A stretch of 64,000 nucleotides of DNA from positions 2,108,001 through 2,172,000 of the forward strand of contig NZ_OY782759.1 in assembly GCF_963678195.1 (NCBI RefSeq). Direction: 5' to 3'. The position numbers and the translations under genes were made by a program. The notes beneath the pieces are model-generated. The model worked only from the letters and a program-made list of their open reading frames with translations, searched no databases and was not told where the DNA came from. This stretch comes from an uncultured Hyphomonas sp. Its GTDB lineage: Bacteria; Pseudomonadota; Alphaproteobacteria; Caulobacterales; Hyphomonadaceae. This document shows, one piece after another, positions 1-64,000 of the stretch (its first letter is position 1; every line of letters begins with the position of its first letter).

Positions 1-2
1 TG

Positions 3-80
3 ATCGGCGAAAGCCTGATGAAGCGCGGATCGGAGCGGCAAGCTGCCGTCAGAGAGTTGCGCACAACTTCCGGCAATTGA
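3..80 (+). CDS. trpC: Indole-3-glycerol phosphate synthase, 3' end only
   Basis: The first 78 bases read as an open frame of 25 residues and a TGA stop, starting IGESLMKRG. An (I/V)GESLM segment close to the C terminus is characteristic of TrpC, the (beta/alpha)8 enzyme that closes the indole ring in tryptophan synthesis. The rest of the gene lies outside the window. A trp gene just upstream of lexA agrees with the gene order of many alphaproteobacteria. The fragment is short, so the name rests on this motif and on context. Confidence 0.7.
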
Positions 81-90
81 CCCGAACAGG

Positions 91-105
91 GAACACATGT
101 AGAAC
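91..105 (+). promoter_or_regulatory. LexA (SOS) box upstream of lexA
   Basis: GAAC at 91-94 and 102-105 are separated by exactly 7 bases. This is the GAAC-N7-GAAC form of the alphaproteobacterial LexA box, about 40 bases before the lexA start, which implies autoregulation. Further GAAC copies lie at 84-87 (3 bases before the box) and 112-115 (6 bases after it), so the region is an array of four GAAC half-sites of which one pair has canonical spacing. Confidence 0.75.
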
Positions 106-142
106 ACATGTGAACAAAGATTCGGACCAGAGGCGGCCCAAC

Positions 143-826
143 ATGTTGACCAATAAGCAAAAAGAGCTCCTGCTCTTCATCAATGAGCGGATTAAGGAGA
201 CCGGCGTCTCTCCCTCTTTTGACGAGATGAAGGAAGCGCTCGATCTCGCTTCGAAATCCGGTATTCACCGTCTCATAACTGCCCTCGAAGAACGCGGCTT
301 CATCCGCCGCCTCGCCCACCGGGCCCGGGCCCTGGAAGTTCTGAAATTGCCGGAATCGGCTGTGGCATCTGCTACGCCTCGTGGACGGAAGGACTTCCGC
401 CCTGCCCTCGTTTCTGCGGGTCGGCCGGCGGCTGAAGCGTCGCCGCGCACCGTTCCTCTGATTGGCCGGATCGCCGCCGGTCTCCCGATTTCCGCTATCC
501 AGCAGGACAACGGGCATGTGAACGCCCCGGATGGGCTATCCGACAGCGAAGAGCATTTCGCACTCGAGGTGCAGGGCGACTCCATGATCGATGCAGGTAT
601 TCTGGAGGGAGATATCGTGATCTGCCGCCGGACTGAATCGGCCAGCACCGGGGATATTGTCGTGGCTCTCATCGATGGTGAGGAGGCGACGCTGAAACGC
701 CTGCGTCGCAAGGGAGCCTCCGTAGCACTGGAAGCAGCCAACCCGGCCTACGAAACGCGTATATTCGGGCCAGACCGTGTCGCGGTCCAGGGTCGTCTTG
801 TGGCGCTGGTGCGCCGATACGACTAA
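143..826 (+). CDS. lexA: LexA repressor / SOS response autoprotease
   Basis: LexA binds SOS boxes as a dimer and cleaves itself when RecA filaments form on single-stranded DNA. The 227-residue protein starts [10 protein letters not shown] at the ATG at 143; the open frame runs further upstream from a TTG but that would overlap the operator and trpC. An N-terminal winged helix-turn-helix covers about residues 1-65, followed by a linker and the S24 peptidase domain. The Ala-Gly cleavage site is Ala112-Gly113 (RIAAGLP). The catalytic dyad is Ser147 (GDSM) and Lys185 (ATLKR). The 3' end overlaps the convergent comEC by 4 bases. Confidence 0.96.
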
Positions 827-2901
827 TTACATGCCCGCCAGGGCCGTTTTCCACATGCAGGAGCGGTCAGGCGCTTTGGGCCTTTCTGTCCCGATTTTAT
901 GGTTATGCCGCCGGATGTGATCACGTCGGGCCAATCCAGTCTGAGATGAAGGTCGTCGAGGCGGAGTTCGACTGCCGGTTCTGATACGTCACCGTCCCGG
1001 TAGAGCGTCACTGCCCCATCTCCGATACCGTTCCCTGCGACACGATAGGTGCATGTTAAGGCATCGCACGCAGGGCCCACTTCAGTACGGGCGTATCGAA
1101 GCGGCGACAATCCATCGCCGTCGGTCATTTCGAAGCGGACGATTTCTCCATTCCCGCCCCTAAGGAACAGCTCACCGGATGGCGCCCAATGGGCAATAAC
1201 GTCTTCTGACCGCACCCACAGGATAGCTGCGGGCAGGATCAGCAAAACAGAGAGCAAGATGCGCGCGCTTCCCCGTGCCGCCATCGCACAAGCAATTGCG
1301 CAGGAGCTGAGCACCAGCGTTGCTGCTGGCATCGTCTTGGGGAGTGTGTAGGCTGCGTTTGGCAGGGAAGCGCACCAATGGGCCACTGCCAGGACAGCTT
1401 CCAGCGACAGTCCGAACAATCTCAATCCTGTATCCCCAAATCCAAAGGGTGTCAGGATCAGCGACAAGGCCGCGAGCGGGGCACTGACGAAAGATATGAT
1501 CGGCATCGCCAGCAGATTGGCGAGAAGGCCAAACCCGGCCAACCGGTCAAAGTGATAGATTGCGAATGGCGCGGTAGCGGCACCCGCCACCAATGACGTC
1601 ACGAAGAGAGATGCCCAGCTGAAGCTCATCGATCCAAGAATGCGTTCTCGCTCTGCCCGTCGCCGCGACCAGGCATCATAAGTTGCGATCAATGCCCCGG
1701 ACGCAGCGAATGACATCTGGAACCCTGGAGTCATCACACTTTCAGGCTGCAGCAAGACCACCAGACTCATCGCGATTGCATAGGAGCGTAAACTGAGCGC
1801 TGCTCGGTCTGCGAGTACGGCGCCGAAGACAACCGCCGACATGATGAACGCCCGCTGCGTGGAAACGCTAGCTCCTGAAATAACAAGGTAAACGAAGCTC
1901 GCTGACAAGGCTGCGATCGCCGCAGGTTTCTGAACGGCTATGCGCAGCGCCAGCGGCTCTATGAAGGCCAGACCGCGCCTTACAAGCAGGAAGACAAGCC
2001 CCCCGACCATGGCCATGTGCAGCCCGGAAATGGCAAGGAGGTGTGACAGGCCGGATGCCCGCAACGCGTCCTGGTCCTCCATCTTCATGAAGCTGCGGTC
2101 CCCGGAAACAAGGGCCGCTGCGAACCCGCCTGCTCGCGAGCCGGCCGCTTCATTCACGTGTTCGGCAAGCCGCCTGCGGAACGCAGCCACACGAAGGTCC
2201 AGCTGTTTCATCCGGCTGTCAGGGGCGCCAAGCGCGCCCCCCCTGCACCGTCCCATCACATACCCGACGCCGCCTAGCTGTTCGAACCAGGCTTGCCGCC
2301 TGAAGTCATAATCGCCGGGGAGTGACGGCGATGGCGGCGGCCGAAGAAGCGCAAAACATCTGACGAACCGCCCCGGTGCGACCTGCAGGTCCAGCCGATG
2401 CGTAACCCGGACAAATTTCGGGGTTTGTTCTGCGCTAACGCCGGAAAGCGCATGGACCTCAATGCGCAGCCGATTCCCCTTTGCACCAGGTTCCACTTCA
2501 CGGACCCATCCTTCCAGCATCAGGGGCCGCATCCCGGAACTGATGACAGGCGCTTCAACAGAAGCGGTTCTGACGGTCGCCGCGGTGAAACCTCCGATCA
2601 ACCCAAGAAGGACCAGTGCCGGAAGATTGATGGCGGACATCCACCAGACCCATCTGGTAGAAATGTAGAAGACACCTGCCACAAATGCCGCAATGAGACA
2701 GGGCCAGATCAGCGGCTCGTTTGACAGGCTGAAATAGGCGATTACTCCCCCACAAAGGGAAAAGCCGAGCAGCAAAGGGCGCGAGTCTATTTCTGCAATA
2801 GACCAAAGGCTGCGCCATACGGCTGCAATAGCTGGCGCCAGCCCCTTGCCTTCAGCAGCAACCTTGTGTTTCTGCCAGCCAGGACGCCTGAACTGCAGCA
2901 T
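823..2901 (-). CDS. comEC: ComEC/Rec2-family competence protein (DNA uptake channel)
   Basis: A 692-residue multi-pass inner-membrane protein with the ComEC/Rec2 layout: an N-terminal pair of membrane segments (about residues 40-115), an OB-like extracytoplasmic region (DUF4131-like, about 125-215), then the competence domain with the conserved region [14 protein letters not shown] and many hydrophobic helices to about residue 565. In the family this channel passes single-stranded DNA into the cytoplasm. No metallo-beta-lactamase domain follows; the C-terminal ~115 residues are a short soluble tail. The start lies only 21 bases from the divergent gltX start, so the true start could be further inside. 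No evidence here shows that the cell is competent. Confidence 0.9.
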
Positions 2902-2922
2902 TAAGCGGAGCCCTCACGAGAC

Positions 2923-4398
2923 ATGGACGTTGTCACGCGGTTTGCCCCCTCTCCCACTGGCATGCTCCATATTGGAGGCGCCCGGACTGCACTTTTCAAC
3001 TACCTTTTCGCGAAACACAACAACGGGAAGTTTCTTCTGAGGATCGAAGACACGGACCGCGAACGTTCAACGCCGGAAGCGACTGCCGCCATCCTTGAAG
3101 GGATGGACTGGCTTGGGCTAACGCCTGATGAGCCGCCGGTCATGCAATTCGAGCGCGCTTCCCGGCATGCCGAAGTCGCAGAAGAGATGATCCGCCGGGG
3201 CACGGCATTTCGCTGCTATGCCACGCAGGACGAGCTGCAGGCGCGCCGGGACCTTGGCGAAGAAAAGCGGAAAGCTGCGAAAGCGGAAGGCATATCCGAT
3301 GAGGAGAAAGCCTCCCTGCTTGAAGAGGCCCATGCGCTGCTCGCCCCCTACCGTTCGCCCTGGCGCGACGGTGCCCCGCCTCCATCGCCAGATGCCCCCT
3401 ACACCGTGCGCCTGCGGGCGCCTGAGAGTGGAGAACGTATCCTTGAGGATGGCGTTCAGGGCACAGTCCGCATTCAGGCAGACGAGCTGGATGACCTGAT
3501 CCTGCTGCGCGCCGATGGCACGCCAACCTACATGCTGGCTGTGGTCGTCGATGATCACGACATGGGAATCACGCACATCATCCGTGGCGACGATCATTTG
3601 CGGAACGCCTTCCGGCAGATCCCGATCTATGAGGCGATGGGCTGGGACGTTCCGTTCATGGCCCATGTTCCGATGATCCACGGCGCCGATGGTGCGAAAC
3701 TCTCCAAACGGCACGGCGCCCTTTCGACACTCGCGTACCGCGAGATGGGGTACTTGCCCGAAGCGATGCGGGCATATCTGCTACGCATCGGCTGGAGCCA
3801 TGGTGATCAGGAAATCTTCACGGACGAAGAGGCTGTCGCCGCGTTCGATGTCTCCGGTATCAACCGCGCCCCCGGACGGCTGGACCTCGACAAACTCGGC
3901 CAAGTCAATTCGCACTTCCTGCGCCTGGCAAGCGACGAACGTATGTTTGAGCTGCTGAAACCCTACTGGGAAGCAGACGCGCCAATCGGCGAAGCCGAAT
4001 CCCGCTTGCGGGTGGCGCTGCCCCACATGAAAGACCGGGGCACGACTTTGCCGGAACTTGCACAGGCATTTTCGTTCCTGTTGGCCAAAAGACCGCTGGA
4101 AATGAACAAAAAGGCCAGGAAGGCTGTTCGCGGTGAGGGACTTGACCGTTTGCGTAGCTTGCGCGACGAACTGCAGCAGCTGTCGGATTGGACGGCTGAA
4201 CAGATTTCTGTGACGATTGCTTCTTATTGCACTGCACAAGGCCTATCTATGGGGCAGATAGGCCCTCCGTTGCGCGCTGCGCTCACAGGCGGACTGCCAG
4301 CACCGGATATTGCGCCGGTACTGGAATGGCTCGGCCGGGACGAAGCGCTTGGAAGAATTGATGACCAACTGGCGCCGGAAAATGCTCCGGGCGCCTGA
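2923..4398 (+). CDS. gltX: Glutamate--tRNA ligase
   Basis: Class I aminoacyl-tRNA synthetase of 491 residues that charges tRNA-Glu (and in many alphaproteobacteria also tRNA-Gln, later amidated by GatCAB). The N terminus carries FAPSPTGMLHIGGART with the HIGH-type signature, and KLSKRHG is the KMSKS-type loop. The length is normal for the family. ATG 2923 leaves a 21-base gap to comEC. gltA follows after 30 bases, probably on the same transcript. Confidence 0.97.
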   Translation: MDVVTRFAPSPTGMLHIGGARTALFNYLFAKHNNGKFLLRIEDTDRERSTPEATAAILEGMDWLGLTPDEPPVMQFERASRHAEVAEEMIRRGTAFRCYATQDELQARRDLGEEKRKAAKAEGISDEEKASLLEEAHALLAPYRSPWRDGAPPPSPDAPYTVRLRAPESGERILEDGVQGTVRIQADELDDLILLRADGTPTYMLAVVVDDHDMGITHIIRGDDHLRNAFRQIPIYEAMGWDVPFMAHVPMIHGADGAKLSKRHGALSTLAYREMGYLPEAMRAYLLRIGWSHGDQEIFTDEEAVAAFDVSGINRAPGRLDLDKLGQVNSHFLRLASDERMFELLKPYWEADAPIGEAESRLRVALPHMKDRGTTLPELAQAFSFLLAKRPLEMNKKARKAVRGEGLDRLRSLRDELQQLSDWTAEQISVTIASYCTAQGLSMGQIGPPLRAALTGGLPAPDIAPVLEWLGRDEALGRIDDQLAPENAPGA

Positions 4399-4428
4399 GA
4401 AACAAGAAGGGTTTGAAGGTTAAGGCTG

Positions 4429-5733
4429 ATGGAAAACAAGACGAAACAAACCGGCACCGCAAAACTGGATGTTGCTGGTAACTCCTACGAACTGCCGGTC
4501 CTGTCCGGAACACATGGCCCCGACGTAGTCGATATCCGTCGGGTATACGCGGAAACGAACCATTTCACGTTCGATCCTGGCTTCACCTCCACAGCCAGCT
4601 GTGAAAGCCAGATTACGTTCATCGACGGGGATGAAGGCGTGCTTCTGCACCGCGGCTACCCGATCGGCCAGCTTGCTGAACAATCCACCTTCCCGGAAGT
4701 TTGCCATCTGATCCTGTATGGCGAACTGCCGACCAAGTCTGAGCTCGAAGACTTCAACGATACGATCAAGCAGCACACCCTGCTTCACACCCAGATGGAT
4801 CGCTTCTTCGAAGGGTTCCGGCGCGACAGCCATCCAATGGCGATGCTGACAGCGACGGTGGGCGGACTTGCCTCCTTCTATCCGGGCGCCATGGACAGCG
4901 AGGATCCAGAAGAGCGCCGTCTAAACTCGATCCGCCTTCTTGCCAAAATGCCGACGCTCTGTGCTCGCATCCTGAAGTACAATCTCGGCCAGAAATACGT
5001 CGACCCACGGAACGAGTACTCCTACGCGGAGAACTTCCTGAACATGTGTTTCTCGGTTTCTGCTGAGGACTACAAAGTCGATCCGGCAATCGCCAAGGCG
5101 ATGGACCGCTTTTTCATCCTGCACGCTGACCACGAGCAGAACGCGTCGACCTCGACCGTCCGCCTCGCCGGCTCGTCGGGCGCTCACCCATTCGCGGCCG
5201 TTGCAGCAGGCGTGGCCTGCCTCTGGGGGCCCAGCCATGGCGGCGCCAATGAAGCCTGCCTCAACATGCTGCACCAGATTGGCTCGGCAGACCGGATTCC
5301 CGAATTCATCGAGAAGGCCAAGGACAAGAACGACCCCTTCCGCCTCATGGGCTTCGGCCACCGCGTGTACAAAAACTACGACCCACGCGCCAAAGTGATG
5401 CGCGAGTCAGCCCATGAAGTGCTCGACCTGCTCGGCCTCAAGGACACGCCGATCCTCGAAGTGGCGATGGAGCTGGAGCGGATCGCACTCGAAGACGAAT
5501 ACTTCATCGAGAAGAAGCTCTACCCGAACGTCGACTTCTATTCCGGTATCATCCTGGATGCGATCGGCTTCCCGAAGCAGATGTTCACTGTGTTGTTCTC
5601 GCTCGCCCGCACCGTCGGCTGGGTCGCCCAGCTGAACGAAATGATCGACGATCCGACCCAGCGCATTGGCCGCCCGCGCCAGATCTATACCGGCGCAGCG
5701 AAGCGGGATTATGTTTCGATCGATAAACGCTGA
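4429..5733 (+). CDS. gltA: Citrate synthase (type II)
   Basis: Condenses oxaloacetate and acetyl-CoA to citrate in the first step of the TCA cycle. It is 434 residues long, the usual size for hexameric NADH-sensitive citrate synthases of proteobacteria. Family signatures are visible: the N-terminal beta-rich region ([20 protein letters not shown]), the catalytic His segments [12 protein letters not shown] and [15 protein letters not shown], and the Asp region [10 protein letters not shown]. It follows gltX closely and is ended by a strong hairpin terminator. Confidence 0.97.
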
Positions 5734-5754
5734 GGCACGCTGAGATGAAAATGG

Positions 5755-5790
5755 AAACGCCACCTGCCGCGAACAGGTGGCGTTTTCTTT
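5755..5790 (+). terminator. Rho-independent terminator after gltA
   Basis: A perfect 12-bp stem AAACGCCACCTG (5755-5766) / CAGGTGGCGTTT (5774-5785) with a 7-base loop, followed by a T-rich stretch (TTTTCTTTTCT). It lies 21 bases after the gltA stop and separates gltX-gltA from purQ. Confidence 0.9.
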
Positions 5791-5853
5791 TCTGCGTCAC
5801 GAGAAGAATTTCCCCGTTCCCTTCAGCCCCGACTCCTTGCTAAAGGCTGCCCC

Positions 5854-6522
5854 ATGAAAACCGCTGTCATTGTCTTCCCTGGCTCGAACTGTGATCGTGA
5901 TGCCCACGACGCGCTCCTCAAGGTGACCGGTAAGGCGCCGACCATGGTCTGGCACAAGGACGGGACGATCCCCGAAGGTACGGACTTCGTCATGGTTCCG
6001 GGAGGCTTCTCCTACGGGGACTACCTGCGCTGTGGCGCCATGGCAGGTAATTCTCCTGTCATTTCCCAACTGATCGCTCATGCCGAGCGCGGCGGTTATG
6101 TGCTTGGAGTCTGCAACGGATTTCAGATCCTGTGTGAAACGGGCCTCCTGCCCGGCGCATTGATGCGCAACGCATCGCTTCACTTTGTCTGCAAGCCTCA
6201 GCCGTTGACAGTCGAGACCTCCAACACAGCCTTCACCAGTGCGTATCAGGGCCGCAGTGAAGTGGTCATCCCGATCGCCCATCATGATGGCAACTACTAC
6301 GCAGATGACGCCACGCTCGATCGCATCGAAGGCGATGGTCATGTGGCATTCCGTTATGCGTCCGGTGCAAACCCGAACGGCTCGGCCCGCGATATCGCAG
6401 GCATACTCAGCCAGAACGGGCGTGTCCTTGGCCTCATGCCTCACCCGGAGCGGGCCATTGGCGGCCATGAAGGCGGTGATGACGGCCTCGGACTGTTCGA
6501 GAGCCTGCTGAGCGCAGCCTGA
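5854..6522 (+). CDS. purQ: Phosphoribosylformylglycinamidine synthase subunit PurQ (glutaminase)
   Basis: The glutaminase subunit of the PurLQS enzyme, which converts FGAR to FGAM in purine synthesis. It is a 222-residue class I amidotransferase with nucleophile Cys in GVCNGFQ and the C-terminal His-Pro-Glu (MPHPERA). [11 protein letters not shown] is a PurQ signature. Its partner purL lies about 5.3 kb downstream on the same strand. The small subunit purS is not in this window. The start at 5854 follows the gltA terminator by about 65 bases. Confidence 0.96.
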
Positions 6523-6561
6523 AGCGCTGGTCAGCACCTGCCCGCCCCGGTATGAGGCGGT

Positions 6562-8040
6562 ATGACGTCTTCTGTTGAACCGAACACATTGTCGGCGCGC
6601 CTGTCCGAAGCGTCTGCACTTCGCAACGCGGGGCACGTGTCCGAAGCGATTGCTGCTTATCGCGACGTCCTCGCCATGGAACCCAACTTGCCGGACAGCT
6701 GGTACAATCTCGGCTGGCTGCTCCGCCGCAACGGTCAACACTCCGAAGCCCTGAAGGCTTATGATGAAGCCCTTGCGAGGAATATCACAGGCCCTGAAGA
6801 AGTCTGGCTCAACAAGGGGGTCATCCAGGCGGACGATCTCCTGAATCCGGTCGCAGCCATCGACGCCTATGAGCAAGCACTCGGGCTCAAGGAAGAGTAC
6901 ATCCCTGCTCTCTTCAATCTTGCGAACACGCACGAAGATCTTGGGCATGTCGAAGACGCCGTCGCGCTTTATCAGAAGATTCTGACAATCGCGCCGATGG
7001 AGGCCGAACCTCTTGCGAGGATCGCCAATATCAGTCGGCCAACCTCGCTGGAAGATGAGATTGTAAAGCGCGTTGACGAAGCCCGCGTCCGGCAGGACAT
7101 CCCCGCAGCGTCTCGCGCCAGCCTTGAATTCGCCTTCGGCCGCATGCTTGATTTCCTTGGCGAATATGATGCCGCCTTCGCCGCTTATGAGCGGGCAAAC
7201 CAGGCATCGGAAACCGTCAGGCCGCCAAATTATCCGGGCTTTTCTCCAGCCAGATGCGAAGCGATTGTGGATGCACTGAAGGCAATGCCTGCACCGTGCC
7301 CCCGGAACCTGCCCGCTTCTACGGTACAGCCGGTGTTTATACTTGGACAATTCAGGTCTGGCTCAACGTTGCTAGAACAGATTCTTTCAGGCCATAGCCA
7401 GGTATCGACAATGGGCGAGTTGCCCTTGCTGTCACAGATCGGCGCAAAGCGGTTTTCTCCTTATCCCGCGAAGCTTGGCGAAGCCTCAGAGGAAGATCTG
7501 GCCGATGCGAGGAGAGATTATTTAGCCGGTCTGGAAGCCCGCAGCCCCGGCATTTCAGGTATGGTAACCGACAAGCGCCCCGACAATTATTTTCATATTG
7601 GATTGATCCTCCGCCTGTTTCCCGAAGCCAAAATTCTTCACACAGTGCGGGATGCGCGGGATGTCTGCCTGTCGACCTTCTTTACCCACCTAGACCTTCA
7701 CCAGATCCACGCAACCGATCTAAAGAATATCGCCTACCACTACCGCGCCTATGAACAGCTCATGGCCCATTGGAAATCACTGGCACCGGGTCAGATTCTC
7801 GATGTCTCCTATGATGCGCTTGTGGATCAGCCCGAACAGGAAGTGAGAAACGTCCTCGACTTCCTGGGCCTGCCTTTCGAGCAGGCCTGCCTCGAGTTTC
7901 ATACCTCCGCTGCACCTGTCAAAACCGCCAGTGTCTGGCAGGTCCGCGAGCCGCTTTATACCCGCTCTTCGGGACGCTGGCGGAACTATGAAAAGCATCT
8001 CGGCCCAATGATGGAGGTTCTCAATGGCACAACACGCTGA
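6562..8040 (+). CDS. TPR-repeat sulfotransferase-family protein
   Basis: A 492-residue protein in two parts. The first ~240 residues are tetratricopeptide repeats (for example SWYNLGWLLRRNGQHSEALK and ALFNLANTHEDLGHVEDAV). The second part is a sulfotransferase-like domain with the PAPS-binding P-loop GQFRSGSTLLEQIL near residue 265 and a second conserved region (LHTVRDARDVCLS). Proteins of this type occur in many marine alphaproteobacteria; the acceptor is unknown. The stop overlaps the next gene by 17 bases, suggesting translational coupling. The fold is confident, the substrate is not. Confidence 0.85.
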   Translation: MTSSVEPNTLSARLSEASALRNAGHVSEAIAAYRDVLAMEPNLPDSWYNLGWLLRRNGQHSEALKAYDEALARNITGPEEVWLNKGVIQADDLLNPVAAIDAYEQALGLKEEYIPALFNLANTHEDLGHVEDAVALYQKILTIAPMEAEPLARIANISRPTSLEDEIVKRVDEARVRQDIPAASRASLEFAFGRMLDFLGEYDAAFAAYERANQASETVRPPNYPGFSPARCEAIVDALKAMPAPCPRNLPASTVQPVFILGQFRSGSTLLEQILSGHSQVSTMGELPLLSQIGAKRFSPYPAKLGEASEEDLADARRDYLAGLEARSPGISGMVTDKRPDNYFHIGLILRLFPEAKILHTVRDARDVCLSTFFTHLDLHQIHATDLKNIAYHYRAYEQLMAHWKSLAPGQILDVSYDALVDQPEQEVRNVLDFLGLPFEQACLEFHTSAAPVKTASVWQVREPLYTRSSGRWRNYEKHLGPMMEVLNGTTR

Positions 8041-9025
8041 GCTGATCGCGAGCCTTCCGAAAGCCGAACTGCACCTTCACATTGAGGGTAGTTTTGAACC
8101 GGAAATGATGATGCAGATTGCGGAGCGCAATCGGGTCGAAATTCCGTTCAAAACTCTGGAAGACGCAAAAGCTGCCTACAATTTCTCGAACCTTCAGGAA
8201 TTTCTGGACCTCTATTATCAGGGCATGAACGTCCTGCGCACGGAGCAGGACTTCCACGACCTGACCTGGGCCTATCTCAAACGCGTAAAAAACGACAATG
8301 TCCGGCACGTCGAGATGTTCTACGACCCGCAGGCCCATACCGGGCGCGGCGTGGCATTCGGTACGGTGACAGAGGGTATTCTCTCCGCTCTGGAACGCGG
8401 AGAAAAAGAACTCGGCATCAGTTCGATGCTGATCATGAGTTTCCTTCGGCACCTTTCGGAAGAAGACGGCTTTGCACTGCTGGAGGAATCAAAACCCTGG
8501 CATGATAAATTCGTCGGCGTTGGCCTCGACAGTTCGGAGGTCGGTCACCCGCCCCTGAAGTTTGAACGCCTTTTTGCCCGGTGCAGGGAACTTGGCTTCA
8601 AACTCTGCCTGCATGCCGGTGAAGAAGGCCCCCCGTCCTATGTCAGGGAAGCGCTTCTGGACATTGGCGCGGACCGGATCGATCACGGAAACCGGTCCAT
8701 GGAGGACGGAGGCCTGATCGAGATCCTGCGCGATACACAGACGCCCTTGACCAACTGCCCGCTGTCCAACCTCGCGCTTTGTGTAATTGATGATCTGAAG
8801 AAAAGCCCGCTCAAGGCGCAACTTGAAGCAGGCCTCCTCGTGACCGTGAATTCAGACGACCCGGCTTATTTTGGCGGTTACATCGGAAAGAACTACGAAC
8901 AGATCAGCGAAGCGCTCGACCTGTCTTCAGAGCAGATAATTCAGCTGGCGAAGAACAGTTTTACGGCGTCATTCCTGCCAGAAAACGTACGCTCACAATT
9001 CATACGGGAAATAGAAGGCGCTTGA
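8024..9025 (+). CDS. Adenine deaminase (adenosine-deaminase superfamily)
   Basis: A 333-residue amidohydrolase-fold enzyme. Zinc and catalytic motifs are visible: ELHLHIEG, HAGEEGPPSY, DSSEVGHPP and NSDDPAYFGGYIG. The strings LDSSEVGHPP and SDDPAYFGGY fit the bacterial and fungal adenine deaminase branch (adenine to hypoxanthine) better than true adenosine deaminase, so adenine is the more likely substrate; this is inferred from remembered family motifs. The gene overlaps the 3' end of the preceding TPR-sulfotransferase by 17 bases. Confidence 0.85.
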   Translation: MAQHAELIASLPKAELHLHIEGSFEPEMMMQIAERNRVEIPFKTLEDAKAAYNFSNLQEFLDLYYQGMNVLRTEQDFHDLTWAYLKRVKNDNVRHVEMFYDPQAHTGRGVAFGTVTEGILSALERGEKELGISSMLIMSFLRHLSEEDGFALLEESKPWHDKFVGVGLDSSEVGHPPLKFERLFARCRELGFKLCLHAGEEGPPSYVREALLDIGADRIDHGNRSMEDGGLIEILRDTQTPLTNCPLSNLALCVIDDLKKSPLKAQLEAGLLVTVNSDDPAYFGGYIGKNYEQISEALDLSSEQIIQLAKNSFTASFLPENVRSQFIREIEGA

Positions 9026-9093
9026 GCCCTATCCCCCTAATCCATTGATCCGCGGGAAACCGGGTGGGATTTGATTCACACCCCAGGATGCAA

Positions 9094-9129
9094 TTGGTAG
9101 CGCGAGCGCTCAATTTAGAGTCACTCTAA
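9094..9129. promoter_or_regulatory. Two adjacent dyads upstream of the TonB receptor
   Basis: The 238-base gap before the receptor gene holds two palindromes side by side. At 9094-9113 lies an imperfect 20-base dyad starting TTGGTAGCGC, resembling LacI-type operators found before TonB receptor genes. At 9115-9129 lies a perfect 15-base dyad, TTAGAGT-C-ACTCTAA. Both are 135-170 bases before the start codon and are plausible regulator sites. No regulator gene is adjacent, so the binding protein is unknown. Confidence 0.4.
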
Positions 9130-9263
9130 GTGTGCCTCTGTCGTCACAGTTTTATAACAATGTGGGTTTGGCGGGCAATATTCTTCCAATACTCCCTGTT
9201 TCTGGGGTCGATTCGGCATTAACTGGCCCGGTGAGGTTAAAAAACAGACAGGAGTGTAGAATT

Positions 9264-11684
9264 ATGACCAAGGTCAGATCACTACTTTTGACGGCATCGA
9301 CCGTCGCATTGGCCGCAAGCTTCTCGCCGGCTTTCGCTCAGGAAGATACCGATACGAACGCCAGCGAGCTTCGCCAGGGCCAGGTCGTCGTTACGGGTAC
9401 CCGTACGGCCAATCGCACCGCGCTTGAGACAGCCGTACCGGTCGACGTTTTCCCGGTTGATGAACTGACGGAAACGGGGCGCGTGGAACTCAACCAGATC
9501 CTCAGCACGACCGTTCCGAGCTTTAACTTCAACCAGACCGCCATCAATGACGGTACTGACATCATCCGCCCGGCCACTCTGCGTGGCCTGTCTCCTGACC
9601 AGACGCTGGTTCTGGTGAACGGCAAGCGCCGCCACTCCTCCTCACTGGTCAACATCAACGGCTCGGTTGGACGCGGTTCTGCAGCTGTTGACCTTAACTC
9701 CATCCCGACCGCCGCCATTGGCAGCGTTCAGGTTCTGCGTGACGGCGCTTCGGCTCAGTATGGTTCCGACGCGATTGCCGGCGTTATCAACGTCATCCTG
9801 CGTGAAGACGATCATGGCGGCGGTCTGAACGTCCGTTACGGCGCAAACGTGACTGATCCGGAAGGCCTGAACCGCAGCGAGATCGACGGCCAGACGACCA
9901 CGATCGGCGGCTGGACCGGCTTTGGCCTCGGCGACAATGGCTTCCTGACTGTGTCGGGCGAGTATTCCCTTCGCCAGGCATCGAACCGGGCCGGTCTCGA
10001 CCCGCGCCAGCAATTCCCGGACGATCCGGCCTATGCCGAAGTCGAACGTAATTTCAATCGCCTGAATCACCGCTACGGCAACGGCCGTGCGGAAAACGTA
10101 AGCTTCTTCTTCAATTCAGGTTACACGCTGGCGAGCGGTGTCGAACTCTACGCGTTCGGTGGCGTTCAGGATCGTGAGGGTGAAAGCCCCGGCTTCTATC
10201 GCCGTGCCCTCGACTCCCGCAACGTGCCGGAAATCTATCCGGGTGGCTTCCTGCCAGTCATCGGCGGTGATGTAACCGACTACTCTCTCGGCGGCGGCTT
10301 CCGCGGTGTCGCGGGCGGCTGGGACTATGACGTGAGTGCTGTCTATGGCTCCAACGAGCTGGACTACTCGGTCAACAACTCTCTCAATGCCTCGATCGGA
10401 CCGACCAGCCAGACCTCGTTCAATGCCGGCGCCCTGGCCTTCGACCAGGTCACCGTGAACGCCGACATCGTCAAAACCTTCGATAACCTTCTGCCAGGCG
10501 AAACCTCGCTGGCATTCGGGGCGGAATACCGTGACGAAAACTTCAAAATCACGGCAGGCGAACCAGCTTCCTACATTCAAGGTCCACTCCCTGCCGCAGC
10601 AGGCAGTCAGGTGTTCCCGGGCTTCACCCCAGAGTCCGCAGTGGATGAAGGACGTGACGCCGCCAGCATCTACGGCGAAGTCGAATGGGTACCAAACGAC
10701 CAGACGCTCATTTCGGCCGCGGTGCGCTACGAAGACTATTCTGACTTCGGTGACGCTGTGACCGGCAAGCTTGCCGGCCGCTATGACTTCACCGATCAGG
10801 TTGCCGTCCGCGGCGCCATCTCGACGGGCTTCCGTGCACCGAGTCTGCAGCAACAATACTTTACGGCTGTATCGACCAACTTCATTGATGGTGTGCCGTT
10901 TGAAATCGGTACATTCCCGGCAACATCTCCTGCGGCAGTCGCACTTGGTGGCGGCCAACTGGATGCCGAAGAATCGACCAGCTACTCGCTCGGCTTCGTT
11001 CTGACACCAACCAACGACTGGTTTGTCACCATCGACGCCTATCAGATCAATATCGATGACCGAATCTTCCTGACCGAAAACCTCGGCGGGCCTGAAGTTG
11101 AGGCAGTTCTCGCAGCCGCTGGCGTCACCGGTGTGCAGCGGGTTCGCTTCTTCCAGAACGGCATCGAGACCGAATCTAAGGGCGTCGATATCGTAACGAA
11201 GTACGCGTTCGACTTCGGCAATTTGGGTACGCTCGACGCTTCCGCTGCGTTCAACTACTCGAAAACGGAAGTCACGCACGTTCCGGACAACACGGTTATC
11301 CCCAGCCTGCCACTGTTCAGCCGTGACAACACACTCACGCTGGAAGAAAGCGCGCCTGAGACGAAATTCATCCTCGCAGGCAACTACACCTACCAGCAGG
11401 CTGACTTCGTCCTTCGTGCAACTCGCTTTGGCGATGTCATCGATCCGTCGAACACACCGTCCAACGACTTCACGCTGGATGCCAAATGGATCTTGGATGC
11501 GTCTGTGAACTTCAATGTCACCGACAAGTTCAGCGTTGGCATCGGTGCAGACAACCTGCTCGACGAATATCCGACGATGACGCCGTATGACCAGAGCTTC
11601 AACGGCATCTTCCCGTATTCGAGCCGCAGCCCATTTGGCTTCTCGGGCCGCTTTGTCTACGCCCGCGCCAGCTATAACTGGTAA
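9264..11684 (+). CDS. TonB-dependent outer-membrane receptor
   Basis: An outer-membrane beta-barrel transporter of 806 residues that imports a ligand using TonB energy. The start is ATG 9264, preceded by AGGAG; this begins a signal peptide (MTKVRSLLLTASTVALAASF, cleavage near AFAQED). A TonB-box-like segment (QVVVTGTRT) follows, then the plug domain (VLVNGKRRHSSSLV, LRDGASAQYGSDAIAGVINV) and a C-terminal barrel ending in aromatic residues (YARASYNW). The long plug and barrel without an STN domain are typical of alphaproteobacterial receptors. The substrate cannot be told from sequence; siderophore, sugar and peptide ligands are all possible. Confidence 0.92.
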   Translation: MTKVRSLLLTASTVALAASFSPAFAQEDTDTNASELRQGQVVVTGTRTANRTALETAVPVDVFPVDELTETGRVELNQILSTTVPSFNFNQTAINDGTDIIRPATLRGLSPDQTLVLVNGKRRHSSSLVNINGSVGRGSAAVDLNSIPTAAIGSVQVLRDGASAQYGSDAIAGVINVILREDDHGGGLNVRYGANVTDPEGLNRSEIDGQTTTIGGWTGFGLGDNGFLTVSGEYSLRQASNRAGLDPRQQFPDDPAYAEVERNFNRLNHRYGNGRAENVSFFFNSGYTLASGVELYAFGGVQDREGESPGFYRRALDSRNVPEIYPGGFLPVIGGDVTDYSLGGGFRGVAGGWDYDVSAVYGSNELDYSVNNSLNASIGPTSQTSFNAGALAFDQVTVNADIVKTFDNLLPGETSLAFGAEYRDENFKITAGEPASYIQGPLPAAAGSQVFPGFTPESAVDEGRDAASIYGEVEWVPNDQTLISAAVRYEDYSDFGDAVTGKLAGRYDFTDQVAVRGAISTGFRAPSLQQQYFTAVSTNFIDGVPFEIGTFPATSPAAVALGGGQLDAEESTSYSLGFVLTPTNDWFVTIDAYQINIDDRIFLTENLGGPEVEAVLAAAGVTGVQRVRFFQNGIETESKGVDIVTKYAFDFGNLGTLDASAAFNYSKTEVTHVPDNTVIPSLPLFSRDNTLTLEESAPETKFILAGNYTYQQADFVLRATRFGDVIDPSNTPSNDFTLDAKWILDASVNFNVTDKFSVGIGADNLLDEYPTMTPYDQSFNGIFPYSSRSPFGFSGRFVYARASYNW

Positions 11685-11727
11685 GCAGCGCCCCCGGTGT
11701 TCTGCCGGATAGAGGATATCATTTGAG

Positions 11728-11760
11728 ATGGGCCTGCCTTTTTGGGCAGGCCCATTTCTT
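11728..11760 (+). terminator. Rho-independent terminator after the TonB receptor gene
   Basis: An 11-bp stem ATGGGCCTGCC (11728-11738) / GGCAGGCCCAT (11745-11755) with a 6-base loop, followed by TTCTT. It lies 44 bases after the receptor stop and isolates this gene from purL. Confidence 0.85.
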
Positions 11761-11843
11761 ATCCGGGCCTTATCTCAGGTGGGTCGCCAGTTTCATGGCA
11801 ATAGACGCTGGCGACTCGTGGCATTTGCCGCTAAAGCCCGGCC

Positions 11844-14120
11844 ATGACCGATAAGACTACGATCCTCGACCATCTCACAGCCGAGCAGGATGAAGCTGCC
11901 GGCCTCGAACACGGCATAAGGGCAGATGAGTGGGAACGCCTCGTCACGCGCCTGAACCGCAAACCCAATCTGGTTGAATTGGGCATCTACTCGGTGATGT
12001 GGTCTGAGCACTGCTCCTACAAATCGTCCCGCCGCCACCTGTCAAAATTCCCGACGAAAAACGACCGGGTTATCCAGGGACCGGGCGAGAATGCCGGCGT
12101 AATCGACATCGGCGACGGCCAGGCCGCCATCTTCAAGATGGAGAGCCACAACCACCCGTCCTATATCGAGCCCTATCAGGGCGCGGCGACAGGCGTGGGC
12201 GGCATTTTACGTGATGTCTTCACCATGGGTGCGCGGCCGATCGCGCTGGTCAATGCGCTGCGCTTTGGCTCGCCTGACCACCCGAAGACCCGTAGCCTTG
12301 TGGCCGGCGTTGTCGCCGGCATTGGCGGATACGGCAACTGCGTGGGCGTGCCGACCGTGGCTGGCGAAACCCAGTTCGATGAAGGCTACAACGGAAACAT
12401 CCTCGTCAATGCGATGGCCGTCGGCCTCGCCGATCAGGACAAGATTTTCTACGCACGTGGCGCGACACCGGGCAATCCGATCTTCTATGTCGGCTCCAAG
12501 ACGGGCCGGGACGGCATCCATGGCGCCACAATGGCGTCTGCCGAATTCTCCGAAGGCGATGAAGAGAAGCGCCCTACCGTCCAGGTCGGCGATCCGTTCA
12601 CAGAGAAGCTGCTGATCGAAGCCTGCCTTGAGCTGATGGCAACGGACGCCATCCAGGCCATTCAGGACATGGGCGCTGCCGGCCTCACCTCCTCCTCCGT
12701 CGAGATGGCAGCATCCGGCGGTGAGAATGGCGAAGGCATCGGCGTGGTCATGGACCTCGACAAGGTGCCCCAGCGCGAGGAAGGCATGACAGCCTACGAG
12801 ATCATGCTGTCAGAGAGCCAGGAGCGCATGCTTATGGTACTCTACCCCGACAAGATCGATGTCGCGAAAGCCGTGTTCGACAAGTATGATCTCTCCGCAG
12901 AAGTCATTGGCCATACAACTGATACGGGCCACCTTGTGCTGACGCAGTTTGGCGAAACTGTCTGCGACATTCCGGTCGCCCCACTTGCCGAAGATGCACC
13001 GAACTATGATCGCCCCTGGAATGAGCCGCCCAAGCGCGCATCTCTGGATATTTCAAAATATCCGGAACCGGCGGATTACGGTGAGGTGTTGGTCAAGCTG
13101 ATGTCCTGCCCCGACATGGCGTCCAAACGCTGGGTCTGGGAACAGTATGACCGCCACGTGATGGGCGATACGATCGACTCCTCCCAATCCGGTGGCGATG
13201 CGGCGATAGTCCGTATACATGAGACGAACAAGTCCCTCGCCATCTGTTCGGATTGCAATCCACACTATGTGGCTGCTGACCCTTATGAGGGCGGCAAGGC
13301 CGTGGTGGCGGAAGCTTATCGCAACCTGTCTGCCGTCGGCGCAACGCCGATCGCGATCACGGACAACCTCAATTTCGGCAACCCGGAAAAACCGAACACG
13401 ATGGGTTATATCGTGAAGGCGATCGAAGGCATGGCGGAAGCCTGCCGCGCACTCGACTTCCCGGTGGTCTCCGGCAATGTGTCCCTCTACAATGAGACTG
13501 ACGGCGTTGCGATTCCGCCGACACCGGTGGTTGGCGGCGTGGGCCTGATCGAAGACCTGTCGAAAACAGCCACCCTCAAGGGCGCACAACCCGGCGATAC
13601 GCTTTACGTCATAGGCGAGACCAAGGGCGCCCTTGGCGCTTCACTGTATGCGCGTGTCGTTCTGGGCCTTAAAGGCGAAGATGCCGGCGCACCTCCGCCT
13701 GTAGATCTGGCCGAAGAAGTTCGCATTGGCGGGTTTGTACGGAGCCTGATCCAGCGCGGGCTCGTCAACGCCGTCCACGATGTAAGCGACGGGGGCATTG
13801 CCTGCGCCGCTACTGAAATGGCCATGGCTTCTGCCTGCGGTGTCACGCTGGTGCCTGACCGCGAACCAGAGACCGAGCGCGCCGAACCTGGCCTGTTTGG
13901 CGAAGATCAGGGCCGCTATCTGATCGCTGCGAATGAAGACCAGGTCCGCGAATGGCAATCGCAGGGCTTCCTGCCAACCGCGCTGGGCAAGTTCGGCGGC
14001 GACAGTGTCGTCCTCAGAACAGGCCTCGGTCAGGACGGCGCAGAATTCTCAGTACCACTCTCCAGGCTCCGTGAAGCCTATGAGGGCTGGCTGCCAGCCT
14101 ATATGAACTCTGTCGACTAA
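11844..14120 (+). CDS. purL: Phosphoribosylformylglycinamidine synthase subunit PurL
   Basis: The synthetase subunit of the FGAM synthase complex (with PurQ and PurS), ATP-dependent, in purine synthesis. It is 758 residues, the size of the small bacterial type of PurL. Signatures: [11 protein letters not shown] near the N terminus, [29 protein letters not shown] (seen in two consecutive stretches), and [10 protein letters not shown] in the second half. ATG 11844 lies 84 bases after the preceding terminator. Confidence 0.97.
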
Positions 14121-14258
14121 ACGCAGACCCCTCCCCGATCTCATCGGAGATGGGTGCTGCATATTTTGCATTTTGGTTCAGCCCGGGCGTGACTTAGGCA
14201 CGCTTACGCTCTGCACACTGATTTAGGTGGCGGAACCAATGGCCGGGTTCTGAAACTT

Positions 14259-15278
14259 CTACTCCGAGGGAGAGACCTCTTCGATCGGCCTCGCAGTTAT
14301 ATCGAGCTCATCCAGTGACTGATCTGCCGCAATGGCGACCATGACCAGTGTCTCTGCTGAGCGGACGAAGAAATCAACCGGGATCGTATCATAATCATCG
14401 GTCGGCCTATGATAGTCCGGATGATCTTCGACACCGAAATAAATGAAAGGAATGCCGGCATCATGGAATGCCGCCTGGTCAGACAAATTCGTCCAGTCGT
14501 CTGGTCCTTGCTCTGGCCGGTCATGGCCCATCAATAATGTCACCGGCGCTTCGGCGGCGATGCGTTCAACAAGCGGTACCAGTCCCGGATAATGGTAGGT
14601 ACCTGAAGCATAGAGCTCATCCTTGTCAGACCGGCTCACCATGTCGAAGTTGAGGTTCAGCGCGATGCGGGACAGGTCGACTTCGCCTGACCGCACCAGG
14701 GCGCGCGCGCCTAATTCCCCCTGTTCCTCTCCATCTACCAGAGCAAAAAGAATGTCATGCTGCGGCTTGTGCTGGCTGAACCAGTCCGCCACGGCGATCA
14801 GCGCCGCGACACCGGAGGCGTTGTCGTCCGCCCCGTTGTAAATCTCTCCATCCACAATTCCGAGATGATCGTAGTGAGCCGAAATCACCAGCATCTTGCC
14901 CCCGGGATTTTGCCCCTCGATAAGCCCCAGAAGGTTCACACCCTGTATCGGCTCGTCACTCTCGGAATCAGGGAGCGGCAGGACCGTGAAAGGATGTTCG
15001 TAGGATTGTCCGATTTTCGTCAGGTTCAGCGTTTCAAATCGCTTGCGCAGAAAGCCCTTTGCGGCCTCATTGCCAGGTGTGCCGATGCGGCGGCCTTCCA
15101 ACGCATCGTTCGACAGGAGTTCTGTAAGGTGCAGCAGTTCTCCGGCATCAAGATAATCAGAATGTGGGAGCGCGACAGTCTGCGTTGAAGGATGTTTGGG
15201 TGTGTTCAGGTACCAAACCAGCCCGAAAGCCAGGAACGCCAACAGTCCCGCCGCAATCGTCCAGACATGTTTTCTCAT
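14259..15278 (-). CDS. M28-family zinc peptidase, membrane-anchored or exported
   Basis: A 339-residue protein with one N-terminal hydrophobic segment (about residues 8-24, uncleaved anchor or signal) and an M28 aminopeptidase domain. The two-zinc site is readable: SAHYDHLG (His, Asp), NGADDNASG (bridging Asp), DGEEQGELG (Glu pair), NFDMV (Asp) and DHPDYHRPTDDYD (C-terminal His). It probably trims peptides in the periplasm or at the cell surface. It is transcribed against both neighbours and stands alone between purL and bolA. Confidence 0.9.
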   Translation of the reverse strand: MRKHVWTIAAGLLAFLAFGLVWYLNTPKHPSTQTVALPHSDYLDAGELLHLTELLSNDALEGRRIGTPGNEAAKGFLRKRFETLNLTKIGQSYEHPFTVLPLPDSESDEPIQGVNLLGLIEGQNPGGKMLVISAHYDHLGIVDGEIYNGADDNASGVAALIAVADWFSQHKPQHDILFALVDGEEQGELGARALVRSGEVDLSRIALNLNFDMVSRSDKDELYASGTYHYPGLVPLVERIAAEAPVTLLMGHDRPEQGPDDWTNLSDQAAFHDAGIPFIYFGVEDHPDYHRPTDDYDTIPVDFFVRSAETLVMVAIAADQSLDELDITARPIEEVSPSE

Positions 15279-15404
15279 TGAAGGCTCCGCAGAATCTCAA
15301 GCAGGACGCTAGAAGCCGCGTCGAACCGGTGCAAGGCTTCCAGTGTCACGCTTGACGGGTGTGCCTCAGCAGCCCAAGTGAACGCGAATTGTGAGGAGAA
15401 CCCC

Positions 15405-15635
15405 ATGGGCATGTCGCGCGAAATTCTTATGGAGCACCTGACGGAAGCCTTCCCTGAAGCCGAAATCATTCTCACCGATCTCGCAGGTGACAATGACCAC
15501 TGGCAGGCCGAAATTGTCAGCCCGCAATTCGCCGGCATTCCGCGCGTGAAACAGCACCAGATGGTCTATGCAGCACTGAAGGGAAAGATGGGCGGCGAGC
15601 TGCATGCGCTTGCCCTTAAAACCCGCGCGCCCTGA
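15405..15635 (+). CDS. BolA/IbaG-family protein
   Basis: A 76-residue BolA-family protein, using the ATG at 15405 preceded by GAGGAG; an upstream in-frame start at 15378 lacks this site. The conserved C-terminal half (VKQHQMVYAALKG and the final HALALKT) includes the His that in BolA proteins helps bind a 2Fe-2S cluster shared with a monothiol glutaredoxin. grxD lies 2 kb downstream on the same strand, separated by a peptidase gene. The role is probably iron-sulfur cluster handling. Confidence 0.9.
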   Translation: MGMSREILMEHLTEAFPEAEIILTDLAGDNDHWQAEIVSPQFAGIPRVKQHQMVYAALKGKMGGELHALALKTRAP

Positions 15636-15703
15636 CGCACAGCACGCAGATTGACCTTACGAAGGGTTCACGGTCTTCTCCGCCTAAATTGAGGAGATCG
15701 TCC

Positions 15704-17560
15704 ATGAAAAGAATCACCCTTTCCGCCAGTCTCGTTGCGCTGTGCGCGGCGATGACGTCCTGCGCAGCCGCCACTCCGCCGGAAGCAGAAGAAACCCTTG
15801 TCACAGCGCCTGAGGTCGATGAAGAGGCAACCGAAATCGCGGAAGCGATAGCCTTCGTCGCCCGCGCTGAAGCCGAATTGGCCGCCCTCAACAAAGTCAC
15901 GGCGCTCGCCTACTGGGCAAACGAGACCAATATCACTGACGAGACCGATGCCGCCGCCGCGGAAGCCGGCGCGAAGATGACGAAGCTCGCCGTGTCTCTC
16001 GCCAACGAGTCAAAGAAATACGATGTCAGCATCATGCCCTATGACGTCGCCCGCAAGATCCGCATTCTGCGCAGCGGCATCACCATTCCCGCCCCGTCCC
16101 GCGAAGGCGCAGCCGAAGAGCTGTCCGCGATCACGACTGACCTCAGCTCGACCTACGGCAAGGGGAAGTTTGAGTACAAGGGCGAGATGATCAATCTGGA
16201 TCAGGCCTCCACGATCATCGAAACCTCCCGCGACCCGGAAGAGCTGAAAGCCGTCTGGGAAGGCTGGCGCACGGTCTCGCCGCCGATGAGGGACAATTAC
16301 GCCAAGATGGTCGAGCTCGCCAATGAAGGTGCTCAGGAGCTCGGCTATCCCACTCTGGATAAGATGTGGCTGTCCAATTACGACATGCCGCCCGAAGAGA
16401 TGGAGGCAGAAGTTCAACGCCTCTGGAGTCAGGTGGAACCGCTCTACAAAGATCTGCACTGCTACGCCCGGACCAAACTAAACGCGCAATATGGCGACGA
16501 CGTCCAGCCCGCAACCGGCCCGATCCGCGCCGACCTGCTCGGCAATATGTGGGCCCAGCAATGGTCTTCCATCTATGACATCGTGAAGCCCGATACTGCG
16601 CCCGTCAGCTACGATCTGACCACGCGGCTCAATGAAAAGGGTTATACCCCGATCAAGATGGTCGAGACCGGAGAAGGCTTCTTCACTTCTCTCGGCCTGG
16701 ATCCGCTGCCGGAAACTTTCTGGGAGCGCTCCATGATTGTGCGCCCGGAAGGCAAGGAAGTGGTTTGCCACGCCTCCGCCTGGGATCTGGATGACGAAGA
16801 AGATGTGCGCATCAAAATGTGCACCGAGGTGAACTCGGAAGACTTCTTTACAGTCCACCACGAGCTTGGTCACAACTTCTACCAGCGCGCCTACAAGGAT
16901 CAGCCGTACCTCTACAAGAACGGCGCCCATGACGGCTTCCACGAGGCGATCGGGGATTTCATCGCCCTGTCTATCACGCCGGAATATCTGGAGCAGATCG
17001 GCCTGATCACCGAAGAGGAAAAGCCGGGCCCGGATGCCGATACGGCGCTCCTGATGCAGACCGCGCTCGACAAGATCGCCTTCCTGCCATTCGCCCTGAC
17101 GGTGGACAGCTGGCGCTGGGATGTCCTGAACGGAACCACTCCGCCGGAAGACTACAACAAGGCCTGGTGGGACCTGCGCCTGAAGAACCAGGGGATCGTG
17201 CCGCCCGCATCGCGCCCGGCCGATGCCTTCGACCCCGGCGCCAAGTATCACATCCCGGGCAACACGCCTTACCTGCGCTATTTCCTGTCCTTTGTGATGC
17301 AGTTCCAGTTCCACAAGGCTGCTTGTGAACAGGCCGGCTGGGAAGGCCCGCTGCACCGTTGCTCGATCTACGGCAACAAGGAAGTCGGCGAGCGTTTCAA
17401 CGAGATGCTGGAAGCCGGCATGTCCCGCCCATGGCCGGAAACACTGGAGAAATTCACGGGCACCCGTGAAATGGACGCCAGCGCCATGGTCGAATATTTC
17501 GAACCTCTGACCGAGTATCTGGACGAGCAGAATGAGGGCCAGTCCTGCGGTTGGGACTAG
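15704..17560 (+). CDS. M2-family peptidyl-dipeptidase (ACE-like), probable lipoprotein
   Basis: A 618-residue homologue of angiotensin-converting enzyme, a zinc dipeptidyl carboxypeptidase. The start is ATG 15704 after GAGGAG. The N terminus (MKRITLSASLVALCAAMTSC) is a signal peptide with a plausible lipobox (MTSC), so the protein is likely membrane-anchored in the periplasm. The zinc motif HHELGHN is near residue 385, with the third ligand Glu in HEAIGDF about 25 residues later. Other M2 hallmarks are ASAWDLDDEEDVRIKMC and the C-terminal GNTPYLRYFLSFVMQFQFH. It sits between bolA and grxD, an unusual position. Confidence 0.93.
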   Translation: MKRITLSASLVALCAAMTSCAAATPPEAEETLVTAPEVDEEATEIAEAIAFVARAEAELAALNKVTALAYWANETNITDETDAAAAEAGAKMTKLAVSLANESKKYDVSIMPYDVARKIRILRSGITIPAPSREGAAEELSAITTDLSSTYGKGKFEYKGEMINLDQASTIIETSRDPEELKAVWEGWRTVSPPMRDNYAKMVELANEGAQELGYPTLDKMWLSNYDMPPEEMEAEVQRLWSQVEPLYKDLHCYARTKLNAQYGDDVQPATGPIRADLLGNMWAQQWSSIYDIVKPDTAPVSYDLTTRLNEKGYTPIKMVETGEGFFTSLGLDPLPETFWERSMIVRPEGKEVVCHASAWDLDDEEDVRIKMCTEVNSEDFFTVHHELGHNFYQRAYKDQPYLYKNGAHDGFHEAIGDFIALSITPEYLEQIGLITEEEKPGPDADTALLMQTALDKIAFLPFALTVDSWRWDVLNGTTPPEDYNKAWWDLRLKNQGIVPPASRPADAFDPGAKYHIPGNTPYLRYFLSFVMQFQFHKAACEQAGWEGPLHRCSIYGNKEVGERFNEMLEAGMSRPWPETLEKFTGTREMDASAMVEYFEPLTEYLDEQNEGQSCGWD

Positions 17561-17575
17561 GCCTCGCCTGTACAG

Positions 17576-17610
17576 GATAGGGGCGGCCTGCTTGACGCCG
17601 CCCCTTATCC
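17576..17610 (+). terminator. Hairpin between the M2 peptidase gene and grxD
   Basis: GGATAGGGCGGC (17576-17587) pairs with GCCGCCC and TATCC (17597-17610), with a two-base bulge and a 9-base loop. It starts 15 bases after the peptidase stop. There is no clean T run, so it may be a weak terminator or an RNA-stabilising hairpin. Confidence 0.55.
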
Positions 17611-17643
17611 ACCACACATCACGGGAAATCCGGAGATATCACC

Positions 17644-17982
17644 ATGACCGACCAAGCCACGCTCGACGCCATCAAGACGGCTGTAGAAAGCAATGACGTT
17701 GTCCTTTTCATGAAAGGCACACCGACCTTCCCGCAGTGTGGCTTCTCATCCGTTGTGGTGCAGGTGCTGGACTATCTGGGCGTTGAGTATGTCGCGACGA
17801 ATGTTCTGGAAAACCAGGCCGTCCGCGAAGGCATCAAGGTCTATTCGGAATGGCCAACGATCCCTCAGCTATATGTGAAGGGTGAGTTCGTCGGCGGCTG
17901 CGACATCATCAAGGAAATGTTCGAAAGCGGCGAACTGCGCGATTTCCTGAAGGAAAAAGGTATCGAGCTGGAAGAGGCTTAA
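17644..17982 (+). CDS. grxD: Monothiol glutaredoxin (Grx4 type)
   Basis: A 112-residue glutaredoxin with the single-cysteine active site CGFS (QCGFSS) and the conserved [19 protein letters not shown] region that binds glutathione. Proteins of this type hold and transfer 2Fe-2S clusters, often together with BolA proteins; a bolA-family gene lies upstream. The next gene begins only 5 bases after the stop but differs strongly in base composition. Confidence 0.96.
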
Positions 17983-17987
17983 GGACG

Positions 17988-18977
17988 ATGGCAAAGCCTA
18001 GAGTTTTTATTAGCTCTACATACTACGATCTCAAACACATTCGGTCAGCTATAGAAGGCTTTATCCACAGATATGGGTTTGAACCAATAATGTCTGAAAA
18101 AGGCAGCATTGGTTATGTTCACGACCAATCATTGGACGAATCCTGTTATCAGGCAGCATCGAAATCAGACATATTCGTTATGGTTGTTGGCGGGCGTTAT
18201 GGCGCTGCAGCAAGTGATCAAACATCTGAGAATGAGGATGACTTTTTTGATCGATACGACAGCATCACCAAACGAGAACTACAGGCTGCAATAAAGGCCG
18301 ATATTCCGGTATACATTTTCTTAGATGCAGGAGTTAGCGCTGAATACAACGTGTTTACGCGCAACCGGGAAAATACAGACATCAGCTACGCCAATGTCGA
18401 TAGCCAAAATATATTTCACCTCATCGACGAAATATACAGCCTTAAGAGAAACAATCAGGTTTTCGTATTTGAAAGATACTCTGAAATTGAGGATTACTTA
18501 AAAATTCAGTGGGCCAGCTTGTTCTTGGAACTTTTGCAGTCTCGAAGAACAGAAGCGACCGGAAGAGAAATCTCTCTAGAACTGGAAAAGTTGTCTGACA
18601 TGTCAGACACACTGAAGTTTTACTTAGAAAATCTGGTTTCTCGCGAGTCCTCCGGGGACGAACTGATCTTGGATCAGAACAAGAAACTCAAAAAGCGCTT
18701 TTTGCGGACCGCCTTTAAAGCGTCTTATCTTTGGACCATGCTGCAAAAAGAAGGCTCCTCGGTTGAATCTGACGATGAATTGTTGGACGAGATAATTGAA
18801 ATTGTTAAATTATCTAATGATCCGGAGAAATTCAAAATTCAAATCGATCCCCTCAAGCCTAACCTTAGTTCCGTTGGCCTTAGCATACTTTACGGAGGCT
18901 ACGATAAGATGATGAATCCGACGATTTCATGGGCTCTTGATGAAGCAAGAGATTTAATTGAGGAGTACGCGGATTAA
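17988..18977 (+). CDS. DUF4062 domain protein, probably horizontally acquired
   Basis: A 329-residue protein beginning PRVFISSTYYDLKHIR, the signature of DUF4062, a TIR/nucleotide-binding-like alpha/beta domain of unknown chemistry that covers about residues 4-175. A helical C-terminal half follows without a recognised domain. DUF4062 occurs as the N-terminal sensor or effector module of various defence- and signalling-type proteins. The coding sequence is visibly AT-rich and uses A/T-ending codons, unlike grxD 5 bases upstream and rimO downstream, which points to transfer. It is a lone gene with no mobility genes beside it. The function is unknown. Confidence 0.8.
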   Translation: MAKPRVFISSTYYDLKHIRSAIEGFIHRYGFEPIMSEKGSIGYVHDQSLDESCYQAASKSDIFVMVVGGRYGAAASDQTSENEDDFFDRYDSITKRELQAAIKADIPVYIFLDAGVSAEYNVFTRNRENTDISYANVDSQNIFHLIDEIYSLKRNNQVFVFERYSEIEDYLKIQWASLFLELLQSRRTEATGREISLELEKLSDMSDTLKFYLENLVSRESSGDELILDQNKKLKKRFLRTAFKASYLWTMLQKEGSSVESDDELLDEIIEIVKLSNDPEKFKIQIDPLKPNLSSVGLSILYGGYDKMMNPTISWALDEARDLIEEYAD

Positions 18978-19055
18978 TCAAGGTAAGATATTGTATTCCA
19001 TTTGGATAATCTGATCCCCTGAACCACCTAAAATTTATTGTTGGGCGTAGATCTG

Positions 19056-19460
19056 CTAAGCGAAGAAATACAGCGCGATCAGGATCAGAATCGGTACCAG
19101 AGACATGCCGAACAAATTGCGCGTGAAGGCGTAAGTGCCGATCCATTTGTCGATTTCCGCATCACCGCTCTCCGCTGTTCGCGTGACCATCTCGACATTG
19201 TCGCCCTTGATGACGGTATCGTCAGACAGGATGTACTTCTGAAGCGATCCTTCCAGCAGCAGCGCCCCGAAATAGAAGAGTCCGCTGAAGCTGATACTGG
19301 CGAACGCAAAGGCCATCACGATTGGCACGACTTCCGGCTTTCGGAACTGCCCCATCAGCCAGAGCGACAGGATCAGGACGCCCGCCCCGACAATCAGGGA
19401 AGCGATCTGGATGATCCTGAGGCGCCTGAAATTCGGCCTGGCTTCTGAGTTATCGGTCAT
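19056..19460 (-). CDS. Small membrane protein of unknown function
   Basis: A 134-residue protein starting [11 protein letters not shown] (ATG at 19460; the open frame extends upstream but the extension has no membrane or family features). Three hydrophobic segments are visible: about residues 15-35 ([20 protein letters not shown]), 42-62 ([20 protein letters not shown]) and at the C terminus ([14 protein letters not shown]). It is likely an inner-membrane protein. It is divergent from rimO with 53 bases between starts. No function is recognised. Confidence 0.7.
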
Positions 19461-19513
19461 GCGGTGCGTCCTCCCGCTTTCCTGTCCCACGCTTTCAATA
19501 TAGCAGAGCGGGC

Positions 19514-20863
19514 ATGGACACGACCACCCGCCCCGCCCCGATCCGCCCGACGCAGCCAAAAGTCGGCATCGTCTCGCTTGGCTGCCCGAAAGCGCTCGTG
19601 GACTCCGAAAGGATCATCACGCGCCTGCGAGCCGAAGGCTACCAGATCGCCCCGGATTATTCCGGCGCGGACCTCGTTCTGGTGAACACCTGCGGCTTCC
19701 TCGACAGCGCCCGGGATGAGAGCCTGGAAGCCATTGGTGAAGCGATCGAAGCGAATGGCAAAGTGATCGTGACGGGGTGTCTCGGTGCCGAACCGGACGT
19801 CATCGAAAAGGCACACCCCAAAGTGCTCGCAATCACGGGTCCGCATCAGTACGAAGCCGTGATGGACGCTGTGCATACGCACCTGACGCCGCCACACAAT
19901 CCGCATCTGGATCTAGTGCCTGAAGCGGGCCTGCGCCTCACACCGCGCCATTACGCCTATCTGAAAATCTCCGAAGGCTGTAACAACCGCTGCAGTTTCT
20001 GTATCATTCCGAAGCTCCGCGGGGACCTCGTCTCACGGCCGATCCATCACGTGCTGACAGAGGCAGAACAACTCGTAAAAGCGGGCGTGAAGGAACTGCT
20101 GGTCATCAGTCAGGATACGTCCGCTTACGGTCTCGATGTCCGCTACAAGCCGGAAACCTGGCGCGGCACGGAATATGAGACCCGCTTCCTTGATCTGGCG
20201 AAGGGCCTCGGAAGTCTCGGCGTGTGGGCGCGGATGCACTACGTCTATCCCTACCCGCACGTCGACGCCGTCATTCCCATGATGGCAGAAGGCCTGATCA
20301 CGCCCTATCTGGACATTCCGTTCCAGCACGCCTCGGCGAATGTGTTGAAAGCGATGAAGCGTCCGGCAAAACAGGACAAGGTTCTGGAACGCATCCAGCA
20401 ATGGCGCCGCGATGTACCGGAGTTGGCGATCCGCTCCACTTTCATTGTCGGCTTCCCGGGCGAGACCGAAGAGGACTTCGAAATCCTGCTAGACTTCATC
20501 CGCGAAGCGAAGATCGATCGCGCGGGCTGCTTCCAGTACGAGAACGTCGCCCACGCCGACAGCCGCACCCTGCCGGGGCACGTACCTGATGAAGTGAAAG
20601 AAGAGCGCTGGCACCGTTTCATGCAGGTCCAGGCCGAAGTCTCAGCCGCCCGAGCGGCAGCACAGGTCGGCACGGTTCAGGACGTGATTGTCGACGGCGC
20701 CGATGAAGAACCCGGCATCATGATCGCCCGCACGAAAGCGGATGCGCCGGACGTCGATGCGGTCGTCTATCTCGACAACGCAACCCATCTCAAGCCAGGC
20801 GACATCGTGCCGGCGAAGATCACCGGCGCCGACGATTACGACCTTTACGCCACGCCTGCCTGA
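19514..20863 (+). CDS. rimO: Ribosomal protein S12 methylthiotransferase RimO
   Basis: A radical-SAM enzyme that adds a methylthio group to an aspartate of ribosomal protein S12. It has 449 residues with three domains: N-terminal UPF0004 ([34 protein letters not shown], giving three cluster cysteines), the radical-SAM domain with CNNRCSFC (about residues 155-165), and a C-terminal TRAM domain. The signature [10 protein letters not shown] identifies RimO rather than MiaB. Its 3' end overlaps the convergent DJ-1-family gene by 19 bases. Confidence 0.96.
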
Positions 20864-21549
20864 GCACGCATCCGCTCGCCAGCCTCACGCGCTTCGGCCC
20901 GGCGCTGATCCATCAGCTTCGCCATCATGCGGTTATAGGCTTCGAGTGTTTCCGGCTCGGCCAGTTCGGGCCGGCCGCCGGGATAGGGTGGCGCGGGCGC
21001 GTATTCATATCCGAGAGTGAGCACCTTGGCGTAAGCCTCTCCGGCGATCTCCGCCACCATGGTCAGCGCGAAATCGATCCCTGCCGTGACGCCGCCACCA
21101 GTGAACGTATTGCCATCACGCACGACCCGGCCTTGGTCTACGGTCGCGCCGAATTCCGTAAGCAATTCCCGCCATGCCCAATGGCAGGCCGCACGCTTGC
21201 CCCGCAGCAAACCGGCAGCCCCAAGAATAAGCGATCCCGTGCAGACCGAGGTGACATATGTCGCCCCCTTCCCGAGCCGACGCACTTCAGCGACGAAGTC
21301 CTCATCAAGGGCGACTTGCGTTGCGGTCACACCGCCGGGAACGCAGAGCAGGTCGCATCGGTCGACGTCGGAAAGTTTCTGCGTCCGCCCAATGACGAGG
21401 TTCCCCTCGGCCACGATATCTCCACCATCACGGCTGGCGATCACGGTCTGAGCATCCGGTAGTCGGCACAGGATCTGGTGTGGTCCGGTAAAGTCCAGAT
21501 GAGTCATGTTATCGTAGACGGCAAATACGGTGGTGAATGGCTGGCTCAT
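20845..21549 (-). CDS. DJ-1/PfpI family protein, isonitrile hydratase-like
   Basis: A 234-residue single-domain DJ-1/PfpI protein starting MSQPFTTVF (21549; an upstream in-frame start exists but would overlap the promoter region). The nucleophile elbow is [18 protein letters not shown], with His in ACHWAW. This subgroup includes bacterial isonitrile hydratase, but the substrate here is unproven. It is divergently transcribed from a GlxA-type regulator with a related N-terminal domain 66 bases away, which probably controls it. Confidence 0.85.
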
Positions 21550-21615
21550 GACGGTCTCCTTGCTGGCCTGCCCTTTCTCACCTATCAACCATTTGGCAGA
21601 AAGGACTTTGTTCCC

Positions 21616-22602
21616 ATGTTTTCCGCCAAACCAGCCCCCCGTGAAATCGGCGTCCTGATCTTCGAGGATTTCCAGCTGCTCGATGCGGCCGGCCCCATAT
21701 CCGTGTTCGAAATGCCTAATCGCGGCCTAGCCCCGCCACCCTACCGGCTTACGGTCTATTCGCTTGAGGGCGGCCCAGTCCGAGCATCCTGCGGCGTCTC
21801 CATGCACTCCAAGCAACTGTCTCCGGACCTGCAGCTGGACACCCTGATCGTGTCTGGCGGCGAAGGCACACGACAAGCGATGACTGATGACAAAATACTA
21901 AGGGCAATCAAACGCTTGTCGAACAATGCCAGACGGACAACCTCAGTCTGTTCAGGTGCAATTCTGCTGGCCGCCGCAGGCCTTCTGAACGGGCGCCGCG
22001 CGACCACACATTGGCGCCGCTGCGCCGACATGCAGCGGCATTTTCCGGAGGTCTCCGTCGAACCAGACCGGATCTTTGTTCAGGATGGGAAGTTCTGGAC
22101 GTCCGCTGGAATTACTGCCGGCATCGACCTTGCCCTGGCGCTTGTGGAAGACGACCTCGGCGAAGATGTCGCGCGCCGCTCCGCCCGCGAGCTCGTGGTG
22201 CACCATCGCCGCTATGGCGGCCAATCACAGTTCTCCGTGATGCAGGACATTGAGCGCGCCTCGGGCAGGTTCGATTCGCTGATCGACTGGATTCGCACCC
22301 ATCTGGCCAGTGACCTGAGCGTAGATGTGCTGGCAAACAAAGCGGGCATGAGCCCTCGGAATTTTGCGAGAGTTTTCCGGTCAGAAACCGGAACCACACC
22401 GGCGCGATTTGTCGGGAAACTCCGTCTGGAATCAGCCCGGCATCAGGTGGAAACAACATCCCACCCACTCCGTCAGATCGCACAAAATACCGGCTTCGGG
22501 GATGCTGAACGGATGCGCACCTCCTTTGTTCGAGCGTACGGCCAGCCGCCCATGGTTTTGCGCAGGCAAACACGTGGTGGAGTCAGCACACTCGAAAATT
22601 GA
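21616..22602 (+). CDS. GlxA-type AraC-family transcriptional regulator with DJ-1 domain
   Basis: A 328-residue regulator. Residues ~8-190 form a DJ-1/PfpI-like domain (EIGVLIFEDFQLLDAAGPISVFE; TSVCSGAILLAAAGLL), used in this family as a sensor. Residues ~215-320 form the AraC/XylS double helix-turn-helix (SVDVLANKAGMSPRNFARVF; IAQNTGFGDAERMRTSFVR). The start ATG 21616 was preferred because the open frame further upstream runs through the divergent neighbour. It likely regulates the divergent DJ-1 gene. The ligand is unknown. Confidence 0.88.
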   Translation: MFSAKPAPREIGVLIFEDFQLLDAAGPISVFEMPNRGLAPPPYRLTVYSLEGGPVRASCGVSMHSKQLSPDLQLDTLIVSGGEGTRQAMTDDKILRAIKRLSNNARRTTSVCSGAILLAAAGLLNGRRATTHWRRCADMQRHFPEVSVEPDRIFVQDGKFWTSAGITAGIDLALALVEDDLGEDVARRSARELVVHHRRYGGQSQFSVMQDIERASGRFDSLIDWIRTHLASDLSVDVLANKAGMSPRNFARVFRSETGTTPARFVGKLRLESARHQVETTSHPLRQIAQNTGFGDAERMRTSFVRAYGQPPMVLRRQTRGGVSTLEN

Positions 22603-22631
22603 GTGGAATTTATCGAAATTCGACGATTGAC

Positions 22632-22648
22632 TTATCGTATTACGATAA
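22632..22648. promoter_or_regulatory. Palindromic operator candidate before the GIN-domain genes
   Basis: A perfect inverted repeat TTATCGT-ATT-ACGATAA lies 31 bases upstream of the first GIN-domain gene and directly follows a TTGACT sequence (22627-22632) that could be a -35 element. A looser TATCG...CGATT dyad lies just upstream (about 22609-22628). The arrangement suggests a repressor site overlapping the promoter of the two-gene unit. Confidence 0.5.
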
Positions 22649-22678
22649 TTCATAGTGCCTCCAACTCAAGGAGCCCCC

Positions 22679-23611
22679 ATGACCCGCACCGCTATTTGTC
22701 TCGCCGCACTCTCAATGCTGACCGCACCGGCTGCGTTTGCAGACACCCAAACCTATCCCGCGCAATCCTTCTCGTCGATTGAAGCGGCCGGCCCGATCGA
22801 TGTCGTTTTCGAGCCAGCTGCGACACCTGGAATTGTCGTCGAACAGGCGGAAGGCGATTTCAGTGATGTCTATCTCGACTTTGATGGCAATACGTTGATC
22901 GTATCCCGCAACAGCGTGCGCGACCGTTCCGGCTGGTTCAACAATGTATCGGTCAAAGTGAAAAACGACCGGAAAATCGTGAAGGTCAACGGCAAGCGAG
23001 TGCCCTATTATATCGTTCGAGTGTCCGGTCCGGATCTGACCGGTGTTGTTTCAAAGAACTCGGCCAAACTCACCGCGACGGGTCTGGACAGCGAGACTTT
23101 TGACGCGCGTGCTTCGTCCAGCGGGGATCTGATCCTGGCCGGCGCCGCTGCCACAGCCAAACTCCACGCATCCTCCAGCGGCGATATCTTCGCCGAGGAG
23201 CTCCGAGCCGGAACGCTGACCCTGCACGCCTCTTCCAGCGGGGACATTGAGTCTGCTTCCTACGGAACCGGGCCGATCCGGATTGAAGCCTCTTCGAGCG
23301 GCGACATTGAACTGGAATCCCACGGCGCCGCAAATTTCATTATCGATGCCTCATCCAGCGCCGACATCGAGCTGTCCGGCGCATGCAGCGGCATCGCGAT
23401 CGAAGCCTCTTCGAGCGCAGACGTCGATGCAAACGACCTGCTTTGTGGCACCGCCAACATCTCTGCGTCCAGCAGCGCAGACGTCAGCGTTCATGCCACC
23501 GATAGCGTGACCGCCCAGGCTTCAAGCGGCGGCGACATTTACGTGTCCGGAAACCCGGAAACGCGCGACATCTCCAGGTCGAGCGGTGGCGACATCGATT
23601 TCGGCAGCTGA
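22679..23611 (+). CDS. Secreted GIN-domain (DUF2807) protein, longer paralogue
   Basis: A 310-residue exported protein with signal peptide MTRTAICLAALSMLTAPAAF (cut near AFADTQ). The start ATG 22679 follows AAGGAG. After an N-terminal beta region come about eight repeats of roughly 18-25 residues built around A-S-S-S-G-D or A-S-S-S-A-D, which should stack as a right-handed beta-helix, as in the GIN (head) domain of DUF2807. The function of the family is not established; it is often described as a putative adhesin. It forms an apparent operon with the next gene (17-base gap). Confidence 0.8.
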   Translation: MTRTAICLAALSMLTAPAAFADTQTYPAQSFSSIEAAGPIDVVFEPAATPGIVVEQAEGDFSDVYLDFDGNTLIVSRNSVRDRSGWFNNVSVKVKNDRKIVKVNGKRVPYYIVRVSGPDLTGVVSKNSAKLTATGLDSETFDARASSSGDLILAGAAATAKLHASSSGDIFAEELRAGTLTLHASSSGDIESASYGTGPIRIEASSSGDIELESHGAANFIIDASSSADIELSGACSGIAIEASSSADVDANDLLCGTANISASSSADVSVHATDSVTAQASSGGDIYVSGNPETRDISRSSGGDIDFGS

Positions 23612-23628
23612 TCACAAGGACCGCCCCC

Positions 23629-24258
23629 ATGTTCAAGCCCCTGCTCATTTCCGCCCTTCTCCTGACGGGCGCGCATGCCGCTTTGGCAGACACCGCCACG
23701 ACATATGATTTTACCGGCTTCAATGAGCTGGACATTGCCGCTGGCGTTGAGGTCAATTTCACGACTGCGCCCGACTATAGCATCGTCGCTGACTTTCGAC
23801 GGGGCGGTCCGGACGAACTGAAAATCAGGCAAGAGGGTCAGCGCCTTTACATCTCCCGCAAGATGTTGTCTGGCAGTGGCGATCATCTCCGTGTCACCCT
23901 GACCATCAGCGCCCCGGAACTCAACGAAATTGAAGCCAGCTCAGGCTCGTCACTCCGCGCGGAGGGGCTGACGGCCGAGAACTTCGAACTCAGGGTATCC
24001 AGCGGCGCCACAGCTGACTTGTCCGGCACTTGTGGCACCCTGAAGCTGAAGGTCAGCTCGGGCGGCAACGCCGAAGCGAAAAGCATGGAATGCCTGAATG
24101 TCTCGGCCACTGCGAGCAGTGGTGGCGCCGCGAAGGTATTTGCGTCGCAATCGGCTTCGAGCAAGACGTCAAGCGGTGGCAGCGTCGACATCTGGGGCAA
24201 TCCGCCTGACCGGTCAGCAAATCGCTCTATGAGTGGCGGAAGCACCGACTTCCACTAG
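23629..24258 (+). CDS. Secreted GIN-domain (DUF2807) protein, shorter paralogue
   Basis: A 209-residue exported protein with signal peptide MFKPLLISALLLTGAHAALA and the same fold as its upstream neighbour: an N-terminal beta region (FNELDIAAGVEVNFTTAP) and S-S-G-containing repeats (EASSGSSLRAEG, RVSSGATADLSG, KVSSGGNAEAKS, TASSGGAAKVFA, KTSSGGSVDIWG). The spacing of 17 bases and shared architecture indicate a tandem duplication and co-transcription. The 3' end overlaps the convergent PPK2 gene by 4 bases. The role is unknown. Confidence 0.8.
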   Translation: MFKPLLISALLLTGAHAALADTATTYDFTGFNELDIAAGVEVNFTTAPDYSIVADFRRGGPDELKIRQEGQRLYISRKMLSGSGDHLRVTLTISAPELNEIEASSGSSLRAEGLTAENFELRVSSGATADLSGTCGTLKLKVSSGGNAEAKSMECLNVSATASSGGAAKVFASQSASSKTSSGGSVDIWGNPPDRSANRSMSGGSTDFH

Positions 24259-25082
24259 CTGAAATCAAAGTCTTCAAGACGGTACTCTGAGCCCGGCCAG
24301 CTAAGGTTCATATCCTCAAGCGCTCCGCGCACCAGCCGGGCGATCATGGCATTGCGCCGGGTGCGGCTGTCCGCAGGAATAACGTACCAGGGCGCGTGAT
24401 CTGTGGAACAGCGCTCAACGGCAGTCTCGTAGGCTGCCATGAAGTCTTTCCAGAGCGCGCGATCGTCGAGGTCGGCCGGATTGAATTTCCAGTATTTGTG
24501 TTCCTCTTCCAGACGCTCCCGTAGCCTGATGCCCTGCTCTTCATAGCCGACATTCAGCATGCACTTGATGAGTGTTACCCCGTTTTCCGAAAGGTGTTTC
24601 TCGAACGCATTGATCTGATCATAGCGCCGTTCGACATCATCCGGGCTGGCGAAACCGCGGACTTTCACCACCAGAACATCTTCATAGTGAGACCGGTCGA
24701 AGATGCCGACGTGCCCTTTCTTGGGAACGGCATTGTGAACCCGCCAAAGGTAATCCCGGGCCAATTCGTTGGAGCTTGGCGCCTTGAAGGCTTTGACTTC
24801 CATTCCAAGCGGCGTGGTTTCGGCAAAGACCGACTTGATGGTGCCGGACTTCCCGGCGGTGTCCATTCCCTGCAGCACGACCAGAATGGACCGCTTCTTC
24901 TCTGCGTAGAGGATGTCCTTCAGCTCGTTGATGACCGCTGCATCCTTCTTAAGGCTGGTTTTCGCAACGGACTTGTCTTCGAAGAGGCTACGATCGCCGC
25001 TGTGGCGCTTGGAGAGATCGAATGCCTTTCCGGGCTCCGCGATCAGGTGATTGCGAACATCGGAAACACTGGGAATACGCAT
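24255..25082 (-). CDS. Polyphosphate kinase 2 family protein
   Basis: A 275-residue PPK2 enzyme that uses polyphosphate to phosphorylate nucleotides. The Walker A motif is GMDTAGKSGT (residues 72-81, Lys78), the Walker B-like segment is GIFDRSHYEDVLV and the lid region is RERLEEEHKYWKFN. The single domain and N-terminal extension are of the PPK2 type that acts on AMP or ADP. The exact class (I, II or III) cannot be fixed by eye. It lies downstream of rpsD but is separated by a terminator. Confidence 0.93.
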   Translation of the reverse strand: MRIPSVSDVRNHLIAEPGKAFDLSKRHSGDRSLFEDKSVAKTSLKKDAAVINELKDILYAEKKRSILVVLQGMDTAGKSGTIKSVFAETTPLGMEVKAFKAPSSNELARDYLWRVHNAVPKKGHVGIFDRSHYEDVLVVKVRGFASPDDVERRYDQINAFEKHLSENGVTLIKCMLNVGYEEQGIRLRERLEEEHKYWKFNPADLDDRALWKDFMAAYETAVERCSTDHAPWYVIPADSRTRRNAMIARLVRGALEDMNLSWPGSEYRLEDFDFS

Positions 25083-25097
25083 GGGATTGATTCTCCA

Positions 25098-25129
25098 AAG
25101 AAAAAGGCCGCACCAGTCTGGCGCGGCCT
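25098..25129 (-). terminator. Rho-independent terminator after rpsD
   Basis: Read on the minus strand, AGGCCGCGCCAG pairs with CTGGTGCGGCCT (12-bp stem with one G-T pair, 1-base loop), followed by a TTTTTC run. It lies about 28 bases after the rpsD stop. Confidence 0.88.
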
Positions 25130-25156
25130 GTTCCGTTGTTCAAGAAATCCCCTGTC

Positions 25157-25774
25157 TTAAGAGGAGTAGAATTCGACCACCTGAGCCGGTTCCATCTTCA
25201 CCGGATACGGCACATCAGCCAATTCCGGGATGCGGGTGAAGGTGGCGCTCATGGCTTTCGGGTCGACCTCGACATAATCTGGCAGGTCGCGTTCCGGGCT
25301 GCCGAGTGCTTCAAGCACGAGCGCCATGTTGCGGGACTTTTCACGGATCTGCACAACGTCGCCCGGCTTCAGGCGAACCGAGCCGATGTTGCAGCGACGG
25401 CCGTTGACCAGGACGTGGCCATGATTGACGAACTGGCGCGCGGCGAAGATCGTCGGAACGAACTTGGCGCGGTAAACAACTGCATCGAGACGCGATTCCA
25501 GCAGGCCGATCAGGTTTTCAGCAGTGTTCCCCTTCAGGCGGGCAGCTTCCTCATAGACGCGAAGGAACTGTTTCTCGGTGATGTCCCCGTAGTAGCCTTT
25601 CAGCTTCTGCTTCGCCATGAGCTGCATACCGAAGTCGGACGTCTTGCTGCGACGGTTCTGGCCGTGCTGCCCGGGCTTGTAGTTGCGCTTGTTGACGGGG
25701 GACTTCGGACGGCCCCAGATGTTCTCACCGACGCGACGGTCGATCTTGTACTTCGCGCTATGGCGACGTGACAT
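25157..25774 (-). CDS. rpsD: 30S ribosomal protein S4
   Basis: Primary 16S rRNA-binding protein of the small subunit body. It has 205 residues with the usual order: N-terminal [20 protein letters not shown], linker with KPGQHGQ, helical domain ([16 protein letters not shown]) and the S4 RNA-binding domain ([19 protein letters not shown]). The N-terminal zinc-binding cysteines found in some S4 proteins are absent, as in many alphaproteobacteria. It is monocistronic here, with its own terminator. Confidence 0.97.
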
Positions 25775-25942
25775 GGTAGTACCTCATTGTCGACGCGGAC
25801 CGGTGGGCAAGCTCATCCTGCCCACGATTTCAACGGCGGTTCCGCACCATCCCGTTATGAAGCGGCGGGTAAAACACCAAACAACCTCTTCCGTCAAGCG
25901 GCGTACCTGCTACAGCTACCAGAAATAACACGGGAGGAAATC

Positions 25943-26752
25943 ATGGGTTTACTGGATGGCCGGGTGGCCGTTGTGACAGGGGCCGGCAGCGGCATCGGCC
26001 GTGCGGCTGCAGAAGCGCTCGCAAAAGAAGGGGCAGCCATTTTTGCCACCGATATTGACCCGGAGGGTCTGGGGGTTACGGCAAGCAACATTGCGGCTGC
26101 TGGAGGAAAGGTCGAGACAAAACAACAGGATGTCACCGACGAAGCGCTTTGGGACACCGTGATGGAGGAAACTGAAGCCAAACTCGGCAGGCCGTCCATT
26201 CTCGTCAACAATGCCGGCATTGCCATTGGAGGCGCCATTCCTGACTTCTCGCTTGAGGACTGGAAAACGCAGATGTCGGTGAACGTGGACAGTGTCTTCC
26301 TCGGCACGCGAGCCGCTATCCGTAGAATGCAGGAAAGCGGAGGCTCCATCATTAACATCTCGTCGGTCGCCGGGTTGCGCGGGGCAGCCGGCCTTAGCGC
26401 TTACTGCACTTCCAAAGGCGCCGTCCGCCTTTTCACCAAGGCAGCCGCTGTCGAGTGTGGCCGCGCGGGCTGGCCAATCCGCGTGAATTCCGTGCATCCT
26501 GGTATCATCGATACGCCAATCTGGCAGAAATCGATCACCCGCCTCGGTGAAGGCATGCCCATTATTCCGGACGTTCCGGCCGGCGCAAATGCGCTGGATG
26601 CAGACACGCTGGGTGCGCAGGCGTCTCCGATGGGACGTCCTGGACGACCGGAGGAGGTTGCGGACCTGATCGTTTATCTCGCATCGGACAAGTCCAGCTA
26701 TATCAACGGGCAGGAACTGGTCGTTGATGGCGCCATGACCGCAGGTAGCTAA
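25943..26752 (+). CDS. Short-chain dehydrogenase/reductase
   Basis: A 269-residue classical SDR. Visible motifs are the NAD(P)-binding GAGSGIGRAAAEA, NNAGIA, catalytic Ser in INISSVAG, Tyr-Lys in SAYCTSKGA (YCTSK) and the C-terminal NGQELVVDGAMTA. Asp at the end of beta-2 (ATDIDPEG) suggests NAD(H) preference. The start ATG 25943 is preceded by GGGAGG. The substrate is unknown. It stands alone before the Pfa locus and may not belong to it. Confidence 0.88.
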   Translation: MGLLDGRVAVVTGAGSGIGRAAAEALAKEGAAIFATDIDPEGLGVTASNIAAAGGKVETKQQDVTDEALWDTVMEETEAKLGRPSILVNNAGIAIGGAIPDFSLEDWKTQMSVNVDSVFLGTRAAIRRMQESGGSIINISSVAGLRGAAGLSAYCTSKGAVRLFTKAAAVECGRAGWPIRVNSVHPGIIDTPIWQKSITRLGEGMPIIPDVPAGANALDADTLGAQASPMGRPGRPEEVADLIVYLASDKSSYINGQELVVDGAMTAGS

Positions 26753-27282
26753 GCGCCTCTTCTGACTACCTGAACGAGCATTCCGGAAGTCCGGCGGCTT
26801 AGGAAAGCAAGACAGGCGATTGACTTGTGACTTGCAGCTACAGCCTATGCCGCCTCCCTGGCAATCCGGCGGACAGGCAAGCCGTCCTGAGAAGGTCGGT
26901 ATTGCGGATCACAGGCGCGCGGCCCGGGGAAGCTTTGGGGCAATCACGCATGAATCGGATTGCCCCCTCCCTACGCTGGCAGCGTGTTCAGACTGGCAGG
27001 GAATCACTCACCCCAGCCAAAAGGACATGCTTAATCTTCTCCAATTGCTCGCAAATCGGGCTGAGCGTTCACTTGCCAAATGAAAAACTTTGCAGGGAGC
27101 GAAACTTGCCGGTATGTCGGAATAGTCGAAAACATTACAGATTCCGAAAAAAGGCGCTCAGGAAGATCCGGCCTTTAATCTGTGAAATACCGGTTTTCGG
27201 TCGCGGGCGTATGCCGTTCGTATAGTTTTAAATAGCAACTGCGTAGAATTGCGTAGTGAGATGGCAAGAAGTGTCTTGAGTG
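26753..27282. other. 530-base intergenic region before the Pfa locus
   Basis: No convincing gene is present. Open frames here have no family features. The last 60 bases hold a direct repeat GCGTAG at 27241-27246 and 27251-27256 (10-base period, one helical turn) and a TATAGT at 27221-27226 that could be a -10 element. A 16-codon mini-ORF (ATG 27261 to TGA 27308) overlaps the pfaD start. This region presumably carries the promoter of the Pfa operon. Confidence 0.5.
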
Positions 27283-28824
27283 ATGAACGTGTGCACCACG
27301 ATCATTGAAAACCCGCGCCTCCCGGTCAGCCTGGTGCTGTCCGAGAATGAGGTGAGAGTCGGCGTTGCAAAACAGAGCGTTTCTCCGGAAGCGACGGTTT
27401 TACCCCCGATTTATCCGGAATGGCTCGGTGACCGGGCTTTCTCAGCCACCCATGGCGCTCGTTTCAATTATGTCGTTGGTGAGATGGCGCGCGGCATCAC
27501 GACTCCATTTATGGTTGTCGAGGCAGTTCGAGCTGGCTGCGTCGGCTTCTATGGGAGCGCGGGGCTGCCGCTCGAAGAGATCGAACGCGGAATCCGTGAG
27601 ATCAAAGCCGGGCTTTCGGAACATCAGATCAGCTGGGGCGCCAACCTGATCCATACGCCCCAACAACCCGGGTACGAGGCGAGCGTTGTCGACCTGTTCC
27701 TGCGCGAAGGGGTCCGCAGGGTATCTGCTTCCGCCTATATGCGCCTTTCCCCGGAAATTGTGCGCTACACTGCGCTGGGGCTCGAGCGCGATGCACAAGG
27801 CAAGATCTGCCGATCCAATCATGTCTTCGCCAAGGTTTCACGCGCGGAAGTCGCCGAACAGTTTCTGGCGCCGGCGCCGGAGAAGATTCTGAAAGACCTC
27901 GTCAATTCCGGAGCCATCACCAAAGCGCAGGCGGAATTGGCCGCTCTCGTCCCCGTTGCAGCCGAGATCACCGCTGAAGCCGACAGCGGTGGGCACACCG
28001 ACCGGCGATCAGCCGCCCCGCTCTTTTCTTCCATTTGCGCCGCCCGCGACCGTGTGGCCGCACAGACAGGTATCGATCCTGATGCTGTCAGGATCGGACT
28101 GGCCGGAGGAATTGCCACCCCACACGCCGTTGCTGCCGCTTTCGCAATGGGGGCCGCATACGTCCTGACCGGATCGATCAACCAGGCCGCCGTTGAATCC
28201 GGTCTTTCTCTGCCAGGCCGACAAATGCTGGCGAAAGCCGGACCGGCGGACGTTGCCATGGCGCCTGCCGCCGACATGTTCGAGCAAGGCATTGAAGTGC
28301 AAGTTCTGAAACGCGGCACGCTCTTCGCAATGCGCGGAAAGAAGTTCCATCAGCTCTACAGATCGGGCGCTTCATTCGAATCGCTTGAGGCAAAAGACCA
28401 GGCATGGATCGAAGATGTACTCGGCGAGCCATTTGATGCTGCATGGGCTGAAACACGCGAATATATCAGACGGGTTAATCCGAAAGAGGCCGACAAGGCT
28501 GAAAATGACGGCAACAAACGCCTGGCTCTGGTCGCACGCCGCTACCTGTTCTCTGGAGCTCAGCTGGCCCGCGAAGGTGACCCAGCACGGGTGACTGATT
28601 ATCAGATCTGGTGCGGTCCGGCCCAGGGCGCCTTCAATGAGTGGGTCGCAGGTTCGTTCCTGGAAGATATTGCCAATCGCACGGTTCAGCAGATTGCCTG
28701 GAACCTGATGGAAGGCGCTACGCGGATCACGCGTGCGTCCCAGTTGAGAGCGCTGGGCGCGGCGGTTCCACCAACTGCCTTCAATTACGCCCCGCAACAG
28801 TTTTTAGAAACGGAACCTGTGTAA
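27283..28824 (+). CDS. pfaD: PfaD-type enoyl reductase of a Pfa (PUFA/secondary lipid) synthase
   Basis: A 513-residue FMN-dependent TIM-barrel protein of the nitronate monooxygenase/PfaD family, the trans-acting enoyl reductase of Pfa synthases. Supporting segments are GEMARGITTPFMVVEAVRAG, ISWGANLIHTPQQPGYE, IGLAGGIATPHAVAAAFAMG (phosphate-binding region), YVLTGSINQAAVESGLS and the C-terminal WCGPAQGAFNEW. ATG 27283 was chosen; a GTG directly before it is also possible. The stop and the pfaA start overlap as TAATG, so translation is probably coupled. pfaD comes first here, whereas in gammaproteobacterial clusters it is usually last. Confidence 0.9.
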   Translation: MNVCTTIIENPRLPVSLVLSENEVRVGVAKQSVSPEATVLPPIYPEWLGDRAFSATHGARFNYVVGEMARGITTPFMVVEAVRAGCVGFYGSAGLPLEEIERGIREIKAGLSEHQISWGANLIHTPQQPGYEASVVDLFLREGVRRVSASAYMRLSPEIVRYTALGLERDAQGKICRSNHVFAKVSRAEVAEQFLAPAPEKILKDLVNSGAITKAQAELAALVPVAAEITAEADSGGHTDRRSAAPLFSSICAARDRVAAQTGIDPDAVRIGLAGGIATPHAVAAAFAMGAAYVLTGSINQAAVESGLSLPGRQMLAKAGPADVAMAPAADMFEQGIEVQVLKRGTLFAMRGKKFHQLYRSGASFESLEAKDQAWIEDVLGEPFDAAWAETREYIRRVNPKEADKAENDGNKRLALVARRYLFSGAQLAREGDPARVTDYQIWCGPAQGAFNEWVAGSFLEDIANRTVQQIAWNLMEGATRITRASQLRALGAAVPPTAFNYAPQQFLETEPV

Positions 28825-31800
28825 TGGCCAAACCGAGTGCCGCTCCGATTGCAATCGTCGGCCTGGGGGCCGTCTTCCCCGGCCGGGGCGACGTAACGGG
28901 TTTCTGGCGGGACCTGTTTGAAGGCAGCGACCTCATCACGGATGTTCCGCCGACGCACTGGTTGGTCGACGACTATTACGATGAAGACCCCAAGACAAAG
29001 GATCGCACATATGGCCGCCGAGGCGGCTTCATCGATCCTCTGGCATTCGATCCGCTGTATTTTGGAATTCCCCCAAAAGCCATGGAGGGAACCGACACCG
29101 CCCAACTACTTGCCCTGATCGCGGCCCAGATGACGCTCGAAGATATTGAGCGGGATTCCGGCGGCATGATCGACAAGTCACGGACAAGTATTGTCCTGGG
29201 TGTTGCTTCGGCCACAGAGATGACGGCTCACATGGCCGGCCGGCTGCAAAGGCCCGCTTGGGTGAACGCTATGCGGCAAGCCGGTCTGGCCGAGAGCCAG
29301 GTTCAGGACATTGCCGCCCGAATTTCAGATCACTATGTCGACTGGCAGGAAGCAACATTTCCCGGCCTGCTTGGCAATGTGATTGCCGGGCGGATTGCGA
29401 ACCGGTTTGACCTGACAGGCAGCAACTATGTCACCGACGCAGCCTGCGCCTCAAGCCTGTCTGCGCTTCAGATTGCCTTGCACGAACTCCGGTCCGGAGA
29501 CAGTGACACAGTCCTGACCGGCGGCGTCGATGCACTGAATGACATCCTGATGTACATGTGTTTCTCGAAAACACCTGCCCTGTCGACCTCAGGAGACTGC
29601 CGCCCGTTTTCGACGCGCGCCGACGGCACAATGCTTGGCGAAGGGATAGGTATGCTGGCCCTGCGCAGGCTGGACGATGCCGAGCGCGACGGGAACCATA
29701 TTTACGCGCTGATCAAGGGGCTCGGAGGCGCGTCCGATGGCAAAGGAACAGCGATTTACAGCCCTGTTCCCCATGGACAGGCACGCGCACTGAAACGCGC
29801 TTATGATCAGGCCGGGTACAATCCCTCCACAGTCGATCTGGTTGAAGCACACGGCACCGGGACGAAGGCTGGCGACAAAGCGGAAATCGAAGGCCTGCAC
29901 CTTGTGTTCGGCGAATATGCAGCCGACGAGCCCTGGTGTGCCGTCGGCTCCGTCAAGGCACAGATCGGCCACACCAAGGCGGCCGCAGGTTCTGCCAGTC
30001 TGATCAAGGTAACTCATGCGCTCAGCCGCAAAGTCCTGCCTCCGACAATAAAAGTCGAAGAGCCCGCCGAAGCGATCAAAACCAGTCCTGTCTTTTATCT
30101 CAACACCGAAGCGCGCCCCTGGATTTCACCGAGGAAACGTCCGCGGCGCGCATCCGTCAGTTCATTCGGTTTTGGCGGCAGCAATTTTCATGTCACGCTG
30201 GAAGAGTACACCGGACCGAATGCTGTGAAGCCTTGGCGTTCATTGGCATCCGAACTGTTCCTCTTCTCCGCAGATTCACCAGAGACGCTTGCAGCAAACA
30301 TAGAAAGCTCGTCGTCGGTCCCGACAGAAAGTGAATTCGCCTACAGGGCGTCGCAATCGCAAGATGCATTTGACTGCAGGGCGCCTGCCCGCGCTGCAAT
30401 TGTCGCGTGCAACCCGGCGGAGCTTTCCGAAAAAGCTTCCGCGATTGTGGATACGATCAGGCGTGGCGAGATCGGTAAGCGCCCCCTCAAGATGGGGTGC
30501 CATGTCTCTCTTAATCCGCCGACTGACGGTAAAGTTGCCTTCATGTTTTCGGGGCAAGGGAGCCAGTATGTCGGGATGGGCTCTGACCTTGCAATGGGCT
30601 TCCCAGCCGCCCGCTCCGTCTGGGACCAGGCTGCAACTCACAAACGCGCAGGAGATTTGAAGCTGCATATGCTGGCCTTTCCGCCCGCAGCTTTTGATCA
30701 GGTTGAACATGGTGACCAGACAGATCGCCTGAAAGCCATGGAGCACGCGCAGCCCGCAATTGCTGCTGTCGCCTTGGCTCAACTGTCCTTGCTTGAGCAG
30801 GCTGGCATCACAGCCGACATGACAGCCGGACATAGTTTCGGCGAGATCATGGCTCTCCACTATGGAGGCACGTTCAACCTGACCAGCGCGCTGACTGCGG
30901 CTGTCGAACGCGGCGCCCTGATGGCCGAAGCAGCCAGTTCCTCAGAGGGCTCCATGATGGCTGTCCGGGCCGGCGCCGAGGACATCGGAGGCCTGTTGCA
31001 GCGCTTCAGTCCCGATCTCGTGCTTGCAAACGATAACGGCCCCAGTCAGATTGTTCTTTCCGGTCCATCGGACATCATCCGTGAAGCGATCGAGGCCTGC
31101 GCACAAGAAGGTCTCAAAGCCCGCGCACTGCCTGTTGCGACGGCTTTCCATTCGAAGATAGTCGCATCGGCAGTCAAACCGTTTGAAGCGGCCCTCACAA
31201 AACTCCGTCCACGCAAGCCAGGTTTGCCTGTATACGCAAACGCAACGGCGAAACCCTACACATGTCCCGCCGCTCAAATGCCGATGGAAATCGCAGGCCA
31301 GCTGGAATCTCCGGTCCGGTTCCGTGAACTGGTTGAGCAGATGTATCACGACGGCGCCAGAACCTTCATCGAAGTCGGGCCAGGGTCTGTCGTTTCGGGG
31401 CTGGTGGACGACGTTCTCGGCTCAAGACCGCATGCTGCCTATGCACTCGACAACAAACGCGTAAACGGTGTGACCCAGTTTTTGTCCACTCTTGGGGCAC
31501 TTTCGGTGTCAGGTATGGCGATCAATTTCGCCGGCTTGTTCGATGACCTGCCTGCCGAGCCTCCAAGACCGGCGCCCCCGAAACATGCCGTCATGATTTC
31601 AGGTGCAAACTACGGCAAGCCTTACCCGCCCCCAAAAGGTGCCGCAGGCCGCGCGCCGCCAAATCCGGAACATTCCAGTTCGCCAACTGAAACCAAACCG
31701 GTCGCGCAACGTCTCCGAACTGCTCAGCCTGAACCCAAATCCTCACCGTCTTTATCTGCCTCAAGCCCCCAGGAACCAGCCATGCCGGATTCATCTTACT

Positions 31801-32759
31801 CCTCGTTCCCGTCCCTTCCTCCTTATGAGCCGTCAGGGTCTGCAGGTGAAACTCCGGCGGAACGGGTCATGATGGAAGTCTCGCGCCGCCACGCTGATTT
31901 CCTGAAGATTGCCTCATCCGCACACGCCGCTTACCTGAACACGGTCACGCAGGTCATGAGTGGTACAGGCGCGGTACAGAGCGAACCGGTCAAAGCACTG
32001 CCTGAGCCTCCCCCCAGCCCTGCACCGGCACCTCGTCAGGTGGAACCTGTAGCCGCATCCGCCGCGCCGACCCCGCATCCTGTTACGACCCAACCTGCTC
32101 CGCCTGCTGTTGCCCCCGCTTCTACGCCTGTATCGAAGCAGGCAGCGTTCTCCCCACCAATTGGAGACGCAGCGCCCCCTCCACCGGCAAAACCAGCGAG
32201 AACTGAGCAGGTCGATGCTGTCGCTCTGGTGCGGGCCATCATCGCGGACAAGACCGGCTACCCGGAAGACATGCTTGACGTAGATATGGATCTGGAAGGC
32301 GAACTTGGCGTCGACTCCATCAAACAGGTGGAGATCCTTTCCACGCTGCGCGAGGAACTTCCTGACCTGCCTGAGATTGATCCGGAGCGCCTCGTTGAAT
32401 TGCGGACCATTTCCGCAATTGCCGAAATGGTATCTGGAGCCGCAGGCGCATCTGCGCCCCCACCCGCAGCCAAACCCACCCCTCAGCAGGCACCTGAGCC
32501 CACCACACCATCGCCTGCCTCGGGAAACGGCAGCATAACTACTGACATTGTCAGGGATCTGATTGCCGACAAGACGGGATACCCCAGCGATATGCTGGAA
32601 GACGATATGGATCTTGAAGGCGAGCTTGGCGTCGACTCAATTAAACAAGTAGAGATTCTTTCCGCACTGCGCGATCAATACCCTGATTTACCGGAAGTAG
32701 ACCCAGAGGTTCTGGTGGAGCTCCGCACGATCAGAAAGATCGCTGATTTTTTTGCATAA
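28824..32759 (+). CDS. pfaA: PfaA-type multidomain synthase KS-AT-ACP-ACP
   Basis: Zero-frame product of 1311 residues, starting MAKPSAAPIAIVG. The N-terminal ketosynthase (about 1-470) has active Cys208 in DAACASS and His in EAHGTGTKAGD. The acyltransferase (about 560-900) has MFSGQGSQYVGMG and Ser671 in GHSFGE. A Pro/Ala-rich linker follows, then two near-identical acyl carrier domains with phosphopantetheine sites Ser1165 and Ser1272 (both GVDSIKQVEIL). PfaA proteins normally continue into a KR; here the frame stops right after ACP2 at a T7 tract, and KR coding continues in the -1 frame. Only two ACPs is low for PUFA synthases. The start overlaps the pfaD stop. Confidence 0.9.
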   Translation: MAKPSAAPIAIVGLGAVFPGRGDVTGFWRDLFEGSDLITDVPPTHWLVDDYYDEDPKTKDRTYGRRGGFIDPLAFDPLYFGIPPKAMEGTDTAQLLALIAAQMTLEDIERDSGGMIDKSRTSIVLGVASATEMTAHMAGRLQRPAWVNAMRQAGLAESQVQDIAARISDHYVDWQEATFPGLLGNVIAGRIANRFDLTGSNYVTDAACASSLSALQIALHELRSGDSDTVLTGGVDALNDILMYMCFSKTPALSTSGDCRPFSTRADGTMLGEGIGMLALRRLDDAERDGNHIYALIKGLGGASDGKGTAIYSPVPHGQARALKRAYDQAGYNPSTVDLVEAHGTGTKAGDKAEIEGLHLVFGEYAADEPWCAVGSVKAQIGHTKAAAGSASLIKVTHALSRKVLPPTIKVEEPAEAIKTSPVFYLNTEARPWISPRKRPRRASVSSFGFGGSNFHVTLEEYTGPNAVKPWRSLASELFLFSADSPETLAANIESSSSVPTESEFAYRASQSQDAFDCRAPARAAIVACNPAELSEKASAIVDTIRRGEIGKRPLKMGCHVSLNPPTDGKVAFMFSGQGSQYVGMGSDLAMGFPAARSVWDQAATHKRAGDLKLHMLAFPPAAFDQVEHGDQTDRLKAMEHAQPAIAAVALAQLSLLEQAGITADMTAGHSFGEIMALHYGGTFNLTSALTAAVERGALMAEAASSSEGSMMAVRAGAEDIGGLLQRFSPDLVLANDNGPSQIVLSGPSDIIREAIEACAQEGLKARALPVATAFHSKIVASAVKPFEAALTKLRPRKPGLPVYANATAKPYTCPAAQMPMEIAGQLESPVRFRELVEQMYHDGARTFIEVGPGSVVSGLVDDVLGSRPHAAYALDNKRVNGVTQFLSTLGALSVSGMAINFAGLFDDLPAEPPRPAPPKHAVMISGANYGKPYPPPKGAAGRAPPNPEHSSSPTETKPVAQRLRTAQPEPKSSPSLSASSPQEPAMPDSSYSSFPSLPPYEPSGSAGETPAERVMMEVSRRHADFLKIASSAHAAYLNTVTQVMSGTGAVQSEPVKALPEPPPSPAPAPRQVEPVAASAAPTPHPVTTQPAPPAVAPASTPVSKQAAFSPPIGDAAPPPPAKPARTEQVDAVALVRAIIADKTGYPEDMLDVDMDLEGELGVDSIKQVEILSTLREELPDLPEIDPERLVELRTISAIAEMVSGAAGASAPPPAAKPTPQQAPEPTTPSPASGNGSITTDIVRDLIADKTGYPSDMLEDDMDLEGELGVDSIKQVEILSALRDQYPDLPEVDPEVLVELRTIRKIADFFA

Positions 32760-32791
32760 GGGGCGGAGCGCGCGACACAGCGATCCGTCCC
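32747..32791 (+). promoter_or_regulatory. Candidate programmed -1 frameshift signal at the end of pfaA
   Basis: The pfaA frame ends GAT TTT TTT GCA TAA. T TTT TTT (32747-32753) is a slippery heptamer in exact X XXY YYZ register with the zero frame. Six bases later GGGGCGGA (32760-32767) can pair with TCCGTCCC (32784-32791), an 8-bp stem with one G-U pair and a 16-base loop. The spacer holds the UAA. Heptamer, 5-9 base spacer and downstream stem is the known layout of -1 recoding sites. A homopolymer sequencing or replication error (7 T instead of 8) gives the same picture. Confidence 0.55.
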
Positions 32792-34207
32792 TCTGGGACA
32801 ATCGGAGAGTTTAAACCGTACGGAAGCGCCGTACGCGTACTTGATTCTGTTCTGGTCGCGCCATTCGGTACGTCAGCACCGAGATCAAACCTCGGTCCGG
32901 TCTGTATTACGAATGCTGCGCCGGAATATGCCGAAGCACTCCGAGAAGAAATTCAAGCTTCAGGAGGCACCGCAATTATTGTTGATGTACCTGAAGGCAG
33001 CGGCACGTTTGTTCTGACCGAGGGCCTATCAGCACAACCGCCAGCAGAACGGCATTATTTTTCTCTACAAGCCATGCTGGCTGCGAAATCTGGCTCCAAA
33101 ACTGTCCTGTTGAATTTCGCTTCCTCTCCCTCACGAACGGAAATCGGGGGCACAGCCGGACTCTGTCGCACCATAAGGCTGGAGCACCCAGGGACTGAGA
33201 CCTACTCCATATCCATTGCAGACGACACGAACCCTGGTTCCCTGGCGTCCAAAGTCATCCAGGCCATCTCCCTGTCAGACGGTGACTACTCGCTTCGGCA
33301 AGACGGGATATATCTGGATATGCCGGGCGAAGACCTTGCCCCGCCCGAAGTTTCCGAACGACAGCCTGATCGCCAATCCGTCTGGCTTGTCTCTGGTGGC
33401 GCCCGGGGCGTTACGGCGGACTGCACGATCGAACTCGCCAGGCGTACAGGTGGCACATTTGTTCTGCTCGGACGGTCAGACGTTACGCCCTGGCCTGAAT
33501 GGCTTCCGTTCGAAAGAAATCTAAAAGCCCTCCGCGGCGTGCTTGCACGAAACGCGAACCGCCCCGCCATGCCCCGCAAGCCGATGGAGATAGATCATTA
33601 CGCCCGCAGACTTCTGGCAGGTCTGGAAATCACCGACACCATTGCGTCCATCGAACAATCCGGTGCCAAAGCGCGCTACATTCAAGTGGATATTGGAAAT
33701 GCAGACCAGCTCCGCGCCACTCTTCAAAACGTCCAACATGAACTGGGCAGCATAACCGGCCTTGTTCATGGCGCCGGTGTTCTGGCGGATGGAATGGCTG
33801 AACAGCTACGTCTGGAAGACTTCCAACGAGTCTTTGGCCCAAAAGTATTCGGACTGGAGAACATTCTGGCGTCTCTGGATGTGAATTCATTGTCGCATAT
33901 CGCTCTGTTTTCATCCGCATCGGCTGTATTTGGAAACGATGGGCAAGCAAATTATGCGGCGGCCAATGAGTGGCTCAATAATGTGTCACTTCAGCTGGCA
34001 GACGAACTTCCCACTACTCAAGTGAAAGCCTTTTGCTGGGGACCATGGCAAGGTGGCATGGTCGATGAAGCACTGGCCCGTATGTTTACCGAACGCGGGA
34101 TCAGTCTCATCAGCAAATCCGAAGGCGCGAGAATATTTGCCGATCAGTTGCTTCAGTCTCCACATGACCATATCCGCTTTGTCGTCGGCGACGATTGGGG
34201 TGGATGA
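32753..34207 (+). CDS. Ketoreductase segment in the -1 frame of pfaA (PfaA C-terminal KR)
   Basis: 484 codons open from just before the pfaA stop to TGA 34207. The last ~300 residues are a polyketide-type ketoreductase: NADPH motif SGGARGVTA, LLGRSD, LVHGAGVLADG, and catalytic Ser/Tyr in FSSASAVFGNDGQANYAAAN. The preceding ~180 residues look like the structural half-domain that precedes KR in PfaA. The first ATG is at 33074, and no ATG, GTG or TTG occurs in the ~107 codons before it, so normal initiation cannot produce the full domain. Read through the slip, PfaA would be about 1794 residues. It ends overlapping the next start (ATGATGA). Confidence 0.8.
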   Translation, partial: CIRGGARDTAIRPSGTIGEFKPYGSAVRVLDSVLVAPFGTSAPRSNLGPVCITNAAPEYAEALREEIQASGGTAIIVDVPEGSGTFVLTEGLSAQPPAERHYFSLQAMLAAKSGSKTVLLNFASSPSRTEIGGTAGLCRTIRLEHPGTETYSISIADDTNPGSLASKVIQAISLSDGDYSLRQDGIYLDMPGEDLAPPEVSERQPDRQSVWLVSGGARGVTADCTIELARRTGGTFVLLGRSDVTPWPEWLPFERNLKALRGVLARNANRPAMPRKPMEIDHYARRLLAGLEITDTIASIEQSGAKARYIQVDIGNADQLRATLQNVQHELGSITGLVHGAGVLADGMAEQLRLEDFQRVFGPKVFGLENILASLDVNSLSHIALFSSASAVFGNDGQANYAAANEWLNNVSLQLADELPTTQVKAFCWGPWQGGMVDEALARMFTERGISLISKSEGARIFADQLLQSPHDHIRFVVGDDWGG

Positions 34208-37200
34208 TGAAGGCATTCGAACCTGTCGCGATCGTTGGACAGGGGTGTGTTCTGCCTGGGGCCAATACACCAGGTGAACTGACCCGGCTGGTTATGGAAA
34301 AAAGGACCGTCTACGGCACGGTTCCGCCTGAAGAGTTAGGGCTTTACCGAAGCGCAGCCCAGGGACGCACTTTTGTATCCGGACGCATCAAAGGGTTCGA
34401 ACAGGTCTTCGACCGTGACCGGCTCAAACTCAAATCGCTGACCCCAGATGAACTGGACCCTGTTTGCAGCTGGCCGTTACACGCTGCGCTCGACGCCTGG
34501 GAAGACGCTGGCCGTCCTAAAGTTCGCCCTTCAGCAATGGGTATATTCGTCGCGAACCTGTCTTACCCATCGGCAAACCATGTGAAGTTTGCCTCTCAGC
34601 TATGGCAAGATCAGGAAACTCCGCCGGCGCATTCCGTTTTGAATTCCGCGCTGCCTAGCCGCCTGATCGCAGAATCGCTTCGCTCAACCGGCCCCTGTTT
34701 TTCACTGGACGCGGCCTGCGCATCGTCACTGTACGCCATCGACATTGCCTGCAGAAAACTGAACGCGCGGCAGATCGACTGCGCCGTGATTGCAGGCGTG
34801 AACGCGGCAGACAACCTGATCCTCCATATTGGCTTTGAGGCGCTGAATGCCCTCAGCCCCACAGGCCGGTCGCGTCCTTTCGTCAAAGGCGCCGATGGAC
34901 TCATTCCGTCTGAAGGGGCAGCAGCACTTGTGTTGAAGCGCCTGACGGATATTGAGCCCGGAGAAAACGTCTACGGCGTACTTCGCGGCAGCGGCCTCTC
35001 AAATGACGGACGCCGCAAAGGCTTGCTTGCGCCTGCTGCAGAAGGTCAGATCGGCGCAATGCAGCAAGGCCTTCTGGGCGGCGGGATAGATCCGCATACG
35101 ATCCAGTATGTTGAGTGCCACGCGACAGGCACCGCTGTCGGCGATAGCGTGGAGGTCTCGTCTGTCAGCTCCGTCTACAAAGATGTCGAGCATCTGTCTT
35201 TGGGGTCTCTGAAGGCAAATACCGGTCATCTTATCACGGTTGCAGGCCTTGCCAGCGTACTGAAACTTACCGGCGCGATGGCAGAAGAGCGTATACCGCC
35301 AACGCCCTTGGACGGTCAGTTGCTTGACCCGTTACAGGATAGTGGACTGGACGTTCCGACGACTCCCTCAAACTGGGAAACCTCCGGAGTGCCGCGCCGA
35401 GCTGCCATCAGCAATTTCGGATTTGGTGGAAACAATGCCCACCTTATTCTGGAGGAATATCGCCCGGCGACGCGCAAAGGCCGTAACCGCGCGATCAAGA
35501 CATCTCCCGCACCGGATATTGTCATCTGCGCCGCATCGCTGATGGCAGGCAGTGACTGTACAACAGACAGCGTTCTCCGGCGCCTGATGAACCACCCTGT
35601 CAAACGGCCCGGAAAACTTGAGCAGATCGGCGCCAATGCGGTGGATGCCCGTTCGCCGCCCAAGGACCTGGCACAGGCAGAACCTCAGCAACTCGCCATC
35701 CTCTCCACGGTCAGTGAAGCCCTGAGCCGCGTCGGCTCCTTCGAGGCTGAAGAGACAGGCGTGTTTGCCGGCATGGCTTGCGCTGCAGACTCTGCGCGTT
35801 GGGCATTGAGGGAACGCGCCTCAGCTAATCCGGCGCAATCTGCAGACGATATCGCGCCCAAGCTCGATGCCGCCGCAGTCCTTGGCGCGATGGCCAATAT
35901 GACGGCGAACAGAATTACTTTCGCACAAGACATCCGCGGGATGGGTTTCTCGGTTTCAGCTGGTCCCGCCAGTGGGCTGGCAGCGCTCGATCTGGCAATC
36001 GACGCGTTGATTTCTGGCCGTCTGTCGACCGCGGTCGTGGCAGCGGCAGATTTTGCCACTGAGCCGGTCCGTGCCCGTGCGCTGTCGGAACTATGTAGCC
36101 TGGATCATCCCGGCGACGCATCCGCGGCTCTGGTTCTGAAACGGCGCGAAGATGCTGAAGCAGCCGGCGACCCGATCCTTGCCAGCATAAAACCGATTGA
36201 TTGGAAGAACAGGAAGGCCCGATTGACTCCAAGCCTGTTTTCTACGGTCTACGGTCAGGCACCTGATGCAGAACCTCTGGCGGAGGTCGCGCTGGAGTGT
36301 CTGCTGAATGCTCACAGCCATATGCAGACGGACGCTGGCGCCATACCGGCACTCTCTTTCAAGAGAAAGAAGCGCCATGTTTCAGTTGCGGCCGGACTGG
36401 CAAATGCAGGTTCGTCGGTTTCCTTTGAGCTTGAACCTCCTCAGGTCCTACCGGATCCCCTCCGGCCAACGCCATTTATGTTCCATGCCGCTGCCGGGAG
36501 CCGGAGGAAACTTGCAGAAGCACTGAATGCCGGCCGGGAAGGTGGTCGAGGCGGCTACCAGATCGCACTCATTGCAGCGAGTGAGGATGAACTGGACAAA
36601 CTTCGCGCTTCAGCCGCTGCGCCCTTAGCGAGAGACCAGCGCCCTTCCGGTGAAGGCATCTATTTCGGAGAAGGCCAGCCAGACGGTGAGCTGGCATTCA
36701 TGTTTACCGGCTCCGCCGCCGTCTACCCGCGCATGGCTAGACGGCTGTTGATGGCATTTCCTGAGGTTCGGAAAGCGCTCTCCAAATTGTCTCGGGCTGA
36801 AGAGATTGCCGCCCTGCTGTCTCGTTCGAACCTGACCGAATTCGAACAGTTATGCGCTGGCACGCTGGTCAGTCAGGCACACGCGATCCTGTGGCTTGAT
36901 CTGCTCAAAGTGAAACCCGATGCCGCCATCGGCCTGTCTTTGGGTGAGTCGAACGCATTGTTTTCGTTTGGCTACTGGAAAGACCCCGGCGCTCTACTGG
37001 ATGAAATCTCCAAAGCCGCGATGTATGAGCGGCATATCGGCGGCGAGTTCGAAACCGCAAGACAGGCTTGGGGTCCCAATGTCCCGTCAGACTGGACCAA
37101 CTGGCGGCTTCAGGCGCCGGTCGATCAGGTCAAACAAGCGCTCGAACGGCACCCAGGCGTCGAGATCACCATCATCTACACAGATGGCGATTGCATGGTC

Positions 37201-40200
37201 GGTGGCCCCGCAGACGCCTGCAAACAGCTCTGCGATGAATTCGGCAAACAGGCTGGCGTGAAGATGAACCAGCACCTGATCGTACATGCGAAGGCCATGC
37301 GGCCATTTGCGGATACGTGGCGGCGTCTGCATACGCGGGAGGTGCATCGGGGCTCTGGCGTGCGGTTGTACGCCAATGCCATCCACGCGGCTTACGAACC
37401 TGAGACAGCGGTCGTCGCGGACATGCTCACACGGCAGGCGGTGGATACGGTCGACTTCCCGAAGACAGTCCGCCAGGCCTGGAAGGACGGCGTGCGCAGC
37501 TTCCTGGAGCTCGGCCCGCGGGACACGTTGACGTCCAGCCTCTCCAAGACACTGAAAGATAAGCCTTTTAAGGCTATCGCCACCGACAGGATCGAAGCAT
37601 CCGATCTGGGCCAGATCGCCCATGCGGCTGCCTTCCTTTACGCCGATGGCCGAGACATAGACCTCGAGCCCCTGCTCCAAACCCTTGCTGCGGCAAGGAA
37701 AAACGAGACCGTTCCGCGCCGCAAATGGAACGTCACCAGACCGGTACCTTACCCTATGCCCAAGATCGCCGACGCCCCACCAGAACCTGTCCGGAACGTT
37801 CTTCCGCATGCGCCCAGGCTGCGCATGCCGGACTATGCCATGACTATAGCGGACCAGGTCATGATCCCGGCCGGAGCAGATAATGCCCCCAAGCCGGGCA
37901 AATGTCTCGAACCGCCCCGCAAAGTGACCAGTGGAACGACACCGCTCCAACCGCGTACGCCGACCGGCCCGGCACGTGATCGGTGCTCGATTGAGGCATC
38001 CACCCGTGGCAAGATGTCGGAATTCTTCGGGCCTGATTTTTCCGGCCAGGATAGTTTCGAGCGGCAGGTCCGGCTTCCTGCTCCGCCTCTCCTGCTTGTC
38101 GACCGGATCACCGGAATCGATGCGGCGCCCCGGGAAGATGCTGCCGGAATCATCTGGACCGAAACGGACCTCTCCAACCATAGCGACTTTGTCCATGATG
38201 GGCGCGTCCGCCCGGGGCCGCTGATCGAATGCGGCCAGGCGGACCTGACCCTGATCGGCTGGATGGGCGCTGACCTGCAAAACAGGGATAAACGCGTCTA
38301 CCGACTGCTCGGTTGTGAAATCACATTCCATGAAGGCGGACTGCCCCTCGATGAGGACACGCTGAAATTCCAGATTGAGATTACCGGCCACGCCGAGCTT
38401 GCCGGGGTCCGGATGTTCTTCTTCCAGTACGACTGCCGCACAGAGGATCGCCTCGCTTTTTCCGTGCGCAACGGGCAGGCCGGCTTTTTCACGGACGACG
38501 AACTCAAGAACAGCAAGGGCGTGATCTGGGACGCGACCAAAGACGCGCCTCCGACAGCCACGCCCACCGACTTCACCCCTCAGCGTGTGACGCAGAAACG
38601 CAAGTTCCCGGCCGCAGACGTCAACGCCTTCCGGAAGGGCGATGCCTTTGCGTGCTTCGGGGCGGGCTTCGAGCTTTGCGCGGCCCATTCCAATCCCCCT
38701 CATATTCCTGACGGAAAACTTGCCCTGTTCGACGAGGTGATCGCCTTCGATCCACAGGGCGGGCCCTGGAAACGGGGTTACCTCCGCGCGCGGGCAGCAA
38801 CGCCTGCAAACAGCTGGTTCTATGACGGCCACTTCCACAAAGACCCCTGCATGCCCGGCACGCTCATGGCGGAAGCCGCGGTCCAGACTCTGGAATTCTT
38901 TGCGGCAGCCGTGGGCCTGACGGTTGAACGGGATGGATATGTGTTTGAACCCATTCCGGAACATACGGCGAAGTTCGTTTGCCGTGGCCAGGTTATTCCG
39001 GATAAGGATCATGATGTAACCTATGAAGTCTTCATCGATGAAATCATCGATGGGGAAACACCGGAAATCTACGCCTCCCTTCTGGCACGCTGCGATGGGC
39101 ACAAGGTCTTCCACTGCCCGCGTTTCGGCATCCGCCTGCGCCGCAACTGGCCGGCTGCGCGCATTGACGAAAAACCGCTTCTAATCGGCCCCGAACGGGA
39201 AAGCCGCGGCGACCAGGCCGCCTTGCTGGACTGCGCGAATGGCGCGCCGTCCGCCGCCTTCGGCGAGATGTATCGGCCCTATGACGATCAGGGGAACGTG
39301 CCACGCCTGCCTCAGCCGCCTTACCACTTCATCTCGCGGGTGACCTCCGTCACCACGCGCCCGGCCGAAGAAACGCTCGGCGCGACGATGACAGCGGAAT
39401 ACGATATTCCGGCCGATGCCTGGTATTTCGACGACAATCTCAATGGGACAATGCCGTTTGCCGTTCTTTGTGAGATTGCCCTTCAGCCATGCGGCTGGCT
39501 GGCCAGCCATTCCGGCTTTGCCCTTGTTGGCACCCTGCGGTTCCGCAACCTCGAAGGCGATGGCTTCCTCCACATGGAAGTCGGCCGCAATGACGATATG
39601 CTGAAGGTCCGCAGTACGCTGACAAATATCGCCAAGGTCGGTCCGATGACCCTTGTGTCGTTTGACGTCGAGGTCATCACAGGTGATGGCCGTCAGGTGC
39701 TGGATCTGAAAACGCAATTCGGCTTCTTCCCGCCTGCATCGCTTGTGCGGCAGGCCGGGCTGCCGGCCAAACCTCACTTCACATCCGCATTCGATCTTCG
39801 CCCTGCGCCAGTCCAGATCGATATGCAGGAGCCGCTTGCTTCCGGCCGGATGAAAATGATCGATGAGATCGACTTCTGCAACCCGAACGGCGGCGAAGCG
39901 GGCCTTGGCCTGATCCGCGCGCAACAGCATGTCGATCCGTATGCCTGGTATTTCAAGGCGCACTTTTATCAGGACCCTGTCCAGCCCGGCTCGCTGGGGC
40001 TCGATGCGCTGGTCCAGGCTCTGACGCAACTTGTGTGGAAGAAGGGCCTGCAGGAAGGTATGACCCACCCCCACCTCACAACCCTGGCGCCCAATGCGCC
40101 CATAAAGTGGAGCTACCGCGGCCAGGTCACGCCGGAGCGCAAGACTGTCACAAGCGTGATGGAAATCCTGAGCATTGATGACCGGGAAGACGATATTCTG

Positions 40201-40287
40201 ATCACCGCCCGGGGCAGCCTCTGGCGGGATGGGCTTCGCGTCTATGAAGTCGGCCCGATGAGCGTTTCGTTGAAGGACCTTGGCTAG
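34204..40287 (+). CDS. PfaC-like synthase KS-CLF-AT-DH-DH
   Basis: A 2027-residue multidomain protein. KS (about 1-420) has Cys172 in DAACASS, ECHATGTAVGD and NFGFGGNNAH. The chain-length-factor-like KS (about 440-740) has VSAGPASG where the active Cys would be. The AT domain (about 830-1150) has FMFTGSAAVYPRMA and Ser912 in GLSLGES. Two FabA-like double-hotdog dehydratases follow: DH1 has a degenerate first half (HDGRVRPGPLIEC) and active HFHKDPCMPG; DH2 has degenerate DDNLNGTMPF and active HFYQDPVQPG. In Shewanella-type loci the AT is a separate PfaB, so here PfaB function seems fused in. The KR stop overlaps its start. Confidence 0.9.
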   Translation: MMKAFEPVAIVGQGCVLPGANTPGELTRLVMEKRTVYGTVPPEELGLYRSAAQGRTFVSGRIKGFEQVFDRDRLKLKSLTPDELDPVCSWPLHAALDAWEDAGRPKVRPSAMGIFVANLSYPSANHVKFASQLWQDQETPPAHSVLNSALPSRLIAESLRSTGPCFSLDAACASSLYAIDIACRKLNARQIDCAVIAGVNAADNLILHIGFEALNALSPTGRSRPFVKGADGLIPSEGAAALVLKRLTDIEPGENVYGVLRGSGLSNDGRRKGLLAPAAEGQIGAMQQGLLGGGIDPHTIQYVECHATGTAVGDSVEVSSVSSVYKDVEHLSLGSLKANTGHLITVAGLASVLKLTGAMAEERIPPTPLDGQLLDPLQDSGLDVPTTPSNWETSGVPRRAAISNFGFGGNNAHLILEEYRPATRKGRNRAIKTSPAPDIVICAASLMAGSDCTTDSVLRRLMNHPVKRPGKLEQIGANAVDARSPPKDLAQAEPQQLAILSTVSEALSRVGSFEAEETGVFAGMACAADSARWALRERASANPAQSADDIAPKLDAAAVLGAMANMTANRITFAQDIRGMGFSVSAGPASGLAALDLAIDALISGRLSTAVVAAADFATEPVRARALSELCSLDHPGDASAALVLKRREDAEAAGDPILASIKPIDWKNRKARLTPSLFSTVYGQAPDAEPLAEVALECLLNAHSHMQTDAGAIPALSFKRKKRHVSVAAGLANAGSSVSFELEPPQVLPDPLRPTPFMFHAAAGSRRKLAEALNAGREGGRGGYQIALIAASEDELDKLRASAAAPLARDQRPSGEGIYFGEGQPDGELAFMFTGSAAVYPRMARRLLMAFPEVRKALSKLSRAEEIAALLSRSNLTEFEQLCAGTLVSQAHAILWLDLLKVKPDAAIGLSLGESNALFSFGYWKDPGALLDEISKAAMYERHIGGEFETARQAWGPNVPSDWTNWRLQAPVDQVKQALERHPGVEITIIYTDGDCMVGGPADACKQLCDEFGKQAGVKMNQHLIVHAKAMRPFADTWRRLHTREVHRGSGVRLYANAIHAAYEPETAVVADMLTRQAVDTVDFPKTVRQAWKDGVRSFLELGPRDTLTSSLSKTLKDKPFKAIATDRIEASDLGQIAHAAAFLYADGRDIDLEPLLQTLAAARKNETVPRRKWNVTRPVPYPMPKIADAPPEPVRNVLPHAPRLRMPDYAMTIADQVMIPAGADNAPKPGKCLEPPRKVTSGTTPLQPRTPTGPARDRCSIEASTRGKMSEFFGPDFSGQDSFERQVRLPAPPLLLVDRITGIDAAPREDAAGIIWTETDLSNHSDFVHDGRVRPGPLIECGQADLTLIGWMGADLQNRDKRVYRLLGCEITFHEGGLPLDEDTLKFQIEITGHAELAGVRMFFFQYDCRTEDRLAFSVRNGQAGFFTDDELKNSKGVIWDATKDAPPTATPTDFTPQRVTQKRKFPAADVNAFRKGDAFACFGAGFELCAAHSNPPHIPDGKLALFDEVIAFDPQGGPWKRGYLRARAATPANSWFYDGHFHKDPCMPGTLMAEAAVQTLEFFAAAVGLTVERDGYVFEPIPEHTAKFVCRGQVIPDKDHDVTYEVFIDEIIDGETPEIYASLLARCDGHKVFHCPRFGIRLRRNWPAARIDEKPLLIGPERESRGDQAALLDCANGAPSAAFGEMYRPYDDQGNVPRLPQPPYHFISRVTSVTTRPAEETLGATMTAEYDIPADAWYFDDNLNGTMPFAVLCEIALQPCGWLASHSGFALVGTLRFRNLEGDGFLHMEVGRNDDMLKVRSTLTNIAKVGPMTLVSFDVEVITGDGRQVLDLKTQFGFFPPASLVRQAGLPAKPHFTSAFDLRPAPVQIDMQEPLASGRMKMIDEIDFCNPNGGEAGLGLIRAQQHVDPYAWYFKAHFYQDPVQPGSLGLDALVQALTQLVWKKGLQEGMTHPHLTTLAPNAPIKWSYRGQVTPERKTVTSVMEILSIDDREDDILITARGSLWRDGLRVYEVGPMSVSLKDLG

Positions 40288-40958
40288 ACTGACATGGCGC
40301 GGCTGAGGACGAGCCCCCCGGTCTCAAAAATCTCGACCCGCAGAGTCAGGCCATCGTGCTCCAGGCTGAACTGGTCCTGCTGACCTGAGATGACCTCCAG
40401 AGGCAGGTGTATCCTTGGGGCGCCTCCCTTCAGCCCCGTTCCAGCTGCCTTCAGGATCGCCTCCTTGGCGGCCCAGCACCTGAAGAAGCCGGCAAGGCCG
40501 CCCGCCCCTTCGACAGCGCGACGGATGTCTATGGCCTCGCCTTCAGATGAAAGCATGGGGAGCATCGCCTGCCAGCCAATGGGCCGGACCGCTTCGACAT
40601 CCACACCCACCTTTCCCGACCGCACCAGGGCCAGTGCATTGGCCGCCTCGCTATCAGAAAAGCTGACCGAGGCGTCAGGAAAATCGGGCAGAAAAGGACG
40701 CCCCTCCGGGGCATGGGCAATTGCAATGTCCGCGGCAGGTTCCGCCAGCAAATGAGACAGGAGTTCCCGCCGCCGGGAAAGGCTACGGCCAAGCTGGTCG
40801 CGCTTTTCATCCGACACCAGGCGCGAAATGCGCACTTTGTCGTCGCCGGAGAGCACAGCCTCGTTCACGGGGGCCGAGGCAGAATGCCAGAACCACGCCC
40901 CCTCCGCCCCCGGCTCAGCCGGGCTGCACTTCGGGAAAGGTCTGAAATCCTGCAACAT
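40284..40958 (-). CDS. 4'-phosphopantetheinyl transferase (Sfp type)
   Basis: A 224-residue transferase that attaches the phosphopantetheine arm of CoA to ACP serines. The two family motifs are VGVDVEAV (magnesium-binding Asp and Glu) and WAAKEAILKAAGTGLKGG (FxxKEA-type). The start is ATG 40958; an upstream in-frame TTG at 41003 is possible. It is convergent with the pfaC-like gene with a 4-base overlap, and is most likely the dedicated activator (PfaE role) of the two PfaA ACPs. It is the last core gene before the island. Confidence 0.9.
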   Translation of the reverse strand: MLQDFRPFPKCSPAEPGAEGAWFWHSASAPVNEAVLSGDDKVRISRLVSDEKRDQLGRSLSRRRELLSHLLAEPAADIAIAHAPEGRPFLPDFPDASVSFSDSEAANALALVRSGKVGVDVEAVRPIGWQAMLPMLSSEGEAIDIRRAVEGAGGLAGFFRCWAAKEAILKAAGTGLKGGAPRIHLPLEVISGQQDQFSLEHDGLTLRVEIFETGGLVLSRAMSV

Positions 40959-41029
40959 CGCCTGAAGCGTTGTAGATCGGCGCCTGCCTGGGCGCCAGAA
41001 CAAGCTTCAAGAGAAAACTGCCGTGAAAG

Positions 41030-41046
41030 TGGCGGAGAGGAAGGGA
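41030..41046. repeat. Left attachment-site copy (attL) of the tRNA-Ser island
   Basis: TGGCGGAGAGGAAGGGA here is identical to 57203-57219, where it is the 3' end of tRNA-Ser(GCT) on the minus strand. Flanking bases differ. Only these 17 bases of the tRNA are present, so this is the duplicated att core left by integration, with the integrase gene 260 bases away. Confidence 0.88.
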
Positions 41047-41305
41047 CTCTCCCGTCACAACAGGATTTCCAGTTTAAAAACAATAACACACTGATTTTAC
41101 GCCGTTATTAACTAGATTTTGTCACACAAGCTGTTACACATCGCGTATAAAATCAGAAATCCCAGACACAATCCGGCGCGGCCTCACATATCACTTTAAA
41201 AAGCGAATCCCGAGAGAACTAGTTGGTCAGCCGCCTTTTCGATCCGGACAAGAGTTCGTTCAGTTTTCGCTACAAACGAAGTCCCCGCAGGAGGCTCTGC
41301 GCTCC

Positions 41306-42886
41306 ATGGACCGCGCCTATGCAAAATACCATCGACTTATAGAAGCGGCGCAATCTGCCAATGAAGGCAACTCATCTCTGATTACTGCCACAACCAAGCC
41401 CCAAAGAAGAATACGCCAGCCTACCGCAGATGACCTCGGCCGCGCAGTGGACCTCTTCCACGACCGCTACATCGCACAACACACCAACATTCACGACCTG
41501 AAGGACAACAGGGAATTCGGCTCGCTAGGCGATAAACTGATCGCCGGAAAACTAGAAGATGACTGGCTGCGCATCGAGAATGAGCTTGAAACCGCCCCCT
41601 TGTTTCCGGATCGCACTTTGGAGACGGCTGGAGAGATCCTTGAGGAAAACAACTGGGATATGGACGTTGATGGCGAGCTGTTTGAACTGTTCTGTGACAG
41701 ACTGAGATCCGCAGAACTCGATGCGATTAAGAGAATTCTCGAACAGTCTGCGAACCAGACCCACATATCTTCGAGCGAACTCCGAAAGCGACAAGCTGAG
41801 CATCGAACTCAGAATTATCGAATTTCTGACGCGGTGACCGATTACATAAAAGCCGAACCCGAAAAGCGAGAAATGCACGAGAAGATGCGAACCGCATGTG
41901 AACTGTGGGAAAACCTGACCTCGGTCACAAAGGTCGCGGACATTGACCAGGGGCTCGTGGTCGATTTTACCGATATGATGAGAGAGATGCCAGCGAACGC
42001 CAAGCAGCGTTTCCCCAGCTTGTCTCCCGCTGAAGCTATCCGCGCGAACAAGGATCGTCAAAAGCCATATCCGACGGTTTCGCCGCGCACAATAAAAACG
42101 AATTATGTCGGCCCACTGAGCACTTGTCTTTCAATGGCTGTAGGACGAAAGCGTGCCAGGAATAATCCGTTTTCCGGCGTCAAAGTGTTCGGCTCATCCA
42201 AGAAATCACAAGACAGGAGGCCCTTCAAAATCAGGGAGCTAAAAGTGATTTTCAGCCAACCGGTGTTCCAGGGAAGCCATTCGATAAGACGGAGGAACTC
42301 ACCCGGCCCAAATGTTTATCGGGATCATTTCTATTGGCCTGCAATTCTCTCCCTCTTTTCCGGTATGCGTGCTGACGAAATCGCAAACCTCAAGGTGACG
42401 GACATTAAATCGACGGAAATTGAAGGCGAGCAAAAGCCATATTTTGACATGCCTGGCACGAAAACTGAGAATGCCCTTCGAGAACTGCCCGTCCACCCCA
42501 CCCTGATCGACCTCGGCTTTATGGATTACGTGGAAGCCCAGAAATCCGAAGGGCACGACAGACTGTTTCCGAACTGGGCTAAACCAAATGGTAAAAAGCG
42601 ATCTGAAGGACGCTGCATTCGCAATTTCAACGAGAAGGTTGCAGCTGCCGCAATCGAGTCTGACCGACGACCAACTTTCCATTGCTTCCGGCATACATTG
42701 TTGAGCGAGCTTGAAAGCAATGACTTTTCGCCCACGCTCATGGCAAAGTTAGCTGGCCACTCCATCAAGGAGACCACCGCTGGCAAGCACTATGTTGTTC
42801 CGGAATTGGAAAAATATTACGAACGCTTTTGTTCTGCAGTGAAATATGACGGGTTGAACATCGTCAAAATCCTCAAGCAGGACTGA
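41306..42886 (+). CDS. Site-specific tyrosine recombinase of the island
   Basis: A 526-residue phage-type integrase from the first ATG. The C-terminal catalytic domain shows Arg in SGMRADEIANLK, HxxR in FHCFRHTLLSE, His in LAGHSIKETT and the nucleophile Tyr in GKHYVVPE. The N-terminal ~300 residues are the arm- and core-binding part. In-frame coding sense continues upstream of 41306: codons from about 41171 read IRRGLTYHFKKRIPREL, typical of integrase N termini, but the open frame (from 41087) has no ATG, GTG or TTG, so the real start is non-standard or lost. It sits next to attL in the usual orientation. Confidence 0.9.
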   Translation: MDRAYAKYHRLIEAAQSANEGNSSLITATTKPQRRIRQPTADDLGRAVDLFHDRYIAQHTNIHDLKDNREFGSLGDKLIAGKLEDDWLRIENELETAPLFPDRTLETAGEILEENNWDMDVDGELFELFCDRLRSAELDAIKRILEQSANQTHISSSELRKRQAEHRTQNYRISDAVTDYIKAEPEKREMHEKMRTACELWENLTSVTKVADIDQGLVVDFTDMMREMPANAKQRFPSLSPAEAIRANKDRQKPYPTVSPRTIKTNYVGPLSTCLSMAVGRKRARNNPFSGVKVFGSSKKSQDRRPFKIRELKVIFSQPVFQGSHSIRRRNSPGPNVYRDHFYWPAILSLFSGMRADEIANLKVTDIKSTEIEGEQKPYFDMPGTKTENALRELPVHPTLIDLGFMDYVEAQKSEGHDRLFPNWAKPNGKKRSEGRCIRNFNEKVAAAAIESDRRPTFHCFRHTLLSELESNDFSPTLMAKLAGHSIKETTAGKHYVVPELEKYYERFCSAVKYDGLNIVKILKQD

Positions 42887-42909
42887 CCAAGCACAGCGAG
42901 CGCCATCTA

Positions 42910-43035
42910 GACCTGAGCCCCGATTTGATCCCGCATTTGAATGGAGAGTCTGTCGCAAGGAGACAGACAAGGCGGAAGAGCAAATTCAGCGAAGAACAGA
43001 TCATCACGATTCTGGCGGAACAGGAGCTTGGGATG
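42910..43035 (+). mobile_element. IS3-family remnant A (left end and start of orfA)
   Basis: About 125 bases nearly identical to 53523-53650. They encode the start of an IS3-type OrfA (KSKFSEEQIITILAEQELGM, helix-turn-helix region). The similarity ends at about 43035, where unrelated sequence begins, so this is a truncated left end. Both copies contain GTCTGTC...GACAGAC, a 7-bp inverted repeat with a 7-base loop, just before the OrfA core. Confidence 0.75.
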
Positions 43036-43105
43036 ACGAAGATCTATAGAGGTAGTCTTCAGTTTTCCACTCTTTCAAAATCGATGCGGCTCGTGAAATA
43101 CGAAG

Positions 43106-44515
43106 ATGCAATTTTCGACTCACTGCCCCAACGCGCGGCGCGTCTCGAACCGACAACGACCAGATAACAACAGGCACAATTTCTTGAAAATAAGCACCAT
43201 CCAGCGGCGACTTGCGAAAGCTCGGCGTAGCAGCGAGTTTGCATTCGATGCCAAGCTCAATTCAGAACAGGAAGCCCTTCGCAAACACTATGGTGACGAC
43301 GGAGCGGCGGCAGCCTCCATGCTTGATGAGACCGGATTGATCAGCGGACTTGTCGATGAAGCCGCACTAATAGCCCTCTATTCGCTGGGTGAGCATTGGC
43401 GAAAGAAACCAAAAAAGCCGGCCAAGAACGCGTTCGCGCAAAAGGTGAGAGACGCCGCAATACCATGGTGGCGTCTCGCCTTTGGACTTGATTGCATTCG
43501 ATACAAGGAACCGGATTATCACGAGGTCGGGTCACACCCTAATTACACACCAGACCACTTAGTGAACCGCTTCATCGGCGAAACTGCGATCCAACTTGCC
43601 GATTACTATCATCGTCAGACAATTAAGTATCCGCGCGGGAATGCAAGTCGTTCCAAAGAGCACGACGCTCTAATTGCTGTGCAAGCTGCTTCATCGCCGG
43701 GATTTGCGAAAACTGGCTTACCTTCGCGCTATCAGCAACACCTGAAAATCGCCGAAGCCTACAGGAAGTTCGAGAGCATCCGCTGCGCATTCAGTGACGT
43801 AGCTGTAGTGCAATTAGGAACTGAAGCTTTTGACCTCAAGCCAAGTGGTGGGAAGGCAACAAAGCACATGAAAACAAGCAGTGGAGTTCGACACTCTGCG
43901 GAGCTTGTTCAGGACTACATCAAGAGACTGGCTAGCCTTCCTACATTCGGACCGTGGGATAGAACAACCGAACCGGTCCGCGCAATAGCCATGGCACGAG
44001 CGATCCACTCATCAGGATCACATGGCATTGCTTTCACTGCAGACCTTACTTCACAGTCACTCGGCATGGCAGTGATGTCAGAGCGAGATACCGGCTCGGA
44101 AATTCAACTTCGACTTCGCCGGTACCTCAAGAAAGAATTCGGGACATGCCCTGACTTTTATTTCATTGTGGAGCGCGGTTTGGGTCAGGTTCCTCACCTG
44201 CACGGCGCAATCGACCTGGAGCCCACAAAGGACAACCGAAAACGCTTGTCGGCGGTCCTCAAGAAATTGTCGCGCACTCACCATAGAAAAGAGACGGGAC
44301 GATGGGTCGACGTCGATCCGCTGACAACTCCCGCGCGCTGGGCGGCTTATCCGTATAAACATTCCCTGACGAGCCGGTCGAAATGGCAGTTGTACTCCCT
44401 GCTCCGCGCAACGCAGTCGTTAAGCAGAAGAGGTCAGGCGGAGTGGGAAAAGATGCGTCAGGAACAACGCGATGCCCGCGAAGTGATGAAGCGAATTGAT
44501 GCCGCAAAGAAGTAA
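43106..44515 (+). CDS. Putative HUH-endonuclease-like (Rep/relaxase-type) protein
   Basis: A 469-residue protein not recognised as a named family. It contains H364-L-H366 in QVPHLHGAID, matching the His-hydrophobe-His metal motif of HUH nucleases, and about 50 residues later AAYPYKH (Tyr415, Tyr417, Lys418), which resembles the catalytic Tyr-x-x-Lys helix of rolling-circle Rep proteins. The preceding LRRYLKKEF...FYFIVERG fits the region before motif II in such proteins. The C terminus is basic and helical. The start is uncertain: a TTG at 43184 is also plausible. Together with the adjacent integrase it could provide replication or transfer of the excised island. The motif assignment is inference. 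Confidence 0.5.
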   Translation: MQFSTHCPNARRVSNRQRPDNNRHNFLKISTIQRRLAKARRSSEFAFDAKLNSEQEALRKHYGDDGAAAASMLDETGLISGLVDEAALIALYSLGEHWRKKPKKPAKNAFAQKVRDAAIPWWRLAFGLDCIRYKEPDYHEVGSHPNYTPDHLVNRFIGETAIQLADYYHRQTIKYPRGNASRSKEHDALIAVQAASSPGFAKTGLPSRYQQHLKIAEAYRKFESIRCAFSDVAVVQLGTEAFDLKPSGGKATKHMKTSSGVRHSAELVQDYIKRLASLPTFGPWDRTTEPVRAIAMARAIHSSGSHGIAFTADLTSQSLGMAVMSERDTGSEIQLRLRRYLKKEFGTCPDFYFIVERGLGQVPHLHGAIDLEPTKDNRKRLSAVLKKLSRTHHRKETGRWVDVDPLTTPARWAAYPYKHSLTSRSKWQLYSLLRATQSLSRRGQAEWEKMRQEQRDAREVMKRIDAAKK

Positions 44516-44561
44516 TCTTGGTATATTGAGAACCAAAACATTTCCAGAATACCGCACAGTC

Positions 44562-44639
44562 GACTCAGGAGAGTCACTGGCGAGCATTTAGCACCTCTCC
44601 GCTGGTCTCACCTACCCCGCGCACAAAACGACTCTCCTG
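44562..44639. repeat. Inverted repeats downstream of the HUH-like gene
   Basis: CAGGAGAGTC (44566-44575) and GACTCTCCTG (44630-44639) form a 10-bp inverted repeat 54 bases apart. The left arm also forms a small hairpin GACTC-AGGA-GAGTC (44562-44575). Such structures near a rep gene can be nicking origins; here this is only a suggestion by position. Confidence 0.35.
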
Positions 44640-44833
44640 CGGACTCTGAAAGCACACTCGCCTGTGAGGCGAGAAGTCTTAGAATTAAGCCGAATACTTG
44701 ACCCTGATCCGTCGGCATTTTTTCCGGGGGATCAAACGGGAGTACCCGTATGCCCGCGAACGACGAAATTGCTATTCATTGCGGACACTGCGGCTCAAGT
44801 TGTGAAGGTCCGGAAATCGCCGGAAGCGGTCAG

Positions 44834-45379
44834 TCAGCGAAATTCTGCGGTGACCTCTATGGCACCAACAATTGCTTCGTTGAATGCGGCGAGGTCTTTT
44901 GCGGGCACCCAATACTCAAGGTGCCCACGCGAACCCGCTTGCTGAACTTCGTATGCTTCTAGGAATGAGCGTTTCACTTCAAAACGAGTTACCCATCCGC
45001 CGCCGCGCGGTGCGTTCCAGTCGCGTGCGATCAGCACTGCGTAGGCCTCGTTCAGTACAGGGTAGAAGATGGGTTGGTCCGGCAGTCGTGGCGGGAACGC
45101 GCGCCAGCCAGACGCCTCTATTAGCTTGAGTTCTGCCTCTCCTATTGGCCACCACAGCGTCACGGTTTCGGACAATTCACTAATGGATTTCGGCGGTGTC
45201 CAATTCGGTCTCAAACCGCGCCGCCACTCGTCCACGACCATCCTCAACGATGGCTCGTATTCCGCATCCGCCTCGATTTGACCGATGCAGCCCCAACAAT
45301 CGCCGCCGCAGTCGCCCGATAGCTCATCACCCGCGACGTTTAGGCGTCGACCGCAAATTGTGCATTTCTCATTGGCCAT
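44834..45379 (-). CDS. Small protein of the 'ADP-ribosylation/crystallin J1'-named family with a Cys-rich N terminus
   Basis: A 181-residue protein. Residues ~65-181 (TVTLWWPIGEAELKLIEASG, WRAFPPRLPDQPIFYP, VTRFEVKRSFLEAYEVQQ, LEYWVPAKDLAAFNEAIVG) match a family that databases commonly label ADP-ribosylation/crystallin J1, although no such activity is established for it. The N terminus has CTICGRR and CGGDCWGC, a probable zinc ribbon. It is encoded alone on the minus strand. The 355 bases between it and the next gene hold no recognisable feature. Confidence 0.65.
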   Translation of the reverse strand: MANEKCTICGRRLNVAGDELSGDCGGDCWGCIGQIEADAEYEPSLRMVVDEWRRGLRPNWTPPKSISELSETVTLWWPIGEAELKLIEASGWRAFPPRLPDQPIFYPVLNEAYAVLIARDWNAPRGGGWVTRFEVKRSFLEAYEVQQAGSRGHLEYWVPAKDLAAFNEAIVGAIEVTAEFR

Positions 45380-45735
45380 AGCCGATTAAGGTTAGAGGGC
45401 AAAACGTGTTGGCTCAATGACTGAATTGGGCCAATCCCGATCATTGAGGCACCCCGGTGCCTATGTCTGCTTCTGGCCCATTACAGCCGCTTTCCTTGCA
45501 GCGGATGAGCGGGTGAAAATGAACCTATTCCGAACTGGCAGCTACGGGCGATTGAATCGCGATAGCTGTCGAAGCGGACGCTGACAGTTTACTAATTGGG
45601 ACAGTGCGCCAAATGTTTTGAGACGCAGTGGAAACTCAGGTGACTAAGTCTCGTATGTAGCGCCTGATGCACCAGGCAGACCTAAATTGACCGTCGGTGG
45701 GAAAATGCTGAGAGAGCGCAATTGAGGAGCTTCCT

Positions 45736-46860
45736 GTGAACGACGAACCAGAAGGCAAGCAGGTCCCTTTTACCTTCAATACAACCCAGGAGTTTCTGGA
45801 CAAGCGCGGCCTGAGTTTGGAAGATATCAAGAAGGTGACGCAGACCCTCGCTCGAATTTTCGGTCTCAACTATCCGCGCTTCTTCCCTCTCGATATCAAG
45901 ACGCCCGACATTGATCGGATGCTGAATATTGCCGCCATCTTGGAGCCGGTCGCGGGCTTCGCCGGCTTCAAGCGACACATTCTGGCGTACAGCAAGGAGT
46001 CATTCGGCAATCATCTCTTCACCGCTAGAACGGCTTTGTGGCTTTCAAAGCAAGGCCTGGAGATCGAGTTTGAGCCGGACATTGACGATCAGGTATCAAA
46101 ACCTGATCTGAAATGCACGACGACGACCGGTGAGGTCGTTTTCGCCGAATGCAAGCGCGTGATGACTGACAAGTTCTTCGATCTTGAACAGAAGCAGGAA
46201 CTGGCAGATCTGATATATGAAAAACTGCCGACCTGCGACCAGTTGAACTTCTACCTGCTGCACGACAGCGCGGCGGATAAGGTCCGACAGCTAGTGCCCG
46301 ACAAGAACTTCGCGACCGTGATTTTCGGTGCTGGAATGATAGGCGACGAGACGGACGTTACGATCAAGGGTGAGTTCAATGTCAGGGTCATCCGAAAACC
46401 ACCGATCATAGGCGGCGAAGAGGATTTTCTGACTGTGACGATACAAGGCTGGTTGGAGGACGTCGAAACGGGCGTTCGCATGCCCGGCTTTACATTCATG
46501 CGCGGCGGCCGGTCGATTGCTATCCATGGACCGCCACCGAGCTACCGCAAAATCTTCGAAAAGAACCGCCGTCGCAGTCGCAAGCAATCGGCGCCAGGTT
46601 TTCCGTTCATCACCTTTATCCACGACGACGACATTCTGGGCGATCCTGCCGATCATGATCGCTATTTGAAAGGGGTTTGGCTGACCAAGGAATATCCGGA
46701 GTTCAGTGGCGTCGCTCTTTTAGGTTTTTATGATCTAGCGGGCCAAGGCGAACGGGCGCAGTTCCGTTATTTGCCAAATCCGGAAGCAGCTCATCCACTG
46801 CCCGCAGGGTTCTTCACCGAGCAGCAAACCGACTTCAAGGAATGGGAAGTCAAACGGTAG
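45736..46860 (+). CDS. Unrecognised protein with PD-(D/E)XK nuclease-like motif
   Basis: A 374-residue protein starting at GTG 45736, preceded by GAGGAG. Residues ~95-145 read as a helix (GNHLFTARTALWLSKQG), a strand with Pro-Asp124 (KPDLKC) and a hairpin with Glu138-x-Lys140 (VVFAECKR), the arrangement of the PD-(D/E)XK catalytic core. The C-terminal half (about 200-374) has no recognised domain. No methylase is adjacent, so a classical restriction system is not evident. It may be a defence or repair nuclease of the island. The motif is seen, the activity is inferred. Confidence 0.55.
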   Translation: MNDEPEGKQVPFTFNTTQEFLDKRGLSLEDIKKVTQTLARIFGLNYPRFFPLDIKTPDIDRMLNIAAILEPVAGFAGFKRHILAYSKESFGNHLFTARTALWLSKQGLEIEFEPDIDDQVSKPDLKCTTTTGEVVFAECKRVMTDKFFDLEQKQELADLIYEKLPTCDQLNFYLLHDSAADKVRQLVPDKNFATVIFGAGMIGDETDVTIKGEFNVRVIRKPPIIGGEEDFLTVTIQGWLEDVETGVRMPGFTFMRGGRSIAIHGPPPSYRKIFEKNRRRSRKQSAPGFPFITFIHDDDILGDPADHDRYLKGVWLTKEYPEFSGVALLGFYDLAGQGERAQFRYLPNPEAAHPLPAGFFTEQQTDFKEWEVKR

Positions 46861-47033
46861 TTCAGCTTGATTTCGGTTTCTGGAAAAGAGCGTGATCATC
46901 AACTGAGCCGGCATGCCTGACACCCAACCTGGCAAAAGAATTTCGCCTGCGGTTCCCGCGACTTTGCCACCCGCATCCCAGTAACAACCACGCTAGATTC
47001 TCCATATCGACAACACGAATATGGAGATCGCAC

Positions 47034-47387
47034 ATGCACTTCTCAGAACTTGAAAACCTACCGCCTCAAAAGCAAATGCCCCGCTTCCTGAAGCTGGCAT
47101 TCCAAAAGCACGGTTCAACACCAGCAGAACTTGCGGAGAAGCTAGGGTACGCCCGTGACGCAATGGTTGTTCAGTGGATGAAAGGCACAGCCAAAGTGCC
47201 ACTCCAGCAGGTATCTGCCATCAGCTGCTTCTTCGAGTACGACATTTCCCATGTACTCGGTCCATGGCTCGCACAGGAATGTCCTGACGATCTGAACATT
47301 CTGCACGCCGCAAAGCGGCTCGTAGAATTTTGGGAGTTTTCTGTCATCAATATCGCTCGTGAAGTTTACGGTTACTACGACGAGTAG
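47034..47387 (+). CDS. Small XRE-like helix-turn-helix protein
   Basis: A 117-residue protein. Residues ~17-70 (FLKLAFQKHG, TPAELAEKLGYARDAMVVQW, KVPLQQVSAISCFFEYD) match a lambda-Cro/XRE helix-turn-helix in which helix 2 begins PAELAEKLGY. The C-terminal 45 residues are helical with no known fold. It is probably a DNA-binding regulator. It stands alone, 173 bases after the PD-(D/E)XK gene, and could control either that gene or the island. Confidence 0.55.
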   Translation: MHFSELENLPPQKQMPRFLKLAFQKHGSTPAELAEKLGYARDAMVVQWMKGTAKVPLQQVSAISCFFEYDISHVLGPWLAQECPDDLNILHAAKRLVEFWEFSVINIAREVYGYYDE

Positions 47388-48400
47388 CGAACCACGTCTT
47401 AGATGCGCTGTAGAGCTCACTGAGTCGCATTCCTGCTTGTCGGTATAGACCTACCATCCGACGCGATTGTGACTCAGCGAAGCTCTGAGAGCGCAGCGGA
47501 TTTTTGAACGCGGACGATGTCACAGTCTTAGGTCGAGCTGGTCCTACCCACCCTGTTGCCTCTGTATTTTTCCAAGTCATCGAACTGGAATTACCCGTAA
47601 CAGAGCCAGGCAGATTAATTCGCACTCTGATCTATTAGGAACCAGTATCAAACTACGAGTAATTCTCAGTCGCAACGCCCGCACGAAAGCGGCGGAGCTT
47701 GATCTCCAATATTTGCCAATTTATTTTTTGGAAAAGCCTTACCGTTAGCCGGATTATCGCTGGTAGATCAGCTTCTTTATCGCGAGAATCTCAATGGCGG
47801 CGGTGGTTGTACGCTCGCTACTTCTTTGTATCCCACTTGGGATGTATTGCGGTTCAACTTGGGTTTGGCTTGGACGGATTTTTTGATGACGGCCGCCAGT
47901 CCCCCATGCCCCCCCGCCTTCACCGACAACAAAGCATGACCGCACCCGAAGGATAGATGGTGCCCCCCTTGCGATAGCGCATCTAGACTGCATTCCGGCG
48001 CGGATTGGCGCGCGATGTGCGTCCTCGCCTTAATGGGCTGCATCAGCGCCAAGGATGACAGGGCCAACCGGCGCCGCTTCTTCGACATCTTCACCCAGCG
48101 CGGCGCCCCCCCCCCTTTCCCCACCGACGGGGATGAAGGTAAGGTAGTTCTTTGTACCGGTCTTACATCTCCCACAGGTAATATGAAACACGCGAAGCAT
48201 CGTCGAACCGTCTCTGCGATATTTCTGGTTGGAATCTCTACACCAAAGACCATCGAGAGCCATGCCTGATATAATCGACTAAGCAAATTTCCAATGGGGA
48301 ATAAAGCCCGCGCTTTTAATGTTGGGGTTGAGCAATGGGCTCAAGCAAAATACTTGAATAAGTAAGTGGTTCACACCCGCTGCAATGGCGCAATGGAAGA
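47388..48400. other. 1-kb stretch without a supported gene
   Basis: No reading frame here has a recognisable domain, a ribosome-binding site and sensible composition together. It contains a C7 tract (about 47911-47917) and a C10 tract (48106-48115) followed by TTTCCCCACCGAC. A similar C9 tract plus TTCCCCACCGAC lies at 54169-54189. The stretch is probably debris between island modules and marks a shift to the AT-rich cluster that follows. Confidence 0.5.
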
Positions 48401-49213
48401 TTGGGGGACGCATTGGCTTTCGCACCTACTGGCAAGTATCTGAGACTACCGTTTCTTTACGACAGAACAGCACCCATCATCATTTGCCCCATTGATGATT
48501 TTCTCATATTCGGTCCAAAAAATGGATTGGAGAGCCCCACTAAAAAGCTCGACATTATCGCACGTGCCAAACCCGATGCCGTATTAACCTTCTGTGGGAC
48601 GCTCGCACGTAATCCAACCATTTTCCGAGATGTCCCCGCGATAGTAAATCTTTCGGCCAGTACGACGTTGAGCAATCACACGCAGAAATCGCCCGTGCAT
48701 TCGGTTGAGCTTGCAATTAAGCTCAACGCGGCGGCAGTTGCTGTGCACATAAATTTGGCCTCGCGTTGGGCTAGCGAGATGATCTCCTATGCGGGTAGAA
48801 TTGTTGCAGAAGCTTCAAAATATGACTTGCCTACATTGTGCATTTCTTACCCGCGAGGCGAAGGAGCTTCCGGAGACAACAATTTTGAACATCTGAAGGA
48901 CGATGATCCCGAACAATATGCCGATATGATCGCGCATTGTGTCTCTCTGGGCGTCGATTTAGGATTTGACATTATAAAAACTTACTACACGGACGACCCA
49001 AATTCGTTTGAAAGGGTTATACAAGCTGCTGCTGGAGTCCCCATTGTAATTGCTGGCGGAAAACTGCAGGCTGAAGCTGAAGCGGTCGCAAAAGCGCACA
49101 CCGCGCTAGCGGTTGGAGCTGCTGGTGTTAGTTTCGGACGGAATGTTTTTGGAAGAGAAAATCCTTCTTCAGTAATCAAAAAAATCCGCGCTTGGGAAGG
49201 GAAGAGTGATTGA
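48401..49213 (+). CDS. DhnA/DeoC-type class I aldolase
   Basis: A 270-residue (beta/alpha)8 aldolase of the archaeal-type fructose-bisphosphate aldolase / ADH-synthase family. The Schiff-base lysine is Lys193 in DIIKTYYTDD, the phosphate-binding region is IVIAGGK and GAAGVSFGRNVF, and LRLPFLYDRTAPIIICPIDD is the family N terminus. Members make sugars by dihydroxyacetone-phosphate condensation or start aromatic amino-hydroxybenzoate routes. The start is a TTG (48401, or 48413 after GGGGGA). The gene is AT-rich and lies 3 bases before the SnoaL-like gene, so the two are probably one operon. Confidence 0.75.
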   Translation: MGDALAFAPTGKYLRLPFLYDRTAPIIICPIDDFLIFGPKNGLESPTKKLDIIARAKPDAVLTFCGTLARNPTIFRDVPAIVNLSASTTLSNHTQKSPVHSVELAIKLNAAAVAVHINLASRWASEMISYAGRIVAEASKYDLPTLCISYPRGEGASGDNNFEHLKDDDPEQYADMIAHCVSLGVDLGFDIIKTYYTDDPNSFERVIQAAAGVPIVIAGGKLQAEAEAVAKAHTALAVGAAGVSFGRNVFGRENPSSVIKKIRAWEGKSD

Positions 49214-49216
49214 AAT

Positions 49217-49603
49217 ATGACAATTGAAATTACTGCGCAATTCGCCGAACAATTTGCTCAGCAAGTGGCTACGGCCTGGGAGCGCCAAGATGTAAGCGCT
49301 GCGGTTGCTCTATTTGAAGCAAGCGAGTTGTATTTGGAGGACCCATTTGCGACGAATGCCGCTTCTCGAGACGACGGCATTCGCAGTCTTTGGGAAGCAA
49401 CTCTTCTCCAATCAAATATCAAGATTGAGACGACTCTTATGGCGCTCGATCAGAACGCAGCTGTGGTCCGTTATGATGCTGAATACACTACAGAAACTGG
49501 AAACCATCAGACTAGTGGAATTTGGTGTTTGGAATTTCGAGCCAAAAAATGCGTTAAGTTCAGGCAGTGGTTCAATCAGAAGCTCACACTTGAACAGACT
49601 TAG
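49217..49603 (+). CDS. SnoaL/NTF2-like domain protein
   Basis: A 128-residue alpha+beta barrel of the SnoaL-like type: N-terminal helices (AEQFAQQVATAWERQDVSAA, LFEASELYLEDPF), then strands (AAVVRYDAEYTT, TSGIWCLEFRAKKCVKFRQWF). These folds serve as small cyclases, isomerases or hydrolases in biosynthetic pathways. It follows the aldolase by 3 bases and its 3' end overlaps the convergent methyltransferase by 20 bases. The reaction is unknown. Confidence 0.7.
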   Translation: MTIEITAQFAEQFAQQVATAWERQDVSAAVALFEASELYLEDPFATNAASRDDGIRSLWEATLLQSNIKIETTLMALDQNAAVVRYDAEYTTETGNHQTSGIWCLEFRAKKCVKFRQWFNQKLTLEQT

Positions 49604-50219
49604 ATGACGGCGCACCAAATTTAGCTTTCAGTTTCTTGTATCTCGAAAGCTTGGCTGCAAAATCTCGTCCGCCGGCAACGATAACATCGTCTAGCACTTC
49701 AACGCAGTCAGCGCCAAATTGATCGGATAGCATTCTAATCAAAATGTTTATCCCTGGAAAGTTTGCCCCGTTAAAACTTGTAGGTAAGCTACCTAGAAAC
49801 ATGTCGGCGTCATCGATAACGATAACCGAACCACCGTCAGCAGAAGTGAATTCCGAGATTGTCTCAATCTCTTCTAGAATTGGGCATTGGTTTGATGCTT
49901 TTGACCCACCGAGTGCTGGCGCAGGAAACCAATGAGCATCGAGGAAAAAGAAACTAGCCGAAGCGTCTTCCTGCAATATCCTGCGAAGTTCAGAAGGACT
50001 TTCTCCGCACCTAAAGGAGATTTTGGTGGAATTGTATGCGTCTGCGCAGAATGAATACAGCGCTTCCTCTCGCTCTATTGTGATTACGGTGTCAAATATT
50101 GCCGCAAGAGAAAGCGCCCCTAGGCCGTAGAAAGTGCCTGTTTCTATCGCCCGTTTAACTCCGGTTTCAGCCGCCATTGCGGCTATGGGTGCGTGAACAC
50201 CCCAATAAACATCACCCAT
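49584..50219 (-). CDS. Class I SAM-dependent methyltransferase (TylF/Methyltransf_24-like)
   Basis: A 211-residue Rossmann methyltransferase. Motif I is AIETGTFYGLGALSLA, the acidic residue after beta-2 is TIEREEALY, and FFFLDAHW followed by VIVIDDAD resembles the metal-binding acidic segment of TylF-like O-methyltransferases. It is the last gene of a five-gene minus-strand unit. The substrate is unknown. Confidence 0.7.
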   Translation of the reverse strand: MGDVYWGVHAPIAAMAAETGVKRAIETGTFYGLGALSLAAIFDTVITIEREEALYSFCADAYNSTKISFRCGESPSELRRILQEDASASFFFLDAHWFPAPALGGSKASNQCPILEEIETISEFTSADGGSVIVIDDADMFLGSLPTSFNGANFPGINILIRMLSDQFGADCVEVLDDVIVAGGRDFAAKLSRYKKLKAKFGAPSSKSVQV

Positions 50220-50237
50220 GACAGTAGTCCTTTTATC

Positions 50238-50984
50238 TTAGCAAATCATGCCGCCGTCAACTACGAGCGACTGGCCGTTCACCCCAGAAGCCGCTTCGCT
50301 GATCAAGAACATCACCGCCGCTGAGACTTCCTCTGGCTCGATCATCGAACCTCGTACCTGGGCCTCATTGAAGGACGAAATCACCAGCTCTTCGGAGGAG
50401 TTGTCTTGCTCCGCCATTCTTCGAGCTATTCTCTGGATCATTGCAGAGCTTACCGCGCCCGGTGACACATCATTGCAAGTCACACCAAAGCGAGCGTATT
50501 CCTTTGCAATGGCTCGTGTAAGCCCTCTCAATGCGTGCTTAGACATATGATACGCACCATTTTTTTCAGAACCTCGTTCGCCCCAGATCGAGTTCACATT
50601 AACGATCCTTCCAAATTTCTGACTAACCATGTGAGGAAGGACAATTCGACACAATTTGAACGGCGCAGTTGCATTGACTGACATTACCCAATTGTACTCG
50701 TCGTCTGAAATGTCGTGGAATCTATTTTTGCCCGAGGGAACTCCGGCGCAGTTGATCAACACATCGATGTCTTTTGGAATGGCACCGAAATCACCAAGCT
50801 CAAAATCAGCCTCGATATAGTGAATTCTTGCGCGAGGTGGATCGTTAGAATCGATATTCGGTCTAGCATCTCCCCTCACCGTCAGATATAAATCTGACGC
50901 ATTATAGTTCTGAGTTAAATTCTTCAGAATACTTGCTCCGATTGAGCCTGTTGAGCCAGTGAGCAGAATTCTAAGCGCCTTCAT
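50238..50984 (-). CDS. Short-chain dehydrogenase/reductase in the island cluster
   Basis: A 248-residue classical SDR starting MKALRILLTGSTGSIGAS (ATG 50984). Motifs are GSTGSIG (cofactor loop), NCAGVP, catalytic Ser in VNVNSIWGERG, Tyr-Lys in AYHMSKHA and the C-terminal NGQSLVVDGGMI. Arg in VRGD after beta-2 suggests NADP(H). Its start overlaps the upstream membrane-protein gene by 14 bases, so translation is probably coupled. Confidence 0.82.
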   Translation of the reverse strand: MKALRILLTGSTGSIGASILKNLTQNYNASDLYLTVRGDARPNIDSNDPPRARIHYIEADFELGDFGAIPKDIDVLINCAGVPSGKNRFHDISDDEYNWVMSVNATAPFKLCRIVLPHMVSQKFGRIVNVNSIWGERGSEKNGAYHMSKHALRGLTRAIAKEYARFGVTCNDVSPGAVSSAMIQRIARRMAEQDNSSEELVISSFNEAQVRGSMIEPEEVSAAVMFLISEAASGVNGQSLVVDGGMIC

Positions 50985-51957
50985 TTGATACATCGATCTT
51001 TTCGAGCCTAAACCTCTTGTCAAACAGCTGCTCAGGCGAAGTCGTCTCTGGCACAATTCGCTTAATGGGCGTCGCAGACGCTGAATTCCAAAGGGCGGTG
51101 AAGCAGCTGGTGTAATTTTTGATCAGGGTTTCGTCCCTAGAGAAGAAGCCGGAAATCTGTTCATCCTTCCGCTGCTTTCCAAGGTAAATGTACGCATTCG
51201 AAAATATGCCGAAATCTTCGACCCCGTCGGTAATGTGGTAGTCAGACTTAAAGCGTAGGAGCTCTGCTCGTTGAATGGCTTTCGCTTCAAGCCCCTCAAT
51301 TCCGCTGTTGTGATACGCCGCTAACTTCCAAGCATTTTGTCGAGAAAACTCGTCAATCGAGTCATAGACAAACAAGCGCTTGATGGACTTCACTTTTCTG
51401 GACTTAAGTCTCTCAAGCCAAGCGAAGAAATAGACCTGATAAGTTACATCGAAATCGTCCGTAATGTCGCTCACCACATGAGTGGCAAGAAAATCGGTGT
51501 GGTCCGGAGAATCGTACAATGACAGCAAAACTTCAGTTGAGTCGATGTGATGTCGATCTAGGAGCACCTCGCGCTTCGAAATCGTGTGCTGAACGCGCTT
51601 CTGAAGAAGCTCTAGCTCTCTTCGATAATGATCCAGGAAGAATGAGTCTCGCAAGTTATCGTCAGCAATGACGTGATGTAGTCCAGTCCGAATCTCGCCG
51701 ATCACTCCATCCACGCCTCTTCGGAACTCCCAAAGCTCGACTTCCCCCACTCGAAGATCATGCGTGCTCTTCACATAAAAGAGTATTTCACCCAAGGTCA
51801 GAGTCATCAGGACTAGAAATCCCAACAGCGTCCCCTCTCCGAGCGTTAAGGGAGTTGGTGATAACAAAGAGATTAGGAATGGAACTCCAACCCCAGCTAC
51901 GAGGTTCAAGAGTAACAACAAGAGTGTGAACTGCGCCTTCTTACTGTTCTGAGACAA
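50971..51957 (-). CDS. Membrane protein of unknown function
   Basis: A 328-residue protein. Two hydrophobic segments lie at the N terminus (FTLLLLLLNLVAGVGVPFLI, about 10-30, and TLLGFLVLMTLTLGEILFYV, about 43-63), followed by a ~260-residue soluble region. The last part (VEDFGIFSNAYIYLGKQRKD, GFFSRDETLIKNYTSCFTALW) looks like a compact domain, but I do not recognise it. It lies between a methyltransferase gene and an SDR gene, overlapping the latter, and could anchor or sense the product of the pathway. No signal peptide cleavage site is obvious. Confidence 0.6.
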   Translation of the reverse strand: MSQNSKKAQFTLLLLLLNLVAGVGVPFLISLLSPTPLTLGEGTLLGFLVLMTLTLGEILFYVKSTHDLRVGEVELWEFRRGVDGVIGEIRTGLHHVIADDNLRDSFFLDHYRRELELLQKRVQHTISKREVLLDRHHIDSTEVLLSLYDSPDHTDFLATHVVSDITDDFDVTYQVYFFAWLERLKSRKVKSIKRLFVYDSIDEFSRQNAWKLAAYHNSGIEGLEAKAIQRAELLRFKSDYHITDGVEDFGIFSNAYIYLGKQRKDEQISGFFSRDETLIKNYTSCFTALWNSASATPIKRIVPETTSPEQLFDKRFRLEKIDVSNEGA

Positions 51958-51969
51958 GTTGCCCTCTCT

Positions 51970-52770
51970 CTAATTTCTTGATCTGCACGTGAGGTGTTGA
52001 ACCGACCCGGAGAACACTGAATCTGCTGGCTCCGGAAAGGATACTAGAACATCAAGCGCATCCATGTAGCCTAAGTGCGCTGGCGTCTGATCGAGTGAAT
52101 AGTGCCAAATTAGTCCAGGGGGTGTCACTAGTTTTGCGAGGGCGATAACGTTTTCAACATGACTAGAGAAGCGGCCAGCCTGCAACCATTCATAAGCTGC
52201 GCTTGTATCAATAACACCATGTTCTGCTATGTGTTCACCTTGAAAAATTGCCAAGCAATTCATGTCATTCGCCCACCGAATATTTGGAAGCGCTCTGCTG
52301 AAATAGAGTTCAATGTATTTTAGGTCGCATAACGCTCTTTTAGGCTGAAACACGCAGTCAAATAGAAGACCGTCTTGATTCAGAGAACCCGCTAATAGGT
52401 CAAAGAACTTTTTTCTCTGTGGGAATGGAATATTGCCGTGGGTGTAGTGCGAGACAATGAGGTCAAATTGTCTTGGGTAATCACCAAGAACCTCCAGCCA
52501 ATCGCCGATAACAATGGTTTCGTTTTTACTGCTGCCGACTATCGACGTCGATAAGTCACAGAATTCTTGCGATTTATCGACGATAGTTACGAAATCAAAT
52601 CCATTCCGCAAAACTTGCCTGTACTCAGGGGTCGATCCTAAAATACAGGCTTTTCTTTTTTGGGGCAGAAGCGAAATCGTCTGCAAAAGAAGAGCGATGT
52701 TAAGTTCGCTGGGCCGATTGGGCGGCAATACAAAATTCCACCCTACCATTCTCTCCCAAGTCTCTGTCAC
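51970..52770 (-). CDS. Probable SAM-dependent methyltransferase
   Basis: A 266-residue protein with a class I methyltransferase outline: motif-I-like ACILGSTPEYRQ, acidic residue in VTIVDKSQEF, TIVIGDWLE, then QFDLIVSHYTHGNIPF and GLLFDCVFQPK. The C-terminal 100 residues are an extra domain. The glycine loop is atypical (GSTPE), so the cofactor is not certain. Its start directly follows the stop of the PNPOx-like gene, so both are co-translated. Confidence 0.6.
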   Translation of the reverse strand: MTETWERMVGWNFVLPPNRPSELNIALLLQTISLLPQKRKACILGSTPEYRQVLRNGFDFVTIVDKSQEFCDLSTSIVGSSKNETIVIGDWLEVLGDYPRQFDLIVSHYTHGNIPFPQRKKFFDLLAGSLNQDGLLFDCVFQPKRALCDLKYIELYFSRALPNIRWANDMNCLAIFQGEHIAEHGVIDTSAAYEWLQAGRFSSHVENVIALAKLVTPPGLIWHYSLDQTPAHLGYMDALDVLVSFPEPADSVFSGSVQHLTCRSRN

Positions 52771-53289
52771 TTACGATCGACCTCGTACAGAAAATTCGAT
52801 ATAGTTCTCACTACCGAAGCTGCGTTCGTCGATCAATTTTCCGCGGATGATCTCAAATCGGAAAAAGCGGCTTTGAAAGTTAGAGTAAACAAACTCTGCA
52901 TTTGGCGCATACTCCAAGAACTTCTTGTGCTTTTCAGTGTAGGTTTCGAAAGATCTTTGCGCGTGAGTTTCGTCGACTAATTTTGCGCGCCCATGTAACT
53001 GCAAACCAGAGATTGGATCGCCAACCTTATGATTTGTATCCACTATGTTGACCGCACATGCAGGGTTGCTTGATAAAAACTTTGCGTGAGTTGTAGTTGG
53101 CGGAGTGAGAATGTGTAAACACCAATCAGAATCATGGGCATAGTAGCACGTGTTCACGTAGGGAGCGCCGCTAGGGCTAACCGTCGCTAGAGTGAGAAGT
53201 CGAACGTTTTCCAGGATCGAGTTAACGGACGCTCGCACACCATCATCCGCCGTATCCGACAAGTCGATTACCTTGACATCATTCTTCAT
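52771..53289 (-). CDS. PNPOx-like flavin-binding split-barrel protein
   Basis: A 172-residue protein of the pyridoxamine 5'-phosphate oxidase-like fold: LLTLATVSPSGAPYVNTCYY, LHILTPPTTTHAKFLSSNPACAV and LQLHGRAKLV are the typical strands. Such proteins bind FMN or F420 and act as small reductases or oxidases. It is the first gene of the five-gene minus-strand unit, with GAGGA before the ATG. The reaction is unknown. Confidence 0.7.
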   Translation of the reverse strand: MKNDVKVIDLSDTADDGVRASVNSILENVRLLTLATVSPSGAPYVNTCYYAHDSDWCLHILTPPTTTHAKFLSSNPACAVNIVDTNHKVGDPISGLQLHGRAKLVDETHAQRSFETYTEKHKKFLEYAPNAEFVYSNFQSRFFRFEIIRGKLIDERSFGSENYIEFSVRGRS

Positions 53290-53522
53290 CGTTTAGTCCT
53301 CGCATATATTCGTATCATCTAGAAAAAGCCGCGCAACCCATTTTACAACGCAAGGTTTGGGCGCGAATGAAAGCGACGCCTGATATGAGGCTCTTTTCTT
53401 CATGTTGAGCGCAAAAAAACAACTGGAAATATATTGGGGCTACACTCACTTATTTTTGATCGCAGCCCTCATCTTTTGCAGCGATTTCCAGCGTATGGGA
53501 CTTTGCGAGTTTTTCACCAATG

Positions 53523-53742
53523 ACCTGAGTCCCGTCTGGTCCCGCATTTGAATGGAGAGTCTGTCGCAAGGAGACAGACAAGGCGGAAGAGCAAATTCAG
53601 CGAAGAACAAATCATCGCTATCTTGGCGGAACAGGAGCGCGGGATGGCGACGGCGGAGGTCTGCCGGTGTCACGGTGTCAGTTCGGCTACGTTTTACAAA
53701 TGGAAGGCGAAGTTCGGAGGCATGGATATCTCGGACGCGCGG
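53523..53742 (+). mobile_element. IS3-family remnant B (left end and longer orfA fragment)
   Basis: The sequence repeats remnant A (42910-43035) and continues further into OrfA: KFSEEQIIAILAEQERGMAT, EVCRCHGVSSATFYKWKAKF, GGMDISDAR. Typical IS3 OrfA would continue with a leucine-zipper region; here it breaks off at about 53742 into a kinase-like fragment. Orientation is the same as copy A, so the two are direct repeats 10.6 kb apart. Confidence 0.8.
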
Positions 53743-54116
53743 GGCTCAGGTCAGTTGCCATCGACGGCGCCCCTGGAGCCGACAAAACGACGTTGGGGAG
53801 ATTCCTTGCTTGGCGGTTTAACATTTCACTCATCGAAACCGACTTGTTTCTCCTCAGAGGCACGGGAAAATATAATTATTGTAACGACGAGCTACGCGCC
53901 GTGTTAAAGTCGCGTCTAATGTGTGACACACCTGCCATTTTTGAGGGGGTTGTGGCGCTTAGATTGCTGAGTGAATTCGGCGTCGCCCCAGAGTTCCACA
54001 TACATGTCAAATGCGCAGACGGAGAACTACCAAATTCGGAAGACTGGAAAACATACGTTACCGAGTTCAATCCCGAAGCCAACTCAAACCTGATATTGTC
54101 ATTGTCGGCAATTTGA
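53742..54116 (+). pseudogene. Truncated P-loop kinase-like gene fragment
   Basis: About 120 codons, in frame with upstream IS sequence, reading SVAIDGAPGADKTTLGRFLA, FNISLIETDLFLL and TPAIFEGVVALRLLSE. This resembles the P-loop, Asp-containing second strand and third strand of uridine-kinase or AAA-type small kinases, with an unusual Asp before the P-loop Lys (GADKTT instead of GSGKTT). There is no start of its own and the N terminus is replaced by the IS3 remnant, so it is probably a dead fragment. Confidence 0.5.
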
Positions 54117-54244
54117 CAATTTCTGAGAAACCGCTTCGCAACCCGGCACACAATTCTGCCTTACCTTTCCCCCCCCCTTCCCCACCGACCGCGAGGAACT
54201 GGCAGCTCTAGCGATGGCGCGGAGTTTTTCGCCCGAACTAGACG

Positions 54245-54898
54245 CTAGTCGTCGGACTTTTTCACCTTGAATCCGAGATTGTTCACTACGTTGTGTGCTG
54301 ACCCAAGGTTCGCGTGACGATACTCCAACTCGCGCTTTGCCAGCGACATCATTCGCTGCGGCAAATCTCCCGCAGCTTCCCTTTGCCAATTCAAGAATTC
54401 TTCGATATCGGCAACCCTCTGGTCAATTCGCGACCTGATTTCCTTGGAGTCCTCCGTATCAAGAATAATGATGAAAGAGATTGAATCCCGGCTGATCTTA
54501 GCGCGAGGAGGGCTCATGTTGTATTTTGGAGGACGAATCCGCAGCATCGCGGTGTCCCCGTCTACCGGGACGGTCACTTCGACGGCGTTCCTTGTTATGG
54601 TATCAGGCTGACCGCTGAAGAACGGATCACGACGACTATATCCATCTCGCGCCCGCTCTACCTGCACTTCTTTCTGCTCTACGGAAATCTCGTCAATCAG
54701 CAACACGGGTGGTTCAGGCGTAAACTCCTGCGCTAGTTCTTCGGCGAGCGCGTCTATGGACGTATCGAAATCGCCCAGCGTCTTGTTCACCGCATGCTTT
54801 TTAATGGCCTCCTCGCTCGCCCGGACGATGTCGTGCCAATCGTGCTGCGAGAAAAGGTGCTCTTGGTCGCTCGTTCTACTTATCCTCATCGTCATCAT
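54245..54898 (-). CDS. Protein of unknown function, second gene of an island pair
   Basis: A 217-residue soluble protein with no recognised family. It has an N-terminal helical part (HDIVRASEEAIKKHAV, DTSIDALAEELAQEF), a central beta-rich part (PPVLLIDEISVEQKEVQV, AVEVTVPVDGDTAMLRIRPP, SISFIIILDTEDSKEI) and a C-terminal helix (RVADIEEFLNWQREAA). Its start overlaps the preceding gene by up to 23 bases, so the two products probably work together. Confidence 0.55.
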   Translation of the reverse strand: MMTMRISRTSDQEHLFSQHDWHDIVRASEEAIKKHAVNKTLGDFDTSIDALAEELAQEFTPEPPVLLIDEISVEQKEVQVERARDGYSRRDPFFSGQPDTITRNAVEVTVPVDGDTAMLRIRPPKYNMSPPRAKISRDSISFIIILDTEDSKEIRSRIDQRVADIEEFLNWQREAAGDLPQRMMSLAKRELEYRHANLGSAHNVVNNLGFKVKKSDD

Positions 54899-55703
54899 CC
54901 CGTGTATAGCTAATCTTCGTCGGCACCTCGGTCATTGCGTAGTGTACGAACTGACGTCCGAGTGCCGTCAGCTCATATTCCTGCTCATCATCGAATGCTG
55001 ACACGAATTGACGCCCGCTCCCCTTCACGGGCTTCTTTCGCGTTTTCGGGATGAAATTGCCCGACGCATCCACGTCTCGGTGCTGACGAATGACGTAGCC
55101 GGTAGTCAAATCGAGGAAGAACAGCTTGAAAAGATCAGCATCAGCGGAATCCTCACGTGCTCGTCCTTTGCCAATGCGTGTCCATATCTCCCCCCTTGTA
55201 CTTCCCGCGTGATTGGCAATGTCGGCCATGACGGCGAAATGCAGTTCGGAGTACTTGTGAAGCCAGTCCAAGAACAAGCTGAGCACGTCGAATGAGGCCA
55301 AATCTGTGGAGGACGCATTGGACAGGATGTTCCGCACCAGCACACGCTTGCGCTCACTCTCGGCGCCCGCCCAGTTCCGAAACGCCTTTCGGATTAAAGC
55401 TTGGTACTCTGGTGAATTAATTCGCTCCTCGACCTTTTCATCAGAAAGGTCGATGCGCTCAACGATTTCGGCGAACGTCTGATGCTGCTCGCGGATCTGT
55501 TCGCGCAGCATCTCAAGGTATGCATGAAGGAAGCGATTTATGCGTTCTTGATCTCGCTCTGACCAAGCCCCCGCCGCAGCGGAAAAGACCCCGCCTGCGA
55601 ACGGAATTGCGCCTCCTACTTGAAGGGCTCCGCGCGCGATCTTGCGCCACAACTCCCCCTCGGGCAGCTCACCAGGATCTTCGATTTCCTCAGAGTCCGC
55701 CAA
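54876..55703 (-). CDS. Protein of unknown function with a Gly-rich hydrophobic segment, first gene of an island pair
   Basis: A 275-residue protein. I chose the TTG at 55703 because GGGAGG lies 5 bases upstream on the minus strand; an ATG at 55772 has no such site. Residues ~25-48 (ARGALQVGGAIPFAGGVFSA) are a Gly/Ala-rich hydrophobic stretch that could insert in a membrane. A long helical region (INRFLHAYLEMLREQIREQH) and a middle domain (ERKRVLVRNILSNAS) follow; the C terminus resembles a winged-helix module (SELHFAVMADIANHAGSTRG ... ALGRQFVHYAM). No family is recognised. Confidence 0.6.
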   Translation of the reverse strand: MADSEEIEDPGELPEGELWRKIARGALQVGGAIPFAGGVFSAAAGAWSERDQERINRFLHAYLEMLREQIREQHQTFAEIVERIDLSDEKVEERINSPEYQALIRKAFRNWAGAESERKRVLVRNILSNASSTDLASFDVLSLFLDWLHKYSELHFAVMADIANHAGSTRGEIWTRIGKGRAREDSADADLFKLFFLDLTTGYVIRQHRDVDASGNFIPKTRKKPVKGSGRQFVSAFDDEQEYELTALGRQFVHYAMTEVPTKISYTRDDDDEDK

Positions 55704-55810
55704 ACCGACCTCCCGCAGCGTAAAGCACCATAGGAAGTGGGTCTCGTGCCCGCCGGGCACAAGATATGCCATTATTACAAATTTTTCATTATTCCGGCCC
55801 GCTACTGAGG

Positions 55811-55839
55811 CCGTATCCTTACCAGCGGTAAGGATACGG
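55811..55839. promoter_or_regulatory. Perfect 29-base palindrome between divergent island genes
   Basis: CCGTATCCTTACC (55811-55823), AGC, GGTAAGGATACGG (55827-55839): 13-bp arms without a mismatch. It lies in the divergent intergenic space, and its right end touches the GGAGG ribosome-binding site (55838-55842) of the plus-strand gene. It could be an operator shared by both directions or an RNA hairpin in the plus-strand leader. Confidence 0.65.
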
Positions 55840-55850
55840 AGGCACATGCG

Positions 55851-56915
55851 TTGCCAACTGACATCACCCAACCAAGCCCGTGGCATGGAGTGCCTGTAGA
55901 GCAGGTAAGACAGGGATTCGCAGAGTACATCAAGACGAGTGAATACCCCGAAGATTTCCTAGGTGTGGCACATGATGCGAAACCACCTAAGGGCGGGAAA
56001 ATCGTTATCATCCACAAGGATGTAACCGTCTCACCGGGAGCGCGCCTCAGATTGTCCAAGGATCCCGACAATCCTTCGGATTGCTACGTGCCCTGTAATC
56101 TTTGTGGCCCGGCCCCTAAGTTCAAGAACAATGGCTACGCGATCTTGTGCGGCAACGGATGGATCTACTTCGTCGGGCATGATTGCGCTATGGCGCACTA
56201 CGAGGGCCAGTTCGCCGATGCAAAGAAGATATTCGACCGCGAGACTGCCGAACGACGCGCTCAGGAATACTTCTACGAAAATGCTGGCCGCATCCCTGCC
56301 ATGGTAAAGTATGCTCAAGAGTTGCTGGAAATCGCGGAAGCCTACGCACCGGCACACCGCGAAATCAGGCGGGTGCCCGCGTTCGTGAAGGCCATGAGGC
56401 AAGCTATCAGAGACGGCGGTTGGCTTCAGGTTGCCCGACTTGAGCAAGTTCAACTTGCAGACGGCAGTACTATGTCACGTGAAGTGATAGAAAACATCGC
56501 GCGGGTCACGGGCGCCACAGCGGTGCGAGCTGAGTTCGAAATTGACAGTGCACTGCATTCCAACATTCTTTTCCTTGAAGGGTTCGGAGACACTGAAGAA
56601 GCCGTGCTGGAAGGCGTAATGGCCACCCATGAATCCGGCAAACTACCCGAATTGCATTCCGCAGTGCTCCGCGCGATGGGCAAGGTGAACGAAGCGCGGG
56701 ATAGCCTCGTGCAGTTCCGGCAGTTCTTTCAGCCGGGCAATTTGGAGAACATCCGAAGTTGGCTTCGCCAGCCCGATTGCCCCATCGAGTGTCGAGCCGA
56801 AAATGATGGGCGCACTTGGTGGTTTCGTGTCCTAAGCACCCAAAAGCGTCGCAAAATCGATACGCGCGTATTCGATGCCCCCATTCCGAAGCTGGCGGAA
56901 GGGAAGTTACCCTGA
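55851..56915 (+). CDS. Protein of unknown function with a Cys-rich putative zinc site
   Basis: A 354-residue protein starting at TTG 55851, 8 bases after GGAGG. Residues ~78-112 contain CYVPCNLCG and, about 20 residues on, ILCGNGW and FVGHDCAMAHY, giving a probable Cys/His zinc site. A helical middle part (RRVPAFVKAMRQAIRDGGWL) and a C-terminal part without known domains follow. It is divergent from the two-gene unit across the palindrome. I do not recognise the family. Confidence 0.6.
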   Translation: MPTDITQPSPWHGVPVEQVRQGFAEYIKTSEYPEDFLGVAHDAKPPKGGKIVIIHKDVTVSPGARLRLSKDPDNPSDCYVPCNLCGPAPKFKNNGYAILCGNGWIYFVGHDCAMAHYEGQFADAKKIFDRETAERRAQEYFYENAGRIPAMVKYAQELLEIAEAYAPAHREIRRVPAFVKAMRQAIRDGGWLQVARLEQVQLADGSTMSREVIENIARVTGATAVRAEFEIDSALHSNILFLEGFGDTEEAVLEGVMATHESGKLPELHSAVLRAMGKVNEARDSLVQFRQFFQPGNLENIRSWLRQPDCPIECRAENDGRTWWFRVLSTQKRRKIDTRVFDAPIPKLAEGKLP

Positions 56916-56932
56916 AGTTACCCGGTGCAGCA

Positions 56933-56950
56933 GCCACCCTTTCGGGTGGC
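56933..56950 (+). terminator. Hairpin terminator candidate after 55851-56915
   Basis: GCCACCC-TTTC-GGGTGGC, a perfect 7-bp stem 18 bases after the stop, followed at a short distance by T-rich sequence (TTGTATTTTC). Confidence 0.6.
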
Positions 56951-56980
56951 CAGCACAGTCTTGTATTTTCTTGGTTTTAT

Positions 56981-57033
56981 TGGAGCGGGCGATGAGATTG
57001 GAACTCACGACCCCAACCTTGGCAAGGTTTGTT
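56981..57033 (-). pseudogene. 3' remnant of a tRNA-Gly(GCC) gene
   Basis: Read on the minus strand the segment gives the anticodon arm CCTTGCCAAGG, variable loop, a T arm (GAGTTCCAATC, with a mutated T loop), the acceptor strand CGCCCGC and TCCA. This matches the 3' ~50 bases of tRNA-Gly(GCC). The 5' half (acceptor and D arms) is absent. It is probably the trace of another integration event that used tRNA-Gly as target. It is not a functional tRNA. Confidence 0.75.
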
Positions 57034-57202
57034 CAGATCAAACTGAAACCGGGCAATTCTGACCTAATGGAAATGCGAAAATCTTCGGCCAGGATGGGAT
57101 GCTCGCTTGTCACACATTGTGTTACACAAAAGCGCTAAGATCGAATCCGATTTAACCTTATTTTGCAATGAATACAGCGCATTAAAAGTACGCTCGGAAA
57201 TC

Positions 57203-57219
57203 TGGCGGAGAGGAAGGGA
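57203..57219. repeat. Right attachment-site copy (attR) inside tRNA-Ser
   Basis: TGGCGGAGAGGAAGGGA, identical to 41030-41046; here it is the last 17 bases (with CCA) of the intact tRNA-Ser gene. The two copies delimit a 16.2-kb island. Confidence 0.88.
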
Positions 57220-57292
57220 TTCGAACCCTCGATACGCGTTAACGTATACGCCCTTAGCAGGGGCGCGCCTTCAGCCACTCGGCCACCTCTCC
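57203..57292 (-). tRNA. tRNA-Ser (anticodon GCT)
   Basis: A 90-base class II tRNA on the minus strand: acceptor GGAGAGG pairing with CCTCTCC, D arm GGCCGAGTGGCTGAAGGC, anticodon loop containing CTGCTAA (GCT, complement at 57256-57258), a long variable arm GCGTATACGTTAACGCGTATC, T loop GGTTCGAATCC and encoded CCA. It reads serine codons AGC and AGU. Its 3' end is the island integration site, and the gene is intact. Confidence 0.96.
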
Positions 57293-57475
57293 AGCGCGGA
57301 CTGCCGGTCTATTGAATGGCGGCTGCAATCGCAAGCCCTCTTCGCTTTCCGGGCTGCGGTTGTTGGCGTTTTGCCCCTACTGGCAGGCTGGCGGCAATGC
57401 CATTGCCTGTATCCAGCCCCCTTGCCTGTGATAGTTACGTATTCCTGATAGTCCAAAGCCCGTTAGGGAAAGCAG

Positions 57476-58417
57476 ATGACCGAATATTTCAAGCCCGTCC
57501 CGTTCCCGCTGTGGAAGGAAGACAAACTGGCCTTCGCCGATGCGCTGGGCCGGTCTTTTCGCGAAACCGGATTTGCTGTCATTTCCGAACACCCGGTGTC
57601 CCAGTCCGTTATCGATGCGAACCTTAAGGCAACGAAGGATTTCTTCGCCCTGCCTGAAGAGGTGAAGCTCAAATATGACGGACGTGAAGGCGGCGGGCAG
57701 CGCGGCTACACGGCCTTCGGCGTGGAGAACGCCAAAGGCAAAGCAGAAGCGGACCAGAAGGAATTCTGGCACACAGGACGGGCCCTGCCTGCAGATTCGC
57801 CCTATCGGGAAACGATGGCGGATACGCCGTCTGTTCCGGAGGTCCCGGATTTCGATGCCGCGACACGGGGACTGTATGACGCTCTGGACGGGTTTGGACG
57901 CCAGCTTCTTCGCGCCGTTGCCCTGCACCTGAAGCTGGAAGAGACCTGGTTCGACAACAAGGTGGACGTCGGCAACTCCATCCTCCGCCTGCTTCACTAC
58001 CCGCCGCAGACGAACCCGCCGCCGGAAGGCTCTGTACGGGCTGGTGCGCATGAAGACATCAACGTCATCACGCTGCTTCTGGGCGCCGAAGAGGCTGGTC
58101 TGGAAGTGAAGCATCGTTCCGGGAAATGGCTGGCTGTAAGCCCCCCGCCGAATGCCCTGGTGATCAATTGCGGGGATATGCTGCAGAGGCTGACTGGCGG
58201 CGTGCTGCCGTCGACCACGCACCGGGTCGTGAACCCTTCGCCGGAACGGTCCAGATTCCCGCGTTACTCGACGCCGTTCTTCCTGCACTTCAATCAGGAT
58301 GTGATGATCGAAGCGCTGCCGGGCTGCATTGCAGAAGGCGGCAAGGCTGAACCGCCGATCACGGCTCAGGACTATCTGATGGAGCGCCTGCGCGAGATTG
58401 GCCTGGTGAAAGCCTGA
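57476..58417 (+). CDS. Isopenicillin N synthase-like 2OG-Fe(II) dioxygenase
   Basis: A 313-residue enzyme of the non-haem iron oxygenase superfamily. The iron ligands are His and Asp in AGAHEDINVITLLL and the distal His in STTHRVVNP, with the 2-oxoglutarate-binding Arg-x-Ser in SRFPRYSTPFF. The N-terminal DIOX_N part (RSFRETGFAVISEHPVS) is present. The substrate is unknown. It lies just outside the island, 183 bases from tRNA-Ser. It ends in a hairpin shared with the convergent thiG. Confidence 0.9.
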   Translation: MTEYFKPVPFPLWKEDKLAFADALGRSFRETGFAVISEHPVSQSVIDANLKATKDFFALPEEVKLKYDGREGGGQRGYTAFGVENAKGKAEADQKEFWHTGRALPADSPYRETMADTPSVPEVPDFDAATRGLYDALDGFGRQLLRAVALHLKLEETWFDNKVDVGNSILRLLHYPPQTNPPPEGSVRAGAHEDINVITLLLGAEEAGLEVKHRSGKWLAVSPPPNALVINCGDMLQRLTGGVLPSTTHRVVNPSPERSRFPRYSTPFFLHFNQDVMIEALPGCIAEGGKAEPPITAQDYLMERLREIGLVKA

Positions 58418-58435
58418 TCTGATCTCAGATCAGGC
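58412..58435. terminator. Hairpin spanning both stop codons of convergent genes
   Basis: GCCTGATCTGA (58412-58422) and TCAGATCAGGC (58425-58435) form a perfect 11-bp inverted repeat with 2 bases between. It contains the TGA of the dioxygenase gene (58415-58417) and the TGA of thiG (58425-58427, minus). There is no T run on either side, so it may act as a bidirectional hairpin rather than a classic terminator. Confidence 0.55.
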
Positions 58436-59195
58436 CCGCCAGCGGAGAGCTCGGGTCAGCATACATCTTCTTGGGCATGCGGCCGGCAAGGTAAGCTTCG
58501 CGGCCCGCGATGACGGCGTGCTTCATCGCCGACGCCATGAGGACCGGATCCTTTGCCGCGGCGATGGCTGTGTTCATCAGAACGCCGTCGCAGCCGAGTT
58601 CCATTGCGATCGCGGCATCTGACGCGGTGCCAACCCCTGCATCGACAATTACCGGCACGCGGCTCTGCTCGACGATGAGGCGGATATTGACCGGGTTCAT
58701 GATGCCGAGTCCCGATCCGATCAGGGAGCCGAGCGGCATGATTGCGCAGCACCCCGCCTCTTCGAGCATCTTTGCGTATACCGGATCATCAGAGCAGTAG
58801 ACCATGACTTCAAACCCATCCGCCAGCAACGCTTCTGCGGCTTTGAGTGTTTCCGGCATGTTCGGGTAAAGCGTCTTCTGATCCGCCAGGACTTCGAGTT
58901 TGACGAGGTTCCAGCCACCCGCTTCCCGGGCAAGGCGCAGGGTGCGCACCGCCTCATCTGCCGTGAAGCACCCCGCCGTGTTCGGCAGGTAGGTAAACTC
59001 ATCCGGCTTCACAAAATCTGTCAGCCGCTCCTCGTCCGGGTTGGACAGATTCACCCGCCGGAGCGCGACGGTGACAATCTCTGCCCCGGCCGCCCGGGCG
59101 GCATCTGCATTCTGTTGATAGGACGCATACTTCCCGGTCCCCACGATCAGGCGCGAGGCATAGGACTTACCGGCAATAATCAGGGGGTCGTTCAC
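58425..59195 (-). CDS. thiG: Thiazole synthase
   Basis: A 256-residue ThiG that makes the thiazole phosphate moiety of thiamine from deoxyxylulose phosphate, dehydroglycine or iminoglycine, and the ThiS thiocarboxylate. Signatures are [21 protein letters not shown] (beta strands near the substrate), catalytic Lys in [10 protein letters not shown] and [20 protein letters not shown]. thiS lies immediately upstream on the same strand. Confidence 0.96.
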
Positions 59196-59243
59196 GAGAG
59201 ACTTCCAATTCTTCTAAGGCCAACTTGCTACAGGAGAGGCAGG

Positions 59244-59456
59244 TCAACCGCCACCAACGAACTGCACCACTTCAATCCGGTCTCCATCCTCCAGAAGGGT
59301 AGACGCGTGTTCGGATTTTGGCACGATTTCCAGGTTCCGTTCGATCGCGACACCGCGGGAATCACGCCCCTCTGCGCCAGAGATCTGTGCCACAAGCATG
59401 GCGACGGTCGTACCGGGCTCTATTTCGCGGGTTTCCCCATTCAGCGTTATTGTCAT
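59244..59456 (-). CDS. thiS: Sulfur carrier protein ThiS
   Basis: A 70-residue ubiquitin-like carrier ending VQFVGGG, whose C-terminal Gly-Gly is thiocarboxylated to deliver sulfur to ThiG. The start is ATG 59456 (MTITLNGE); an in-frame start 15 bases upstream is possible. It forms a two-gene unit with thiG. The other thi genes and a TPP riboswitch are not seen in the 65-base gap to aroQ. Confidence 0.9.
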
Positions 59457-59521
59457 CCGCTGTAACTCCATGCGTCAGCAGGCCTTGCCTTGCCCGGCGT
59501 TACAGCGCAAGACAACACCCA

Positions 59522-59956
59522 ATGGTGAAGCCGATATATGTCCTCGGAGGCCCGAACCTCAACCTGCTGGGAACGCGGGAACCGGACATTTATGGCCGGG
59601 ACACGCTTGATGACATTCATGCGCGTCTGAAAGCACAGGCAGGAGACACGCCGATTGAGGCCCGCCAGACCAATTCCGAAGGCGAACTGGTAACATGGAT
59701 CCAGGAAGCTTCCAGGGAAGCGTCCGCCGTGATTCTCAATGCCGGCGCCTACACCCACACATCCGTCGCTCTTCACGATGCTCTGCGCACCTGCGCGGTG
59801 CCGGTCGTCGAAGTGCATCTCTCAAACCCTGCCGCCCGAGAGGCTTTTCGGCAGGTGAATTATGTCGCGCCAGCGGTGAACGCATCGATTGCGGGCCTTG
59901 GCGCCTATGGTTATGAGCTTGCCCTGATGGCCGCGCTAAAGCTGTCAGGAAAATAA
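59522..59956 (+). CDS. aroQ: 3-dehydroquinate dehydratase, type II
   Basis: A 144-residue type II dehydroquinase of the shikimate pathway. The signatures are [19 protein letters not shown] (catalytic Tyr region and active Arg), [14 protein letters not shown] (Asn and His) and [15 protein letters not shown]. The ATG at 59522 is the start; upstream in-frame codons overlap thiS and lack family similarity. It heads the aroQ-accB-accC operon common in proteobacteria, with 14 bases to accB. Confidence 0.96.
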
Positions 59957-59970
59957 GGGACGATAGATCC

Positions 59971-60444
59971 ATGAGCACTGGCAAGAACAAGCTGGATACC
60001 GGACTCGTCCGGGAACTCGCCGCCATCCTTCGCGAGGCGGACCTGGGAGAAATTGAAGTTGAACATGAGGGCCTTCGGGTACGTGTCAGCAAGCCGACCC
60101 CACCGGTCGTGCAGGCTGCAGTGGCCGCACCTGCGCCCGTTGCAGCCGCACCCGCCCCGGCGGCAGCAGCTGCTGCACCGGCCACCGCAGAAGCCGCACC
60201 TGCGACGCCAGACAATGCGATCAAATCGCCGATGGTCGGCACAGCTTATCTCTCGCCCGAGCCCGGCGCCAAGGCGTTCGTGTCGGTTGGCGACAAGGTG
60301 AAAAAGGGCGACACGCTGATGCTTGTTGAAGCCATGAAGACCTTCAACCCGGTCGAGGCAGACCGCGCTGGCACGGTAAAGGCCATCTATGTCACCGATT
60401 CCCAGCCAGTCGAATTTGGCGAGCCGCTCATTCTGATCGAATAG
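59971..60444 (+). CDS. accB: Biotin carboxyl carrier protein of acetyl-CoA carboxylase
   Basis: A 157-residue BCCP. The N-terminal helical segment ([20 protein letters not shown]) is joined by an Ala/Pro-rich flexible linker (about residues 45-80) to the biotinyl domain. The biotinylated lysine is Lys123 in EAMKTFNP. The motif has Thr after the Lys instead of the more common Met or Leu. The accC start follows the stop by one base. Confidence 0.96.
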
Positions 60445-60445
60445 C

Positions 60446-61825
60446 ATGACCGAACAACGTACCATCCAGAAGGTCCTCATCGCGAACCGCGGTGAGATCG
60501 CGCTGCGTATTCACCGCGCTTGCAAGGAAATGGGCCTGCAAACCGTCGTCGTGCACTCAGAGGCCGACCGGGATGCCATGGCCGTTCGCCTGGCAGACGA
60601 AAGCGTCTGTATCGGCCCGGCGCCCTCCTCGCAAAGTTATCTCAAGAAATCCCAGATCCTGGCAGCAGCCGAGATCACAGGGGCGGATGCCATCCATCCA
60701 GGCTACGGCTTCCTGTCCGAGAACGCCCAGTTCGCAGAAATGGTCGAAGCCCACGGCCTCGCCTTTATCGGCCCGACGGCTGAGCATATCCGGGTCATGG
60801 GCGACAAGATCGCGGCCAAACAGGCCATGATCGATGCCGGCGTCCCCTGCGTACCGGGATCGGAAGGCGCACTCTCCTCGATCTCCGACGCCAAGAAGGC
60901 CGCCAAGAAAATCGGGTTCCCGGTGCTGGTGAAAGCGTCTGCCGGTGGCGGTGGCCGCGGCATGAAACTCGCCAAGACCGAAGCCGACCTTGAGAACGCT
61001 GTCCGGACCGCAAAGACAGAAGCCAAAGCTGCTTTTGGCGATGATGCCGTCTATCTTGAAAAATACCTTCAGGGCCCCCGGCATATCGAAGTGCAGGTGA
61101 TCGCGGACACGCACGGAAATGTTGCCCACCTGTGGGAGCGCGATTGCTCCCTGCAGCGCCGCAACCAGAAGGTTCTCGAGGAAGCCCCGTCCCCGGCTCT
61201 CACTCAGGCACAGCGCGAAGAGATCGGTACGATCTGCGCCAAGGCCATGGAGAAGCTCGGCTATCGCGGCGCCGGCACGATCGAATTCCTCTATGAAGAC
61301 GGCCGGTTCTATTTCATCGAAATGAACACCCGTCTGCAGGTCGAACATCCGGTGACGGAAATGATCACCGGCATCGATCTCGTCCGCGAACAGATTCGTA
61401 TCGCAGAAGGCAAAAAGCTGTCATTCTCCCAGGATGATGTGCTGCTCGTCGGCCATGCCATCGAATGCCGGATCAATGCCGAGCATCCGGAGACATTCGT
61501 TCCGTCTCCGGGTCTGATCGCTGAATTCCATGCCCCCGGCGGCCCTGATGTGCGCCTGGATAGTGCGGCCTATGCCGGATACCGGATTCCGCCGCACTAT
61601 GATTCCCTGATCGGCAAACTGATCGTGCACGGCCGCACACGCCGGGAATGCCTGATGCGTCTTCGCCGCGCACTGTCGGAAATGGTAGTGAGTGGAGTTT
61701 ATACAACGCTCGATCTCCACCGGCGCCTCGTCGAAAACGAAGACGTCCAGAACGGTGACTACAATATTCACTGGCTGGAAAAATTCCTCGCCGAGAACAA
61801 GATCGCTCCGGAAGAAAAAGCCTAG
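60446..61825 (+). CDS. accC: Biotin carboxylase of acetyl-CoA carboxylase
   Basis: A 459-residue ATP-grasp enzyme that carboxylates biotin on BCCP in the first step of fatty-acid synthesis. The signatures are [20 protein letters not shown], the Gly-rich loop [37 protein letters not shown] and [16 protein letters not shown]. It is co-transcribed with accB and probably with aroQ. It also supplies malonyl-CoA on which the Pfa synthase would depend. Confidence 0.97.
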
Positions 61826-61878
61826 CGCGGCGCAGCGTCCGATAGACATGCCCCCAGTGGGATAACCATATAGGTCTC

Positions 61879-62547
61879 ATGTCTGCTCGGTTTGGCACCA
61901 ATGACCTGCTCGCCTGTTACCGGCGCGGCGTGTTCCCCATGGGGGATGCGCGCGATGATCCGAATCTGTTTCTCGTGGATCCGGATATGCGCGGCATTCT
62001 TCCGCTGGATGGCTTCCACATTCCGAAACGCCTGAAGCGCCGGGTCAAACAGGAACCGTACCGCGTCACGGCTGACACCGCTTTCACCCGGGTCATGGAA
62101 ATGTGCGCCGAAAGCGCTGAGGGCCGGGAGACGACCTGGATCAACTCGACGATCCTGAACCTCTACAGCGCCCTCTACCGCGAAGGTCACGCCCACTCCG
62201 TCGAATGCTGGGATGAATCGGGCGAGCTGGTCGGCGGATTGTATGGCGTCGCTGTTGGCGGTGCCTTCTTTGGCGAAAGCATGTTCTCGCGGGCGACGGA
62301 TGCTTCGAAGATCGCTCTGGTCCATCTGGCCGCCCGCCTGATAGAAGGCGGGTTCACGCTTCTGGATGCGCAGTTTCACAACCCGCATCTGGAACAGTTT
62401 GGATTGATCGAAATCCCGCGCGCGGAATTCAAGCGCCTGCTCAAGGCCGCGCTTGTCGTGGAAGCCGACTTTTACTGCGGCCGCTCCGGGTTATCCGATG
62501 GATTCACAGGATCCGGCGCCGTGCAGCGGATCACCCAGACATCGTAG
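61879..62547 (+). CDS. aat: Leucyl/phenylalanyl-tRNA--protein transferase
   Basis: A 222-residue Aat that adds Leu or Phe to N-terminal Arg or Lys of proteins, marking them for ClpAP (N-degron pathway). The signatures are LLACYRRGVFPMGD, HSVECWDESGELVGGLYGVA, GGAFFGESMFSRATDASKIAL and LLDAQFHNPHLEQFG. Its last ~25 codons overlap the 3' end of the convergent DUF2155 gene (76 bases). Confidence 0.95.
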   Translation: MSARFGTNDLLACYRRGVFPMGDARDDPNLFLVDPDMRGILPLDGFHIPKRLKRRVKQEPYRVTADTAFTRVMEMCAESAEGRETTWINSTILNLYSALYREGHAHSVECWDESGELVGGLYGVAVGGAFFGESMFSRATDASKIALVHLAARLIEGGFTLLDAQFHNPHLEQFGLIEIPRAEFKRLLKAALVVEADFYCGRSGLSDGFTGSGAVQRITQTS

Positions 62548-62936
62548 ACCGGGTGTTCCAGGGCGCTGAGACCAGGTGACGAGGCATACATCCAACCCGA
62601 GAAGAGTTCCGGATTGTCTTCGCTCACCGTCTCCACGGCATTGGCATCGACAGCAGCATCCATCGTCTCGACCGCGACAGGCTGCGTCGAGAAGATCTTC
62701 AGGAATGCCGCGCTTTCCGGCGCCTCTTCCGGCGGGGTCTGGTAGCAGACTTCCAGCTCCACTCTGAGGGAACCGAAGACAACCGGTTGTCCGACGAAGA
62801 CTTCAATATCCGTCGAGCGCCCGGTGATCTTGTCGAGCGCTCGCAGCGTTGCCTTGTCTTTCTGGACGAAGGTTGCGGCATGCGCCGCTCCGACCAGTCC
62901 GGCTATGACAGCAGCTGAAACGAGCGCTCGAAACAT
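62472..62936 (-). CDS. DUF2155 domain protein, exported
   Basis: A 154-residue protein with signal peptide MFRALVSAAVIAGLVGAAHA and the DUF2155 domain (ATLRALDKITGRSTDIEVFV, VELEVCYQTPPEEAPESAAF, ELFSGWMYASSPGLSALEHP, VYDVWVIRC). DUF2155 is widespread in alphaproteobacteria, usually beside the complex I NDUFA12-type gene and mlaD, as here; its function is not established. It starts within the mlaD stop (TAATG), so translation is coupled. Its 3' end overlaps aat by 76 bases. Confidence 0.9.
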   Translation of the reverse strand: MFRALVSAAVIAGLVGAAHAATFVQKDKATLRALDKITGRSTDIEVFVGQPVVFGSLRVELEVCYQTPPEEAPESAAFLKIFSTQPVAVETMDAAVDANAVETVSEDNPELFSGWMYASSPGLSALEHPVYDVWVIRCTAPDPVNPSDNPERPQ

Positions 62937-63460
62937 TATTGATCTCCATCCGCTGGATAGGCGTCATCCGATGCAGACGAAGACGCACCGGCAGACCCGG
63001 CGTCTCCACCGCCACCACCGGAGGCAAAGGATGCAAACAGCGTCAGCAGATCGACGCTGCCGCGCGTGTATTTGACTTCGCCAGTTCCATCCTGGGGCAG
63101 GTTATCGAAGCTGCCGCCCGGTTCCAGGGCCACATAAGAGCCGCCGAGAAGGCCGTCGGTCGAGATGCGGGCGTCGGTATCGTCCGGCAGCGCCCATTTC
63201 TTGTCGAGGCTCATCGTCAGTACGGCTTCGAATCGTTTCGGGTCGCCGTCAATCGCTTTGACGACACCGGCCTTCACGCCGGCGATCCGCACATCGGCGC
63301 CCCGGTCGATGCCGCTGATATTATTGAAGCGCGCAGTCAGTTCATACCGGTCCGGGCCTGCCGACGCTTCCCCGCCGCGGTCGATCGCGAACCAGAGGAA
63401 AACGCCTGCGACGGCGATCACTGCCGCGCCGACGAGGGATTCGAACATCGACTCACGCAT
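62936..63460 (-). CDS. mlaD: MlaD-family phospholipid transport protein
   Basis: A 174-residue MCE-domain protein: a single N-terminal membrane anchor (SLVGAAVIAVAGVFLWFAI), then the MCE domain (YELTARFNNISGIDRGADVR, IAGVKAGVVKAIDGD, GGSYVALEPGG). In the Mla pathway MlaD forms the periplasmic hexamer of an ABC transporter for phospholipids. The C terminus is a Gly/Ser/Ala-rich tail. ATG 63460 was chosen; codons at 63484 or 63478 are also in frame. It overlaps the end of the upstream gene slightly. The partner mlaE and mlaF genes are not in the window. Confidence 0.88.
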   Translation of the reverse strand: MRESMFESLVGAAVIAVAGVFLWFAIDRGGEASAGPDRYELTARFNNISGIDRGADVRIAGVKAGVVKAIDGDPKRFEAVLTMSLDKKWALPDDTDARISTDGLLGGSYVALEPGGSFDNLPQDGTGEVKYTRGSVDLLTLFASFASGGGGGDAGSAGASSSASDDAYPADGDQ

Positions 63461-63845
63461 CGGGAGACCACGCCTCATAGTCACCCGTTGCCTTCTGGCG
63501 ATGACCGCCCGTGGACAGGCTGCCTTTGGGCTTCGTGGCCCATGGCGTTCCGGTCATGTTGGGCTTGTGATCGGTTTCCCACTCGCGCCGGGTGAGCGGC
63601 GACTTGGTCGGCGGCTCATCCACGGTGTGATGGAGCCAGCCATGCCAGTCGGCAGGCACTTTCGACGGCTCTGCGAGACCTTTGTACATGACGTAACGAC
63701 GGCGGCGGCCTTCGAGCGAAGGCTTGCGCTCCTCGTAGTATTTGTTGCCGTATTCGTCCGTTCCGACGAATGTGGAACGCCGTCCGATATCGAACGCTGC
63801 ACCGAGCGTATGACCGCTCCACCAGGTAAAGAGTTGCTTCAGCAT
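63453..63845 (-). CDS. NDUFA12-family NADH:ubiquinone oxidoreductase accessory subunit
   Basis: A 130-residue protein starting MLKQLFTWWSGHTLG (ATG 63845). It matches the complex I 17.2-kDa subunit family shared by alphaproteobacteria and mitochondria: GTDEYGNKYYEER, RRRRYVMYKG, VPADWHGWLHHTVDEPP and WETDHKPNMTGTP. It is probably an accessory part of complex I. It starts the minus-strand run NDUFA12-mlaD-DUF2155. The 155 bases beyond its start to the window edge show no further gene. Confidence 0.93.
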   Translation of the reverse strand: MLKQLFTWWSGHTLGAAFDIGRRSTFVGTDEYGNKYYEERKPSLEGRRRRYVMYKGLAEPSKVPADWHGWLHHTVDEPPTKSPLTRREWETDHKPNMTGTPWATKPKGSLSTGGHRQKATGDYEAWSPDA

Positions 63846-64000
63846 CGTATGGCCTGTCCTGCCGTGAGTTGGTGGCCGCAATATGGCGGCTCAGGGGCAA
63901 CTAATCCATAGCGCCACCGCAGGCAATGCGGTGCAACTTCCCGTGTGCCCAGCCCTTGGGAGTTGTCGCGGGAGTTGTTGTGCAGCGCTTGCCCCGGGCG

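Follow-up and report, generated by a model that had tools for sequence, protein, structure and literature searches.

The pfaA gene examined here, from a Hyphomonas-type member of the Hyphomonadaceae, carries a candidate site for programmed -1 ribosomal frameshifting, which would give both KS-AT-ACP2 and KS-AT-ACP2-KR from one gene. We put the probability of this reading at roughly 0.93. Its support comes from sequence and covers the register of a slippery heptamer, the position of the stop codon, a conserved and covarying stem, and protein-level selection that acts on the -1 frame starting immediately after that stem. The window, i.e., the whole stretch that was analysed, comprises 64,000 nt of contig NZ_OY782759.1 (GCF_963678195.1; positions 2,108,001-2,172,000), and the coordinates below are window positions.

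27280..28824, + strand: pfaD-like gene with a FabD_helical_ins match; its stop overlaps the pfaA start (TAATG)
28824..32759, + strand: pfaA zero frame with KS, AT and two ACP (PP-binding) domains, C-terminus ...IADFFA-stop; predicted short product
32541..32756, + strand: second ACP of pfaA, limits approximate and set by eye; DSIKQVE at 32634-32654
32744..32746, + strand: -1-frame TGA directly 5' of the heptamer
32747..32753, + strand: slippery heptamer T TTT TTT, in register with the zero frame
32754..32759, + strand: 6-nt spacer GCA TAA, containing the zero-frame stop
32760..32791, + strand: conserved stem-loop, candidate stimulator; lower stem 32760-32767/32784-32791, inner stem 32769-32771/32780-32782
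32747..34207, + strand: -1 frame, a linker (residues 1-19) and then both halves, structural and catalytic, of a complete PKS-type KR
34204..40287, + strand: pfaBC-like gene with KS, a second KS-like stretch, an AT-like stretch and two FabA-like DH domains; its ATG overlaps the KR stop (ATGA)
40284..41003, - strand (opposite to the pfa genes): 4'-phosphopantetheinyl transferase of the ACPS family

Once the -1 frame is counted, the Pfam domain set of PfaA (KS, AT, tandem ACP, C-terminal KR) is complete. The neighbours of a PfaA-type cluster are also present: pfaBC and the phosphopantetheinyl transferase by Pfam, and pfaD by FabD_helical_ins and position. We take 27280..28824 to be pfaD, an enoyl reductase, from its position and general knowledge of the family. 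The AT-like stretch of pfaBC scores below Pfam's cut-off. A plasmid DNA comparison returned short distant matches only, in five records.

Slippery heptamer and its conservation in Hyphomonadaceae

The zero frame of pfaA ends in GAT TTT TTT GCA TAA, with the stop at 32757-32759. The sequence-only reading had placed T TTT TTT in exact zero-frame register ahead of GCATAA, and the site is present as described. Since the preceding -1-frame TGA abuts the heptamer, the two frames overlap for just 13 nt, and any shift is confined to that interval. The rarity of the site was assessed on 46 frames from both window strands, each 250 codons or longer from stop to stop (21,265 codons in all), a set that is not restricted to genuine genes. 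Among these frames, only pfaA had an X XXY YYZ heptamer ending 3 nt 5' of its stop, and T TTT TTN in register occurred once, at the pfaA site. As a plain string T7 is not rare in the window (4 matches vs 8.7 expected).

The junction was then followed through 105 genomes of the family. KR was found in 57 of these and the ACP-KR junction was retained in 55, which represent 55 species-level genome assemblies from three genera. All 55 junctions had T TTT TT[T/C] in zero-frame register within the overlap of the two frames, ending 3 nt 5' of the pfaA stop, so that the stop lay one codon past the heptamer throughout; the heptamer was T TTT TTT in 38 and T TTT TTC in 17. The codon preceding the two phenylalanines was GAT in 53 loci, AAT in one and GGT in one: the residue varies, the T is constant. 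In these loci TTT makes up 30% of Phe codons, and GAT 41% of Asp codons. This family-wide conservation is the decisive evidence for the site over chance.

KR lay in the -1 frame at 54 of the 55 junctions, the contig ending inside KR in two of these. The exception was L029 (Hyphomonas sp. L-53-1-40), where a 32-nt deletion abolishes the 3' half of the stem and leaves the -1 frame open for only 15 codons; this genome either can do without the full-length product or has an error in its draft sequence. We also considered whether the T run has been misread in sequencing or has recently undergone a frameshift mutation, because a one-base homopolymer change would give the same look in a single genome. 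This explanation, to which we assign a negligible probability, is already refuted by the relatives: the break falls at the same base in 55/55 species-level assemblies of three genera, 17 of them at T6C, and none of the 55 had eight T or one continuous frame.

Five outgroups from the order have KR continuous in one frame with pfaA, and the split in Hyphomonadaceae therefore looks derived. A search of the class outside the family found in-frame KRs only (4/385 genomes, E<=1e-45).

Reading frame and stem-loop downstream of the heptamer

The -1 frame is open from 32747 to 34207 (486 aa). It had been described as lacking a start codon over about its first 107 codons and as encoding a complete PfaA-type KR. 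Both points held: the first ATG, GTG or TTG is codon 110 (ATG 33074), and the frame has a Pfam KR match with both KR halves in the predicted fold, which is confident from about residue 20. Selection was estimated over codons 13-82 in 18 chosen close pairs of loci. For the -1 frame, dN/dS was 0.10-0.40 in 17/18 pairs and no pair had stops (0/18), while the remaining frames gave at least 0.73 where the ratio was defined. The -1 frame is thus conserved as protein directly past the site.

These data bear on whether pfaA and KR are simply two genes, with KR translated from a start of its own: ATG 33074 in the window, a GTG that some relatives have at codon 29 or 30, or, at the stop, a codon other than AUG. 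Such a layout has precedent in the type D synthases, where, in the portions of PMC3098273 and PMC4882568 consulted, PfaA is accompanied by a separate KR gene. GTG does occur at codon 29 or 30 in 22/54 loci, and 52/54 contain at least one possible start (ATG, GTG or TTG) ahead of codon 100. However, no start position is common to the 54 loci, the commonest being held by only 15, and the window offers none before codon 110. ATG 33074 lies within helix 99-112 of the structural half of KR in the predicted fold, the purifying selection on codons 13-82 covers sequence upstream of it, and 32400-33300 contained no sigma-70-type promoter-like site. We regard separate initiation of KR as most improbable.

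An 8-bp stem beginning 6 nt past the heptamer had been proposed. It is present, with one G-U pair, and is extended by an inner 3-bp stem. A stimulatory 3' structure is placed 5-9 nt past the heptamer in the sections of PMC5009743 consulted. The 60-nt fold in the window had an energy of -24.2 kcal/mol (z -2.64), and 6/200 shuffles were equally or more stable. When the position of the 5' arm was fixed, its 7-nt partner on the 3' side fell at +28 in 39/55 loci and at +25 in 11/55. Among 37 distinct junctions, 10 of 14 pairs were changed on both sides, and 0/500 shuffles reached the covariation score; the count of further pair types was not above shuffles (182/500 reached it). Over the wider set 79% of cells pair, the upper-stem pairs at columns 28-31 being often unpaired. 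Within the subclade to which the window belongs (11 members), pairing in the stem reaches 98%, with no two-sided change. Sixteen of the 55 loci, 13 of them from genus g4 (Henriciella; 14 loci), retain only 6/7 lower pairs, a level also attained at 23% of other positions in the same loci. The L037 junction has a different fold.

A covariance model (R1), trained on 43 junctions with the window's subclade left out, recovered all 11 members of that subclade (E 3.8e-9 to 8.8e-5). In the window's genome its sole match up to E=0.1 was the window site, at E=8.8e-5. Rfam gave no match up to E=5 for 32500-33100. Taken together with the alignment of relatives, in which T7 or T6C, the stop one codon on and the stem are all conserved, the covariation and the model search are consistent with a stimulatory element at the expected distance.

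Split junctions in other lineages and possible slippage of the polymerase

The ACP-KR junction is also split at other slippery runs, in SAR324, in some cyanobacteria and in Chloroflexi-class genomes. The runs are A9-A11 in SAR324 and cyanobacteria, and C CCA AAA in L129 and L201. The Chloroflexi loci L133 and L140/L199 have A AAA AAA and were set aside: the frame from ACP to the site depends on the ACP copy, and a low-complexity stretch or N run is present. L131 (Phycisphaerae) has A8 at the junction, and L084 (Trichodesmium) shows the same pattern, but on one short MAG contig. Other candidates were rejected. L087 (Pseudomonadales) has a relative, 81% identical in KR, that is fused in frame; the two differ by a gap of a single base located beyond the A run, and L087 is best explained by an error or a recent mutation. 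In L159 and L162 (cyanobacteria) the A10 runs have a +1 relation, which does not fit -1 slippage.

Long A runs are of the kind used for polymerase slippage, and their presence at the same junction raises the question of whether the polymerase inserts or skips a U while transcribing the T run of pfaA, giving a mixed mRNA pool from which the fusion is made by ordinary translation. The T7 run is homopolymeric, and in the window it is preceded on the 5' side by a weak hairpin (1 found vs 0.7 expected). Four or five of the five hairpin pairs are kept in 48/55 loci, where the bases also encode the conserved ACP end, but all five in only 24/55. Transcriptional slippage commonly needs an A or T run of 8-9 or more, whereas the run is T6 or T7 in 55/55 junctions, T6 being followed by C in 17 of them. 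Moreover, the conserved stem is downstream of the site and has yet to be transcribed while the polymerase is on the T run, and zero-frame register with a stop one codon on are requirements of ribosomal slippage. L129 and L201 carry C CCA AAA at this junction without a long run. Slippage of the polymerase is therefore unlikely, and programmed -1 frameshifting on the ribosome is the reading that we prefer.

With somewhat less than even confidence, we suggest that frame slippage between ACP and KR is a recurrent, independently evolved device of Pfa-type synthases in several phyla. Hyphomonadaceae would use U UUU UUY and a stem, SAR324 and cyanobacteria would rely on A runs, and Chloroflexi-class genomes on A AAA AAA or C CCA AAA. 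In a dimeric megasynthase, such slippage would fix how much PfaA is made without KR relative to PfaA with KR; by way of the stop-start overlap it would also set the amount of pfaBC, so that one slip site would balance the whole assembly line.

Proposed mechanism, known systems and meaning

Ribosomes translating pfaA would reach U UUU UUU with tRNA-Phe in both the P and A sites and would meet the stem-loop 6 nt downstream, where a fraction would slip back by one base. Non-slipping ribosomes would terminate one codon on and release KS-AT-ACP2; those that slip would traverse a short linker, partly encoded by the stem, and complete KS-AT-ACP2-KR. We infer that the slippage takes place on the ribosome and that both products are used. 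In 51/52 loci the stop codon of KR and the start of pfaBC overlap or all but touch, so slippage may also feed or tune pfaBC translation.

The E. coli dnaX site is A AAA AAG and has an upstream Shine-Dalgarno-like stimulator, whereas the pfaA site is U UUU UUY, showed no conserved upstream stimulator on inspection by eye, and belongs to a lipid megasynthase. Insertion-sequence elements have -1 sites that combine a U-run heptamer with downstream structure, in mobile genes. HIV-type U UUU UUA sites share this layout but are viral, while pfaA is a host metabolic gene (PMC5009743, sections consulted). The same sections describe dnaX tau/gamma, which resembles pfaA in its X XXY YYZ heptamer, 3' stem-loop, and products with a shared N-terminus that differ by a C-terminal domain; in some bacteria the longer dnaX product comes from the shift, the zero-frame stop lying directly after the site as in pfaA. 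They also describe csoS2, another chromosomal -1 site, which has a stem-loop but apparently lacks a 5' Shine-Dalgarno stimulator, and where the shift gives the shorter form and not, as predicted for pfaA, the longer one. They also rank U_UUU_UUU below A_AAA_AAG in its tendency to shift in E. coli, and we count this against our explanation. With chlD of magnesium chelatase (parts of PMC9227772 and PMC5009743), pfaA would share a conserved frameshift signal by which one gene yields two subunits of a single metabolic enzyme complex; chlD uses A AAA AAR in a different enzyme, and in pfaA the part added by the shift would be a catalytic assembly-line domain.

Type D synthases (KS-AT-ACP5 and KR genes), compared here by description in the consulted portions of PMC3098273 and PMC4882568, have the same break between ACP array and KR and are described as two genes. 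They suggest that KR can work apart from PfaA. The word 'frameshift' is absent from the main-text portions of these two papers that were consulted.

The earlier statement that regulation by frameshifting is not known for any Pfa synthase agrees with our literature search, which found no Pfa or PKS frameshift in print within a coverage that leaves out most subscription-journal papers. A word search in the available text of PMC3711429, PMC5009743, PMC4066793, PMC3098273, PMC13291983 and PMC4882568 likewise found none; the sole near word there was 'Polyketide cyclase' (PMC3711429). If true, this would be the first recoding event, within the literature searched, to determine which domains a polyketide- or fatty-acid-type megasynthase contains. 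With more than 50 natural variants, this candidate bacterial -1 site would allow U UUU UUU to be compared with U UUU UUC, and stem strengths with one another. It would also provide a natural handle on KR stoichiometry for engineering polyunsaturated lipid synthases. Under ordinary gene calling such genes would come out as a PfaA lacking KR plus a fragment with KR, and the chemistry would be misread; SAR324 and some cyanobacteria are probably affected too. Whether the KR-less subunit plays any part would likewise become a testable question.

The candidate slip site of pfaA and its surroundings

The host genome of the window is a single contig of 3,672,159 bases, of which the window spans 2,108,001-2,172,000. 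Judged by its genes, the cluster at this locus is predicted to be a Pfa-type lipid synthase:

27280-28824, pfaD-like gene
28824-32759, pfaA, with KS, AT and two ACPs
32747-34207, KR, in the frame following pfaA (-1)
34204-40287, pfaBC-like gene
Strand opposite to the cluster, PPTase

The two ACPs (32226-32432 and about 32541-32756) are near repeats at the DNA level (81% over 113 nt). Two neighbouring DUF2807 (putative auto-transporter adhesin) genes lie upstream of the cluster (22655-24258), and directly downstream is a phage-integrase-family gene (41306-42886), a possible island border.

The 3' end of pfaA reads GAT TTT TTT GCA TAA. The sequence-only reading had described a T7 heptamer in zero-frame register, a stop and a stem 6 bases on. 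All were present: T TTT TTT at 32747-32753, the stop one codon downstream, and the stem starting 6 nt 3' of the heptamer. The stop preceding the -1 frame (TGA) adjoins the heptamer, so that the frame begins exactly there; it runs for 486 codons, up to 34207, and is devoid of early starts as had been described, codon 110 being the earliest ATG, GTG or TTG. Among the 46 stop-to-stop frames of at least 250 codons on both window strands, pfaA alone carried a heptamer of such form 3 nt before its stop.

That pfaA carries a genuine -1 frameshift signal, conserved among relatives, is highly probable (about 93%). To our knowledge, no such signal was previously known in this gene family. In the literature covered, programmed frameshifting was not listed for any gene of the Pfa, PKS or FAS type, in agreement with the earlier remark that no Pfa synthase was known to be so regulated. 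The nearest known kinds are the frameshifts of dnaX, csoS2 and magnesium chelatase, described in PMC5009743 and PMC9227772. For type D clusters, PMC3098273 and PMC4882568 describe KR as a gene of its own, distinct from pfaA.

Conservation of the signal and nature of the proposed slippage

A KR search (E<=1e-25) over 105 Hyphomonadaceae genomes found the gene in 57. Two loci whose contigs start within KR (L017, L045) were left out, leaving 55 junctions. The heptamer was found at all 55 (T TTT TTT in 38, T TTT TTC in 17), always with the pfaA stop one codon later. Related genomes had been proposed as a check on the conservation of T7, stop and stem; T7 or T6C, the stop and the stem were kept, the stop codon itself varying (TGA 21, TAG 19, TAA 15); eight T, which would have spoken against a slip, were absent, T7 being the maximum. 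KR lay in the -1 frame at 54 junctions, including two whose contigs stop within KR (L046, L055). Ahead of the two Phe codons, 53 junctions had GAT, one had AAT and one GGT; the T of this codon is constant, while its residue may vary. Outside the site, Phe was TTT in 193 of 639 codons and Asp was GAT in 687 of 1691 in the same loci; hence, codon preference is not the cause of the T run. Since KR identities to the window's KR reach down to about 35%, the family loci are not recent copies. It may be noted that L067 and L068, titled Candidatus Sulfopaludibacter and Acidobacteria, bear Hyphomonas-type pfaA; these record titles are probably wrong.

The exceptional junction (1461-1505) belongs to Hyphomonas sp. 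L-53-1-40 (L029). Compared with L015, it has a 32-nt deletion across stem and linker, with loss of the stem's 3' side. Its -1 frame ends after 15 codons, and past the stop KR is now in frame zero. Either the frameshift was lost naturally here, or the draft sequence is in error.

When the 5' arm of the stem was set directly after the stop and the best 7-nt 3' arm was sought, this arm was at +28 in 39 loci, at +25 in 11 and at other places in 5. Seven of seven pairs were formed in 39 loci and six in 16; elsewhere in the same loci, seven pairs occurred at 2.5% of positions and six at 23%. Covariation was assessed on 43 wider-family junctions (37 distinct rows), excluding the window's 11-member subclade and L029. 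In this set 79% of cells were paired, two-sided changes occurred in 10 of 14 pairs, and cells with such changes numbered 60, against 22.6 in shuffles. The covariation score was matched by 0 of 500 shuffles and was lower for slid partners; the count of further pair types was no higher than in shuffles (182 of 500 reached it). In the subclade, 98% of cells were paired and a search of its 11 junctions found no two-sided change; the stem there is therefore conserved, not covarying. A covariance model trained on the 43 junctions, with subclade and L029 unseen, detected 11/11 subclade junctions (E 3.8e-9 to 8.8e-5) and the L029 site (E 2.6e-6). It gave a single site in the window's genome up to E=0.1, and in 101 relatives every match away from these junctions had E above 0.02.

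A weak hairpin found 5' of the T run speaks for slippage of the polymerase there. This hairpin, however, is full in just 24 of 55 loci and is located in conserved ACP codons, and we consider polymerase slippage very improbable. The T6C form in 17 loci, the T7 maximum, the conserved stem 3' of the slip site, and the zero-frame register with its immediate stop point to slippage by the ribosome.

The -1 frame as protein

dN/dS was calculated for 18 hand-chosen, non-independent close pairs, ungapped, over -1 codons 13-82, all of which precede the window's first start codon. It was 0.10-0.40 in 17 of the pairs and 0.76 in the remaining one (3 differences), with no stops in the -1 frame. The other two frames gave at least 0.73 where defined, and one or both had stops in 17/18 pairs. 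We take the -1 frame, on sequence evidence, to be translated from the slip site onward. A separate KR start in relatives had been named as the contrary case; the most frequent start position is common to just 15 of 54 loci, though in 52 an ATG, GTG or TTG stands somewhere ahead of codon 100. Of the 54, 22 carry GTG at codon 29 or 30.

The KR structure predicted from 10 sequences has a mean pLDDT of 87; residues 1-19 are below 50, and the model becomes confident at about residue 20. Strands and helices of the structural half start at residue 29; codon 110, the earliest at which translation could start in the window, lies within helix 99-112. The top Foldseek matches were PKS ketoreductases (5ktk, 4j1q, 2fr0; TM 0.63-0.68 by query length). 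The RNA stem would sit where a disordered linker is encoded, which may let both be accommodated.

Other lineages and coupling to pfaBC

An order-level search (E<=1e-40) matched 59 of 398 genomes. KR was in one frame with pfaA in the five of these outside the family (open frames 1982-2836), and in frame also in four further class-level genomes; because these outgroups keep KR in frame, the Hyphomonadaceae split looks derived. In a separate scan, several unrelated loci among 80 retained from the matches listed had KR in the -1 frame. In the order of a Lambda/SAR324 MAG (G411), 22 of 41 genomes matched; 24 loci, minus two without ACP and one duplicate, left 21, of which 18 were split to -1 at an A9-A11 run and 3 fused. 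A heptamer stood 3 nt before the stop in 17 of the 18. These A runs are probably a slippage site that arose independently at the ACP-KR boundary. A search (E<=1e-100) of the order of a Nostoc MAG matched 27 of its 195 genomes, and 30 of 38 matches were listed as loci, 25 with ACP. Among these, some cyanobacterial Pfa/hgl-like genes were split downstream of their final ACP, at A9-A10 runs: five (L145, L146, L147, L156, L169) to -1, at A AAA AAA, and two (L159, L162) to +1, at A10, with 18 in frame at the ACP-KR junction. The class of a Thermoflexus MAG gave matches in 4 of 199 genomes, query included; the other three were split at A AAA AAA (2) or C CCA AAA (1), 3 nt before the stop. An Actinomycetes-titled MAG (L129) has C CCA AAA GCC TGA at its ACP-KR junction; across L129 and Chloroflexi-class genomes (L200, L201, L202) the junction reads either so or A AAA AAA GCC TGA. 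One further candidate, L087, was dropped; the nearest of 7 other matching genomes in its order is fused. The claim for these lineages is weaker, since long A runs may work by polymerase slippage and many of the genomes are MAGs.

In the window, pfaD and pfaA overlap by TAATG, and KR and pfaBC by ATGA. Leaving out L029 and two loci that end too soon, 52 loci had enough sequence for locating the pfaBC start; its ATG lay from 13 nt before to 4 nt after the KR stop in 51, window included, L056 having none by the same test. Because unslipped ribosomes terminate 1.45 kb upstream of pfaBC, and the KR stop and pfaBC start adjoin, slippage may also set the output of pfaBC.
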